Shown here piece by piece: positions 1 to 64,000 of a stretch of DNA of 64,000 nt. This stretch comes from Gautieria morchelliformis. Lineage: Eukaryota > Basidiomycota > Agaricomycetes > Gomphales > Gomphaceae. The stretch is from positions 88,504 to 152,503 of the forward strand of contig WHVA01000260.1 of assembly GCA_015179125.1 (NCBI GenBank). The letters are read 5' to 3'. A model generated the notes under the pieces. That model worked only from the letters and a program-made list of their open reading frames with translations. It was not told the origin of the DNA and did no database searches. Every line of letters begins with the position of its first letter. Position 1 is the first letter of the stretch. The translations under genes were made by a program, and so were the position numbers.

Positions 1-1258
1 CGAGAGGAACTGTCGGCTAAGATAGAACGATACACCACTGCAAAGTGGTGGATTCCGGCAGTAGCGCAGCAGGCAGTGCCCATGCTGTGTGTGCTGAAGA
101 AGAACGGTATGTTGAGAACCGTCTTCGATCTGCACCAGCAGAACGAGAACACGGTGAAGGACGTCACGCCCTTCCTGGATCAAGATATCATACGCAGCGA
201 CATGGCTCGCTGCCGATATCGAACAAAACTCGATATGTCAGAAGCATACGAGCAGATCCGGATTCACCCGGATCATGTAGCAAAGACAGCCTTTGCCACG
301 ATCCTTGGCACCTTCAGGAGCCAGGTGATACAGATGGGGGACTGTAACGCCCCATCAACATTCCAACGGCTGATGACAGGCATTTTCCGCGACTGCATAG
401 GTCGCTTCGTCCATGTATACATGGACGACATCTTCATATTCTCGCTCTCAATATAAGAGCATGAAGAGCACCTCTACATCGTCTTTGACAGACTGAGGAA
501 GAATCACCTCTTTCTGAGCAAGAAAAAGGTGGACCTCTACTCCATCCGAATGGAGTGTCTCGGCCATATGATTGATGGCCGAGGGGTACATGCCGACGAG
601 GACAAGATGCAACGTATCCGCGAATGGCGCAGGCCACGGACGTTCAATGACGTCCAGCGTTTCCTCGGGCTGGTACAGTATCTGGCACACTACATGCCGG
701 ATGTTAGCGCATATACCACCCCGCTATCGGGCTGTGCGCGTAATAACCGTCCATTCGAATGGACACCACTACTCGACAAATGCTGGCAAAGCATTAAGGC
801 GTTGGCCTGTAAGGCCCCGATCCTGCGTCCAGTAGACGCAAGGTGCCCAGAGCCGATCTGGGTGATCACCGACGGATCAAAAGCCGGTGTCGGTGCGGTC
901 TACGGCCAAGGTCCTGACTGGAAAACTTGTCGACCAGCCGGCTTCTTGTCAAAGAAGTTCAGCGTTGCTCAGCAACACTACCGGACTCACGAGCACGAGA
1001 CGATCATGGTGCTCGAGGCTCTCATGAAATGGGAGGACAAACTGCTGGGGCGAAGGTTCACCCTCGTCACAGACCACAAAGGGCTCGAGTACTTCGAGAC
1101 CCAGAAGAGCATATCTGACCGCCAGGTCAGATGGTGGGAGTTTCTCTCCCGGTTCAATTTCAACACCGTTCATGTTGATGGTATAGAGAACAAGGTAGCG
1201 GACTGCCTGTCGCGCTACTACGAGAGCGACATGAGTGATGACAATCACCCGGACCATG
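1..1258 (+). pseudogene. Family A chromovirus pol, RT and RNase H part (enters from left edge)
   Basis: Ty3/gypsy reverse transcriptase followed by RNase H, read in one frame (phase 1) from the window edge. RT shows the VPKKNG-like start (here VLKKNG), the KLDMSEAYEQI block and the catalytic YMDD box near 418-429. RNase H shows ITDGSKAGVGAVYGQG and VTDHKGLEYF and ends at DNHPDHVF, where a solo LTR cuts in. One in-frame TAA (454-456) interrupts the thumb; the second family A copy has CAA there, so it is a C-to-T nonsense mutation. The gene continues at 2743 after the inserted LTR. It would have copied element RNA in cytoplasmic particles; this copy is dead. Identification is firm from motifs; family name is mine. 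Confidence 0.93.
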
Positions 1259-1263
1259 TCTTC

Positions 1264-2742
1264 TGTTTTGGAACCTGTTGAACTAAACGTAAAACTGTGG
1301 TGTTAAACACAATTCTAAAGTTCAATCAGAGATTTGACTTTACAAGCACACGCAAGCTTCGAAACTATTTTAACAGGAACCCAATTAAGAAATTATACTC
1401 CGGTGAACAATCAGAATCAGTATTGGTACAGGAAGTGTAGCAATAGAGATTTAACTGAACACATGTAGTTCTTAGATTGTGCAATACTTTGTGAGGTCAA
1501 AGAATGTTATTAGGCGTCCAAGGGTCCAGATACTTTAAGGGGGAAAGCTACCTAGAGTCTTAGGACCGCGGGTCGAGTGAATTAAAGACAACAATAATCC
1601 CCAAGACGTGAAAACATAGTTCTGCGCTTGAACTCTTCCTCAGTTCAAGTATGTCACTATTCTTGTGGCTTTTCTGGTTTTCCAACTCAACAAATGTAGG
1701 ATATTAACTCACTTACCCTGAGTTAGGTTAATATCTGCAGTGCGTTGATTGATCAAGAAAGATCAATTACTCAAAAGGCTATTAACCCACTTAACTCAGA
1801 GTTAAGTTAATAAACTATTGCGTGAATTGAATAACTAATAACCAAGTCTATTAGATCACTGCTCAGAGTGGCGTCTAATGGTACAGGATTACTAATCAGT
1901 TACTCTTAGTAATGTTACTGTTCGCAGCGCGATTAGTCAGAGCCTGCTGCAATTAAAATAGAGCACTCTTGTACTTCTCAGAGCCAATCAGAGTTGCTGC
2001 AATCTTAGACTGTAGCCAAGTCAGTGAGCCAGTACTTCGGTACAAGGCTGTGTTGAAGTCACACTTCAGTTACTCAAGGTATGAGTGGTTTGGGTGAAAG
2101 ATGATTGATTGCTTCACTGCTAAAACTGCAGGCTATTTATACTGCATCTATCTAGCTTATGTAACTACTGCCAGGAACCTTGTAGAGGCTTCTACTACTG
2201 TGAAGAACCTTGTGGAAGCTTAGAGAAGCTTCAGGAAAGGTTTGGAAACTATTGGAAGGCTGTGGAAGGTTCTATTGCTATATTGGGTTAAAGTCACAGC
2301 TCTGTGACAGTAAAGCTAAGAGTATGTAAGAAACTCCCACGCTCATGTGATTATCATGTGACGAAGGAAAGTCATGTGACTTCATGCTGGATTGAGGTCA
2401 TGTGACTGTGTCATGTGATTGTCAGGTGACCGTAGATAATCAAGTGACTTTGAGGTCAGGTGATTGTCAGGTGACTGTAGATAATCAGGTGACTTTGAGG
2501 TCAGGTGATTGTCAGGTGACTGTGGATGATCAGGTGACTTTGAGCTGTTTTGAGGTCATGTGATAGTCATGTGACCGTGGGGGATTCTTAGCTAAACTAT
2601 CAAGAGATTGTTGTATCTTGTGGACCCAATGTGAGTGTAGCATAGAAATATTAATACAACCTTCCTTGAGGACATTTGAAACTAATTAACTACCTAGTAA
2701 ATGTTCATAAATAGGTAGCTACTTTGTGGACGATCCCTAACA
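1264..2742. mobile_element. Solo LTR, 1.48 kb (copy 1 of 2)
   Basis: Begins TGTTTTGG, ends CCCTAACA, and is flanked by TCTTC (1259-1263) and TCTTT (2743-2747), a 5-bp target duplication with one change. Removing it rejoins the family A reading frame. A reverse copy is at 26573-28054. It contains no ORF of note. Inside are a chain of hairpins (about 1690-1930) and an array of TCAxGTGA motifs (about 2340-2575). The internal part of its element is not in this window, so I cannot say Ty1 or Ty3. Confidence 0.92.
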
Positions 2743-3955
2743 TCTTTGTGAACGCGGATGCGTGTTTGGACCCGGACGGTGAGTTATTGCCCACCGACCG
2801 GTATGTCGAGTTGCGAACAGCGGCGACAAGACGCTCTAAACACCTCGCTGAGAAGACAGAGGCGAGAGTAACGGAATCCGCCACATTAAACGAGGGCTCA
2901 CCAGAGCCCGCGAACGTCGCCGCGTCCCGCGACGACGACGATGACGTCAGAGCCATCACCGCAGGAAATGACGGCACACCCCTGCGCTGGATCGTCGAGC
3001 AAGGCGTAGACCTGTCTAAGGTCCTACGAGATGCGTACCACAGGGACACCATGTTCACAAAGATCATGGCGCACCCGGACGCGCACCTGAGATTCGGGAT
3101 CCGGGACGGGCTGATCTGGACTAAGAATCAGCTCAAAAGAGACGTCATTGCCGTCCCCCGCTCTGTTCTTCAAGGGGGAAGGAAGCTGATCAAAATTATC
3201 ATCGATCGGGCACATCAGATAGTCGGCCACTATGGCCATCTGAAGACTTCGAACTACGTTCGAAGAGCATATTGGTGGCCGGGCATGAGCCCAGACATAG
3301 AAGCATTCTGCACATTGTGCGCGAGGTGTCAGATGATGAAAACTGGACCACAACGGCCCAAAGCCTACTACACAGCCTACCCATTCCAGATAGGCCGTGG
3401 CAGTCGATTGGCATCGACTTCATGGGGCCCCTGCCCAGATCCAACGACTGTGACTACCTGATGGTAGTCATCGACCGACTAACGTCGCTCGTACACCTCG
3501 TACCAACCACGACAAGCGTGTCAGCCAAGGGAGTAGCCTGGCTGTTTCTGAAGGAGGTCATCCGACTACACAGAGTTCCCGACTCCATTGTCTCGGACAG
3601 AGACTCAAAGTTCACGTCTATCTTCTGGCGTGAACTACAGCGACTCATGGGGACTAAGCTCCTCATGTCAACTGCCTTCCATCCCCAAACGGATGGAGCA
3701 ACCGAGCGGGCAAACCGCTTGATTGGCCAGATATTGCGCGCGGTCGTCAGAGATGATCAGAAGGATTGGGCATTGAAATGCCCAATGGTTGAGGTCACCC
3801 TCAACAGCAACGTCAGCGCGACCACAGGGTTCGCACCTTTCGAGCTGAACCACGGCTATATGCCGCGGATAGACCTCCCCATAGCTGTGGACACCCCGTT
3901 CAAGGGGGTGGCCCGGTTCGCACATCAGGCAAAATGGAACCTGATGGCGGCACAC
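2743..3955 (+). pseudogene. Family A pol, RNase H tail, integrase zinc domain and core
   Basis: Continues the pol frame: VNADACLDPDGELLPT linker, HHCC zinc-binding domain (HxxxGHYGH, then CTLCARC), then the integrase core with the DDE triad: D in IDFMGPLP, D in VSDRDSKF, E in GATERANR. A single missing G near 3362 shifts the frame (GPQRPK then GLLHSLPIPDRPW in the other copy). The gene is broken at 3955 by the next solo LTR, inside the AKWNLMAAH region. Integrase would insert the cDNA into the nucleus genome; the frameshift and insertions disable it here. Confidence 0.9.
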
Positions 3956-4979
3956 TGTCAAGATTGGGTTTTAGGCGTTAATATCGTGTATTAGTGAACA
4001 CAGCGAATGTCCAAATAACTTGTGTGAAGAGGTATGCTGTTCAGCGAATAGATGAACCAATAAATGTTCACAAGGTAAGAGGGTTGCCCGAACGGGGCTC
4101 GCCCTATCTACAGTCGTAGCGAAATAGCCCGTGACTCTTGACGGTGTAACATGCAAGGTCTCATGGAAGGGCTGTCTAAGTCTCGACAATCCCTTCCTGG
4201 CGAAGGTGCTCCTTCGGAGCCCTTCGCCAACAGCACAGAAAATGGTTCGAAGGCTAAGGTAACGAAGATGAAGTATGAGAACTCACCAGTGATGCCTAAG
4301 TCCTCTGCTGGTCAAAGATGGGAATCTCCAAGAGAAGGCTTAAGATGATGACCATGGCGAGGTCAAAGCTGCACAAGATAAACGACATATGATAATTGAA
4401 CTGGGGAATATACATGCGAATGTAAACTACTTATATCAAATACTCGTAAGGTATCAGCGAATAGGAAAGAGGCCGTTGTGAGTCAGGGTTGGATAGGGGT
4501 GCGCGGTCATGATACTAGGTAGATGGAATAAACATACAATAGAGTGAGGGGGAATGCGAACATGGAACGACGGAGAATAAAGGGAGCGAAGGTACTTATG
4601 GACAAAACCATGTCTTGGGACCCGCATACATGCTACCCTGCACGGGCTCTTCGTTTACTGGGTTGATCCCGCACGGCCTATGGAAGAGACGCCCTGCGAT
4701 CACACCTTGGCCATACGAACACCCAATGGGGTTGGATTAAGAAGATGATGGGGTTAATGATGAACCATCATGCCGGTTGAATGGTATCGATCATATTCGA
4801 TGGCATGCCTGCTGATGAAATGCAGCGAATAGCGGTTTCGGAGAATGGGGCGAACAGTGGGTAGAGTGGACGTAGAGGGGAAGTGATCGGTAGGTGCGGT
4901 GAACTCTGGCGAAGATGCTAGGGAGTGATGAGGGGGAACATAGAGGTAGCGCGGTAGGAGAAATAAACCGGTTGTGACA
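3956..4979. mobile_element. Solo LTR, 1.02 kb (copy 1 of 2), TSD CACAC
   Basis: Starts TGTCAAGATTGG and ends GGTTGTGACA; both sides carry CACAC (3951-3955 and 4980-4984). Excising it and one CACAC restores the integrase frame. The same LTR occurs at 48356-49179, there about 200 bp shorter because 4080-4290 is missing. Short open frames inside are not supported as genes. Confidence 0.93.
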
Positions 4980-5524
4980 CACACGATGCAATCATAGAGC
5001 ATCGAGTGACGCAAACGTTTCATGCAAATAAGAAACATATGGCGAGCGACAGGTACACGGCCAATGACCGCGTCTACCTTTCGACACAAAACCTAACTCT
5101 CCTGAAAGGAAGAGCCAGAAAGCTAGTCCCACGGTACATCGGACCGTACTGCATCGTCGAGGCTCACAACGACGCCTCAACAGTGACCCTTGATCTTCCC
5201 GACGAACTGAAAAGCCGTCGCATTTCACCGGTCTTCCATTCCAGCCTCGTACGGCGATACGAGGCTAACAACGACGAATTGTTCCCTCGTCGTGAGGTCA
5301 AGTCATTTTATGACTTCGGAGCAAATGACGACGAGGAGTGGCTCATCGATGAGATTATTGCACATCGATGGATAAACTCGACGGACCTGGAGTTCCAGGT
5401 CCGTTGGACACTAGGCGACGTGACATGGGAACCCATGTCATCCTGTAAGGACCTTGAAGCCCTAGATAGCTATCTAGAGCTTCGGGGGGTGGGCAAGCCA
5501 CGCGACCTCCCCAGACGCCGCTAG
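4980..5524 (+). pseudogene. Family A pol, integrase C-terminal domain and chromodomain
   Basis: Open to a TAG at 5522-5524. Shows the GPY/F-type module (VPRYIGPYCIVEAHN, SPVFHSSLVRRY) and a C-terminal chromodomain (EEWLIDEIIAHRW, FQVRWTLGDVTWEPMSS). In chromoviruses this domain steers integration towards marked chromatin; that role is family knowledge, not tested here. This segment is intact as sequence but separated from the rest of pol by the solo LTR. Confidence 0.92.
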
Positions 5525-5644
5525 ACGCGTCTGTCACGTGCAGACCACGTGACGCGCCGGCCACGGCACAGTTAAATTTTCGCCTCGGATCTTTCCGAGG
5601 GCACATCGCTTCTTGGAAGTAACCACCATCATCTACCCACGAAG
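5525..5644 (+). promoter_or_regulatory. Possible internal promoter of ORF3: paired CACGTG sites
   Basis: Two CACGTG boxes (about 5535 and 5547) lie in an imperfect palindrome just after the pol stop, and a T/A-rich stretch (TTAAATTTT) follows before the ORF3 ATG at 5645. The other family A copy keeps this layout near 52500-52545. Promoter function is an inference. Confidence 0.35.
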
Positions 5645-6975
5645 ATGATGCCCCCCAAAGATGGGATGGACGTTGATCCATCAACGTCCACAACGCGAAC
5701 AACGGCCCCGAGACAGGGGGCCGCAGACATTCTCCATGCTCCAATAGACCAGGAGCACTGGATGATCGTGGGATGGGAGGACGCCCTCGCCATCGTCCAC
5801 CCGGACGATTGTGCAACATGCGTGGACTACGCCGCGCACCTTAGGGCCGCGACCGGCACCCGCAAGGTCAAATTGCGGGATGAAGACATCGGCGACGCCG
5901 TCGATGCAGCTTGGGGATGGCTCCCAAGGGGCATCACGCGTCACACGTGAGAAGAGCCCCTCCGGGACATCCACGACCTTAAAAAAGAGGTCAAGGAGCT
6001 GGAACGCGCGGTCGAGGACCGCGACGATGTGCTTGCAACCGAGCACGCCAGGATCAAGGAACTGGAGCAACAGCTGAGCGCAGCCCAGCTCCAGGTTACC
6101 CTGGTCCACGCTGCCTCAAGAAGGCCGCGACATGACCCGGCCACGGACCCAGTGGCCGGGCCATCATCACCTCGCACGACGGCGCCGTTGCCGGCGCGTG
6201 CAACATCGGGGCTAGCGTCCCGATTGTCGGCGCCGACCCCGACGACGACAACGATGGAAGGGCAGAGCGTGCCTTCCGACTCTGCGTACAGCGTCCCAGA
6301 TGGATGGGAGTCTGACTCATCCGTCTGGAAGACGTACGGCCCTGAACGGGCACAGAGGCTGGCAGAGCAGCCAAAGAAAAAGCGCAAGAAATTGCGTGGC
6401 TCCCCCCACACCGTCAATGGGCTAGCCATTGCGAAGGAAAGCATGATTAGCGCTTACCTAGTGGTGTCATCGTCGCACACCATCAACGACCCCGCCCTTC
6501 AGCGGCGGGTAGCACAGATCGAGGCCCAGTACATCGGGCCTGGCGTGGCCCTGCCTCCGCCGGCGGGGACAGTTCACCCTCCCTACCTGGGGGAGGGAGT
6601 GATCATACCACTCGGAGACCCACCGATCTCCGAGACGGGCCTCCTACCACAGCCGGTAAGAAAGGCCCAACAGCGTCATACTCAATGGTACGACGTCTGC
6701 CCGCTCGACAACCCACGCTTCGTCGAACTCCTAGCGCGGGCAAAAGAAACGCCACAGCTCGCGCGTACGCGTGAGTTGATCGGCGTATTTAAACACATCG
6801 AGCGTGAACAATGTGCTCGCAATCCCAAAAGGGATTGTCTCGTGATAGCAGGTGGTACCCCGCACGATATTGCGGCCATCCTAAAGGGTTGGATACACAA
6901 CCCTGAAGGGATCCCATCCGCCATCCGTGACAACGCGGATGGCACCTTCAACCTAGACGACATGGATGTCTGGAT
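5645..6975 (+). pseudogene. Family A ORF3, N-terminal two-thirds (accessory protein of unknown function)
   Basis: Extra ORF after pol, where most chromoviruses have nothing. Starts MMPPKDGMDVDPS (5645); then a block with GWEDALAIVHPDDC and C-x2-C-x5-AHL, a charged coiled-coil-like stretch (about residues 105-140), a Pro/Thr/Ser-rich middle, and a conserved C-terminal block with NPEGIPSAI near 6903. One stop (TGA 5948-5950) comes from CGA, as seen in the copy at 50513-52434. The gene is cut at 6975 by a hAT transposon. The family C homologue at 43.4-44.8 kb keeps the same blocks, so the protein has been under constraint. No known domain recognised; no signal peptide or membrane helix seen, so I do not call it env. 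Confidence 0.75.
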
Positions 6976-7200
6976 TAGGGCTCGGCACTGTACCCGTACA
7001 AGCCGTTCATACGGCATCCGTATTACGGGCACGTAACCAAACTGGCGCCTGTTGAGTCACGTTTGACCGTATGACGGTGACGGCCGTAATGACCTCTGTA
7101 TGCAGCCGTACACGATACGGCCGTATTTACGCAGCGTACGGGCTGAGGTATGTATCTATGCATCTGCTGAAAATACCAAGACCTCCAACTTAAAATTGTC

Positions 7201-7704
7201 TTGGACACGGTCATTGATGACCCCACCGATCGCGGTCCGATAGGCCATAATGGTATATGGTTAGTCTATGCTATACATATCGGGTTCACCGTTCTAACGT
7301 CCCTCGCCGAGGTCCTTCCCACCATGGCATCATTCATCCAGGATGAGTGCGCCAAAATGGTACACCTCTTCGAACACCTCCCTCCAACTCTTCCAGAGAT
7401 GCCATCCAACTCCAAACTGCCACCAACCATTGACTTCATGCTTTTGCAGGATGAGGGTGTGTGGCCAGCCTTCAACAAAGCGATGCATGCTGCCTTTGGT
7501 GAGAAATCCAGTGGCATTATACTCACTGAGTGTGGGACAGGACTCGTGAAAACGGTCGCCCTGATCCGGTGGTGCTTGGAGGAAATAGGTAAACAATCCG
7601 ACAAGGCGGCTGTCGGTCTGGTGAGACTTTGGATCGAGGCATTGTGCAGGGCTGCCACCGCTGCTGGTGCAAAGGGGGATGAGATGGACATTGATGGTAT
7701 GTAG
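7201..7704 (+). CDS. Unrecognised ORF inside the hAT element
   Basis: 167 codons, ending just past a GTATGT sequence that could be an intron donor (about 7696). I recognise no domain. It could be a degenerate middle part of the hAT transposase, lying upstream of the dimerisation domain on the same strand, or a captured sequence. Residues such as SSGIILTECGTG recur to nothing else in the window. Confidence 0.4.
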   Translation: MDTVIDDPTDRGPIGHNGIWLVYAIHIGFTVLTSLAEVLPTMASFIQDECAKMVHLFEHLPPTLPEMPSNSKLPPTIDFMLLQDEGVWPAFNKAMHAAFGEKSSGIILTECGTGLVKTVALIRWCLEEIGKQSDKAAVGLVRLWIEALCRAATAAGAKGDEMDIDGM

Positions 7705-7848
7705 ATTCACTGCTTCTAACTCGCTGGGGCTGATATGTAGCTTTGAGATGGAAACAGTGTCACTATTGCGCAGGGGAGAACATGCCGGACTCATCAACCA
7801 AGCCGACTTTTATTTCGTGTTTATATAATTGTTACACTTATCTAGATA

Positions 7849-8448
7849 GTGCTGGATCCCAGAATCACAATTGCAGGGCTGCGGACTGATTACACAGATG
7901 ACCTCGATGTGCTTGCACACATCGAGGCATCAAAGCATAGCATGGCAGAATACTACACTGACCATTATAGTAAGGGCAAGCCATCTTCGAAGCAGCTGGG
8001 TTCCACCTCTACTATGCATAGCGATCTGAGCAGTGGAGCTCTGCCAACCGGCGTCCCCGGCTCTCTGGAGAAGATTAATTTCATGGCAAGGTATAACAAT
8101 CGTGCACCTGCAATATCATATTGAAGTGAACTTGATGAATTCTTTCAACTCCCTGCTGAAATATGGGTCAAGTGCGACCCGGTGCAATGGTGGGGGGCCC
8201 GCAGGGCACAGTTCCCAACTTTGAGTCGCTTTGTTCGTGACATGATGACTATACCAGGTACGCTAACTCTATCAATTGCTTTGCTAGTACACTCAAACCA
8301 GACAGGTTCTGCTGTCGCTGTCGAGCGTATCTTCTCAGGGGGTCGGGATACAATCTCACTGCGACGGGCAAGTTTGAAGCCGGAAACAATCCACACTCTA
8401 ATGATTGTCAAGCAGAAAGTGAAATTAGCTCGCAATGGTAGCGAATAA
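7849..8448 (+). pseudogene. hAT transposase C-terminal dimerisation domain, spliced
   Basis: LDPRITIAGL, then WWGARRAQFPTL, then SAVAVERIFSGGRDTISLRR: the hAT C-terminal dimerisation region in standard order. The frame is kept only by removing introns: a clear 48-bp one at 8258-8305 (GTACGC to CAGACAG, with GCTAAC branch-like motif) and a possible short one near 8090-8125 that ends ATTGAAG. Ends with TAA at 8446-8448. The RNase H-like catalytic core is not seen, so a full transposase is unlikely. Confidence 0.8.
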
Positions 8449-8692
8449 GGATGTAGGGAATATGTCAGATGACTATGTAGCTACTCAAACGCAAATTCAA
8501 CTATCCCTATGGCCCCGTACCTCCCGTACCTCCCGTATGCCCGTATACAGCTGTATGGTGGCTGTACACGTACCGTGTGGCATGCTGGTGGTCCAGGATA
8601 CGGAACGGATACGGTACGTGTGACACTGTAAAGTGGCCGTAAGACATACGGCCGTACCCATATATGGTACGGTGCCGAGCCCTAGTCTGGAT

Positions 8693-9344
8693 GTGGTTGA
8701 AGGCCCTTGTGCCCCGGGTCAAAGGGGTCGCATCACCTCTCAGGGCGAGGCTACTCGACCTCTTCGGCTCAACAGACCAATGGTCGAGCCTTGTCGACGC
8801 CAGGGAAGTGCTGACGCCTCAGAGCACCACCCTGCAGCTCTAAATCACGGGCCCATTCCCTGTGGAGGGCTGAGCCAGCCCCGACATCCCACTCGCGGAG
8901 ATCGCGAGGTGGTTGGCCCGCTACGTGGGAGTCACTCGCGAGCGAGTGGCGCGCATTGAACATTATGTTCAACGCAGCATCACCGGCGCGGCATTCAGTG
9001 CCGCTGCCCGCGAGGGCCAACAAAAGGTCATCGAGACCAGCCACGTGAGGGCCACGGTGCCGCGACCCCTCACTCACGCCCAGCTCGACCGAGAGCTGGC
9101 GCGCTTCCGGCCCCCTCCTCAGACTGAGGACCCAGCCGTTGAGGCCATGCTCCGCGAGGACGTGGGCCCCAGCACCCAAGCGGATACCGCCGCTAGCGGT
9201 GAGGCCTACCAGCCTCACCCAATCACCACCGATGATGTGGAGGTGCCCCCGGAGGAGTCACGTGCTCCACCGGCCCCGTACGATGACGTCGTCATCGTAT
9301 CGGCCACTCTAGAGGACACCCTCATGGATGACCTCTATGAGTAG
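8693..9344 (+). pseudogene. Family A ORF3, C-terminal third
   Basis: Resumes ORF3 after the hAT with WMWLKAL-like sequence, SPLRARLLDLFG, TDQWSSLVDAREVL and SITGPFPV-like ITGPFPVEG, then LAEIARWLARYVGV and an acidic tail ending DDLYE at a TAG (9342-9344). Contains stop codons: one TAA-type near 8843 specific to this copy and a TGA in GGC-TGA-GCC that the second family A copy shares. The shared TGA may split the protein into two ORFs or be read through. Function unknown. Confidence 0.7.
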
Positions 9345-9368
9345 TAGTTAACCCCTATAGTTGTCTAT

Positions 9369-9593
9369 AGAGGGGGAGGGTGTAAATAACCCATGTATCT
9401 ACATGTACATTAGTTATTACATAATCCCAGTGGGCCCCTTAGGGACCCACTGTATAGTTTATGCGTGGGAACCGGCTAGCGGTCCCCATCGCATCTTACC
9501 CTTACACTGTCACTATGTAGCATCAGAATACCACACATTGGTCAAGTTCTGTCGTGCTCTTGTGACTTAAGGCTTAAGATAGACATCTTTACA
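9369..9593 (+). mobile_element. Family A polypurine tract and 3' LTR (213 bp)
   Basis: AGAGGGGGAGGG (9369-9380) primes plus-strand DNA; the LTR follows at 9381-9593, from TGTAAATAACC to ATCTTTACA. It matches the LTR pair at 50266-50479 and 59135-59348. The partner 5' LTR lies left of the window. Unusually short LTR for a roughly 9-kb element. Confidence 0.9.
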
Positions 9594-9602
9594 AACACAC
9601 CC

Positions 9603-9976
9603 ACGTCATGGGCAGCAGCGGCAGCACTACCGACCATGGCGCAGGCGAAACTTGATGCTCTCAAGGTTGCATCCAGCCTAGGGTGACAACAGGTCTAGTG
9701 AAAGAGAGGTGGACAGAGACGAGAAAATGAATTGAGGCCATGGGTGAGACAAAGATGCCTGCCACTTGAGTCACCACCAGGGGAGCGGCGACAGACCCAG
9801 AGGCTCTCACCAGAGAGGAGACTAGGGACTTGCCAGGACAGGAGATAGGGGATGTGGAAGCAGATAAACTCCATCTCGAATGAATGTTACTGACTGTGCC
9901 TGGCGCGCCCTGGACAATCAGGGCATTGTCCACTGCCATACTTCAGGTGATGCAATACAAGGGGATATCGTGTCAG
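9603..9976 (+). pseudogene. LINE-like ORF1, N-terminal fragment
   Basis: Frame starts SWAAAAALPTMAQAKLDAL, then degenerates with a frameshift and a TGA (near 9890). The reading frame at its right end continues exactly into 18026 once family B and one GTCAG copy are removed (codons for KGISCQAVNAM). Together with 18026-18257, 19147-19410 and 35473-35639 it rebuilds a gag-like LINE ORF1. I recognise the type from Agaricomycete genomes by memory only; the reverse transcriptase ORF2 is absent here. Confidence 0.6.
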
Positions 9977-10677
9977 TGTTACGACCGTTCATTTCCGATT
10001 TCCGACCCTCAGTTTCCGCCACTCCTTCCGCCCCTCCAATAGTTCCGCACAACGTTCCGCCCCTCCGACATTTCCGACATTCCGCCCCTTGTACATTTCC
10101 CTTGTTCTTTCGACTCTATTACTCGGACCCACCGGACCCACCACGCCATCCATCAAAACCATATATCCGGTCACCCTTGTAGTTCGTTGTCAGATATGTT
10201 TTCCCGACCCCTTGTTCTTTGTCATTGTTCTACCTTACCCTGAACCCCCCTTGTAGTCCCATTGTTCCCAATTAGTTAGTTCCCACACATTGTACTCGAC
10301 TTCCGCTTCCTCCGGAATTTGCTTAGTACAACACCATTACTTGTTGCTCTGCGCTTTGTATAAAACCCCCCTCATGTATGTCTGTTATTCTGCAATCAGA
10401 TAATCACCTTCGATACTTGATTTCCTTCGCTCCATCTCCTGTTCTTAGCACAGCGAGTCTAGCAAGATCTCAGTCTCTCTCTCAGCCTTCCGTCTTCCGC
10501 TTTCCGCCTTCCGCCTCTGTTCCGACTCAAGTTCCGACCAAACCTCTGGTCCAGTACCTTCCGGCTTCCGGCTCATTTCCGAAATACCTAGGACGATAGT
10601 TCATTGGGGGCGCAACCTATAAGTTGAAGCCGCTGTCCTTTCCAGTTCCGACTTAGTGGAAATCTCGATACGTAACA
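9977..10677 (+). repeat. Family B 5' LTR
   Basis: TGTTACGACCG to ATACGTAACA. Rich in TTCCG/CCGAC words. TATAAAA at 10359-10365 is the likely TATA box; 35 bp downstream AATCAGATAAT (10394-10404) is the likely RNA start and self-primer. Identical to 17325-18025. Confidence 0.95.
10359..10404 (+). promoter_or_regulatory. LTR promoter: TATA box and predicted RNA start/self-primer
   Basis: TATAAAA is followed after about 35 bp by AATCAGATAAT, which is exactly complementary to the primer-binding site at 10680-10690. In Tf1 the first 11 nt of the mRNA prime reverse transcription; spacing and length here fit that rule. Confidence 0.75.
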
Positions 10678-10679
10678 GT

Positions 10680-10690
10680 ATTATCTGATT
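10680..10690 (+). other. Self-priming primer-binding site
   Basis: ATTATCTGATT, 2 nt after the LTR end, is the perfect reverse complement of LTR bases 10394-10404; the match stops at exactly 11 nt on both sides. The same site follows the B LTR at 29018. Confidence 0.8.
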
Positions 10691-10710
10691 CCCACCCGAT
10701 AACTATCACT

Positions 10711-12150
10711 ATGCCTCCTCGTACCACAGCTACTTCAGCTCGAGCAGGAGCTGTCGAAGCTCTCTCTTATTTTGGCAATCTTAGATCCGCAGCACCAAGG
10801 CACGCGGAACCCTCCAGCAGCTCTCGTGCCGACGATGAGCTTCCCGATGCTTTTCCGCAACGTTTCGAAGAAGTTCCCGACGCTAATCCCGACGACAATC
10901 CCGACTACGACGGGAATTCGACGAGTAGCAGCGGCGAACAAACAGCAGCGTCATTCCGACGCCCAGCTCCACCAGCACCACCTCCACCAGGACCACCTCC
11001 AGGCGGCCCACCAGGCGGCCCTCATGGCGGCCCACCCGGCGGTCCCCCAGGCGGTCCTCCCGGTGGTCCTCCACCTCCAATTCCACCTCAGATTCCCGCC
11101 AACCCAGTTCCGCCCGCGCCAGTTCCGGATCTTGCACAAGCCATCGCCATGCTAGCCGGACAACTCCAGCGCCCGGCCCAAGCACCACCACGCCCCAAGA
11201 CAAAGGTCCGCGAACCAGATCAGTTCGACGGTTCCGACCCCAAGAAGCTCCAGCCATTTCTGGTTCAGCTTCAACTCAATTTCCGTGATCGACCCGACGC
11301 CTTTCCCGACGACGAACGAAAGGTCAATTATGCCCTTTCCTATCTCCGAGGCACGGCGCTCGACTATTTCGAACCCGCCCTCATGGATCCGTTCGCTCTC
11401 GTCGACTGGGCCGACGATTACACCAATTTCATTTCCGAACTCCGCAGCAACTTCGGACCATTTGATATGGAAGCCGATGCGGAAAACGAACTCGATAAGC
11501 TTCGCATGAAAGACACTCATAAGATAGCTAAATATATCGTCACGTTTCAGCAGCTCGCTCCTCGAGTCCAATGGGGAGAAGCCGCACTCCGACGCCAGTT
11601 TTACATGGGCTTGCCACCCCGCATCAAGGATGAAATTGCCCGGGTCGGAAAACCCGCCACCCTTACCGACCTCCGCAACCTCGCCCAATCCATCGATTCG
11701 CGCTACTGGGAAAGACACTCCGAGATTGCTCGTGAAACATCCACCCAGAGCAAGAATGACAAGTCTTCCGACAAGAAGTCTGATAAAGACAAGAAGAAGA
11801 CCAATTCCGGAAACACCAACTCCGGAAACAACAACAACAACAGTTCCGGATCCAACTCCGGCAACCGGAACAACAACAACACCCCTCGGAACAACCAGGC
11901 CTCTGGTTCTAACACCAATGCCCGGAAGAGTACCCCGGATCTTTCCGACAAACTTGGGAAAGACGGGAAACTAACCCCTGTAGAACGCCAGCGTCGCATG
12001 GACAACAACCTTTGCCTCTTCTGCGGCAAAGGAGGTCACGTCGCTCGCGACTGCACTCGCGCTTCCGCCTCCGCTGCTAAGGCCAAAGGCCGCGCAGCAA
12101 AGACGGAAGAGAAGTCCGAAGCGGTTCCCGCTGCGGATTCAAAAAAATAG
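10711..12150 (+). CDS. gag: Family B Gag, 479 aa
   Basis: First ATG after the primer site. Order: acidic Ser-rich N-terminus, a Pro/Gly-rich tract of PPGG-type repeats (about residues 85-140), a retrotransposon gag core with FDGSDPKKLQPFL, YALSYLRGTALDYF and FDMEADAENELDKLRM (about 170-330), an Asn/Ser/Gly-rich linker, and a CCHC zinc knuckle CLFCGKGGHVARDC (about 434-448). It forms the particle and binds RNA. The last codons TCA AAA AAA precede the stop TAG and form an A AAA AAA slippery heptamer, so Pol is probably made by -1 frameshifting. Intact. Confidence 0.92.
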   Translation: MPPRTTATSARAGAVEALSYFGNLRSAAPRHAEPSSSSRADDELPDAFPQRFEEVPDANPDDNPDYDGNSTSSSGEQTAASFRRPAPPAPPPPGPPPGGPPGGPHGGPPGGPPGGPPGGPPPPIPPQIPANPVPPAPVPDLAQAIAMLAGQLQRPAQAPPRPKTKVREPDQFDGSDPKKLQPFLVQLQLNFRDRPDAFPDDERKVNYALSYLRGTALDYFEPALMDPFALVDWADDYTNFISELRSNFGPFDMEADAENELDKLRMKDTHKIAKYIVTFQQLAPRVQWGEAALRRQFYMGLPPRIKDEIARVGKPATLTDLRNLAQSIDSRYWERHSEIARETSTQSKNDKSSDKKSDKDKKKTNSGNTNSGNNNNNSSGSNSGNRNNNNTPRNNQASGSNTNARKSTPDLSDKLGKDGKLTPVERQRRMDNNLCLFCGKGGHVARDCTRASASAAKAKGRAAKTEEKSEAVPAADSKK

Positions 12151-12187
12151 TCAGCAGTCCTCCAGCCTCCGCACGAGCTGAGGGCTG
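12141..12187 (+). promoter_or_regulatory. Probable programmed -1 frameshift signal between gag and pol
   Basis: A AAA AAA (12141-12147) lies directly before the gag stop TAG (12148-12150). The -1 frame is open and runs into the protease. A possible stem (12163-12169 with 12180-12187, one bulge) begins about 15 nt downstream, a little further than usual. Confidence 0.65.
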
Positions 12188-15100
12188 TGTTGACCCCATT
12201 CGTGCGACAAACGAGGTTAAACTCAACGCATCCGCTCTTTCGTCCTCCGACTCTCTCTCTGTTCCGCTCACTTCCGACACCATTTCCGCACCCCCGTTCA
12301 CAGCACTGGTCGACTCCGGTTCGACTCATTGTTTCCTCGATTCCGACTTTGTTTTGAAACATAAACTTCCGACCCGCAACATCCCGACTATTCCGCTCCG
12401 CCTTTTCGACGGGTCTTCCAACACGGGAATTTCCCAAGTTGTGGATCTGTCTATCCGTTTCGCTACTGGGGACAACCATGAAGTTACGTTTTACGTTACT
12501 CCGCTAGATGCTAGCTGCTCCGTTGTACTAGGACACAATTGGCTCACCCGATATAATCCGTCGATTAACTGGGCATTGGGTCAAATACAGTTCCGTACCC
12601 CGGATCAACTTCCGTCTATTCCGACGTCGTCCGCAAAGATGGCTCAGGCCTCTTCCGCAACTCCGCTCGTGGATTCAGTTCCGCACTCCGGTCCCGCTTT
12701 AGCACCTCCGCCCCTCGAAGCTCCTCGAATTGCGCTCGTTTCCGCCACCGCTTTCCGTGTATTGCAACGGCAAGATGATACGACCGCTTCCAGCTTCACC
12801 TCTCCGATTCGGCTTCAGTCAAGGCTCGTTCCGCCTCGACTTCCGCTCCGGTCGACATGAGCTCAGTTCCGGAAGAATATCGTGACTTCCCGGACGTGTT
12901 CAATAAGGCCAAAGCCGACAAACCTGCTGAACATCGACCTTACGATCTGAAGATAGATTTGGAAGAAGGAGCATCTCCGCCCCTTGGCCCGATCTACTCT
13001 CTTTCGCAAAGTGAACTCCTAACTCTCCGAGAGTTCGTCGATGAACATCTCAACATGGGCTTTATCCGCCCTTCGCTGTCTCCGCACGGCGCTCCGGTCC
13101 TCTTCGTCAAGAAGAAGGATGGATCTCTCCGCCTCTGCGTCGATTTCCGCGGACTCAATGCCCTCACTAAAAAGGACAAATATCCGCTTCCGCGCATTTC
13201 CGATTTACTCGACACTCCCCGCAGAGCGAAGATCTACACCAAAATTGACCTACGGCACGCTTATCACCTTGTCCGCATCCGGGAAGGTGACGAGTGGAAA
13301 ACCACCTTCCGCACCCGCTACGGCGCTTTGAGTGGGTTGTCATGCCTTTTGGTCTAACCAACGCTCCCGCCGCTTTTCAGCGATTCATGAACGACGTATT
13401 TTCCGACCTCCTCGACGTATGCGTTCTAGTCTACATTGACGACATCCTCATCTATTCCGACACACCGGAAAAACATCGGGAACATGTCCGCGAAGTACTC
13501 CGCCGCCTACGCAAACACCATCTCTACGCAAAAGCAGAGAAATGCGAATGGCATCGCGACACGGTCGAATACCTCGGCTACATCCTCTCTCCAACAGGTC
13601 TTACCATGGCAGAGGACAAGGTCAAGGCAATTCAAGAATGGCCGGAACCCCGACGTGTTAAGGATGTGCAGTCTTTCCTTGGCTTCGCCAACTTTTACCG
13701 GCGTTTCATTTATAATTTTTCCGACATTACTGTTCCGCTCACGCGTCTCACCAGGAAGGGTGCCCCATGGAATTTCACACCGGAATGCCGTTCCGCATTT
13801 GAAGCCCTCAAATCGGCCTTCACCACGGCTCCCATACTCGGTTTCTGGATTCCTGATGCCCAACTTGTACTCGAAACCGACGCTTCTGACTACGCGCTAG
13901 CCGCCATTCTTTCCATCATTTCACCCGACGACGGAGAAATTCATCCGATCGCCTTTCATTCCCGCACCTTTTCCGCCCCGGAACTCAACTACGACGTCCA
14001 CGATAAGGAACTACTTGCGATTTTCGAAGCCTTCAAAATTGGAGACATTACCTCGAAGGTCCAACTTATCCATCGACGTTGTAACGGATCATAAGAACCT
14101 TGAGTATTTTGCAACCACTAAGATTTTGACTCGCCGTCAAGTCCGCTGGTCTGAATACCTCTCACAGTTCAACATGGTGATCCGTTTCCGCCCCGGAAAG
14201 CTCGGAGCAAAACCCGACGCGCTCACTAGACGTTGGGACGTCTACCCAAAAGAGGGAAGTAGCGACTATGCCAGCGTTAATCCGCACAATTTCCGCCCAG
14301 TATTCTCCACTGAGCAACTGGCATCGTCCCTGCGTGCCACAGCATTGCAGTTTCCACTACTCCGCGCCTCAATGATTATGGACACCGAGTCTCTCCATTC
14401 CGACATCCGTTCCGCACTCCGTTCCGACCCCACCTCCGCAGCCCACCTCGATAACCCCACCAGTCCTGGATGGTCCCTCGATTCCGACGGATTTCTCCGG
14501 TACAAGTCCCGGATTTACGTTCCGGACACCAACGATCTACGACTTCGCGTGCTCCAGCAAAGCCACGATCATCCGCTCTCAGGACACCAAGGCCAGAACA
14601 AGACCCTCGACATAATCCGACGTACCTATACTTGGCCTCTCCTCCGCACGATGGTCCAAGACTACTGCAAGTCATGCACCACCTGTATGCGAGCCAAGCC
14701 TCAACGTCACAAACCCTACGGCCTCCTGAAGCAACTTCCGATCCCGGAACAACCGTGGAATTCAATATCCATGGATTTCATTGAGAAACTTCCTAAGTCA
14801 TCCGGCTATGATACCATTCTAGTGATCGTTGACCGCCTCACAAAGCAGTCCATCTTTATTCCGACCTACGACACCATAACTTCCGCCCAGCTCGCACAGC
14901 TCTTTGTGCTCCACGTCTTTTCCAAGCACGGAATACCTTCCCATGTCACTTCCGACCGTGGATCCGAATTTGTGTCCTCCTTTTTCCGCACACTCGGCAA
15001 GGCTCTCGACATGAAGCTCCACTTCACTTCCGGTTATCACCCCGAAGGAGACGGACAAACGGAACGTACTAATCAGACCCTTGAGCAGTATCTCCGCGTC

Positions 15101-15849
15101 TATTGCAACTACCAACATAGCAATTGGTCCGACCTTCTTCCGCTCGCGGAATTTGCCTACAACAACGCGCCTTCCGCTACCACCGGAATTTCACCCTTTT
15201 ATGCCAACAAGGGCTACCACCCGAATCTCGCCATCCACCCTGAACGCGACCTCGCCTCTGCAAGAGCCCGAGATTTCGTTGTGGAACTTGACGACCTTCA
15301 CCAGCACCTCCGAGAGAACATTACCGCTGCCCAGAAGAGATACCAAACTTCCGCCGATCGGAAACGCCTTCCGCAACCGGCATTCGAGATAGGCGACAAA
15401 GCCTTTGTCAAAGCGGAAAACTTCCGCACCACTCGCCCCTCGAAGAAGCTCTCTGAGAAATACCTGGTCCTTACGAGATCATCGCTAAGGCCGGCAGTCG
15501 TTCTTTCACCCTCAGACTTCCTGACAATATGCGCGCAGTACATCCGGTATTCCATGTCTCCATGCTTGAACCCGCAGTTCCGAATACAATTCCGAATCGA
15601 GAACAACCTCCGCCTCCGCCAGTCGTCATCGACGGAGAACCGGAATATGAGATTTCGGAAATTCTCAACTCCAAGCTCGACAGAAGATACCGCTGCCAAC
15701 TCCAGTACCTAGTCAAGTGGGCAGGCTATGAAAACACTGACGAAGAGACTTCGTGGATTTCCGCCACGGAACTTGACCACGCCTCTGACCTCGTCTCTGA
15801 TTTCCACAAGTCATATCCTGACAAGCCTGGCCCCATTCCCGCGCCCTAG
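12147..15849 (+). pseudogene. pol: Family B Pol: protease, RT, RNase H, integrase, chromodomain (frameshifted)
   Basis: Entered by -1 shift from gag. Protease: FTALVDSGSTHCF (about 12300-12345). [56 protein letters not shown], in order (about 13080-13460). RNase H: LETDASDYALAAI and VVTDHKNLEYF. Integrase: H-H-C-C region (SGHQGQNK to CTTCMRAK), core with D (SMDFIEKLP), D (TSDRGSEF) and E (GQTERTNQ). Chromodomain EYEISEILNSKLDRRYRCQLQYLVKWAGYENTD-type near 15650-15760, split here only in description. Single-base deletions near 12780, 13327, 14040, 14075 and 15470 break the frame; the minus-strand copy at 61.6-63.9 kb lacks the last three. An ATGA overlap at 12857 is coincidental. Confidence 0.9.
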
Positions 15850-15996
15850 TCATTTCCGACCTCATTTCCGACCTCATTTCCGACACCATTGCTTTCACAG
15901 TTCTCAGGACATTTATCAAAAAAAAAAAAAAACGATTAATCTTCCGATATCCTATTTTCCGACACTTCAAGAAATTATCTACAGGTTTTTCGACAT
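15850..15996. other. Convergent spacer between pol and the antisense gene
   Basis: The pol stop (15849) and the antisense gene stop (15997) face each other across about 147 bp containing three CATTTCCGACCT-like repeats and an A15 run (about 15919-15933). The other B copy lacks the A run. Likely holds 3' ends of both transcripts; no signal is certain. Confidence 0.45.
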
Positions 15997-17202
15997 CTAC
16001 TCCTCCCTCATGGTCTCCGCCTCGACCTCCCTTTCCGCTTCCGGATCTTTCTCCGACCCTCCTACCTCGGCGATCACCAACTCCGTGTCTACCCGTTCCC
16101 TCGTTTCCGCCCCGTTCTCCTCCTGCACCCGCGGTTCCATCCTTTCCCGGACCATCTCGTTCCGCCACCGGTACTCGCGCTTGAACTGCTCCAAGACCGC
16201 CGACATGACGGTCATCTGGTTCTGGAATGACAGCAGCTGCTGTTCCTGAACCGCCGCCATACCCGCAAGCAGGTTCCGGATCCCGCGTTGGTTTTTCCGG
16301 ATCCCCCTCAGCGACTCAGCGATGTCAAGCAGCGGAGACGCCATGCTGAAGCGGTTAAGCACAGCTGTCTCCGATGTTCCGGTCACCGGAAACCCTTCCG
16401 CCTTCTTCCCGCTTGGTCCTGGTTTTGACTTGGGGGTTTCAGGCCCCTCGGTCTCAACCCTGCGCCGTTTCCGCTCCACCCTCGCGGCACACCCATCCAC
16501 CACGCAACGGCACTTCTTGTCCCGGCACCGTTCGCAGGCCGTCTCCCGCGGATTTTCCGACCACACGCACTCCAGGCCCTTGACCTCACACGTATCGCAA
16601 GGAGCCTTCTCCTCCTCACCGTCCCTGGTCTTCCTTTTCCGGGTCGCAGGATTTTCCGGCCCCAGCTCTCGCAACTCCAGTATCCGAGCCAGTTTCTCTT
16701 TCCGAGCCTGCTGGAACTCGTCCGCCCTCCGTTTCCGCTCCTCAACTACGTTCGGCATGGGAGCACTTTCTTTTTGCTTCCCCTTGCCCTCTGGAGTCGG
16801 CGTACTTTCCACTTCCGACTCCCCCTCGGAATCGGCAACTCTCTGGCAGTTCTCTGTGAGCTCCGGAACCTCCCCACGACATTTCCGACTCACCCGGAAC
16901 CTCCCTGCCTTTTCCGCCACGGCCTTTTCTTCCGCAGCCTTTTCGGCCGCATCCCGTTTCCGTTGTTCTTCACGGGCGCGCGACTCCTCCTCGCGACGCT
17001 TACGGTCACGCTCCTCCTTCTCCTTCCGTTCCTGCTCCCGACGCTCCAGTTCCTTGCGCTCCTCCTCCAGCCGCTCCCTCTCTTTCCGCGCGGCTTCCTC
17101 GGCCTCGCGCTTCTCGGCCAGTTCCTTCTGCGCAAGAATATCAGCAAAGTGCTGCTTCATCTCGGCACTGGACATTTTAGAGAAATCGACTGAAGAGCTC
17201 AT
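15997..17202 (-). CDS. Antisense accessory gene of family B: coiled-coil Zn(II)2Cys6 protein, 401 aa
   Basis: Uninterrupted ORF on the strand opposite gag-pol, between pol and the 3' LTR. Residues 1-15 are MSSSVDFSKMSSAEM; about 18-100 is a highly charged E/R/K coiled coil; about 115-160 is acidic and Ser/Pro-rich; residues 202-233 hold C-x2-C-x6-C-x10-C-x2-C-x6-C, the spacing of fungal Zn2Cys6 DNA-binding domains, followed by basic ERKRRRVE and a C-terminal helical region (LLDIAESLRGIRK). A second B copy (60307-61532) encodes the same protein with changes that mostly keep the protein, and family I has a spliced, diverged relative at 37135-37846. Possible roles are control of element transcription or integration targeting; both are inference. 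Confidence 0.85.
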   Translation of the reverse strand: MSSSVDFSKMSSAEMKQHFADILAQKELAEKREAEEAARKERERLEEERKELERREQERKEKEERDRKRREEESRAREEQRKRDAAEKAAEEKAVAEKAGRFRVSRKCRGEVPELTENCQRVADSEGESEVESTPTPEGKGKQKESAPMPNVVEERKRRADEFQQARKEKLARILELRELGPENPATRKRKTRDGEEEKAPCDTCEVKGLECVWSENPRETACERCRDKKCRCVVDGCAARVERKRRRVETEGPETPKSKPGPSGKKAEGFPVTGTSETAVLNRFSMASPLLDIAESLRGIRKNQRGIRNLLAGMAAVQEQQLLSFQNQMTVMSAVLEQFKREYRWRNEMVRERMEPRVQEENGAETRERVDTELVIAEVGGSEKDPEAEREVEAETMREE

Positions 17203-17204
17203 GA

Positions 17205-17324
17205 TGGAGTAAACAGAAGACGCGTCTTGTTTCCCGCCTATATTTCAAACTCCGACGCGTTTGTTCACAGGTCACGTGATTCCGACTTGTGGTCTCGCGG
17301 GGCTCGACTTTAGAAGGGAGATAC
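17205..17324 (-). promoter_or_regulatory. Promoter region of the antisense gene, overlapping the 3' end of the element body
   Basis: On the minus strand an AAATATAGG TATA-like box lies about 40 bp before the ATG and a CACGTG E-box (about 17273) further up; the CACGTG is conserved in the other B copy (near 60232). Only about 120 bp separate the ATG from the 3' LTR, so LTR sequence may also contribute. Confidence 0.4.
17312..17324 (+). other. Family B polypurine tract
   Basis: AGAAGGGAGATAC immediately before the 3' LTR; the same sequence abuts the 3' LTR of the copy at 60185-60200. Plus-strand primer for reverse transcription. Confidence 0.85.
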
Positions 17325-18025
17325 TGTTACGACCGTTCATTTCCGATTTCCGACCCTCAGTTTCCGCCACTCCTTCCGCCCCTCCAATAGTTCCGCACAA
17401 CGTTCCGCCCCTCCGACATTTCCGACATTCCGCCCCTTGTACATTTCCCTTGTTCTTTCGACTCTATTACTCGGACCCACCGGACCCACCACGCCATCCA
17501 TCAAAACCATATATCCGGTCACCCTTGTAGTTCGTTGTCAGATATGTTTTCCCGACCCCTTGTTCTTTGTCATTGTTCTACCTTACCCTGAACCCCCCTT
17601 GTAGTCCCATTGTTCCCAATTAGTTAGTTCCCACACATTGTACTCGACTTCCGCTTCCTCCGGAATTTGCTTAGTACAACACCATTACTTGTTGCTCTGC
17701 GCTTTGTATAAAACCCCCCTCATGTATGTCTGTTATTCTGCAATCAGATAATCACCTTCGATACTTGATTTCCTTCGCTCCATCTCCTGTTCTTAGCACA
17801 GCGAGTCTAGCAAGATCTCAGTCTCTCTCTCAGCCTTCCGTCTTCCGCTTTCCGCCTTCCGCCTCTGTTCCGACTCAAGTTCCGACCAAACCTCTGGTCC
17901 AGTACCTTCCGGCTTCCGGCTCATTTCCGAAATACCTAGGACGATAGTTCATTGGGGGCGCAACCTATAAGTTGAAGCCGCTGTCCTTTCCAGTTCCGAC
18001 TTAGTGGAAATCTCGATACGTAACA
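17325..18025 (+). repeat. Family B 3' LTR
   Basis: 701 bp, no difference seen from the 5' LTR at 9977-10677. Followed by the target duplication GTCAG. Confidence 0.95.
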
Positions 18026-18257
18026 GTCAGGCGGTAAATGCAATGAGGTTGATTACCTTCGTGCTGGAGGCTGTTGAGGATGATGCTAGGTGCGAGAGGC
18101 TGGTGAGCCAGGTCAAGGAGAGCCTCGCAGCAGAGGGGAACCTGCTCTTGGCCAAAATCATAGAGGCCACAACACTAATCAACAAGGCCACCTTGGCAGC
18201 CAAGACCATGGCCAGACTCTCTAGCTGGGTCACTGAGGATGCGGCGGTGGTAGTTCA
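18026..18257 (+). pseudogene. LINE-like ORF1, second fragment
   Basis: Open frame QAVNAMRLITFVLEAVEDD through AKTMARLSSWVTEDAAVVV, helical and probably coiled-coil. Frame joins 9976 on the left (after GTCAG) and 19147 on the right (after GTTCA). No known enzymatic motif. Confidence 0.6.
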
Positions 18258-19146
18258 TTTTAGAATTGATATCAGATATATCAGAATAGATGTATTATGA
18301 ATGCTCAGGGAGTAGGGTATCCTTCGTGCACAGGGGTGCACGATGTATGTGTGAGCTGACTAAGCCCTGTGGAGTGAGCATCTCACCAGTTGGAGTAGGT
18401 CACGTGACCGAGTCGAGGAGGAAATAGGCGATAACAGAGGAACAAGGGGTCCAAAGTGTTCGCTTTTGGAACAGTATAGTGTAACCAGTTATAGTAGACT
18501 CTCAACAAAGAATTAGAGAAAACTATCCAGAATTAAGTTCTGTAGCTATCAAACAAGTCTACAGTGACTTCAGGGGGTGAAACAGTGTTTTTCTGGATGT
18601 TTTGTTCGTACATTTATGGTGGCTACTTATACTATAATAGTTGCGACTACCAGTGTTCAAGATAGTGAGTGAATGGGTCAGGATAATGTCCTTTGACATG
18701 GAAAATGCTCCACAGGGCGCATACAGCTGTGGGGCAAGAGCTGGGACCTTGGAGCAGCATACAAAGTCCCTTTCAACATGAAATATAGTTTGTAATCAGT
18801 GGGGCTAGTCAGGGGAATAGAATAGAAAATAATCTTGTGTCTCCTGTGCTGTGTGCCTACAGCAGCCTTGGCAAGGCATTTGCCATCTCTGTACCTCTCT
18901 CCTGAGGTAGCTATTCAGTACGTCCATAGATAGGACTATATACTGTAATTTCCATCGTGTCTGATGTCCCTGTATGGCACTATTATTTCCATAGCAATTT
19001 ATTCTTCTGACCAGGGCCCAGGTGCCTGCTTTCTAGGGCAGGCACTGTTACTGGTGCATGGATGATCTCTCCCAGGTAGTTAGCTCAGTTAGACATTGTT
19101 TTAGACCTTAGAATAATGTGTGATAATTATCCCATTTATTCTAACA
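18258..19146. mobile_element. Solo LTR, 889 bp, TSD GTTCA
   Basis: Starts TTTTAGAAT and ends ATTCTAACA; the ends are inverted repeats if the first TG has mutated to TT. GTTCA on both sides (18253-18257 and 19147-19151). No ORF inside. Excision restores the LINE-like frame. Confidence 0.85.
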
Positions 19147-19410
19147 GTTCAATCTATACAAACTACGTCAAACACAGTTGTCAGCTCGGCAACCTAGCTC
19201 AATGAAACCTCGACCATGTACAGGGACACCATCCTGAAGGCCTCAACGATGGCACAGCAGACGCCGGCCAGCACCACCACCCTCAATGCTAGAGTTCGTG
19301 TGAGGGAGGGCATCAAGCAGAGGCAGGTGCTTGTGGATGCTGTGAATGCAGTGGAATGCGTGCTCACAGACCTAGACAATGCTGCCCTAGCATCCAAGGC
19401 AAATGGTATT
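19147..19410 (+). pseudogene. LINE-like ORF1, third fragment
   Basis: Reads QSIQTTSNTVVSSAT, a TAG (19195-19197, probably from CAG), then LNETSTMYRDTILKAS and LVDAVNAVECVLTDLDNAALASKANG. Cut at 19410 by the family E LTR; the frame continues at 35478 (IVKDMDGGG). Confidence 0.6.
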
Positions 19411-19846
19411 TGTCAGGGGAACACCAATCACACACTGCTTTATCGCAATGCACATTATTGCAGTGTGCATTATCACATGCATTATCACAGCGTGTTGTTG
19501 GTGGCCCCTGGGCTTCTCCTAGCCTTTGGCATCCTTCTGTTTTGTGTTCCATTTATTTCCCTTCCTGTTCCGGCCCCTTCCGACATCGTTCCTTCCTTAT
19601 CTGTCCAGCCCTGTTATCGCTGGTGTGTGATTGCTTATGTAACTCGGGCATTCGGTGATTGGGCTAGCATGCCCAAGTTTACTTATAGTCGTAGTTAGGT
19701 GGTGAAGGGGTTCCTTAGAGTTTTCTCTTTGGATCCCCCTTTGCCAGGTATGTCTGTGTCCTGTATATAGTTCTCTATCTTACTTTGGATCCCCCTTCGC
19801 CAGTTCGCCGCTTGAGTGTAGAGCGTCTGCCTAGGTTGCCCTTATA
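19411..19846 (+). repeat. Family E 5' LTR
   Basis: TGTCAGGGGAACACC to GCCCTTATA, preceded by GTATT (19406-19410). The matching LTR at 35027-35472 is followed by GTATT. Contains short TGCATTATCACA-type repeats and two GGATCCCCCTT(T/C)GCCAG repeats. TTATAG at about 19683 is TATA-like; AGAGTTTTCT (19717-19726) about 34 bp on is complementary to AGAAAACTCT (19849-19858), 2 nt after the LTR, so this family also looks self-primed. The end is TA, not CA. Confidence 0.85.
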
Positions 19847-19956
19847 GTAGAAAACTCTCTCTAGAGCACCGGTTGTGAAATTGCCCGACTTCAAATCGAA
19901 CACCCTTCGAAAGCAGCGATTTTAGCAATACTTTCTCATACCCTCTAACACTTGCC

Positions 19957-20559
19957 ATGGACAACTTGCCATCTGCTGCTGAAGTTTTGGACCGCTTGGT
20001 GATGATAGAGCAAGAGTTGATGAGAGAGAGGCAGGAAAAACAAGATCTGGAGATGAGGTTGAACACCCTGCAGGCTACGACCACTGGGCTGATGGCTGGA
20101 CTCCCTAGCCGCGTTCACGCCTCCTCAAAGCGAACAGCTGAGCCAGCAAAGCTCTCTGAATACGATGGGGATGGTGCAAATGGTCGCAACTTCATCCAGT
20201 CGTGCAGCCTCTACCTGGGTGTGTGTGCGAGTGACTTCCCAGATGAGCAGTCGCAGATCCTTTGGGCGATGTCCTTCATGAAAACAGGGAGGGCTGTGAC
20301 TTTTGCCACTTGCCCATTCACTCATGAAGCAAAGCATGGCGTGCCGCTCTACGTGACCTGGAAGGATTTTGTTGAAGCATTTCGCCAGCAGTTGTACCCC
20401 CTACATGAGGCCACCGATGCGATGAATCAACTGGAATTGCGCCAGTACCACCAGGGCAAGCATTCAGTTGACGAATACATCAATGGGTTCGAAGAGCTGG
20501 TTGAGAAGGCTGAATACACAGATGGGCAATCAATTGTGATGAAGTTCTGTCGAGGTCTT
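19957..20559 (+). pseudogene. Family E Gag, truncated
   Basis: MDNLPSAAEVLDRLVM start, a coiled coil (about residues 12-45), then a retrotransposon gag core: KLSEYDGDGANGRNFIQSC, WAMSFMKTGRA, WKDFVEAFRQQLYPL, ELRQYHQGKHSVDEYINGFEEL. Breaks at 20559 (MKFCRGL) where family C LTR sequence begins, before any zinc knuckle. The 3' part of family E is at 33637-35020. Confidence 0.85.
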
Positions 20560-20704
20560 TGTAAGAGAGTAGTATATCTTAGAACCTTGTGTCACAAGGG
20601 CAAGCGGAACTCGACCAAGATGTGGTTATTCCGTGTGCTACGTAGTGACAGTGTAAGGTAAGATCTGGGGAACCGCCGCACGGTTCCCACACAAGAACTG
20701 TACA
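20560..20704 (-). repeat. Family C 3' LTR, truncated
   Basis: Minus-strand LTR related to the family A LTR (shared blocks TCTTAGRACCTTGTRTCACAAGGGC, GCTACGTAGTGACA, GGGAACCG on one strand or the other). It lacks the first part of U3 and the polypurine tract seen in family A. The right limit is approximate. Confidence 0.65.
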
Positions 20705-20712
20705 GTGATTAG

Positions 20713-21243
20713 CTAAGCTATTCCAGTAGCATGCTCATAGATGGACCTGGTGAGGTCCTCAGAGTCCGCATCTGACATGGGAATGTCAGTGTATGGAGAC
20801 GGCAGCGGGTGCGGGTCTGTCGGGATCTCCGGGCTGTCGGCAGGGACATGGGGCGGGGAATTGATACCCATGTCCTGCTGAAAGGTCGCTTCGGCAACCG
20901 GGTCATGGGCTGGTGAGGGGCCGCGAGTGACAGCTAGCTCATGGTCTAGCTGTGCTCGGGTGGCTGTTGATGCCTCTGCAGCCATGATTGCCACCTTGTG
21001 GCGGTCCCGCAGGGCTGCCAGTCGCAGCTTTTCCTGCCCTATTTGGGCCAGCGCGCTGAACGTCATCCCAGATAGGTTGTGCTGGACGAATAGTTCGATC
21101 CGGGGTGTGCTGTCCTGGGTCACGCCGCCGTATCTGGCAAGCCAGCAGGTGACCTCATCCAGAGGGATGTCCCGGGCCGAGTGACCTCGGATGGGGAACA
21201 TCCCGGTGATCGACGCCCTTAGGGTGTCGCCGATGGTGTAACT
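20713..21243 (-). pseudogene. Family C ORF3, C-terminal part
   Basis: Reads TIGDTLRASITGMFPIRG, DIPLDEVTCWLARYGGVT, RIELFVQHNLSGMTF, TRAQLDHELA and an acidic tail ending ATGIA. It aligns block by block with the family A ORF3 tail (SITGPFPV, IPLAEI.RWLARY.GVTRE, THAQLDRELA). Here the position of the shared family A stop is coding (RGHSARDI). The N-terminal part of the same protein is at 43366-44849, about 22 kb away; at 21243 it is joined to family D sequence. Confidence 0.75.
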
Positions 21244-21600
21244 GATAACTTCCTCACGAAGCCCGTGTGGGATGGGAATGTTCCTGAGTGCCCACGGCTC
21301 GTGCTCAACTGTCGGAATGATCACTGGATCGAAATAGTCCTCCCTGAACCTGCCCCTCTCTGAGTCATCCCACGCCAACGCTGCCTCATTCTTCATCAGC
21401 ACCTCAAACACCAGATTCACTTCCTCCTCCCAAAGAAACCCTTTCTTCACCAGCTCAAAAGTGTCCCATCTCTCCCTCATAAGCCGGGACCCAAAAACAA
21501 CTGGCGCTGGAGGATGCGGAGACAAGCATGGTAGTGTAAGCAGCGGATTGGAAGGAAAGCACCTCTTCAGCCATGCTTGTTCTGGGCGCGTAGTTGCCAC
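21243..21600 (-). pseudogene. Family D pol, region just upstream of RT
   Basis: ERWDTFELVKKGFLWEEEVNLVF, ERGRFREDYFDPVIIP and EHEPWALRNIPIPHGLREEV: the stretch that precedes RT in a gypsy group with an FxDDVP catalytic box. The expected continuation (EKIASGTYEPSG) is at 43366, so RT is split exactly here. Confidence 0.75.
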
Positions 21601-22391
21601 TGGCTGAACTTTCCTGGTGCCGGCTTATATTTCAGCCCCAGCGCTGGCGTCGTGAAGTCATAGACAGCCCGTAAGTAGTGGGATGCCATCGGCAGGGTGG
21701 CTGAGAACAGCAACAGAATGCTGGCCCTACTAGCGGAACCTGAAACTGGCAAAGAAGATGGCGCTGTCAGCACCAGATGCGCCTGGTGGTGCCCTCCTGT
21801 GTGGTGTGGTGCCATTGGCACCCATATTCGACGACCTGGCTTCTTTGGATCAAAGATAATCAATGTCTCCCCAACGTCCTCTGTATCGCATTGTGCTGCC
21901 ATCTGGAACGGCCGACCTAGTAACAGACGGTAAGGCGCTTTCTTGATGATCCACGCATGGATGAAGATGCTGATTCCCGCAATAGTGAGTTCTACGTTTT
22001 CCACCACTCCCATGTTTGTCTTGGTGCCCCCATTGGCATCCCGCATATTCAGCTTCAGGTCGGGATTCCAAGGTAGGTTCAGCTCTTTAACCGCCTCCTG
22101 GCTGATACACACTAACTCTGCTCCAGAGTTGTACAGGCCGACTTCGTTAAATTGCCCAGCAACTTTGACAGGGAGCTCCATGATCGGCGACGAGTAGACC
22201 AGTGCCAATGTCGCTAAAAGGCTGTCCGAGGTGAGTGAAGATGGCAACTCAGGGGAAAGAGAGTAAGCGGCAGTTCTGTTTACTTTACAGAAGTCGACAG
22301 TATACTTGCGAAAATCTGGTGACAATGCCATTAGCTCCACTGTTGAAACATCAGCCCTTGCCCCCATAACTCGTTCGAAAACCCTTTGCAC
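21567..22391 (-). pseudogene. Family D protease region
   Basis: Contains LALVYSSPIMELPVKV, VGLYNSGAELVCISQEAV, NMRDANGGT, VENVELTIAGISIFIHAWI and APYRLLLGRPFQM, the order of a retropepsin-like domain in this gypsy group. The catalytic triplet reads N-S-G where D-S/T-G is expected, a likely inactivating G-to-A change. A single-base deletion near 22385 separates it from gag. Confidence 0.75.
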
Positions 22392-23824
22392 CGCACTTGT
22401 ATCGTTGCACTTGGACTTGTAGGTGTACTGCGATGGCTTCCGGTCTGTGTTGGCTGACCCTGGCGTTTCGCAGTGGCCTCATCCATAGTCACGATCGCTG
22501 GATACACCCCCCTCATCTCCTTCGGTACATCCTCCGCCTTGCTACTGTGTCCCTCCTCCATGACCCCTAAACCATCTTCTTCATCCACCGGGTCCACCTG
22601 CAAGAATGCTACAGCCGCTCCCTGTGCCACCAATGCCTGGGCCTGGTCCACTACGAACTTGATTCCCTTTGGGTCATTAAGGATGCGTGAACCATTGGGC
22701 CACCGATAGAACCCCTGCTCGCTGACAATGACCTTCCCCATCCGTACATATTCCAGCCCGATCAGGCACTCTCTAGGCATGCATCCTGCACAGTTGGAGG
22801 CTTTGCAAGCAGGGAAAGTCTGTCCTACCTGTTGGGGTGGGAAGGGTGGCCCTCGTGGTAAGTGCGGCGCATTCGCTGGTGCCAAGGCATAGGCTGCCAG
22901 CGTCTTCAAGAAATTGATGTAACTGGGTTGTTTTGAGAGAATCTGAAAGTACGTAGTAGCATAGGCTTCCTCCTTGACTTTATAGCTGTGGAGCTTCTCC
23001 AATAGGTCAGTGACATCCGACGGCCACTATGATGGCAGGCGGACCATCTTCTTGATAACTTGTGAGTCCCCCGCTACTCCCAGGGACTGTATGCTAGCGC
23101 TTGGAGTAGGCAAGACAGAAGGTAGGACTCGATGAAATGCGTTGCTATTGAAAATGTAACACCCAGCTTTATAGACATCTGCAATTGTGAACGGGTCGTC
23201 TAGCGGATGGTCCGGCTTGATGATCCCAAGCCGCCTCTCCAGCTGTTCTTGGGTGCTGGGGTGGGAGCCAAACCAGTAGTAATGGGCTGCCTCCTTCTCC
23301 GAGGGCTGCTTATCGTTGATAAGGTAGGCTGCCTTTCCCTGAAAATCACGGTGGTATACGCGTAACTCCGTATCCAGTGTGATAACTTTAGCAGCAGATG
23401 TATGGATGAAGGTATCAAGAGTGGCACATGTACACTGCTTGGTCTGGAATGCCCCTCCAAAGGCCTCCTTGATTGCCACGCTGAACACATCCCAATCTTC
23501 ATTGGCATATCCCTTGAAGGCTTCGAAGGTGAGACACTGAGACCGATCAATGTAGTGAAACATAAATTTGACCCATTCTGTTTTGGGGAGCTGTGCATCA
23601 TCAGCACAATGCTTGTATACTTCTAGGAACTCAGCAATGGCGTCCTCATCTCCATTAAACATCGTCGGTGCTTTCTTCGACCTGGGCGCCGGCATAGCTG
23701 CCTTTCCGATAAGTTGGGCCATGGCGGGTAGAATGACTGTTGTAGGCTGTTGAGGAATGGCAGGTGGACTGAAGGGATCTGGAATTGAAGAGACTGGCCG
23801 GGGAATGCAAGATGGTGATATCAC
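22331..23824 (-). pseudogene. Family D Gag
   Basis: Gag-type protein: KKAPTMFNGDEDAIAEFLEVYKHCADDA-type core start, WVKFMFHYIDRS, FEAFKGYANEDWDVF, helical region with HPSTQEQLERRLGI, then a Cys cluster (CKASNCAGCMPREC) in place of a CCHC knuckle followed by MGKVIVSEQGFYRWPNG. One in-frame TAG (about 23027) splits two otherwise continuous halves. Lies 167 bp inside the 5' LTR at 23991-24414. Confidence 0.8.
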
Positions 23825-23990
23825 AGCGCTTCGAAGGAGCCGATCACTCGCAGGAGGGAGAGGCCGTGAGTGTCTAGGAATGTTGGAAGAAGAAGAGCTG
23901 GGACAAGATGAGAAAAAGCAGTGTGTAGCTCTGAGCTGAGACTTTTAATCTCAAAGGTTTTGAGGTTTGACCATGCGTGAGGCTCGAATA

Positions 23991-24414
23991 TGTAAGTATC
24001 CTACGTGCTGTAGGCCTAGATGCTAGCATGACCTCAAGATCGCATGAGCTAGCTTAGGAGTGTGAGTAAGGTGCGGGAAATAAGATGCTTCTCTAAAGCT
24101 ACGTACAAGCCTAGTTATAGGAAAAGAACAATGAGCTGCACAGTGGCACGAGTGGAAAATATGCAGATGGTGGACAAAGGTACGATCAGTGGACCATATA
24201 CGTGAGTGGACAGGGTGGAAGGTGGATACATGCAGACACAATACCATCAGTGGGCTGCATCAAACAAGGCACACGTGTGTGAAACAAAAAAGAAAAGGGG
24301 CAGAGGAATAGTGTCCAAATCCTAATCACTATGAATCTAAAAATAGAACATCAAGACAAATCAAGAAATAGACCGTATCTGAAATCACCGTACAGGGAGC
24401 TACGCTCCCTTACA
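23991..24414 (-). repeat. Family D 5' LTR
   Basis: TGTAAGTATCCTACG to CTCCCTTACA. About 95% like the LTR at 39294-39717 by eye. Its outer side (24415, GGAGTTCC) continues family F, and the outer side of the partner (ending GGGAG at 39293) is the other side of the same family F codons, so GGAG is the target duplication. Confidence 0.88.
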
Positions 24415-24587
24415 GGAGTTCCTATCCCACTTCAACTTCAACACTGTACATGGTGACGGTGTTGAAAACAAGGTCACAGACTGTCTGTCTTGAGAGCGAC
24501 ACGAGTGACGACAGTCACCCAGGGCACATCTTTGTAAATGCAGACAAGTGCCTTGACCAAGACAGGGAGCTGCTGCCCACCAATAGA
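24415..24587 (+). pseudogene. Family F pol, RNase H end
   Basis: FLSHFNFNTVHGDGVENKVTDCLS, stops, then HIFVNADKCLDQDRELLPTNR. A-like RNase H tail. Left side continues from 39293 (RQVRWWE), right side from 25131. Confidence 0.8.
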
Positions 24588-25130
24588 TGTTGGGTGCATA
24601 TGTGCACCAGGCTCCAAACCTAACATTTCTGTTGTTATTTCTTTCGATTTTGACCTGAAACTATGCGGACATTCACTCTATGCCTTTCACAATTTTCTTT
24701 GATTTTTTCGAGGCTGTATTACTACTCCTTTTCATGTTCTGTCCAACAGACCCTTTGTGGGTGCTTGTGGACAAGTTTCCTTTTTGAGCTGCAGCTGTTC
24801 ACTAACGTGTTACGTTCTATGGGCGCTTATCACGGCACACCAGTGCCTCAAGGGCGCTTAAGTGCCGGAACTTCGTATATGCGAGTGAAACAAGCCCATG
24901 CACAGCCTCCCCTCCTCAGTGTTGACTATCACTGAGGAGGTGAGTTTAATAGTGTACTTTCATAGTATGAAACTGAAAAAACATGTAGAACATTAAATAG
25001 GTAGCATTCCTTTATATTACTAGTGTTGACTATCACTGAGGAGAACATTAAATAGTTTATTAATCTCCTGCAAGTCCCATCGTTCATATCTGGCATATAA
25101 CTTCCTACTTGCCCAAACCGAGTTCCTACA
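24588..25130 (+). mobile_element. Copia-type solo LTR, 543 bp, TSD ATAGA
   Basis: Begins TGTTGGGTGCATATG, like the sense start of the copia LTR at 29153-29750, and ends GTTCCTACA. ATAGA at 24583-24587 and 25131-25135. Contains a repeated TAGTGTTGACTATCACTGAGGAG block. Confidence 0.9.
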
Positions 25131-25365
25131 ATAGATACATCAAACTACAGGCAGCAGCAGTGAGACAGTAGATTTGCCTTGCTGAGAAAACAGAGACGCA
25201 GACCACCGAGGCCGCTGCATTACACAGAGGCCCTTCACAGGACCCAGAGACGAATGTCATCTCTGACAGCGATGATGATGTTCACGCCATTGCTGCAGGC
25301 AATGATGGCACGCCTCTGTGCATGCATGTCAAGGGAGATATGGGCCTACCGAAGGTCTATTGACG
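25131..25365 (+). pseudogene. Family F pol, RNase H to integrase linker
   Basis: RYIKLQAAAVRQ, stop, ICLAEKTETQTTEAAALH, SDSDDDVHAIAAGNDGTPLCMHVKGDMGLPKVY: aligned with the same linker of families A and C. At 25365 it joins a different family's chromodomain. Confidence 0.75.
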
Positions 25366-25591
25366 GTGAGCCCAAGTTTGAAGTCTCAGAAATCCTCAAC
25401 TCCAAAATGATAATAGATGAAGAGCTGCAAGGTACTCTACCTTAGGTGGACTGGTTATGAGGGTACCAACAAAGAAACCTTATGGATCCTTGCTTCCAAG
25501 CTTGATGTTAAGAACATAAGTTGTACTTAAGGCTCAACCTGAGGGCCGCGCCGAGGTTCTGGAACAGATGGCTTGGCTTCAACTTTGTAGG
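25366..25591 (+). pseudogene. Family I pol 3' end (chromodomain remnant)
   Basis: DGEPKFEVSEILNSK followed, with indels and stops, by YLRWTGYEGTNKETLW: a chromodomain close to that of family B (DGEPEYEISEILNSK). Probably the same element as 37135-38408, but that link is inferred from layout. Confidence 0.6.
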
Positions 25592-25789
25592 TGTTACGAC
25601 TGTGCATTTCCGATTTCCGACCTTCAGTTCTGCAACCTTTCCGCCCCTCCGATAATTCCGACGTTCTGCCCCTTGTTCTACTCCCTTGTTCCTCCGGCTC
25701 TATTACTCGGACCCACCGGACCCGCTTCATCGTTCATCAAGACCATATGTCCGGCCCTCCTTGTGTTTTGTTGTCCCATATGTTTTCCC

Positions 25790-26526
25790 TGTTGAAAGTA
25801 TCGAGGAAACATGACATCAACACATTAATCATAACAACACAAATCCACATCAGAACCGACACGTCGATGATTCCTCCTAACGCATATACACTACAATGAC
25901 TCATGCCCGAGATTGCCGGACTATCACATGCCCACTCGACCCAACCCAATTCCAGCCGCCGACCGTTCCGACATCACAGGAACACACAACACATGTTACC
26001 GTAGTCTAGAACACTCCAGAAACCCCTTCCAAGAGCGCCGAGCCTGAGCCAGATGGCACGCATCCCATAATCACGTGACCCAATCAAGGGACGCGACGTG
26101 TCGAGCCAACCCTACCCATATCTAGACCACGTCCCCTATCCATCTCCAAAAGACCGTTCCCTTATCCTATTTTACACTCCATGCCCAGCCCAACTTGTAC
26201 AATGCGCGTCGACACCCCTATCGACGACTATGCACCGCTCCCCCCATTCCACCTTTCTCTTAGTACTACTCCACAAGGTTCTTGACCACCAAGTACTACC
26301 AATAACTGATAAATACCTAGCTTCATGTACCATAAATGAGCAGTGAAAATCACAACTCATTTCGCTCCACACCATAGTAGTTAAACTTCCAGTTAGCATA
26401 AATCATAAGACACACACATATATTGTGTGCACAGATATTCTTGCAACTTTAAGTTCCACTCGATTTATCTCACAATTGAGAGATTAAATCACATTATCTT
26501 CGATAACATTTCTAATACTAACAAGA
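25790..26526. mobile_element. Insert of 737 bp, probably solo LTR, TSD TTCCC
   Basis: Starts TGTTGAAAGTATC and ends CTAACAAGA; TTCCC at 25785-25789 and 26527-26531. Removing it rejoins the B LTR (TTTTCCCGACCCC). The end is not CA, so either the end mutated or the boundary is shifted. Confidence 0.75.
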
Positions 26527-26572
26527 TTCCCGACCCCTTGTTCTTTGCCATTGTTTTACTTTACCCTGAACC

Positions 26573-28054
26573 TGTTAGGGATCGTCCACAAAGTAGCTAC
26601 CTATTTATGAACATTTACTAGGTAGTTAATTAGTTTCAAATGTCCTCAAGAAAGGTTGTATTAATATTTCTATGCTACACTCACATTGGGTCCACAAGAT
26701 ACAACAATCTCTTGATAGTTTAGCTAAGAATCACCCACGATCACATGACTATCACATGACCTCAAAAAACAGCTCAAAGTCACCTGATCACCCACAGTCA
26801 CCTGACAATCACCTGACCTCAAAGTCACCTGATTATCTACAGTCACCTGACAATCACCTGACCTCAAAGTCACTTGATTACCTACGGTCACCTGACAATC
26901 ACATGACACAGTCACATGACCTCAATCCAGCTTGAAGTCACATGACTTTCCTTCGTCACATGATAATCACATGAGCATGGGAGTTTCTTACATACTCTTA
27001 GCTTTACTGTCACAGAGCTGTGACTTTAACCCAATATAGCAATAGAACCTTCCACAGCCTTCCAATAGTTTCCAAACCTTTCCTGAAGCTTCTCTAAGCT
27101 TCCACAAGGTTCTTCACAGTAGTAGAAGCCTCTACAAGGTTCCTAGCAGTAGTTACATAAGCTAGATAGATGCAGTATAAATAGCCTGCAGTTTTAGCAG
27201 TGAAGCAATCAATCATCTTTCACCCAAACCACTCATACCTTGAGTAACTGAAGTGTGACTTCAACACAGCCTTGTACCGAAGTACTGGCTCACTGACTTG
27301 GCTACAGTCTAAGATTGCAGCAACTCTGATTGGCTCTGAGAAGTACAAGAGTGCTCTATTTTAATTGCAGCAGGCTCTGACTAATCGCGCTGCGAACAGC
27401 AACATTACTAAGAGTAACTGATTAGTAATCCTGTACCATTAGACGCCACTCTGAGCAGTGATCTAATAGACTTGGTTATTAGTTATTCAATTCACGCAAT
27501 AGTTTATTAACTTAACTCTGAGTTAAGTGGGTTAATAGCCTTTTGAGTAATTGATCTTTCTTGATCAATCAACGCACTGCAGATATTAACCTAACTCAGG
27601 GTAAGTGAGTTAATATCCTACGTTTGTTGAGTTGGAAAACCAGAAAAGCCACAAGAATAGTGACATACTTGAACTGAGGAAGAGTTCAAGCGCAGAACTA
27701 TGTTTTCACGTCTTGGGGATTATTGTTGTCTTTAATTCACTCGACCCACGGTCCTAAGACTCTAAGTAGCTGTCCCCCTTAAAGTATCTGGACCCTTGGA
27801 CGCCTAATAACATTCTTTGACCTCACAAAGTATTGCACAATCTAAGAACTACACGTGTTCAGTTAAATCTCTATTGCTACACTTCCTGTACCAATACTGA
27901 TTCTGATTGTTCACCGGAGTATAATTTCTTAATTGGGTTCTCCGTTAAAATAGTTTCGAAGCTTGGGTGTGCTTGTAAAGTCAAATCTCTGATTGAACTT
28001 TAGAATTGTGTTTAACACCACAGTTTTACGTTTAGTTCAACGGGTTCCAAAACA
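26573..28054. mobile_element. Solo LTR, 1.48 kb (copy 2, inverted relative to 1264-2742), TSD GAACC
   Basis: TGTTAGGG to CCAAAACA, the reverse complement of the copy at 1264-2742 with few differences. GAACC at 26568-26572 and 28055-28059. Carries the same hairpin chain (about 27390-27620) and TCAxGTGA array (about 26735-26970). Confidence 0.94.
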
Positions 28055-28423
28055 GAACCCCCCTTGTAGTCCCATTGTTCCCAATTAGTTAGTTCCCACG
28101 TATTGGCTACATGACTTCCGCTCCCCCTGGAATTTGCTTAGTATCATCTCATTACATGTTGTCTCAGCTCTTTGTATAAAGGCCTGTCATGTATGTCTGT
28201 TATTCTGCAATCAGATAATCACCTTCGATACTTGATTTCCTTCGCTCCATCTCCTGTTCTTAGCACAGCGAGTCTAGCAAGACCTCCTTCTCTCCGCCTT
28301 CCGCTTCAGTTCCGACTCAAATTCCAACCAACCTTTAGTTCAGCACTTCCCGACTTCCGACTCATTTCCGAAATACTTAGGACGATAGTTCATTGGGGGC
28401 GCAACCTATAAGTTGAAGCCGCT

Positions 28424-28970
28424 TGTTACGATACAATCCGTCGTAAGGTTGACCGAGGTCAGGAGCGAAACCCGAGGTACGGTCCGAGGTTACGGGGCGA
28501 GGTTTGGATGGGGAAGTCGGAGAGGGACTAGGCTTCAGCTTATGTGCTGCGCCGACCCTACGCACGAGTCCCAACTTCGGAGGAACGAATAAGAGGCGAG
28601 GTTTGGCTTAAGAGGCGAGGCTTAGAAACTAACTAAGGATTGAAGTTATACAATAGTTGATTTTCAGACTGAGCAGTAGGAATGCATACAGGGGGGTTTA
28701 TATATGGGGAGAGGGTATGAGTCAGGGGTGAACATATTAGTGGAGATCAGGGCGAGGTCAGGGCGAGGTAATATATGAATGATGCGTGATGGAGCAGAAT
28801 CAGTAACTAAGGGAATACGGGCATGGGATCAAGGTCAGATATGAGCTCTACTCGGGCTCGGGCTCGAGCGCAGGATAAGAATCATATGTACTCGGGCACG
28901 AGTATCACAAGGCTCAGGCTCGGAAGAAAGTTATACCGGTAAGTAACCGGCCAAAGGCCGGGTTCTTACA
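28424..28970. mobile_element. Solo LTR, 547 bp, TSD CCGCT
   Basis: TGTTACGATACAATCC to GGTTCTTACA; CCGCT at 28419-28423 and 28971-28975. Rich in GAGGTT/GAGGCTTAG words and CTCGGGCTCGG repeats. Not related to the B LTR beyond the first bases. Confidence 0.92.
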
Positions 28971-29052
28971 CCGCTGTCCTTTCCAGTTCCGACTTAGCGG
29001 AAATCTCGATATGTAACAGTATTATCTGATTCCCACCCGATAACTATCACTA

Positions 29053-29152
29053 TGCCTCCCCGTACCACAGCTACTTCAGCTCGAGCAGGAGCTGTCGAAG
29101 CTCTCTCTTATTTTGGCAGTCTTAGATCCACAGCACCAAGGCACGCAGAACC
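29053..29152 (+). pseudogene. Second family B gag, first 33 codons
   Basis: MPPRTTATSARAGAVEAL then SYFGSLRSTAPRHAE: same start as 10711 with two substitutions. Cut at 29152 by a copia LTR after GAACC. Confidence 0.9.
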
Positions 29153-29750
29153 TGTTAGCAACTCAGGGGCTATGGCAGGGAAGGTTTGGTCGAGTTCTTA
29201 GAAAGCTAGAATAAAATACACTCTCTCAGTGAATTTATTGTCACTGTTATATTAATACAATACCTAGAATCAAATACACTACATGATTTTCAGTCAACAT
29301 GTTATGAGAATACAAAGAATACTACTCGCCTCTCTCAGTGAATTTATTGTCACTGTTATATTAATACAATACCTAGAATCAAATACACTACATGATTTTC
29401 AGTCAACATGTTATGAGAATACAAAGAATACTACTCGCCTCTCTCAGTGAATTTATTGTCACTGGGAGAGGAGTATTATTCTGTCTCAGAGAGCATATAC
29501 GTGCACCCGGCCCTTTAGCGCCCAAGGGCTCGCGCATCGAAGTCATTTCAAACTCCGCTGGGTGCAGCTGCCTGTGAAAATAGAAATAACAGAATGAAAT
29601 GGAAAGGTAGAGAGTGACTAGAAAATTTGGAAAATAAGCAGAGAAGTGAATGCATGGTACAAGAACAATATGAGAAAAGATTGAAACACCATACAATAAA
29701 TCGAACATATTATGCTTGATTTTGGTGCAGGAGCATAAATGCACCCAACA
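29153..29750 (-). repeat. Copia family G 3' LTR with 109-bp tandem duplication
   Basis: Minus-strand LTR, TGTTAGCAACTC to GCACCCAACA (598 bp). 29221-29329 and 29330-29438 are apparently identical 109-bp tandem units, with a third partial copy to about 29464. The polypurine tract (AAGCTTGAGGGGGCA on the minus strand) lies at 29751-29765. Confidence 0.85.
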
Positions 29751-29763
29751 TGCCCCCTCAAGC

Positions 29764-32700
29764 TTAATATATTCCGATTCTCTCGTTGAGGATTCTCACT
29801 CTAGGACTAGGACGTCCTTTAGTGAGAAGATCGGCTAGCATGTGTTCCGTTGGCAGGTACACAAGCTTAATTTCTTTATCTTCGACTATATTTCGGATGA
29901 AATATAATCTAATGTTGAAATGTTTGGTCCTCATGTGTTGTTGAGTGCCATAGACAATGGCAATGGCTGATTGATTGTCTGAATAAAGTTTGATGGGACA
30001 ATTCAGCGGTTGGAATACTTCAGAAATAAAGTGGCGCATCCATAAGGCTTCTTTGCTCGCATGAGTCAGAGCAACGAATTCGGCTTCAGTTGATGATAGG
30101 GCTACTATGGATTGTTTTTGGCAACTCCATGATACTGTCCCTCCATCAATCTGAAAAATATAAGCCGAATATGAGTGCCTGTGCTCTTGTGAAGCCCAAT
30201 CCGCATCTGAATACCCAATGAGGCCATCTCGATTCTCCCCAAGTGTCAATTTGTAGTCTATCGTGCCTTTTAGATATTTAAAGACACATTTGACTGCATT
30301 CCAATGAGTTAAACCTGGGTTTTCGAGGAATTGAGAAAGTAATGACACTGCGAATGCAATGTCTGGTCGAGTGGCTACAGCTGCCCACATCAATGATCCT
30401 ATTGCTTGTCTGTATGGAACTCTTGACATCTTCTGTTTGTCTTCGTCTGTGGAAGGGAATTGGTCCCTGGATAATTTAACGGCTGGGTCGAGAGGCGTGG
30501 AAAATGTTTTGGCATCATCCAGATTGAATTTTTTGATGATTTTCTGGATGTATGCGGCTTGTGATATTGCAATCGATTTGTTATTCCAATCTCTTTCGAT
30601 TTTGAGGTTCAAAAGCCAGTGAATCTCGCCTAGATCTTTCATGCTGAAGATCTGGGCAAGATCATGCTTTACCCCATCGAGGATTGGTTGACTCTCAGCT
30701 GTGATAGTGAGGTCGTCTACTGCCGTTGCAATAATTGCATGCCCTCTCGGTCCACGTCTGAAAAATACAGCTCCATCCGAAGCTGAGAATCCTAACTTAA
30801 GAAATTCACCACTCAGACGTTTATACCATTCCCTTCCAGACTGTTTGAGGCCGTAAAGTGCTTTCTTCAGCAGGAGGACATCATCTTTGTCTCCGGTCTC
30901 ATATCCATACGGCTGTCTCATGTAAATAGGTTCTGGCAGTGTAGCATTCAAATACGCACTGTCCACATCCATTTGGTGAATAGGCCAATTGTTCCTGGCA
31001 GCAATGGCACATATAATCCGTAAGGAAGTCATCCGAGCAACGGGTGCATAGGTTTCATTGTAGTCGACTCCAAAACTTTGTGTAAAGCCTTGGGCGACCA
31101 TCCTTGATCTAGGTGTAATGGGTTTGCCTTCTGGATTACGTTTCCAGAGGAATACCCATCTATTTCCGACAATATTTGCCCCAGGAGGTGGTTTAACCAC
31201 TTCCCATACACCTTTGTCGAGTAGCACCTTATACTCTTTATCCATTGATGCTTTCCACATAGGATCATTTAAGGCTTCATCTGCATTGCTAGGCTCAGTC
31301 TGATTCAAATCTGGCAGCACTTTATCTTTGTTTTGATCGGAGGTCGAAAGTGTACTGATGGCAAGGTTATAATCACTGATGCCGTCAGTTTCAGAGGGTA
31401 AATCTTGTTCGAATAATTTGTCTTGATGGTCCTCAATGTCCTCGTAAGCTAGTGTAGTGATGTCTGCACCAGCATGTCTCTTAGCTTGAGATCTTGTTAC
31501 GGGACCACTTGAGGCCGGCTGCTCTTGCTGCTGATGGATCCTTTCGCTTCTCCTTGTTGGAGCAGCTTCTTTAGGTCTGACATCAACAGTCTGACTGGGT
31601 TGCAGCTCCTTCAGACGTTCCTCTGGTTCATCATCGTCAATTTCCTCGATCTTTGCCTCCTCACTGACTAAGCGACTAGGCATGGGTGCTGGCGCCAAAA
31701 TGGCCTGTATCACTTTTCTGGACGTAGGTAGCTGTGACTCTTCAATAGAAATGATTGGAGCTTTGCCCCCCTTCATCTCTGAGTCAAATATAACATTCCG
31801 CTCGACAGAAACCTTCTGAGAGTCAGGCCAGTAGATGCAGTGACCATGGCTCTGTCCAGAGATTCCTATCCACCGAGCTCTTTTGGCACGGGCTGCTAGT
31901 TTGTTTCCCTCTTTGACTTTAACGTAGACTTCAATTCCCCACACGTATATGTCTTTCAGGTTCGGTTTCTCGTGATTGATCATTTCAAAAGGGGTTTTGT
32001 CTGGCAAAGCTCTTGTATGCGTCCTATTCCTAAGATAGTTGGCGTGCAAAATTGCATGCCCCCATAGGGTCTTAGGAAGACTTGATTCCAATAGCATGGC
32101 ACGAGCTCTTTCAACTAGAGTTCGGTTTAGACGTTCAGCAACACCATTTGACTCTGGGGTGTCGTGCATGGTTAACCGATGCTTCGTGCCTTGCTTGGCT
32201 AAATGCTGTTCGAATTCCGAGCTTGTGTATTCGCCCCCTCTGTCAGAAACAAGTGCTTTGATATGCACATTCCTCTGTCGAAGCATCAAAGCCTCATAGA
32301 GTTTGTATTTTGAAAATGCCTCCGATTTGTTTGCCATCAAATAGATAACCGATTCCCTTGAGTAGTCATCGATGAAAGACACATAATAGGATTTCTTGTC
32401 AATTGTGGAGTGTCTTGCTGGTCCCCAGACATCAGAATAAATTCTGTCACCGAATTTTGAAGATCGGCTTCTGGGTTCCTGAGGAAGTGATTTACGTGCA
32501 ATCTTGGCTTGAATGCACGCATCGCAAACAACCTTGTCACCTTTTGAGCTCAATTCAATGCCTAATATCATGCCACGGTTGAGCAAATGCTGTAGGGACT
32601 TTTGTGAAATGTGCCCCATTTTCTGATGTATCTCCATGGCTGACGCGCATATATGCGCTTCGGCACTTGTATGTTGTAAGTCAAATCGATATAAGCCATT

Positions 32701-33170
32701 CAGCTTTGGTGCTTGCATCAATATCCTGCCTTTGCGATTGGATATTGTGCATTTCTGATCGGCTATCTGAGTGTTATAGCCTGCATCATCGCACCGGCCG
32801 ATCGAGATGAGGGTAACAGCCATTTTGGGCGCGTAGAACGTATCCTTCAATGTGATCTTCACAGTCTTATCTCCAATTATATTAGATAGCACGAGTGAGC
32901 CTGAACCGAAGGCATCAAAGTGCCTTTGTTGGCTGCACGAATTGTGCGCGGCTGTGAGAATGGACTGTAATCCCTCAATAAATTCTTGTGAGGGGTCATA
33001 TGTGCGGTCGTTCCAGTGTCGAGGATAACAACAGTGTCCAAGGATAGACTACTCAAATTGGAGCAGTCAAAGTTGGTGAAAGCGGCTGGACTGCCACTCT
33101 CATCCTCCTCAGAAGACACTTCTTCGGCAACATTCGCCTTGGCTTTGCCCTTCTTCTTTTTGGCTTTCAA
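29764..33170 (-). pseudogene. Copia family G Pol: protease, integrase, RT, RNase H
   Basis: Ty1/copia order, integrase before RT. Protease motif VVILDTGTTAHMT (about 33020), then a frameshift near 32890, then a 1042-codon open frame: pre-integrase HxxxH/CxxC region (HQKMGHISQKSL, VCDACIQAK), integrase D (YSDVWGP), D (VSDRGGEYTS), E (NGVAERLNR), RT (VGNRWVFLWK, MDVDSAYLNATL, AVDDLTIT where YVDD is usual), RNase H (YSDADWASQ, SSTEAEFVALT, KHFNIRLYFIR). Stop at 29764-29766, right at the polypurine tract. Gag is missing: the right end is cut at 33170 within the Lys-rich region. The long intact frame suggests recent activity. Confidence 0.92.
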
Positions 33171-33171
33171 T

Positions 33172-33477
33172 TATAATGTTCACCACACCGGGGGTCGCCA
33201 ACAAGGTTCTCACTAGCAGTCCCATAGTATGTCAAAAAAATGTCTATGCTGAGAAATGCAAGAAGGAGCCAACCCAGTGTCTTAAATGCCAAAGATGACC
33301 ACATGTTGTACACTGCTAAGGACACGACACCTGCGGAACGTGCGGAGAGTGGCACAAGACCTCTCTGTCTGTGATCAAACCAAGCAGCACTGTGTCTCTT
33401 GCAGGTCAAATGATCATCCCAGTTGGGCTAGGTCATGCCCTACATTTATGCGCAAGTGTGTGGAGCTGGACACCAGT
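33172..33477 (+). pseudogene. LINE-like ORF1 zinc-knuckle C-terminus
   Basis: In shifted frames: CYAEKCKKEPTQCLKCQR, CGTCGEWHKTSLCDQ, HCVSCRSNDHPSWARSC and FMRKCVELDT: tandem Cys/His knuckles typical of LINE ORF1 gag-like proteins of fungi. Stops and a frameshift near 33370. May belong to the ORF1 split at 35639, but order along the chromosome is then wrong. Confidence 0.65.
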
Positions 33478-33478
33478 G

Positions 33479-33632
33479 TAGAGGACAGGAATTATAGGGG
33501 TAGTAGGACTGGACTTGGTGCTCAAACGAATAGACTAGAAATCAATTCACTCCCTCAGTGAATTTAGTTGTCACTAATTATATTATACACTACCTAGAAA
33601 TCAATTCACTACAAGATTTCTGGGTCAACAAA
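33479..33632 (-). repeat. Copia LTR remnant
   Basis: TGTAGAGGACAGG then CTAGAAATCAATTCACTCCCTCAGTGAATTT, matching the start of the LTR at 36761-37134 and internal repeats of the 29153-29750 LTR. Truncated; no target duplication found. Confidence 0.65.
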
Positions 33633-35020
33633 CTCAGATGTCCAGGACCTCAGGCGACAAATTGTCGCCCAGCACCACAATTCACGGGTCGCTGGTCATC
33701 CTGGGCGATGGAAGACCCTTGAACTTGTCTCATGAAATTACTGGTGGCCCCACATGTCGTGGTATATTGGGGAGTACTCCAAGACGTGCGATTTATGCCT
33801 GTGAACAAAGGCACGAAGGCAGCCACCCCTCGGTGAACTCCATCCACTCCCTGTCCCTGAAGCTTGCTGGGACATGATCAGTGTTGACTTCATTGTGGAA
33901 CTGCCTGATGCACATGGCTACGATGCTGTGATGAATGTAGTGGACTCGGTCTCCAAGCGGGCACACTTCATCCACACCAACACCATGATCACCGCAGCTG
34001 GAGCAGTGCGACTTTTCCCACACCATGTCTGGAAGCTGCATGGCCTCCCATGAACAGTGGTGTCAGATCGTGGGGTCCAGTTCATGTGTGAATTAACTCG
34101 TGAGCTTTATCGCCTGCTGGGAATTCACATCGCAGCCTCCACAGCATACCACCCACAGACTGATGGACAGATGGAGTGACTCAATCAAGAGCTAGAGCAG
34201 TACCTTCGACTCTTTGTCAATGAGTGACAAGACAACTGGGATGACCTCTTGCCCATGGCTGAGTTCCAGTACAACAACCATGTGCATGCTTCCACTCGTC
34301 AATCACCCTTCATGCTGGACACTGGGTGGCACCCACAAATGGGCTTTGAACCACATCAACCTCCATCAAACCTTGAGTCTGTCAATGAATTCAAGGAATG
34401 CATGGAGGAGTCACTGTCAGAAGCAAAGTCAGCACTGGCAAAGTTGAAGGAGGGAAACATACTATAATCGCCGACATGAACCAGCACCTACATTTTCACC
34501 GGGTGACAAGGTTTACCTCGATGCAAGTGATATACACACCACCCGTCCTTCAAAAAAGCTAGCTCATCGGCGACTTGGCCCCTACATTGTCGAATGCCAA
34601 GTTGGGTCACAAGCCTACTGTCTCTGCCTCCCGAGGTCTCTGAGTCACCTCCACCCCGTTTTCCCTGTCATTAAGCTCACTCCTGCTCCATCTGATCCAA
34701 TCCTGGGTCGGCGACCATCCCCACCACCTCCACCCATCATTAGAGAGGGTGATGAGCACTTTGAAGTTGAACAGGTGTTAGCCAGTCGCATGCAAGCAAA
34801 TCACCTCCAGTTCCTCATCAAGTGGAAGGGGTATGGCTATGAAGAGAATTCTTGGGAAAATGAGGGTGATGTCCAAGCTCCTGACCTCATTGCCGACTTC
34901 TACCGTTCACATCCAGGCGCCCCTCGTCGCATTTGCTCCTTGGAGGCTGTCACCATTCAGAATCGCATCCCTGTTCCACCAGTGGGACTTCATGCGTCGG
35001 GTCGCTGCATTCTAGAGGAG
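33633..35020 (+). pseudogene. Family E Pol 3' part: integrase and chromodomain
   Basis: Integrase zinc domain (GHPGRWKTLELVSRNYWWPHMSR, CDLCL after frameshifts), core D (ISVDFIVELPDAHGYDAV), D (VVSDRGVQF), and a GQMEx box where TGA replaces the codon after the catalytic E. Then LPMAEFQYNNHVHAS, DKVYLDASDIHTTRPSKKL, GPYIVECQVG and a chromodomain EVEQVLASRMQANHLQFLIKWKGYGYEEN-type. Three in-frame TGAs are best explained by CGA to TGA. Ends 7 bp before the 3' LTR; GAGGAGGGGTGA is the polypurine tract. Confidence 0.85.
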
Positions 35021-35026
35021 GGGTGA

Positions 35027-35472
35027 TGTCAGGGGAACACCAATCACACACTGCTTTATTGTAATGCGCATTATTGCAGTGTGCATTATCACATGCATTA
35101 TCGCATGCATTATTGCAGCGTGTTGTTGGTGGCCCCTGAGCTTCTCCTAGCCTTTGGCATCCTTCTGTCTTGTGTTCCGTTTATTTCCCTTCCTGTTCCG
35201 GCCCCTTCCGACATCATTCCTTCCTTATCTGTCCAGCCCTGTTATCGCTGGCATGATTGCTTATGTAACTCGGGCATTCGGTGATTGGGATAGCATGCCC
35301 GAGTTTACTTATAGTTGTAGTTAGGTGGCGAAGGGGTTCCTTAGAGTTTTCTCTTTGGATCCCCCTTTGCCAGCTATGTCTGTGTCCTGTATATAGTTCT
35401 CTATCTTACTTTGGATCCCCCTTTGCCAGTTTGCCGCTTGAGTGTAGAGCGTCTGCCTAGGTTGCCCTTATA
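35027..35472 (+). repeat. Family E 3' LTR
   Basis: 446 bp, close to 19411-19846 with small indels and substitutions; followed by GTATT (35473-35477). The two LTRs plus TSD are 16 kb apart because of later insertions or rearrangement. Confidence 0.88.
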
Positions 35473-35639
35473 GTATTGTCAAGGATATGGATGGAGGGGG
35501 GGAGAGAAGGCAGTAGTCAGTGCAAGGCAGCTCACCAATGGGGAAGTCCTCTTTGAACTCAACATGGAGGAGGTGGCGAGATGGCTTAACGAGGCCAGAA
35601 ACAGAATTCAGTTCATGAAGGCTCTGGCGCCGGATGCAA
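35473..35639 (+). pseudogene. LINE-like ORF1, fourth fragment
   Basis: IVKDMDGGG, one-base shift in a G run, then KAVVSARQLTNGEVLFELN and EEVARWLNEARNRIQFMKAL. Continues the frame left at 19410. Ends where copia sequence begins. Confidence 0.65.
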
Positions 35640-35822
35640 ACATTGCATATGACTCCTCATAAAAATTTATTGAGGAACTACTGTCAATTATCACAGCCAA
35701 GGACTATCCGAGCAGCCAACAAAGGCACTTTTGATGCCTTTGGCTCAGGACTGCTCGTATTATCCAATAAGGTTGGAGATAAAACAGTAGAGGTCACATT
35801 GCAAGATACGTACTATGCGAGC
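35640..35822 (+). pseudogene. Inverted piece of copia protease region
   Basis: HMTPHKNLLRNYCQLSQ, RTIRAANKGTFDAFGSG and VGDKTVEVTLQDTYYA on the plus strand, matching 32800-33000 of family G, but butted against a minus-strand copia gag at 35823. It looks like a 183-bp inversion in place, with loss of the codons between. Confidence 0.75.
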
Positions 35823-36755
35823 ACTCATTGAAATTGGTGAAGGCAAGATTCCCATCATCACTTTCCTCAGAAGAGGTCTCTTCTTTGGCAACATTCGCTT
35901 TTGCTTTACCCTTCTTCTTCTTTTTGCCTTTGGCTTTTTTCTTCTGATGTGGTCCTTTTCTTTACCACCTCCTTTAGCCCAGCAATTTTTGATAGTGCGT
36001 CCAGGCTTTTTGCAGTTACTGCATGTATGCATCTTCTGCCCCTTCTGGTCCTTCTTAGTAGATGAACCAATAAACACTTGCTCTTCTTGCGGGAGTGTTT
36101 TCTTCCTGTCATACTGAGCCTTTAGTACCCTAATAATGTCATCAGGGACTAAGGGCCTCCCGCATTCTTCAAGCAAAGTGGTGAGGGCATCCATGACTGC
36201 CTCATAGGATGGTGGAAGTGACGCAAGGATGATATCCATGAATTCTTCTTCAGAAACTCTGGCTCCCATCTCATTAAGACGAGCATATAGGTCTTGGGCC
36301 TTGTCCAAATGATCTCTCAAGTCTCCATCCTCAGGACATCTCATACTGTGGAGTTGTCTCTGCAGGCTGGTGAGGACCATCTTGGGCTTTTTGGTCATTT
36401 CATTGACCAATGCATCCCAAGTCTCTTTTGCTGTCTTTTGTTTCTGTAGCATCAGAGCTAGTGACTCTGACACTGAGACGATGATTTGGGTTTTGGCTTG
36501 TCCTTCTCTAGCAAGATATCTCTCCAGCCTCTCCTTGGCATTATCTATCTGAGTTTCCTCAGCTTCTGTAAGAATATGGCCTGGGGGCATGACTGGAGGA
36601 TCAGAAGGTTGAGTGACTCTCCCTTCTACATGCTTGAGTAGATTTTTGGACTCGAAATAGCTGATGAGAGTGGCTCGCCACAATGGCCAATTACTTCTAT
36701 CTGTAGCAAGCTTCTCAACACCAAAAAGTTTCTCTGAAGTGTCTCTGGGGCCCAT
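35823..36755 (-). pseudogene. Copia family H Gag
   Basis: MGPRDTSEKLFGVEKLATD, WPLWRATLISYFESKNLLKH, ETWDALVNEM, LHSMRCPEDGDLRDHLDKA, EEFMDIILASLPPSYEAVM, a UBN2-like copia gag. The zinc knuckle reads CSNCKKPGRTIKNC, with R in place of the ligand H. After about residue 285 a frameshift leads to the Lys-rich tail. The ATG lies inside the primer-binding site. Confidence 0.85.
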
Positions 36756-36760
36756 AACCC
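36745..36760 (-). other. Copia primer-binding site: half initiator-Met tRNA type
   Basis: GGGTTATGGGCCCCAG on the minus strand directly follows the LTR. It is complementary to an initiator tRNA-Met anticodon stem-loop (CUGGGCCCAUAACC type), as known for Drosophila copia. The gag start codon is the complement of the CAU anticodon. Confidence 0.65.
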
Positions 36761-37134
36761 TGTAGAGGACAGGAATTACAGGCAGTAGGACTGGACTTGG
36801 TGGTCAAAAGAATAGACTAGAAATCAATTCACTCTCTCAGTGAATTTAGTTGTCACTGAGAGAGGGGGGAAATGTGTCTTACTGTGCATATACTACCACC
36901 CGGCCCTTTAGCGCCCATGGCAGTGTGCATCGAAATGATTATGTAAGGGTGCCGGTAGTGAAAAGAAGATAAACAAATCGAAATAGAAGTACAAATCTTT
37001 GATATAAAATTTCGGAAAAATTCTGAAAGATAAAGTAATCATAGTAGAACAATCTGAAAAGAAATCGGACAGAAATACGAATGGTGGAATTTATTTGGCT
37101 TGATTTTGGTGCAGGAGCATAAATTCACCCAGCA
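36761..37134 (-). repeat. Copia family H 5' LTR
   Basis: Minus-strand LTR, sense start TGCTGGGTGAATTT (37134) and end CCTCTACA (36761), 374 bp. Lacks the 109-bp duplication of family G. It interrupts the antisense gene of family I. Its partner LTR with flank AGCTA was not found. Confidence 0.8.
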
Positions 37135-37846
37135 AGCTACACCGGACTTTCTGGTCTACGCATTGCTGGCAAGCGGTTTTCTTTCCCTGCAGACACTGAG
37201 TGTTGCACCATCTGCAAGCATTGCATGGCTTGTGCTGTAACAAAAAAATACATAAGTCAAACCCAGACCGAACTGACCCGAGGACTTACCTCTTCATCCG
37301 ACTCCTCCTCGTCTGACTCTTCTGTCGCCTTCCTTTTCTTCATTCTGGAGGCCTTAAGCTTTGCCTTAGCCACACTCCTTTCCAGCACGTGCTTCACGAC
37401 CAGAATCCGAGCTTGCGCTACTGCTGAATCCACAATTACCGGCTCGGGTGACGGGATGTGAAAATTTTGATTCACATCAGCTTGTCAGATCTTTTCAGCT
37501 TCCAATATAGCGAAAAGTCGAAGTCGCTCATATACGGCTGCTGGCCCCGGTGCTTTCTGAGCCTCCTTGGCTTTCACCTTTAAGGGCTTCTTCTCAGCTT
37601 CCTGGGCTTCCTCAGCTTTTTGAGCCTCTTCGGCTCTTCATGCAGCTTTGGCCTGTGCCTCCCATTCCTTCTGTTCCACCTCGGCTTTTTCTTCATCCTC
37701 CCACCATTTTTCTCTAAAGCCTCCTTGTGCTCTTGTGCAAGCCTCGGTTTTTCCATCAGCTCATTCTGGCACTTTTCGGCCTCAAGCTCAGCCTGTGCAA
37801 GCTCAGCATTGATCTTGTCGATGGGAATGTTGCATGTTTCTGACAT
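37135..37846 (-). pseudogene. Family I antisense Zn(II)2Cys6 coiled-coil gene, spliced, 3' truncated
   Basis: Starts MSETCNIPIDKINAELAQ (37846), then a long charged helix (ELEAEKCQNELMEK, EAQKAEEAQEAEKK), with a frameshift and stops, an acidic EESDEEESDEE tract, a 55-bp intron (37235-37289; GTAAGT to TTACAG), and after it C-x2-C-x6-C-x7-C-x2-C-x6-C starting HKPCNACRWC. Cut after the sixth Cys by the copia LTR. Same layout as the family B gene: opposite strand to the element, next to the 3' LTR. The intron supports real expression on the minus strand. Confidence 0.75.
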
Positions 37847-37980
37847 GATCCATGATTTCTGATAGTGATGGGAGAAGACAAGAAGCAGAACGTGAAACAA
37901 AGCTTATGTAACCCTCCCGACCCAGCAATCTCCTGGATCTCACTTATGGCCTTATGGGTTCGTCCATAAGGGGGAGGTAC
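37847..37980 (+). other. Family I spacer and polypurine tract
   Basis: 134 bp between the antisense start and the LTR, ending AAGGGGGAGGTAC (37968-37980), equivalent to the AGAAGGGAGATAC of family B. Must also hold the antisense promoter unless that is in the LTR. Confidence 0.6.
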
Positions 37981-38408
37981 TGTTATGATCTGTTCCTGAA
38001 TCCTGTCCCAAAGCCTTGGCTTCGGTTCTCATTTAGGAACCTCAGGTTCTACTCAGCTTTCCTTCAGGTTTCCCTTTGCACCTTCCATCACCCCTGACTT
38101 CCTTTTCTAGTTAGTTCCCCATTTACCTGACCCTTTGTTCCCCTGACCATTGATTGATCCAATCATTGTCCCTTCGCAACCCTGCATGCTACTTTACTAT
38201 ATAGACCCCCAGTCTATGTATCGTAGTTCCTCAGTTCAGATATTGAATTAGCTTCTCGTACTTAGACATCCCTGCTTGATATCAAAACCTGCTTCTCAGC
38301 TTATAGCCGAGACCGCTCCTGAAATTAGGGCAGAACACTGAGTGAGTGCAACCCACCCAAGTTCGGCCTTGGTAAAACTGAACTACAGTACGACTCACAA
38401 CCTTAACA
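37981..38408 (+). repeat. Family I 3' LTR
   Basis: TGTTATGATCTGTTCC to CAACCTTAACA, 428 bp, with TATATAG near 38199. Right neighbour is family F RT. The 5' LTR was not found. Confidence 0.75.
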
Positions 38409-39293
38409 TTGATTCATCTGGAGGACATTGCAAAAACTCCATTTGCAACGATACTTGGCACATTTCAAAGCCAAGTAATCCAGATGGGAGATTGCAATGT
38501 GTCATTGACATTCCAATGATTGATGACAGCAATCTTCCATGACTGCATAGGTCACTTCATCCACATATACACATGGATGATATCTTTGTCTTCTCACACT
38601 CTATTGAAGAGCATGAGGAACACCTCCACATAGTCTTCAACAGACTGCACAAAAATCACCTCTTCTTAAGCAAGAAGAAAGTGGATCTCTACTCAGAATG
38701 AATGGAGTATCTTGGCCACATTATAGATGGCCAAGGCGTGTACATGGACGCAGACAAAATGCAATGCATCCGCGAATGGAGGAGGCCCAGGACGTTCAAC
38801 GACATCCAACGCTTCCTTGGGCTCATACAATACCTGGCACATTACATGCCAGATGTGAGCACATACACCACCCCATTGTTGGGATGCATACACAACAACC
38901 GGCCATTCAATGGACACTGTTGCTTGACAAGTGCCTTCAAATGCATAAAGGACTGGCCTGCAAGGCCCCCATCCTGTGACCGGTGGACCTGCGGAGTGAT
39001 GACCCCATCTGGGCCATCATGGATGGTTCAAAATCGGGTGTCGGTGCCATATATAGCCAGGGCCCCCCTTACTGGAGGACGTGCCAGCCTGCAGGTTTCT
39101 TGTCAAAGAAGTTCAGCGTTGCCCAACAACACTACAGGACCCATGAGCACGAGACGATCGCCATGCTTGAGGCCCTTATGAAGTGGGAGGACAAGCTCCT
39201 AGGCAAAGGTTCACCATGGTCACGGACCACAAGGGCCTTGAATACTTCAAGACCCAGAAGAATCTATCTGACCGTCAGGTCAGATGGTGGGAG
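38409..39293 (+). pseudogene. Family F pol: RT and RNase H
   Basis: IHLEDIAKTPFATILGTF, QVIQMGDCN, catalytic box frameshifted (TATACACATGGATGAT), DDIFVFSHSIEEHEEHL, MEYLGHIIDGQGVYMDADK, FLGLIQYLAHYMPDV, then ITDGSK-like IMDGSKSGVGAIYSQG and RQVRWWE. Related to families A and C, with stops and indels. Interrupted at 39293 by family D; continues at 24415. Confidence 0.85.
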
Positions 39294-39717
39294 TGTAAGT
39301 ATCCTACGTGCTGTAGGTGTAGATGCTAGCGTGACCTCAAGATCGCACAAGCTAGCTTAGGAGTGTGAGCAAGGTGCGGGAAATAAGATGCTTCTCTAAA
39401 GCTACATACAAGCCTAGTTATAGGAAAAGAACAATGAGCTGCACAGTGGCACAAGTGGAAAATATGCAGATGGTGGACAAAGGTACGATCAGTGGACCGT
39501 ATACGCGAGTGGACAGGGTGGAAGGTGGATACATGCAGACACAATACCATCAGTGGGCTGCATCAAACAAGGCACGCATGTGTGAAACAAAAAAGAAAAG
39601 GGGCAGAGGAATAGTGTCCGAATCCTAATCACTATGAATCTAAAAATAGAACATCGAGACAAATCGAGAAATAGACTGTATCTGAAATCACTGTACAGGG
39701 AGCTACGCTCCCTTACA
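39294..39717 (-). repeat. Family D 3' LTR
   Basis: TGTAAGTATCC to CTCCCTTACA. Inner side (39718 on) has CCAGGGAGA on the minus strand as polypurine tract. Outer side GGGAG joins family F. Confidence 0.88.
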
Positions 39718-39759
39718 TCTCCCTGGGACTAAAATTTTGACCGTCCCCGGTCAAGCGTA

Positions 39760-40068
39760 AGGTGGCAAAGACAGGGAACTAATTGGCAAAGGAGGAATCG
39801 GCTGGGACATCGCTGCTGTCGATGAGGGAAGTAACTGGGATGATAGTGCGTGAGCGGGGATAATAGGGGATGAGCCGAAAGCCCGCGAACGGCAGCTTGG
39901 ACACCGAGCCATCAAGTTCCGCCAAGATATACGCGTTGTTATGATTGCGCCGGACGACAAGAAGTGGTCCTAAGTAGCGTGGCTTGGATTTATGAGATAA
40001 GTCAGTTTTGATCCTTGTATTTTGAATGAGGATGAGAGAGCCAAGGGCAAAGTTGTAATCCTTGATCA
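39760..40068 (-). pseudogene. Family D integrase C-terminal end
   Basis: DYNFALGSLILIQNTRI, KPRYLGPLLVVRRN, AYILAELDGSVSKLPFAGFRLIPYYPR: SH3-like integrase tail of this gypsy group, ending SSFAN and stop (39779-39781). No chromodomain. Separated from the rest by a B solo LTR. Confidence 0.8.
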
Positions 40069-40727
40069 TGTTACAACCGTACATTTCCGACTTCCGACCC
40101 TCAGTTCCACAACACTTTCCGCCCCTCTGATATTTCCAACATCCTGCCCCTTGTTCTACTCCCTTGTTCTTTTGACTCTATTACTCGGACACTCCGGACC
40201 CGTTTCATCATTCATCAAGATCATATATCCGGTCACCCTTGTAGTTCATTGTCAGATATGTTTTCCGACCCCTTGTTCTTTCGCCATTGTTTTACCTTAC
40301 CCTGAACCCCCCTTGTAGTCCCATTGTTCCCAATTAGTTAGTTCCCACATATGTCTACCCGACTTCCGCTCCCCCCGGAATTTGCTTAGTACCATCTCAT
40401 TACCTGTTGTCTCAGCTCTTTGTATAAAAGCCTGTCATGTATGTCTGTTATTCTGCATCAGATAATCGCCTTCGATACTTGATTTCCTTCGTTCCATCTC
40501 CTGTTCTTAGCACAGCGAGTCTAGCAAGACCTCCGTCTCTCCGCCTTCCGCCTTCCGCCTCCTGCCTCAGTTCCGACTCAAGTTCCGAACAACCTTTAGT
40601 TCAGTACTTTCCGACTTCCGACTCATTTCCAAAATACTTAGGACGATAGTTCATTGGGGGCGCAACCTACAAGTTGAAGCCGCTGTCCTTTCCAGTTCCA
40701 ACTTAGAGGAAATCTCGATACGTAACA
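40069..40727 (+). mobile_element. Family B solo LTR, 659 bp, TSD GATCA
   Basis: TGTTACAACCG to ATACGTAACA; GATCA at 40064-40068 and 40728-40732. Diverged from the 9977 LTR by many substitutions and small deletions. Confidence 0.93.
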
Positions 40728-40732
40728 GATCA

Positions 40733-43366
40733 GGTTTGCATTCTCTTTCTCAAACTGCGCCACTGAAGCATATCTTGCCCTCAACACCCGCTGCCTGACC
40801 ATGTCCAAGTCCGACTCCTGCTTCTCTAGCTGCCGAGCCCGAATAGCAATGAGCTCCACACGAGTGAGTGGCTTGTCGAGCCTCGGGACAAGAAATGTGG
40901 CTTCCGCCAGGTCAAAGGGGAGGATAGGCTCAATGCCATGGGCCATGTAAAACGGAGAGAATCCCGTATCCTTACGAATGGTAATGCGATCAGCCCAAAA
41001 CATGTGAGGCATGACAGCTGGCCAACGGGAAATGTCACCTTCGCACATTTTCACGATAGAGTCCCGTATGGAGCGATGGCTGCCTTCCACAATGCCATTA
41101 GCCTGCTTATTGTGAGCCGAGATGTGAATATGCGTGATTTGATACTTCTTCGCAAGCCATTCGAGCCCTGCCACAATCGGCACCCCATTATCCATCACAA
41201 TCTCTTCAACCACTCCCCACTGACACAGCAAATCCTCAAAAATAAACCTCCCTACCACAGCTCCTGTTTCCTTTGCCAATATCCTGAACTCAGGGTATGA
41301 AATCAAAGAGCACCGGCCCTGCAAAATATACGACATCCCCGTGACCTTCGGCATATGCATTGTATCGATATGGACTCTGCGAAAAAGAGGGGCTGGCATT
41401 GTGACAACTGGGGGAATGTGGACATGCTGTGTAGAACAGGTTTGGCACTCATGGCAGGTCTTGATAAACCATGCCACATCACGATCAATGCCAGGCCACA
41501 AGAAGCGATCTGCTAAGGTGCGTCGAGTAGAGTAGAAGCCCTTATGGCCGAGCTGGTCATGCGCCTGAAGAATGAAGGACAGACGCTCAGCGGGAAGGAA
41601 TATAACAAGCTGATGGATTTTGGTAGAACCACATCACCAGAGCTGGCCATTGCGCACGAAGAATCTAGTGGCCTGCCTAATAAACTTGTTTAGCGTATCG
41701 ACGTCGAGATCTTCCGGCTTCTGGGCAGTGATCAGGAACTCCTTGATCCGGGGCAACTCCAGGTCTGTGGCAATGTCTGCCTCCGACCACGGGATTACGG
41801 TCTGAGTCTGGCCGATTGGTATGGAATCTATGGCAAAGCTGAGGAATGGGAAAGGGTGCGCGGCACCCTGGATAGAGGAAACCTGGCCTCCTCCATCAAC
41901 CACCCCTCCACTAAACGCATTTAGCGGCATCAATGCTTGCCTCCTGGTTGGATAACCGACACTTCGTTGGAAGTGCGGTAGCATTGACCCAGCCTTCTCT
42001 AATGCCTTCGCCTCCACCCACGAATTAACCCATATCCCCAAGTCCAACACTTCATCCACCCAATCGTCCTGCAGCTCCTCCTCATCCTCCAGCGTTGACC
42101 TCCATCTAGAAAGACCATCTGGCCCCGCATGGTCCTTCCCTGGCACATGTACGAGTTCGAAATTGAAAAGTAAAATCCCAGCGATCCAACGGTTCATTGT
42201 GTTATTTGGCTGTATGTCCGGATTGTTCAGCATTCCTTTGATATAATTTGCATCAACTTCCAGGTTGAATGTTGACAGGCCCACAAGATGAAGTCGAAGA
42301 GCCTTGAGGGCCCAGAAAACCCCATGAAGCTCCAGCTTTGACTGCGAGTACCTGGCTTCGTGCTCTGTCCACGAAATTGAGCCGTATCTTGAAGGTTTTT
42401 TTTGCCCCTCTCGTCGAGCTGATACACAATCCACCCTACCACGATAAACGATGAATCCACAGCAAGGATGACAAGACGCTTGCTTTGATAATCGATAGGT
42501 GCCAGCGCAGGTGCGGTGACAACACCCCACTTCAAACCATCCATCACCCTCTGCTGCTCCTCTCCCCACACAAACTCTACATCCTTTCGTGTCAACAGAA
42601 CCAACGGCCATGCAATTTCAGCAAATTTTTCAATGAAAATGCGCACAACCCCACATGTGCCCAAAAAACCCTGTACTTCCGTCAGATCCCTACAGGCTAG
42701 CCAATGCTGTATCTTTGAAACTTGAGTCTGGTCCAGGACACGGCCCTCGTAGGTGCACATATGGCCGACGATGTTTACCTCAGGAACCCCTAGAAAAAGC
42801 TTGTGTGCCGAAAAGGTACCTCCCACATGCTTTATACGATAAAAAACCTGATTAACGTCGTTAAAATGTTCCCAGACAAAGTGGTGAATCCCCTTGTTTT
42901 CTGGGATAGTTTCGTGGTCGCCGTTTGGTCACTCGTAGCATGTTTTGTGGCCGAGGATGGGCACATCGTCCAGGAAAGGCGGCGCTATATTAAGCTCATC
43001 CTGCAAGACAAAGGTAACGTGGCCTTGGAAGACAGAGACTGAATTAGACCATCCCATTGGCAAGGCTGTGAGCCTGTGTGGTCCCAGCAGTGTCTGGAAT
43101 GTAGTAAGATCCCACGACTCCTGGGCTATAGGTGTGTGATCATATCCCACATAAAGATCACCGAGCGAGTAGATTGCCCGTCCTGTGCAGTGTTCCACAT
43201 ATGGCTCAATGTTTGGTGGCAGACCTGCATCCTTAATCGTGACAGCATTCAATGGTTGCAGGTCATGCACAATCCGGAACTTCCCATTTTTCTTTGGCAC
43301 ATAAAACCAGCACGAGCGATACGACGAACCTGATGGCTCATACGTTCCACTCGCAATCTTCTCCTC
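40733..43366 (-). pseudogene. Family D Pol: RT, RNase H, integrase
   Basis: RT begins at EKIASGTYEPSGSS (43366), FYVPKKNGKFRIVHDLQPLN, LPMGWSNSVSVFQ and the box FLDDVPILG, with LDDV in place of YMDD. One TGA (about 42927, probably from CGA), then QVFYRIKHVGGTFSAHK and KIQHWLACRDLTEVQGFLGT. RNase H: LAVDSSFIVVGWIVYQ, frameshift, SISWTEHEARYSQSKLELHGVFWALK, VDANYIKGMLNNPDI. Integrase: D (VHIDTMHMP), D (IVMDNGVP), E (NGIVEGSHR). The 5' half is at 21243-24414. Confidence 0.85.
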
Positions 43367-44849
43367 GGACCTTGTTGGCTGGAATGAGCTCCTGCCATTG
43401 GCCGGTGACATGGAATAGATCGTACATCTGTGCCCTGAGGGGAGAGGGGGGCTTGGGATTCTTTGGAGCAAGCCTCCTCATCCACATCCATACATCCACG
43501 TCGTGGATGTTCAGACTGCCATCTGGCTCATTGTGGATGGCAGATGGGATGCCCTCGGGGTTGCATAGCCAGCCATGGAGTATGACCTGAATGTCATTGG
43601 CGGTTCCTTCACCGATGAGGAAGTAGCTTGATCGCTGGCTACTGGCCCAGGCCTCCTCCTGGGCCCGTCTCATCGCGGTCACCATCCCGTGCATGTGGGA
43701 GCCCGTTGGCACCTCCCTGGCCTCCTTCAGGAGGTCCTGAAACCTCTGCTCTTTGGTTTCGCAGAGGTCGAACCATTCGGCTCGCAGCGGCGTTCTTTTT
43801 CGAGGGGCTGCGGCAGGTGGCCCGTTATGGCGAACGGAGGGTCCCCGAGAGGCATGAGCTCCCCTTCCCCTGGGAGAGGGTTGGGAACTGTCATCTCTGG
43901 TGGGGGCAATGACACCAATGGTGTGGGCTGAAGGACCGCTCGTCTGGCCCTCTCCTGCTCGGCTGCGAGATACTCATTCTGAGCCACGGCCAGCGGCAGC
44001 CCCAGTGCTGGGCCGTCCGCAGTGCAACTCAGCGACTGTGCCAGGTACTCCCTGGTGACGCGCTTGCGCAGATCACTGATGGGGTTGTAGGTTACGAACT
44101 GGTTGTAACCCCGGGCACATCTCTTTTTTGAGACGTGCTGTGGGTGGTCCAGATCGTAGTGTTCCAGATCCAGGTCGTCCGAGTAGAAGCCATCGGGGAT
44201 GTTGACTGTCGACGCCGGTGGCTCACTAGGGCCCATGAATGATGGGCTGGGTGGGCTGGTGATCCCCGCCATGAGACCTGGCGCGGATTGGCCTGGGGTG
44301 GGGTTAGGGGTGGCGATTCGATCCGCTAGCCCCATTTTGGCACGCGACGGCCCCGTTGCTGTCGCGCAGGACGATGGGCCTGCCACAGGTTGTGGGGTGG
44401 GCTCTGCTCGCTTCACAGTCACGATCTTGTGCTGTAGGGTTTGGACCAACTTCCCCAGGTCTGGTGTCCTGCCGCGCTGATGTCTTCTTTCAGGGCTGCT
44501 ATCTCCTGTTTGAAGTCGCGTGTAGTCAGCTGCGCGTTCCTCACTGCGTCGTGTTCGACCTTGTCGACCCATGTTGGCCACACCGTGTACACGGCAGTGC
44601 CGACGTCTTTCTCTGCCAATTGGATGCGGTTGGCGTCGGTGGTGGTTTTCAGGTGTGCAACGAAGGCTGAGCAGCTGTCACACCTGTCGGGATGGACGAT
44701 GGCTAGGCCATTTCTCCATCCCATGATTTTCCAGTGCTCCTCAGTTGCCGTAGGAGGGCTGAGGATTGCTGCACCCCTTGCTTGGGGGCCGCTGGCAGCG
44801 TTGCGGACATCGAGTGATCGATGTCCATACCATCTTTGGCTGGCATCAT
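43366..44849 (-). pseudogene. Family C ORF3, N-terminal part
   Basis: Starts MMPAKDGMDIDHS (44849), parallel to the family A start; frameshifts near 44740, 44460 and 43720. Blocks: GWRNGLAIVHPDRCDSC with C-x2-C-x5-AHL, a DxKxExxxL helix, Pro/Ser-rich middle, VNIPDGFYSDDLDLEHYD, PHxPLPLG-type GELMPLGDPPFAITGHLPQP, and near the end NPEGIPSAI, DVDVWMWMRRLAP, SPLRAQMYDLFHVTGQW. Each block has a family A match. It stops aligning at about 43366, where family D RT begins. Function unknown. Confidence 0.75.
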
Positions 44850-45000
44850 CTTCAATAGAAGCTGATGGTGGTCGCTTCTCAAGAAGCGATGTGCCTCGGA
44901 AAGATCCGAGGTGAAAATTTAAGTGACACTGTCAGCATGGTCTGGCATCTCATGTGATCTACATGTGACCTACACAACCTGGTGTCTTTTAGGCAGGTCA
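44850..45000 (-). other. Spacer between family C pol and ORF3
   Basis: Holds CATGTGA-type boxes where family A has CACGTG, and the conserved run GAAAGATCCGAGGTGAAAATTTAA. Nothing else seen. Confidence 0.4.
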
Positions 45001-46344
45001 CACGGCTTAGTCATTCCCTGGAGCTCTAGGTAGTGGTCGAGAGCTTCCAGGTCTTTACACGCTGGCATGGGCTCCCATGTCAGGTCGCCAAGGGTCCATC
45101 AGACCTGAAATTCCAGGTCCTTGGAGTTTATCCATCTATAGGATAAAATCTAATCGACGAGCCATTCTTCCTCGTCGTTCGTGCCAAAGTCGTAGAATGA
45201 CTTCGCTTCTGGACGAGGGAATAGATCGTCATTGTTGGCCTCATATCATCATATGAGGCTGGTGTGGAAGACTGGCATGACGTGCCTGTTCTTCAGCTCA
45301 TCTGGTAGCTCGAGAGTTACCGTCGAGGCCTTGCTGTGGGCCTCGAGCATGCGATACGGGCCAATATATTGTGGCACCAGCTTCTTGGCCCTTCCTTTGG
45401 GCAGGGTCAGGTTCTGAGTGGACAGGTATACACGGTCACCGACCACGTACATGTCGCTATCCCAGCATTTCTTATTTGCGTGAAATGCCTGCGTTACACG
45501 GTGCTCCAGTATGGCATTGTGCACCATCATCAGGTTCCAGCGAGCCTGTTGTGCGAACTGGGACACTCCCTTGAAAGGAGTGTCTGCCGCCATGGGCATG
45601 TCGATCCACAGCATGTACCTGTGGTTCAGCTTGAAGGGAGCAAACCCTGTGGTGGAGCTTACATTGCTGTTGATGGCCACTTTGACCATCGGGCACTTGT
45701 GTGCCCAGTCCTTCTGGTCATCTCTGATGACTGTTCGAAGGATCTGTCCGATTGAACGGTTGGCCCGTTCAGTGGCTCCATCCATTTGTGGATGGAATGC
45801 GGTAGCCATGAGGCGTTTAGTCCCCATGAGCTGCTGAAGTTCACGCCAGAAAATCGACGTGAACTTTGAGTCTCGATCGGAGATGATGGAGTCGGGGACT
45901 CTGTGGAGCCTGACGACTTCCTTGAGGAATAGCCAGGCTACTTCCTTCGCGGTAACCCTCGTCGTCGTTGGCACGACGTGTGAAGTCAGCCTGTCTATGA
46001 TTACCATGAGGTAATCACAGCCATCTGATTTGGGCATTGGCCCCATGAAGTCGATTCCGATTGACTTCCACGGCCTGTCTGGGATGGGCAGGCTGTGCAG
46101 CAGGCCTTTGGACTTCTGGGTGCCAGTTTTGCTCATCTAGCACCTCGCACATGAGACGCAGAACGTCTTGATGTTAGGGCCCATCCCTTGCCACCAGTAT
46201 GCCCTTCGAATATAATTCAAAGTCTTCGTGTGGCCATAATGACCCACTGTTCTGTGTGCGTGATCGATTATGATTTCGATCAGCCTCCTTCCCCTGTGAA
46301 AAACAGTCCAGGGGACGGCAATGACATCTCATTTGAGCTGATTT
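45001..46344 (-). pseudogene. Family C Pol: integrase and chromodomain
   Basis: Zinc domain with RRLIEIIIDHAHRTVGHYGH and CVSCARC; integrase core D (IGIDFMGPMP), D (IISDRDSKF), E (GATERANRS); C-terminal VPQYIGPYRMLEAHS; chromodomain EEEWLVD, stop, RWINSKDLEFQV, stop, WTLGDLTWEPMPACKD. The main core is a 295-codon open frame. Interrupted at 46344 by the next solo LTR. Confidence 0.88.
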
Positions 46345-47728
46345 TGAAAAGAAAAAGAGTATCTAGGAGTTCTACTGAGAGATAATATGATTCAGACTTC
46401 AATGTGAAGTCGAATCGAGTATGCGGTCATTTTGATGGAAATAGATTGTGTAGAATATATGTGCAGTGAGACGAGTGTAGCGCAGATATATGAATCTCAA
46501 GGTGAAGAATTATATGTGAAAAATGATGAGTTCAATTGACTGACGAGGATGATACACAGCGCAGCTATTTATCTGTCGTGTGGATGGACTATGTGTTACG
46601 ACCGTGCAATTCCGATTTCCAACCCTCAGTTCCGCACACATTCCGACCCTCCGATTGTTCCGATATTCCACCCCTTGTTCTACTCCCTTGTTCTTTCGAC
46701 TCTATTACTCACACCCACCGGACTCACTTCACCGTACAGCAAGACCATATGTCCGGTCATCCTTGTAGTTTCATTGACAGATATGTTTTCCGACCCCTTG
46801 TTCTTTTGCCATTGTTTTACCTTACCCTGAACCCCCCTTGTAGTCCCCTTGTTCCCAATTAGCTAGTTCCCACGTATGTCTACCCAACTTCTGCTCCCCC
46901 TAGAATTTGCTTAGTACTACCTCATTACATGTTGTCTCAGCTCTTTGTATAAAAGCCTCTCATGTATGTCTGTTATTCTGCAATCAGATAATTGCCTTTG
47001 ATACTTGATTTCCTTCGCTCTATCTCCTGTTCTTAGCACAGCAAGTTTAGCAAGACTTCCATCTCTCCGCCTTCCACCTTCCGACTCAGTTCCGACTCAA
47101 GTTCTGACTTATCCTTAGTTCAATACTTTCCGACTTCCGACCCGCATTCCGAAATACTTAGGACAATAGTTTATTGGGGGCGCAACATATAAGTTGAAGC
47201 CATTGTCCTTTCCAGTTCCAACTTGCGGAAATCGATATGTAACACTATGATATAAGAGGAATGGGAACATGGGTGAGCATGTGTGTGTGGCTCGGGGGTC
47301 GGTGCGCCGGGTGCTGTGGTGGGTATGTACTATGTGAATTGGAAGGAGTGTGGTTTTGATTAAGAGCATCAGATGTGGAATGATTGGAAAGGGGGAGTGT
47401 GTGTGATTAAAGGTATCAGAACTGATATGTCTGTTCAAAGGAACATGTAGGACGAAAGGAGTAGGAAGTGAATGACGCATGTGATGGACTAGGCATCGAG
47501 CTGCTCCATGGATCGACACCTCTCGGGCTCAGGGTTCAGGGATGGACCTGCAGATCACTGAGTCAGTTGCATGTTCGTGGGTCGACGGGACATTGTGGTG
47601 GATTGTGTGGATGTGTATGCGTTTGAGGGGAAAAGCTGAGGATCAGTGGCACGTGTGCGTTGCGGGTAGGAAGGGTTAGATAGGTTGAGGAGAAGTGTGA
47701 ATGATGTTTTTGGAATAGGATTGTGACA
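46345..47728. mobile_element. Solo LTR (about 730 bp own sequence), TSD GATTT, hosting a B solo LTR
   Basis: TGAAAAGAAAAAG to GGATTGTGACA; GATTT at 46340-46344 and 47729-47733. Its own sequence is 46345-46593 and 47250-47728. Excision restores family C coding (VWTKN to QLK). Confidence 0.85.
46594..47244 (+). mobile_element. Family B solo LTR, 651 bp, TSD CTATG
   Basis: TGTTACGACCGTGC to GATATGTAACA; CTATG at 46589-46593 and 47245-47249. Keeps the TATA and AATCAGATAAT self-primer (near 46980). Confidence 0.93.
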
Positions 47729-47733
47729 GATTT

Positions 47734-48355
47734 TTTGTCCATACCAGCCAAACCTTGATGCCGAACCTTGGGTGGGCATCCGGGTGTGCCATGATCTTCG
47801 AGAACATGGTGTCCTCGTGGTATGCGTCGCACCTTAGGCAGCTCCATATTGCCTTCGACGCGCATGCGCAGGGGCATGCCGTCATTGCCTGTGGCAATGG
47901 CATGGACGTCATCATCGGTTTCAGGGGTGAAGTCCATCTCCGTATCCCATGCGGGACCTCCATGCAGGGTGGCGGCCTCGGCTGTCCACGCCTCCATTTT
48001 CTCTGCAAGGCAGGTCGACCACCTTGCGGCTGCTGCCCGTAGTTCGATGTATCGATTGGTGGGCAGTAGTTCTCCATCCAGATTGAGGCGTTCGTCTGCA
48101 GTGATGAACACGTGTTCTGGATGTCAATCGTCGCTCGTGTCGCTCTTGTAGTATCGAGAGAGACAGTCCGCAACTTTGTTCTCAACACCGTCAACGTGCA
48201 TGGTGTTGTTGAAGTTGAAACAGGAGAGGAACTCCCACCATCTGACCGACAGGTCAGATTGGTTCTTCTGTCGAGACCCATGTGGACAGTCACTAGGGTG
48301 AACTTTCGCCCCAGGAGCTTGTCCTCCCATTTCATCAGGGCCTCGAGCACGGTGA
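47734..48355 (-). pseudogene. Family C Pol: RNase H end and linker
   Basis: MGLDRR-like remnant of the RNase H end, NLTCRSDGGS frame shadow aside: true frame gives FITADERLNLDGELLPTNRYIEL, AAARWSTCLAEKMEAW, DDDVHAIATGNDGMPL, with frameshifts near 47870 and 48260. Joins 49185 across the solo LTR. Confidence 0.8.
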
Positions 48356-49179
48356 TGTCAAGATTGGTTTTTAGGCGTTAATATCATGTATTAGTGAACA
48401 CAGTGAATGCCTGAATGACTTGTGCGAATAAGTATGCCGTTCGGCGAATAGGTGAACCAATAAATGTTCACAAGATAAGAGGGCTGGGTGCCTAAGTCCT
48501 CTTCTGGTCGAAGATAGAAATCTCCAGGAGAAGGCTCAAGATGATGATCACCGCGAGGTCAAGTTTGCACAAGATGGGCGACGTATGATAATTGAACTGG
48601 AGAATATACATGCGAATGTAAACTACTTATATCGAATGCTCGTAAGGTATTAGCGAATAGGAAAGAGGCCGTCGTGAGTCAGGGTCGGATAGGGGTGCGC
48701 AGTCATGATACTAAGTAGTTGGAATAAACATACAATAGAGTGAGGGAAGAGTGCGAACATGAAACGATGGAGAGTAAAGGTGGCGAAGGCACTTATGGAC
48801 AAAACCATGTCTTGGGACCTGTATACATGCTACCCTGCACAGACTCTTCGTCTACTGGGTTGATCCCGCACGACCTTGGAAGGGATGTCCTGCAAACACA
48901 CTTTGGCCATACAAACACCCAAAGGGGTTGGATTAAGAAGATGAGGGGTTAATGATGAACCATCATGCCGGGTAAATGGTATCGATCATATTTGATGGCG
49001 TGCCTGCTGGCGAAATGTGCGAGCAGCGAATAGCGGTTTGGAGAATGGGGCGAACAGCAGGTAGAGTGGACATAGAGGGGGAGTGGTCGGTGGGTGCGGC
49101 GAACTCTGGCGAAGATGCTAGGGAGTGACGAGGGGGAACATAGAGGCAGTGGGGTAAGAGAAATAGACAGGTCATGACA
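48356..49179. mobile_element. Solo LTR, 824 bp (copy 2 of the 3956-4979 family), TSD GGTGA
   Basis: TGTCAAGATTGG to GTCATGACA; GGTGA at 48351-48355 and 49180-49184. Shares both ends with 3956-4979 but lacks about 200 internal bp. Confidence 0.93.
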
Positions 49180-50265
49180 GGTGATTGTCTCGTGCTTGTG
49201 GGTCCTGTAGTGCTGCTGGGCCACACTGAACTTCTTTGACAAGAAGCCCACTGGCCGGCACATTTTCCAGTCGGGGCCCTGGCCGTATACGGCGCCGATG
49301 CCTGACTTTGATCCATCCGTGATGACCCAGATAGGGTCATTGTCTCAGGGGTCGACTGGTTGTAGGATGGGGGCCTTGCAGGCCAGTGCCTTTATGCTTT
49401 GTAGGCACTTGTCCAGCAGCGGCATCCGTTCGAACGGCCAGTTGTGCGCACACACCCTGATAATGGGGTGGTGTATGCACTCACGTCTGGCATGTAATGT
49501 GCCAGGTATTGTACAAGCCCAAGGAAGCATTGGACGTCATTAAACGTCCTGGGCCTCCTCCATTCATGGATGCATTGCATTTTGTCCACATCCACATGCA
49601 CGCCTTGGCCGTCTATGATGTGGCCAAGGCACTCCATACGTTCCGAGTAAAGATCGACTTTCTTCTTGCTCAAGAAGAGGTGGTTTTTGCGTAGTCTGTT
49701 GAAGATTATGCCAAGGTGTTCTTCGTGCTCCTTAATCGAGTGTGAGAAGACGAATATGTCATCTATATACATGTGGACAAAGCGACCTATGCAGTCGCAG
49801 AAAATTGCTGTCATCAGACGTTGGAATGTTGATGGCACGTTGCAATCTCCCATCTGAATAACTTGACTTCGGAACGTGCCAAGTATCGTTGCAAACGCCG
49901 TCTTTGCGACGTCTTCAGGATGGATCTGGATCTGCTCATATGCTTCAGACATATCAAGCTTCGTCCGGTATCAGCAGCGTGCTATGTTGCTGTGGATAAC
50001 GTCCTGATCTGGGAAGGGTGTAACGTCCTTCACTGTATTTTCGTTCTGCTGTCGCAGAGCGAAGACCGTGCGTAGCGTGCCGTTTTTCTTTGGCATGCAG
50101 AGCATTGGCACCACTTGGTGTGCCACTGCGGGTATCCACCACCCTGCAGTGGTGTACCTTTCCAAATTGATGGAAAGTTCTTCGCGGAAGTGCTCTGGGC
50201 ACTTCGGCAGTCGGTACCCCATGCATTTGTTGGGATCAATGAGATTGATCTCGTGGTTGACCTCC
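49180..50265 (-). pseudogene. Family C Pol: RT and RNase H start
   Basis: INLIDPNKCMGYRLPKCPEHF, VPMLCMPKKNGTLRTVF, frameshift, KLDMSEAYEQIQIHPEDVAKTAF, VHMYIDDIFVFS (YIDD), CLGHIIDGQGVHVDVDK, FLGLVQYLAHYMPDVSAYTTPLSGCVR, ITDGSKSGIGAVYGQGP, FSVAQQHYRTHKHETI. Cut at 50265 by the complete family A element. Confidence 0.88.
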
Positions 50266-50479
50266 TGTAAAGATGTCGATCTTAGGACCTTGTATCACAA
50301 GGGCACTGCAGAACTTGACCAATGAGTGGTATTCTGAATGCTACGTAGTGACAGGTAAGAGTAAGATGCAATGGGGACCGCTGGCCAGTTCCCACGCATA
50401 AACTATACAGTGGGTCCCTAAGGGGCCCACTGGGATTATGTAATAACTATTGTACATGTAGATACATAGGTTATTTACA
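50266..50479 (-). repeat. Family A 3' LTR
   Basis: TGTAAAGATGTCG to TTATTTACA as read on plus; differs from 59135-59348 at two sites (GCAATGG/GCGATGG and CCCACGC/CCCATGC). Polypurine tract on its right side (CCCTCCCCCTCT on plus). Confidence 0.93.
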
Positions 50480-50512
50480 CCCTCCCCCTCTATAGACAAC
50501 TATAGGGGTCAA

Positions 50513-52434
50513 CTATGACTCATAGAGGTCATCCATAATGGAGTCCTCTAGAGTGGCCAATATGATGACATCGTCGTCATACGGGGCTGGTGGAGCGCGT
50601 GACTCCTCCGGGGGCACCTCTGCGTCATCGGTGGTGATTGGGTGAGGCTGGTCGGCCTCACCACTAGCGGCGGTATCTGCTTGGGTGATGAGGCCAGCGT
50701 CCTCGCGGAGCATGGCCTCAATGGCCGGGTCCTCAGTCTGAGGAGGGGGCCGGAAGCGCGCCAGCTCTTGGTCGAGCTGAGCATGAGTGAGGGGTCGCGG
50801 CACCGTGGCCCTCACATGGCTGGTCTCGAGGACCTTTTGTTGGCCCTCGCGGGCGGCAGTACTGAATGCCACACCGGTGATGCTGCGTTGAACATAGTGT
50901 TCAATGCGTGCCACTCGCTCGCGAGTGACCCCCGCGTAGCGGGCCAACCATCTCACGATCTCGGCGAGGGGGATGTTGGGGCCGGCTCAGCCCCCCACGG
51001 GGAATGGGCCCGTGATGGAGAGCTGCAGGGTAGTGCTCTGAGGCGTCAGCACTTCCCTGGCGTCGACGAGGCTCGACCATTGGTCTGTCAAGCCGAATAG
51101 GTCGAGTAGCCTCGCCCTGAGAGGTGATGCGACCCCTTTGACCCAGGGCGCAAGGGCCTTCAACCACATCCAGACGTCCATGTCGTCTAGGTTGAAGGTG
51201 CCATCCGCGTTGTCATGGATGGCTGATGGGATTCCTTCAGGGTTGTGTATCCAACCCTTTAGGATGGCCGCGATATCGTGCGGGGTACCGCCCGCTATCA
51301 CGAGACAATCCCTTTTGGGATTGCGAGCACATTGTTCACACTTGATGTGTTTAAATACGCCGATCAACTCGCGCGTACGTGTGAGCTGTGGCGTTTCTTT
51401 TGCCCACGCTAGGAGTTCGACGAAGCGTGGGTCGTCGAGCGGGCAGACGTCGTACCATTGAGTATGACACTGTTGGGCCTTCCCTACCGGCCATGGTAGG
51501 AGGCCCGTCTCAGAGATCGGTGGATCTCCAAGTGGGATGAGCGTCCCCTCCCCCAGGTAGGGAGGGTGAACTGTCCCCGCTGGTGGAGGCAGGGGCACGC
51601 CAGGCCCAATGTACTGGGCCTCGACCTGTGCTATCTGCTGTTGAAGAGCGGGGTTGTTGATAGTGTGCGACGATGATGCCGCTAGGTGAGCGCTAATCGT
51701 GCTTTCCCTCGCAATGGCTAGCCCATTGACGGTGTTGGGGGTGCCGCGTAATTTCTTGCGCTTTTTCTTTGGCTGCTCTGCCAGCCGCTGTGCCCTTTCC
51801 GGGTCGTACGTCTTCCAGATGGACGAGTCTGACTCCCATCCTTCTGGGACGCCGTACGCAGAGTCGGAAGGCGCGCTATGCCCTTCCGTCATTGTCGTCA
51901 TCGGGGTTGGCACCGACAATTGGGACGCTAGCCCCGATGTTGCGCGCGCCGGCAAAGGCGCCGTCGCATGAGGTGATGATGGCCCGGCCACTGGATCCGT
52001 GGCCGGGTCATGTCGCAGCCTTTTTGAGGCAGCATGGGCCGTTCCTTGATCTTGGCGCGCTCGGTTTCGAGTGCGTTCCAACTCCTTGACCTCTTTTTTG
52101 AGGTCGTGGATGTCCCAGAGGAGCTCTTCTCGTGCGTCACGCGCGATGCCCCTTGGGAGCCATCCCCAGGCTGCATCGGCGGCGTCGCCAATGTCTTCGT
52201 CCCGCAATTTGACCTTGCGGGTGCCTGTCGTGGCCCTTAAGTGCGCGGCGTAGTCCGTGCACGTTGCACAATCGTCCAGGTGGACGATGGCGAGGGCGTC
52301 CTCCCATCCCACGATCATCCAGTGCTCCTGGTCTACTGGAGCACAGAGAATATCTGCGGCCCCCTGTCTGGGGCCGTTGCTCGCGTTGTGGACATTGACG
52401 GATCAACGTCCATCCCATCTTTGGGGGGCATCAT
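50513..52434 (-). pseudogene. Family A ORF3 (second copy, nearly complete)
   Basis: Starts MMPPKDGMDVDPS (52434); one-base deletion near 52360 before GWEDALAIVHLDDC; then a 444-codon open stretch with coiled coil (DIHDLKKEVKELERT), PVAGPSS, KKKRKKLRG nuclear-signal-like basic run, PLGDPPISETGLLP, a Cys/His-like cluster FKHIKCEQCARNPKRDC, NPEGIPSAI, DVWMWLKALAP, SPLRARLLDLFG; TGA at about 50985 shared with copy 1; then the WLARYAGVTRERVARIEHYV segment and acidic tail to 50513. Total about 640 residues. Not gag, not pol, no membrane segment. Best reference copy of this unknown protein. Confidence 0.78.
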
Positions 52435-52516
52435 CTTTGTGGGGATGATGGTGGTAGGCTTCCAAGAAGCGATGCGCCCTCGGAAAGATCCGAGGTGAAA
52501 ATTTAACCGCGGCCGG

Positions 52517-55500
52517 TCACGTGGTCTGCACGTGACAGACACGTCTAGCGGCGTCTGGGGAGGTGCATGGCTTGCTCACCCCCCGAAGCTCTAGATAGCT
52601 ATCTAGGGCTTCAAGGTCCTTGCAGGACGACATGGGTTCCCATGTCATGTCGCCTAGGGTCCAACGGACCTGGAACTCCAGGTCCGTCGAGTTTATCCAT
52701 CGATGTGCGATAATCTCGTCGACGAGCCACTCCTCGTCGTCATTCGCTCCGAAGTCATAAAATGACTTGGCCTCACGACGAGGGAACAATTTGTCGTTGT
52801 AGCCTCGTATGCCGTACGAGCCTTGAATGGAAGACCGGCGAAATGCGACGGCTTTTCAGCTCGTCGGGAAGATCAAGGGTCACCGTCGAGGCGTCGTTGT
52901 GAGCCTCGACGACGCGGTACGGTCCGATGTACCGCGGGACTAGTTTTCTGGCTCTTCCTTTCGGGAGAGTTAGGTTTTGTGTCGAAAGGTAGATGCGGTC
53001 GTTGGCCGTGTACCTGTCACTTGCCATATGTTTCTTGTTTGCATGAAACGTTTGCGTCACTCGATGCTCTATGATTGCATCATGTGCCACCATCAGGTTC
53101 CATTTTGCCTGATGTGCGAACCGGGCTACCCCCTTGAATGGGGTGTCCATGGCTATGGGGAGGTCTATCCGTGGCATATAGCCATGGTTCAGCTCGAAAG
53201 GTGCGAACCCTGTGGTCGCGCTGACGTTGCTGTTGAGGGGACCTCAACCATTGGGCATTTCAATGCCCAATCCTTCTGATCGTCTCTGACGACCGCGCGC
53301 AATATCTGGCCGATCGAGCGGTTTGCCCGCTCGGTGGCTCCATCCGTTTGGGGATGGAAGGCAGTTGACATGAGGAGCTTAGTCCCCATGAGTCGCTGTA
53401 GTTCACACCAGAAGATCGATGTGAACTTCGAGTCTCTGTCGAGACGATGGAGTCGGGAACTCCATGGAGTCGAACGACCTCCTTCAGAAACAGCCAGGCT
53501 ACTCCCTTGGCTGACACGCTCGTCGTGGTTGGTACGAGGTGTACAGCGACGTTAGTCGGTCGATGACTACCATCAGGTAGTCACAGTCGTTGGATTTGGG
53601 CAGGGGCCCCATGAAGTCGATGCCAATCGACTGCCATGGCCTATCCGGAATGGGTAGGCTGTGTAGTAGGCCTTTGGGCCATTGTGGTCCGGTTTTTGTC
53701 ATCTGACACCTCGGCACGATGTGCAGAATGCTTCTATGTCTGGGCTCATGCCCGGCCACCAATATGATCTTCGAACTTAGTTCGAAGTCTTCAGATGGCC
53801 GTAGTGGCGACTATCTGATGTGCCCGATCGATGATGATTTCGATCAGCTTCCTTCCCCCTTGAAGAACAGAGCGGGGGACGGCAATGACGTCTCTTTTGA
53901 GCTGGTTCTTAGTCCAGATCAGCCCGTCCTGGATCCCGAATCTCGGGTGCGGTCCGGTGCGCCATGATCTTTGTGAACATGGCATCCCTGTGGTACGCAT
54001 CTCGTAGGACCTTAGACAGGTCTACGCCTTGCTCGATGACCCGGCGCAGGGGCGCGCCGTCATTTCCTGCGGCGATGACTCTGACATCATCGTCGTCGTC
54101 ATCGCGTGATGCGGCATGTTGCGGGCTCTGGTGAGCCCTCATTTAATGCGGTGGATTCCGTTACTCTCACCTCTGTCTTCTCGCGAGGGTTTAGAGCGTC
54201 TTGTGCCCTGTTCGCAGCTTGATATACCGGTCGGTGGGCAATAACTCACCGTCCGGGTCTAAACGCGCATCTGTGTTCACGAAGACGTGGTCCAGGTGAT
54301 TGTCATCACTCATGTCGTTCTGTAGTAGCGCGACAGGCAGTCGCTACCTTGTTCTCTACACCGTCAACATGAACGGTGTTGAAATTGAACTGGGAGAGAA
54401 ACTCCCACCATCTGACCTGGCGGTCAGATAGGCTCTTCTGGGTCTCTAAGTACTCGAGCCCTTTGTGGTCTGTGATGAGGGTGAACCTTGCCCCAGCAGT
54501 TTGTCCTCCCATTTCATGAGAGCCTCGAGCACCGGATGTCTTGTGCTCATGAGTCCGGTAGTGTTGCTGAGCAACGCTGAACTTCTTTGACAAGAAGCCG
54601 GCAGGTCGACAGGTTTTCCAGTCAGGACCTTGGCCGTAGACCGCACCGACGCCGGCTTTTGACCCGTCGGTGATCACCCAGATCGGCTCTGGGCACCTTG
54701 CGTCTACTGGACGCAGGATGGGGCCTTACAGGCCAACACCTTAATGCTTTGCCAGCATTTGTCTAGTAGTGGAGTCCATTCGAATGGACGGTTATTACGT
54801 GCACAGCCCGATAGTGGGGTGGTATATGCACTAACATCTGGCATGTAGTGTGCCAGATACTGTAGCAGCCTGAGGAAATGCTGGACGTCGTTGAATGTCC
54901 GTGGCCTACGCCACTCGTGGAATGTTGCATCTTGTCCTCATCGGCATGTACCCCTCGGCCATCGATGATATGGCGAGACACTCCATTCGGATGGAATAGA
55001 GGTCCACCTTTTTCTTGCTCAGAAAAAGGTGATTCTTCCTCAGTCTGTCAAAGACGATGTAGAGGTGCTCTTCATGCTCTTGTATTGAGAGCGAGAATAT
55101 GAAGATGTCGTCCATGTATACATGGACGAAGCGACCTATGCAGTCGCGGAAAATGGCTGTCATCAGCCATTGGAATGTTGATGGTGCGTTACAGTCCCCC
55201 ATCTGTATCACCTGGCTCCTGAAGGTGCCAAGGATCGTGGCAAAGGCAGTCTTTGCTATGTGATCCGGATGGATCCGGATCTGCTTGTATGCTTCTGACA
55301 TATCGAGTTTTGTTCGATACCGACAGCGAGCCATGTCGCTGCGGATGATATCCTGATCCGGGAAGGGCGTGACATCCTTCACCGTGTTCTCGTTCTGCTG
55401 GCGCAGATCGAAGACAGTTCGCAATGTACCGTTCTTCTTCGGCACACACAGCATGGGCACGGCCTGCTGCGCGACTGCCGGAATCCACCACTTTGCAGTG

Positions 55501-56789
55501 GTGTATCATTCTATCTTAGCCGACAGTTCCTCTCGGAAGTGTTCGGGGCATTTCGGTAGTTGATACCGCATGTGCTTGTTGGGATCGATGAGGTTGATCT
55601 CATGGTTGATCTCCCGTAGTGGTGGGAGTTCTAATGGAATTCCACTGACTAAGTCAGTGATTCGTTCCATCCATTCCTCGCGGAGGCGAGGAAGGTCATC
55701 ATCCATGAGGATGATGGTGGTGGTTGGCTTAGAAGCCATTAGGCACTGTGGGCGTCTATTAGGTCCCACGGCGCGCGGAACCGCTTTCCTCTTCCCCATC
55801 GCTTTCACCGTTAGGTGAGAGCGCCTCTCCCTACGGTTGTAGGGTGAGTTTGAGGACGAGTCGTCCCGCGACTCGTCCTCCTGGCTTCAATGAGCCAGGT
55901 TAGGCTTCGGTGCCCGGGTGATCCTGCCCACCCATGGCCCCTTGTCCTCGTTCTCAATCCGTTGTCATCAAACGAGACCTTGCCCGTGGGGATCACTTCG
56001 TTCCCCTTGCGGATCGTCCCTGGGCTTGAGAAGTCCAGGGTTATGCCGAATCTCCTTAGGAACAGTGTCCCTAAGATAGCGTCGTAATATTCGACGTTTG
56101 CTACGTCGAAATATTCGTCGTATGTCTCACGACCAATTTGATGGTCGTGTTCGTTCCATAGTTGATAGTGGAATGGCTGCCTATGCAGGCTAGCTGCAGC
56201 GCGATTGGCTGCTCCAGGGAGAACGTCTTCACCCTGTAGCTCGTGTGAATTTGGGGGATAGCAGTACCCCTTCACTACCGCTATCTAGCAGGCAGTGGGC
56301 TTTTACGCTGTTTATTTCCCAGTACCCCGATAGGGTACGGTTCTCACTGCGTGGGTGCGTTGGCCGCATCCTGTGTTTGCTTCGGTGGTGATACACCGGC
56401 TCAGCCGCCTTGTCTGGCGTGACCGACGTGTGTGCCGCCATGAATTTCGTGGTGGTTTCATCCTCCGGCACGAATCTGATCGCACTGGACCTGTAGGTGG
56501 TGTCTTCCACCTCCTCGTCCCATTCATAGTATTGGGACGGCTCGGGGTCCCACTCTTCAGTGGGCGCGTCTCTGTTGTCTGGAGTGTCATTGGGTTGGGG
56601 ATCACCCTCCCCCTCTTCATCAATTTGATGGAGAGAATTTTGACCGAGATCCGTCTCCGGATCTTCGGTCTCCTCTTCGTGGGGCTGCTGTCCTGATACT
56701 GGACTTAAGCCGGGGATTCCGCCCTCTTGTGGCCAGGTTGGCGCATTCGAAGCACGTGGTGCTGCTTTGGCCGCTGCTGGGCCGATCAT
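52517..56789 (-). pseudogene. Family A Pol: protease, RT, RNase H, integrase, chromodomain
   Basis: Protease INSVKAHCLLDSGSEGVLL (about 56270) and YYDAILGTLFLRRFGI; linker to ELPPLREINHEINLID; RT PMLCVPKKNGTLRTVF, KLDMSEAYKQIRIHP, VYMDDIFIFS; RNase H ITDGSKAGVGAVYGQG, FSVAQQHYRTHEH, NTVHVDGVENKV; integrase RAHQIV..GHLK-type zinc domain, D (IDFMGPLP), D damaged by frameshift, E (GATERANRS); chromodomain EEWLVDEIIAHRW. At least eight frameshifts (near 56250, 55000, 54540, 53960, 53830, 53530, 53440, 53230, 52800), mostly one-base losses, and one CGA-to-TGA stop (55506-55508). Confidence 0.88.
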
Positions 56790-56955
56790 TAGGTCAGCCT
56801 GACGCCTTCGCCGGTGGGGCAGGTCGTGGGGACGACCCTGATGCTTGAGGCTGTTTAGCTTCAGGCAGGCGTCCAGCTTGTGCTGGGCGGGGGGTGGTAG
56901 CCGTGTCCTGTTCCGCTTCTTGAGAACAGGCTGGGCCTGGTCAGGCCCGTTTGTG

Positions 56956-58996
56956 TCAACGGCTTGCTCCTGTGAGCCGGGCAGTGCTTGCCGTTGCTGC
57001 TGCGCTTTCTGCGTGGCGCATCCCCATGTTGTATCGGGATGCCTCCTCGATCATCCGGGCCGTCTCGAAGAGTTGCTCTATTGAGCTGCTCTCGGCATTA
57101 TAGCCCTTTTTGAGGACTTCGTTGTGCAGCATTTCGCGCAGCGCCGACACGAACCGTCTCCGGAATGTGTAATCGTCTGGCGCTGTATCATACGTGCGCA
57201 TATTTCGTGAGCTCGTTCAGCATTTCCTGAACGGTTTTCATGCCCTGCATGACCCGTCAAATTTATTCAATGCGTGATGGTACGTCAGTGTGTGCAGGAA
57301 CCTTTTTTGAAGGCCTTGCATCACAGTTTCCAGCGTCCAGCTGCGGACCTGGCGATCAAAGTGTTCTACGTTTCGAAGGAACCACTCCTGGGCTTCGCCG
57401 GTGAGGGAGTGCCCATGTAGCCGACCTGCATGTCTATGCTGGTTGGCCCTAGGAGGCAATTCATTTTCAGCCATCGTAGGATGGCTGCCACGAAGATTTC
57501 AAACTCTTCGAGGTCAGATCCCCCGGCATATGGCTCGGGGTGAGCCAATTTCACGCCGGCTTTCGCTAGCACAGACTTCTCCGGGTCTGTGTCTGCGGCG
57601 TCTGCTAACGCCACGCGGATCATCCGTGTGATCCCGTCGTACGGCTCCATTGGTACGACGTCGGCCTGGTCAGGGATTCCCTGGCCTTCCGTTGGGGCCA
57701 TGGATCGCTCGCGCGGCTGTGACGCGCGCGGGGCAGGCTGTTGTATGCCCTGACGGGCCCCGGGCCCGGATGGGCTCGGGATCGGGAGCATTTTGTGCTC
57801 TCGGTTCCGGGGCGTTTTGTGCCTGGTGTCCCCGGTCAGTCCCGCGTTGCAGATCCGCAGCCTGCTGTTGTAGGCTGCGCGCGCCTGCCGTGCGTCCTTA
57901 CGGCTCACGTGAGCTGCTCGTCGGGCAGCTGAGCGGTGTGGCTGTGGGCCACTGTTTCTTCAGCGTTCTTCGCTAGTAGCTCGAGTGCCCACGTGTGGTG
58001 GTGCATGGCTGCGGCTTCTTTATGCTGCCAGTGTGCGACTTCGAGCTCTAAGCTCTCGGTGTCGTTTCAGAGTCAGGCTCTGAGGCGACCTGTTCCCTAA
58101 CGATCTGTTGGATCGTCTTACGGCTGTCCGTTGGGGCAGCCGGTTGCTCTTGAGGTTTGTTCCTGAACCTTACGTCCTGTTCGACCAGGACGGCTGGCGG
58201 CGGCATTCGCTGCTTGTCCCGCTCCTTTCAGCGCGGGTCTTCCGCGTCGTGACTGCGTTCGTTGGCTGCGGACTGTCGCGAGCTCGGACGAGTTGTGTCG
58301 CGTTCCCCGCGTGGGCGGAGGGCTTTCTGGACGTCCTCCAGCATGGCTGCGTCTTGCAGCCTGATCTCCTCCGCCTGGTGGAGTTCCTTGCCGATTGCCA
58401 TTAGGGCGGCGTGGCGTTGTCAAGCTGCGATGCCAGCTGATCGTGCTTGTGGCGCGTCAGCGTGCTTCAGTGCAGCGCAGCCTGCACCTGTTTGTTCAGG
58501 GCCTCTGCCGTCTCGTGGTCGATGGCGTGAGCCCTCGAGCTCTTGCGACTGGAGCTCGAGTATTCCGAGCCCTGACCATCGTCTGGGGCTCATCTTTTTT
58601 GCCGTGTCCCCCTTCAGGGACGATCGTTGTCGCTCTACTTCGTGAGCGTCGGTTCGAGTCGTGGCTTTGTGCCCGCCTCGACGTTGTTGCTCTACCGTCT
58701 GACGACGGCGAGACTTCTCTGCCCTTTCCTTTGTCTCTGGGCAGAGAGGAATGGGGGGGCGGCGCCGGCTCGTTGCCCAGGTTGTCTCTTCCTCGGCCAC
58801 GCTCGACGAGACGTGGTCGGGTTTTCCTGTCCTCTACTGGGGGGACGAGGGCGGTGAGATCTACGATCTCTCCGTCTTCTATCGTCCTGGACTCTTGGTC
58901 CAGGGTAGCGTCAGCCGTCGTGTCGCTGGGCTGCACCTGGGGCGTGGACCTCGAGCTCGTCACTTGTGTCCGTCTTTGGCTGTGTGGAATCATCAT
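56956..58996 (-). pseudogene. Family A Gag region
   Basis: N-terminal Ser/Arg-rich, low-complexity segment from MMIPHSQRR (58996), then in shifting frames to a gag core: VKLAHPEPYAGGSDLEEFE, ILRWLKMN, LTGEAQEWFLRNVEHFDRQVRSW, VMQGLQKRFLHTLTYHHAL, RRRFVSALREMLHNEVLKKGYNAE. No clear CCHC knuckle. Frameshifts near 58480, 57910, 57440 and 57240. Spans to the protease at 56789. Confidence 0.7.
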
Positions 58997-59134
58997 GCTC
59001 GCAGCCGACAGTAGAGGGTCTACTGGAGGGTCTCAATGATGTTTAGTCATCAACGCAGCGATCTTTTTCAAGATTGCTTCCAATCCACTAATGGTTGGTC
59101 GCGTGGCGATCAACCACAGGATAGTTCAAAAAGG

Positions 59135-59348
59135 TGTAAAGATGTCGATCTTAGGACCTTGTATCACAAGGGCACTGCAGAACTTGACCAATGAGTGGTA
59201 TTCTGAATGCTACGTAGTGACAGGTAAGAGTAAGATGCGATGGGGACCGCTGGCCAGTTCCCATGCATAAACTATACAGTGGGTCCCTAAGGGGCCCACT
59301 GGGATTATGTAATAACTATTGTACATGTAGATACATAGGTTATTTACA
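59135..59348 (-). repeat. Family A 5' LTR
   Basis: 214 bp; see 50266-50479. The internal side reads CCTTTTTGAACTATCC on the minus strand; I could not match this to a tRNA or to the LTR, so its primer is unknown. Confidence 0.93.
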
Positions 59349-59499
59349 CCTCCCTTAGAGGCGGGAGCTCAAGTGGAATACCACTGACGAGGTCAGTGAT
59401 CTTTTCCATCCATTCCTCGCTTGCGCGAGGAATGTCATCATCCGTGGGGACGATGCCAGCAGAACAAGACACCATTAAGTGCCTTGTGTGTCTATTCGG
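59349..59499 (-). pseudogene. Family C Pol, protease-RT linker
   Basis: GIPLELPPLR-type sequence on the minus strand with EEWMEKITDLVSG-like codons, matching 55600-55760. Left side continues family C at 50265; right side cut by family B (TSD TTCGG, 59495-59499). Confidence 0.8.
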
Positions 59500-60184
59500 T
59501 GTTACGTATTGAGATTTCCACTAAGTCGGAACTGGAAAGGATGGCGGCTTCAACTTATAGGTTGTGCCCCCGATGAACTATCGTCCTAAGTATTTCGGAA
59601 CTGAGTCGGAAGTCGGAAAGTACTGAACTAAAGGTTGGTCGGAACTTGGGTCGGAACTGAGGCGGAAGGCGGAAGGCGGAGAGAGACTGAGATCTTGCTA
59701 GACTCGCTGTGCTAAGAACAGGAGATGGAGCGAAGGAAATCAAGTATCGAAGGTGATTATCTGATTGCAGAAAGAGAGACATACATGACAGGCTTTTATA
59801 CAAAGAGCTGAGACAACAGGTAATGATATGGTACTAAGCAAATTCCGGAGGAAGTGGAAGTCGAGTAGACAATGCGTGGGAACTAGCTATTGGGAACAAT
59901 GGGACTACAAGGGGGGTTCAGGGTAAGGTAGAACAATGGCAAAGAACAAGGGGTCGGGAAAACATATCTGACAACGAATTACAAGGGTGGCCGGATATAT
60001 GGTCTTGATGGACGGTGAGGTGGGTCCAGTGGGTCCGAGTAATAGAGTTGAAAGAACCAGGAAAATGTACAAGGGGCGGAATGTCGGAAATATCGCAGGG
60101 GCGGAATGTGTTGCGGAAATATCGGAGGAGCGGAAAGGTGTGGCGGAACTGAGGGTCGGAAGTCGGAAATGAACGGTCGTAACA
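59500..60184 (-). repeat. Third family B element, 3' LTR
   Basis: 685 bp, TGTTACGTATTG to CGGTCGTAACA on plus. Polypurine tract GTATCTCCCTTCT (plus) adjoins at 60185. Left flank TTCGG lies in family C. Confidence 0.92.
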
Positions 60185-60306
60185 GTATCTCCCTTCTAAG
60201 GTCGAGCCCCGCGAGGCCACAAGTCGGAATCACGTGACCTGTGAACAAACACGTCGGAGTTCGAAAGATAGGCGGGAAACAAGATGCGTCTTCGTTTTGA
60301 TCCACC

Positions 60307-61532
60307 ATGAGTACTCCGGTCGACTTCTCCAAAATGTCCAGTGCCGAGATGAAGCAGCATTTTGCTGATATGCTTGCGCAGAAGGAACTGGCTGAAAAGC
60401 GCGAGGCCGAGGAAGCCACGCGGAAAGAGAGGGAACGTCTGGAGGAGGAGCGCAAGGAGAGAGAGCGCAAGGAACTGGAGCGTCGGGAACAGGAGCGGAA
60501 GGAGAAGGAGGATCGTGACCGTAGACGTCGCGAGGAGGAGTCGCGTGTCCGCGAAGAACAGCAGAAACGGGATGCGGCCAAAAAAGCTGCGGAAGACAAG
60601 GCCGCGGCGGAGAAGGCGGGACAATCCCGGGTGAGTCGGAAACGTCATGTGCTTAGTTCTGGTGCTGACAGAAGAACTTGGCAGAAAATAATTGTCGAAT
60701 CCGATTCCGAACCGGAATCGGAAGACACCGCAGAAAGCACGCCGTCCCCTGAGGGGAAGGGGAAGCAACAGGAAGTAGTTCCTGTGCTGAACCTTGTGGC
60801 GGATCGGAAAAGGAGGGCGGACGAGTTTCAGCAGGCCAGGAAGGACAAAATGGCCCGCATCATCGACCTTCGGGAATTGGGACCGGAGAATCCCGCAACC
60901 CGGAAACGGAAGACGAGGGACAGGGAAGAAGAAAAGGCCCCCTGTGACACATGCGAGGTGAAGGGGCTCGAGTGTATTTGGTCGGAAAATCCGCGGGAAA
61001 CCGCCTGCGAACGGTGCCGCGACAAGAAGAGGCGATGCGTCGTGGACGGATGTTCCGCGAGGGTGGAGCGGAAAAGGCGAAAGGTCGAGACCGAGGGCCT
61101 GAAACCCCTAAGTCAAAACCAGGGCCGAGCGGGAAAAGGGCCGCGGAAGGCTTTCTGGTGACCGGGCAGTCGGAAACAGCGGTGCTGAATCGCTTCACCA
61201 TGGCGTCGCCCTTGCTCGATATCGCCGAGTCGTTGAGGGGTATCCGGAAAACACAACGCAGAATCCGGAACATTCTGCTGGAAATGGCGGAAGTCTCAAC
61301 GACATCAGGTGTTGTCGTTTCAGAATCAGATGACTGTAATGTCGACAGTTTTGGAACAACTGAAGCGGGAGTTCCGGTGGCGGAACAATTTGTTCCGGGA
61401 CCAAATGGGTTGCAAATGGAGGAGCAGGAGAATGGGGCGGGAACGAGGGTGGAGACCGAGTTGGCCAACGTGGAAATAGGCCATGCGGAAGAAGGTCGGG
61501 AGCGGAGAACGAGGGCGAGGGGGAAACGATGA
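60307..61532 (+). pseudogene. Antisense Zn(II)2Cys6 coiled-coil gene, second family B copy
   Basis: Opposite to its element. MSTPVDFSKMSSAEM, coiled coil, then C-x2-C-x6-C-x10-C-x2-C-x6-C at residues 213-244, all six Cys kept. The frame shifts by one base near 61110 (TEG then PETPKSKPGPSGK in the next frame) and again near 61290, after which LLDIAESLRGIRKTQRR and an acidic end follow. Compared with 15997-17202 the first half carries small in-frame length differences, as expected under protein-level selection. ATG has the same CACGTG upstream (near 60232). Confidence 0.8.
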
Positions 61533-61639
61533 GGGAGGATTAGGTGTCGAAAGACTTGTAGATAATTTCTTGAAGTGTCGGAGAATAGAGTAACGGAAAT
61601 TTAATCGGATTTTGACAACTGACTTGAGAACTGTAAGAC

Positions 61640-63866
61640 TCAATGGGCGTCGGAAATGAGGTCGGAATGACTACGGCGCGGAAATGGGGCCGGGCTTATC
61701 AGGATAGGACTTGTGGAATTCAGTGACGAGGTCAGAGGCTGGTCTAGTTCCGTGGCGGAAATCCAGGAAGTCTCTTCGTCGGTGTTTTCATAGCCTGCCC
61801 ACTTGACTAGGTACTGGAGTTGGCAGCGGTATCGTCTGTCGAGCTTGGAGTTGAGAATTTCCGAGATCTCATATTCCGGTTCTCCGTCGATGACGACTGG
61901 CGGAGGCGGAGGTTGGTCTCGATTCGGAATTGTATTCAGAACTGCTGGCTCAAGCATGGAGACATGGAATACCGGGTGTACTGCGCGCATATTGTCAGGA
62001 AGTCTGAGAGTGAAAGAACGACTGCCGGCCTTAGCGATGATCTCGTAAGGGCCAAGGTATTTCTCAGAGAGCTTCTTCGAGGGGCGAGTGGTGCGGAAGT
62101 TTTCCGCTTTGACAAAGACTTTGTCGCCTATCTCGAATGCCGGTTGCGGAAGGCGTTTCCGATCGGCGGAGGTTTGATATCTCTTCTGGGCAGCGGTAAT
62201 GTTCTCTCGGAGGTGCTGGTGAAGGTCGTCAAGTTCCACAACGAAATCTCGGGCTCTTGCAGAGGCGAGGTCGCGTTCGGGGTGGATGGCGAGATTCGGG
62301 TGGTAGCCCTTGTTGGGTAAAAGGGTGAAATTCCGGTGGTGGCGGAAGGTGCATTGTTGTAAGCAAATTCCGCGAGCGGAAGAAGGTCGGACCAATTGCT
62401 GTGTTGGTAGTTGCAATAGACACGGAGATACTGCTCAAGGGTCTGATTAGTACGTTCTGTCTGTCCGTCTCCTTCGGGATGATAACCGGAAGTGAAGTGG
62501 AGCTTCATGTCGAGAGCCTTGCCGAGCGTGCGGAAGAAGGAGGACACGAATTCTGATCCACGGTCGGAAGTGACATGGGAAGGGATTCCATGCTTGGAAA
62601 AGACGTGGAGCACGAAGAGCTGTGCGAGCTGGGCGGAAGTTATGGTGTCGTAGGTCGGAATAAAGATGGACTGCTTTGTAAGGCGGTCAACGATCACTAG
62701 AATGGTATCATAGCCAGATGACTTAGGAAGTTTCTCAATGAAATCCATGGATATCGAATTCCACGGTTGTTCCGGGATCGGAAGTTGCTTCAGGAGGCCG
62801 TAGGGTTTGTGACGTTGAGGCTTGGCTCGCATACAGGTGGTGCATGACTTGCAGTAGTCTTGGACCATCGTGCGAGGAGGGGCCAAGTATAGGTACGTCG
62901 GATTATGTCGAGGGTTTTGTTCTGGCCTTGGTGTCCTGAGAGCGGATGATCGTGGCTTTGCTGGAGTACGCGAAGTCGTAGATCGTTGGTATCCGGAACA
63001 TAAATCCGGGACTTGTACCGGAGAAATCCATCGGAATCGAGGGACCATCCAGGACTGGTGGGGTCATCGAGGTGGGCTGCGGAGATGGGGTCGGAACGGA
63101 GTGCGGAACGGATGTCGGAATGGAGAGACTCGGTGTCCATAATAATTGAGGCGCGGAGTAGCGGAAACTGCAATGCTGTGGCACGCAGGGACGATGCCAG
63201 TTGCTCAGTGGAGAATACTGGGCGGAAATTATGCGGGTTAACGTTGGCATAGTCGCTACTTCCCTCTTTTGGGTAGACGTCCCAACGTCTAGTGAGCGCG
63301 TCGGGTTTTGCTCCGAGCTTTCCGGGGCAGAAACGGATCACCATGTTGAACTGTGAGAGATATTCAGACCAGCGGACTTGACGGCGAGTCAAAATCTTGG
63401 TAGTGGCAAAATACTCAAGGTTCTTATGATCCGTTACAACGTTGATCGGATAGGTTGGACCCTCGAGGTAGTGTCTCCAAATTTTGAAGGCTTCAAAATC
63501 GCAAGTAGTTCCTTATCGTGGACGTCGTAGTTGAGTTCCGGGGCGGAAAAGGTGCGGGAATGAAAGGCGATCGGATGAATTTCTCCGTCGCCGGGGGAAA
63601 TGATGGAAAGAATGGCAGCTAGCGTGTAGTCGGAAGTGTCGGTTTCGAGTACAAGTTGGGCATCAGGAATCCAGAAACCGAGTATAGGAGCCGTAGTGAA
63701 GGCCGATTTGAGAGCTTCAAATGCGGAACGGCATTCCGGAGTGAAATTCCATGGGGCACCCTTCCTGGTGAGACGCATGAGCGGAACAGTAATGTCGGAA
63801 AAATTATAAATGAAACGCCGGTAAAAGTTGGCGAAGCCAAGGAAAGACTGCACATCCTTAACACGT
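61640..63866 (-). pseudogene. Third family B Pol: RNase H, integrase, chromodomain
   Basis: From the right: VQSFLGFANFYRRFIYNF, LETDTSDYTLAAI, VVTDHKNLEYF, HPLSGHQGQNKTLDIIRR, CTTCMRAK, D (SMDFIEKLP), D (TSDRGSEF), E (GQTERTNQ), KYLGPYEIIAKAGSRS, and the chromodomain EISEILNSKLDRRY with YLVKWAGYENTDEE. Frameshifts near 63490, 62880, 62320 and 61710. RT lies beyond 63866, where another B LTR has inserted. Confidence 0.88.
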
Positions 63867-64000
63867 TGTTACGACCGTTCATTTCCGACTTCCGACCCTC
63901 AGTTTCCGCCACTCCTTCCGCCCCTCCAATAGTTCCGCACAACGTTCCGCCCCTCCGACATTTCCGACATTCCGCCCCTTGTACATTTCCCTTGTTCTTT
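63867..64000 (+). repeat. Fourth family B LTR, runs off the right edge
   Basis: TGTTACGACCGTTCATTTCC, matching 9977 onward with almost no change. Inserted after CACGT (63862-63866) in the pol of another B element. Whether solo or full length is not visible. Confidence 0.9.

Follow-up and report, generated by a model that had tools for sequence, protein, structure and literature searches.

An antisense zinc-cluster-like gene in a chromovirus of Gautieria morchelliformis and its possible link to a word repeated throughout the element

Can a fungal LTR retrotransposon carry, opposite to gag and pol, a gene for a DNA-binding protein that acts on the element itself? The question is raised by a stretch of 64,000 nucleotides from Gautieria morchelliformis (the window hereafter), in which a Ty3/gypsy chromovirus contains a long antisense open reading frame. 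The original prediction placed this frame exactly, opposite to gag-pol between pol and the 3' LTR, at 15997-17202 on the minus strand, with 401 codons from ATG to TAG. It is bounded by the chromodomain stop at 15849 on one side and by the polypurine tract and the 3' LTR (17312 and 17325) on the other. The element and its relative in the window are composed as follows.

9977-10677, plus strand: 5' LTR of 701 nt, TGTTACG...CGTAACA, with 19 TTCCG, identical to 17325-18025.
10711-12150, plus strand: gag with Ty3 capsid and zinc knuckle (Pfam Ty3_capsid 4.8e-11, Retrotrans_gag 9.8e-11).
12354-15849, plus strand: pol with reverse transcriptase (RT), RNase H, integrase and chromodomain (Pfam RVT_1, RT_RNaseH, Integrase_H2C2, rve and Chromo, in successive frames).
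17312-17324, plus strand: polypurine tract AGAAGGGAGATAC, read from the sequence, with few changes in the aligned copies reaching that far.
17325-18025, plus strand: 3' LTR of 701 nt, same sequence as the 5' LTR.
59500-64000, minus strand: second, diverged copy of the chromovirus family, truncated where the window ends; a Cys6 cluster of its own lies at 60943-61038 (plus strand).

The element is a chromovirus by its gag, RT, RNase H, integrase and chromodomain, all of which score in Pfam, by the order RT-RNase H-integrase, by LTRs with TG..CA ends and by a 5-nt target site duplication, GTCAG, on both sides (9972-9976 and 18026-18030). Gag and the antisense frame are open in the window copy, and pol is split over several frames. 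The frame changes in pol occur despite identical LTRs and might stem from recent decay, copying in trans or assembly errors. The integrase-chromodomain tail is continuous (at least 230 aa) in 23 of the 35 copies examined. Away from the chromovirus, other repeats form two long inverted pairs, one of 821 nt that is 92% complementary (8685-9505 and 50355-51175) and one of 1175 nt that is 99% complementary (1377-2551 and 26766-27940).

The antisense protein has at least 105 matches in the 122-Mb genome (103 scored of 1081 candidate places). Comparison among copies divides the frame into the following parts.

16894-17202, minus strand: exon 1, 103 codons, charged coiled coil; w 0.10 between subfamilies I and II, at dS 1.28.
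16843-16893, minus strand: probable phase-0 intron of 51 nt, GTGAGT...CCAG, in frame in the window subfamily.
15997-16842, minus strand: exon 2, 281 codons and stop; w 0.20 between subfamilies I and II, at dS 1.04.
17203-17311, minus strand: promoter-like region with TCACGTGA (17272-17279), ACGCGT (17255-17260 and 17220-17225) and AAATATAGG.

Copies of subfamily II hold the gene in two frames separated by 55 nt (GTGAGT...TTAACT...TTCCAG), a length at which splicing is needed to reach the downstream frame. The window subfamily has GTGAGT...GCCAG at the same position, 51 nt long and in frame. The donor string GTGAGTnGGAAA occurs in 57 of 62 stretches examined (58 distinct places, four of them counted twice). 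Among 13 diverse copies, pN/pS is 0.94 in the putative intron and 0.27 in the exons on both sides. The antisense ORF is thus probably a gene of two exons, whose short intron keeps the frame in the window copy by chance. The 401-codon length first reported stands, and the description of the ORF as clean probably does not, given the putative 51-nt in-frame intron inside it. A retroelement is expected to retain a spliceosomal intron only on the strand that escapes copying. Retrotransposition copies the other strand here, hence the predicted intron would fit an antisense gene.

Estimates of selection on the frame are affected by the choice of copies. L009-L038 are the best protein matches to the antisense protein and L039-L050 were chosen among stop-free rows, so openness and dN are biased in both sets; L031 and L033-L038, which are cut or broken, were excluded from pN/pS and from the comparison with the pol tail. 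Within this choice, the antisense frame has the lowest pN/pS of all six frames in 22 close copies (0.188; median dS 0.065, median dN 0.012), with 0.30 in the mirror frame and 1.3-2.1 in the rest. Twelve more divergent copies give 0.29-0.30 in the antisense frame (0.291) and 0.48 in its mirror. Young copies therefore lack the dN/dS near 1 on which the original prediction was to fall. Nine open copies of subfamily II yield 0.20 for exon 1 and 0.16 for exon 2. The comparison with pol proposed at the outset gives, on the same 136 pairs of 17 close copies, pooled pN/pS of 0.195 for the antisense gene and 0.216 for the pol tail. The median dN of the pol tail is lower (0.003 against 0.012), which means that pol is more constrained than the antisense gene in a typical pair. 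L051-L070 were picked by pol DNA as a control for the bias, and four of them are the same elements as L009, L010, L013 and L015. Both exons are open in 13 of the 20 copies picked by chromodomain DNA (the window's included) and not in the other seven.

Two observations concern individual copies. L056 and L060 have 99% identical chromodomain DNA, yet most of the antisense gene is missing from them and its N-terminal stretch lies about 0.9 kb closer to pol. Not every transposition, then, requires the gene in cis. In the older copies L039-L050, arginine codons often read W, C, H or Q, as decay of methylated CpG predicts.

The overlapping sense ORF (16322-17212) could itself be the selected frame and the antisense ORF its shadow. 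This sense frame runs free of stops for at least 290 codons in 19 of 22 close and 6 of 12 diverse copies, and its pN/pS is the second lowest (0.30 and 0.48, respectively). Openness alone decides nothing between the frames, since copies were picked for an open antisense frame. Third codon positions are common to the two frames, so that a shadow is expected to show a low ratio, and we read the sense frame as the shadow. The ratio is lower in the antisense frame in both sets (0.188 and 0.291), and it is the antisense strand on which the splice-bounded neutral stretch, the cysteines and the conserved sequence upstream of the gene are read. A selected sense frame is highly improbable. The antisense strand might also act as RNA only, with antisense or double-stranded RNA exerting control and the ORF a passenger, as has been proposed for antisense transcripts of other LTR elements (PMC7264820). 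Such a role is very unlikely, as it is contradicted by codon-level selection (pN/pS 0.19), by a neutral intron within selected exons and by the conserved cysteines. We regard a real, selected and probably spliced antisense gene as very probable from these sequence comparisons.

Upstream of the ATG, reading in the antisense direction, lie TCACGTGA, two ACGCGT and a AATATAGG box. This region of about 120 nt between the ATG and the LTR is 90.5-92% identical between the window and four copies of subfamily II and 83-92% identical for 12 diverse copies, although synonymous sites of the antisense gene are near saturation between subfamilies I and II. The conserved region may well be the promoter of the gene. 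The LTRs of the two subfamilies are 94-96% identical (four II copies) and the antisense gene only about 70%. Along the I-II pair L051 and L062, read in 100-nt steps, identity is 99% at the LTR-side end, 68-88% in the gene stretch and 97-100% in the pol tail. A dS above 1 beside a near-identical pol tail excludes mutation alone and indicates that the antisense gene was swapped as a unit, presumably by template switching.

Two parts of the predicted protein bear on its function.

16489-16599, minus strand: cysteine cluster C202-C238, C-x2-C-x6-C-x10-C-x2-C-x6-C-x4-C, with halves apparently swapped relative to Zn_clus.
16156-16350, minus strand: predicted long C-terminal helix, residues ~285-349, in a single-sequence AlphaFold2 model; mean pLDDT of ten-residue blocks rises from 58 to 97 along the helix.

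Zn2Cys6 domains (PF00172) follow the spacing C-x2-C-x6-C-x5..12-C-x2-C-x6..8-C. The window protein has this spacing from C202 to C233 (C202-x2-C205-x6-C212-x10-C223-x2-C226-x6-C233), with C238 in addition, and each cysteine is kept in 34 or 35 of 35 copies. A six-frame scan of the window for the Cys6-class pattern returned three matches, namely the antisense ORF, the diverged family copy at 60943-61038 and one in another family; 20 shuffled windows returned none. The cysteine spacing and the coiled coil of the original prediction were confirmed. The anticipated PF00172 match did not materialize: the window protein scores 12.6 bits as a whole and its exon 2 by itself 16.2, below the cut-off of 21. 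Only one of the 15 exon-2 proteins scanned passes the Pfam Zn_clus cut-off (L040, 22.1 bits), and no other Pfam domain exceeds its own cut-off in these 15.

Canonical Zn2Cys6 domains begin with the basic half, CxxCRxxKxxC, and the antisense protein appears to depart from this order. Scanned separately, the first triad matches Zn_clus profile positions 7, 9 or 15 to 33-37 in three of four copies, and the second triad matches positions 1 to 13 or 15 in three of four copies, weakly (E 0.3-0.8). The Zn_clus halves hence look swapped in the antisense protein. AlphaFold2 without an alignment models residues 183-350 at pLDDT 61.8. The model shows a C-terminal helix of 65 residues and a short one at the second triad, and has no confidence in the region of the cysteines. 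Searching a large protein set, we found one match listed, a Gautieria morchelliformis predicted protein that has the N-terminal coil in common (7990 candidates scored). The cluster region alone retrieved no homologue from that set (244 candidates), nor did the 15-row exon-2 alignment among the matches listed (7997 candidates). Solved structures included no homologue of the antisense protein, and NCBIfam gave one weak match in one of 15 proteins. The antisense product may bind zinc and is likely a zinc-cluster DNA-binding protein.

Zn2Cys6 genes are common in fungi and the genome has 17 PF00172 matches, which would suit the recent capture of a host transcription factor gene by one element copy. 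Such a capture is contradicted by the 1081 candidate places (103 scored) and by dS above 1 between subfamilies, and the exon-2 profile finds nothing in eight host Zn_clus loci; it is scarcely credible.

What the protein might bind is suggested by the composition of the element.

9977-17324, no strand assigned: TTCCG/CGGAA field with 105 TTCCG and 30 CGGAA, where dinucleotides predict 17.3 TTCCG.

TTCCG reaches z = 21 in the element; no 5-mer exceeds z 5.6 in five window blocks outside the chromovirus family, and TTCCG stays below one per kb and strand in those blocks. One LTR holds 19 TTCCG with 1.8 expected. Related LTR pieces elsewhere in the window carry the word as well, with 9-10 in two pieces at 40 and 46 kb. 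The eight host Zn_clus loci contain 49 motif words, both orientations counted, in 24.9 kb. Spacing within the element mildly favours 12 nt (7 pairs; an equally frequent distance arose in 7 of 2000 jitters).

In shuffles that fix the amino-acid sequence and codon usage (1000 per test), gag has 12 TTCCG against 3.5 expected, integrase 18 against 4.7, RT 7 against 1.6 and the window's antisense gene 21 against 10.2, each above all 1000. The same holds for four antisense genes of subfamily II (18-21 against 9.4-10.3) and for four of seven genes from divergent copies (L039, L040, L048 and L049); the count in L043, L046 and L050 is not above the largest codon shuffle.

The word also appears to be maintained, at least in the LTR. 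Site letters outside CpG diverge by 0.0046 across 22 copies against a mean of 0.0233 for shifted patterns (2 of 686 shifts as low), and by 0.0152 against 0.0811 in nine more distant LTRs (0 of 686). This all-reference shifted-pattern test is fairer than, and supersedes, a contrast based on one reference (1/1099 against 292/11569). Ranked among LTR 5-mers, the divergence of TTCCG is ninth lowest of 57 in close copies and second in far copies. Within the antisense gene, subfamilies I and II have about half of their sites in common and yet keep a steady number, with 20 and 21 sites of which 10 are shared in one pair, 20 and 18 with 8 shared in a second, and 21 and 21 with 12 shared in a third. 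Motif letters are not clearly more conserved than the remainder of the antisense gene (divergence 0.241 against 0.264, 0.269 against 0.254 and 0.229 against 0.259). Turnover of sites at a steady number points at most to upkeep of density in the gene, not of single sites.

Gal4-type proteins usually recognise CGG triplets as half-sites, and CGGAA contains such a triplet. We therefore propose the antisense protein as the reader of CGGAA, and put recognition of this word across its own element at about even odds. The saturation of the element with CGGAA makes a regulator or targeting factor of the element's own more likely than the original prediction could know. Taken as a whole, the explanation we prefer is a self-addressed regulator or anti-silencing factor that would bind CGGAA in a manner comparable to VANC proteins, to which we assign a probability of roughly 0.45.

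A different use of the TTCCG field is possible, though somewhat less likely. The antisense gene would be real, and Gag or a host RNA-binding protein would recognise UUCCG in genomic RNA during packaging or export, or a host factor would use the DNA word, leaving the zinc protein another nuclear task such as import or integration targeting. The strand bias (105 to 30 across the element, whether coding or not, and 19 to 1 in the LTR) would fit recognition at the RNA level, and the antisense protein is linked to the motif only indirectly. The CGGAA orientation is in excess in coding sequence as well (gag 9 against 3.0, pol tail 9-10 against 2.1-2.9), which suits recognition as DNA. The CGG triplet in the word, typical of Zn2Cys6 sites, likewise speaks against another use of the field.

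The protein could alternatively be an integration-targeting or chromatin partner of the chromodomain integrase, with CGGAA binding steering new copies to old ones. The gene adjoins the chromodomain and is swapped as a unit, and the genome holds many copies. Yet the flanks beyond the 3' LTR of 23 copies contain 16 TTCCG and 20 CGGAA (36) in 15,065 bases, which is background density. Insertion beside motif-rich DNA is thus not the rule, and we consider targeting unlikely.

Under the self-addressed regulator that we prefer, a fungal chromovirus would have a long-resident accessory gene. A promoter of its own, situated between this gene and the 3' LTR, would drive transcription opposite to gag-pol, and the transcript would be spliced once; the intron would survive retrotransposition because the copied genomic RNA is the other strand. 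The product would be nuclear and would combine a coiled coil with a half-swapped Zn2Cys6 cluster and a long helix at the C-terminus. This protein would most likely bind CGGAA, which has accumulated along the element in LTRs and coding sequence alike. By coating its own copies, it would probably keep them transcribable or shielded from silencing, and we suggest such an anti-silencing or activating effect only tentatively. Protein-level selection, the conserved promoter-like region, the intron signature, cassette exchange, motif saturation and motif conservation in the LTR are shown by the observations. If the half-swapped Zn2Cys6 order folds, it would represent a new topology for a very common fungal DNA-binding domain.

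A second Ty3/gypsy family contains a comparable gene in the window.

37139-37225, minus strand: decayed antisense Cys6 gene of the second family, upstream of a polypurine tract (37968-37980) and LTR start (37981).

The decayed gene retains coiled-coil fragments. A genome search with it yields at least 118 matches, one of them the gene itself, with 150 of 188 candidates scored. It is separated from the nearest integrase remnant by a copia-like element, whose gag-like ORF spans 35760-36755 on the minus strand. Among 12 loci of this family, the window's included, an opposite-strand integrase follows downstream in four and an LTR-edge string is found upstream in eight. A GT(A/G)AGT donor stands directly before the cluster in all 12 as judged by eye, and a formal intron parser accepts four. 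The best 5-mer containing CGG or CCG reaches z of at least 3.9 in 11 of the 12 loci against 2 of 19 controls (Mann-Whitney one-sided p 0.0003). These top words vary among loci, with CCGAA in L083, CTCGG in L084, TCGGC in L078 and L081, and CCCGA in L076. The overall top word holds neither CGG nor CCG in 4 of 12 loci (L075, L079, L084 and L086). The loci are old and partly interrelated and one control (w6400) attains z 5.7 with CCGTA, so the pattern is a lead only, suggestive of second-family lineages having CGG/CCG words of their own. More speculatively, LTR retrotransposons of this fungus might share a self-address system, in which an antisense, intron-bearing zinc-cluster gene reads a CGG word spread across the element. 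The word would vary between lineages, which would exchange the gene as a cassette and leave the backbone constant, much as an arms race against host silencing might produce.

Several known systems resemble parts of this picture. The antisense protein is like fungal Zn2Cys6 (Gal4-type) factors in cysteine spacing, in the basic residues of one half and in the CGG of its putative target, and unlike them in the swapped order of halves and in the 14 of 15 exon-2 proteins that stay below the Pfam cut-off. HTLV-1 encodes HBZ, a nuclear bZIP regulator, by a spliced antisense gene near the 3' LTR. The antisense protein is unrelated to HBZ, and the promoter-like region of its gene is not part of the LTR. 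A review of antisense ORFs also refers to an antisense promoter of HTLV (PMC7264820).

Plant retrotransposons and Boty of Botrytis cinerea are known to carry antisense ORFs in the stretch from pol to the 3' LTR (PMC7264820), bearing out the likeness to plant elements noted from the start. Plant elements with such ORFs, termed aORF-3R, include Grande (gene23), RIRE2, Retand and PvRetro13, and Grande gene23 has its own promoter and a nuclear product (PMC7264820). Clear similarities of their products to other proteins are not known, save for an SMC domain (PvRetro13) and a transposase-28 domain (Retand), and the review calls the function of antisense ORFs in LTR retrotransposons unknown (PMC7264820). 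The Gautieria element differs by its six-cysteine cluster, probable intron, cassette exchange and motif field, none of which appears in the passages of PMC7264820 describing aORF-3R. A survey of Tcn1-like chromoviruses has an additional ORF of unknown function in a figure legend, and the word antisense is absent from its main text (PMC2864245). Among the open-licence titles and abstract beginnings listed, none describes an antisense gene for a zinc-cluster protein in an LTR element of a fungus. Self-recognition by the antisense protein, if true, would supply a reason for the antisense ORFs of LTR retrotransposons.

Answers of transposable elements to host silencing are known in detail for few systems, VANC in plants being one. 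VANDALs, which encode VANC proteins, are Mutator-like DNA transposons. VANC21 binds YAGTATTAY, a motif repeated in noncoding parts of its own element, often as tandem repeats (PMC5735166), and VANC6 uses other words (PMC5735166; PMC10398659). The Gautieria chromovirus shares with the VANDAL elements of Arabidopsis an element-encoded protein, a short motif highly repeated in the element, as TTCCG is, and perhaps motifs that differ by family. It is unlike VANC21 in that TTCCG is also dispersed through coding sequence and in that binding, shown for VANC21, is inferred for the antisense protein. A VANC-like working of the antisense protein would follow only if binding is shown. This would suggest an independent origin of sequence-specific self-recognition in another class of elements and another kingdom.
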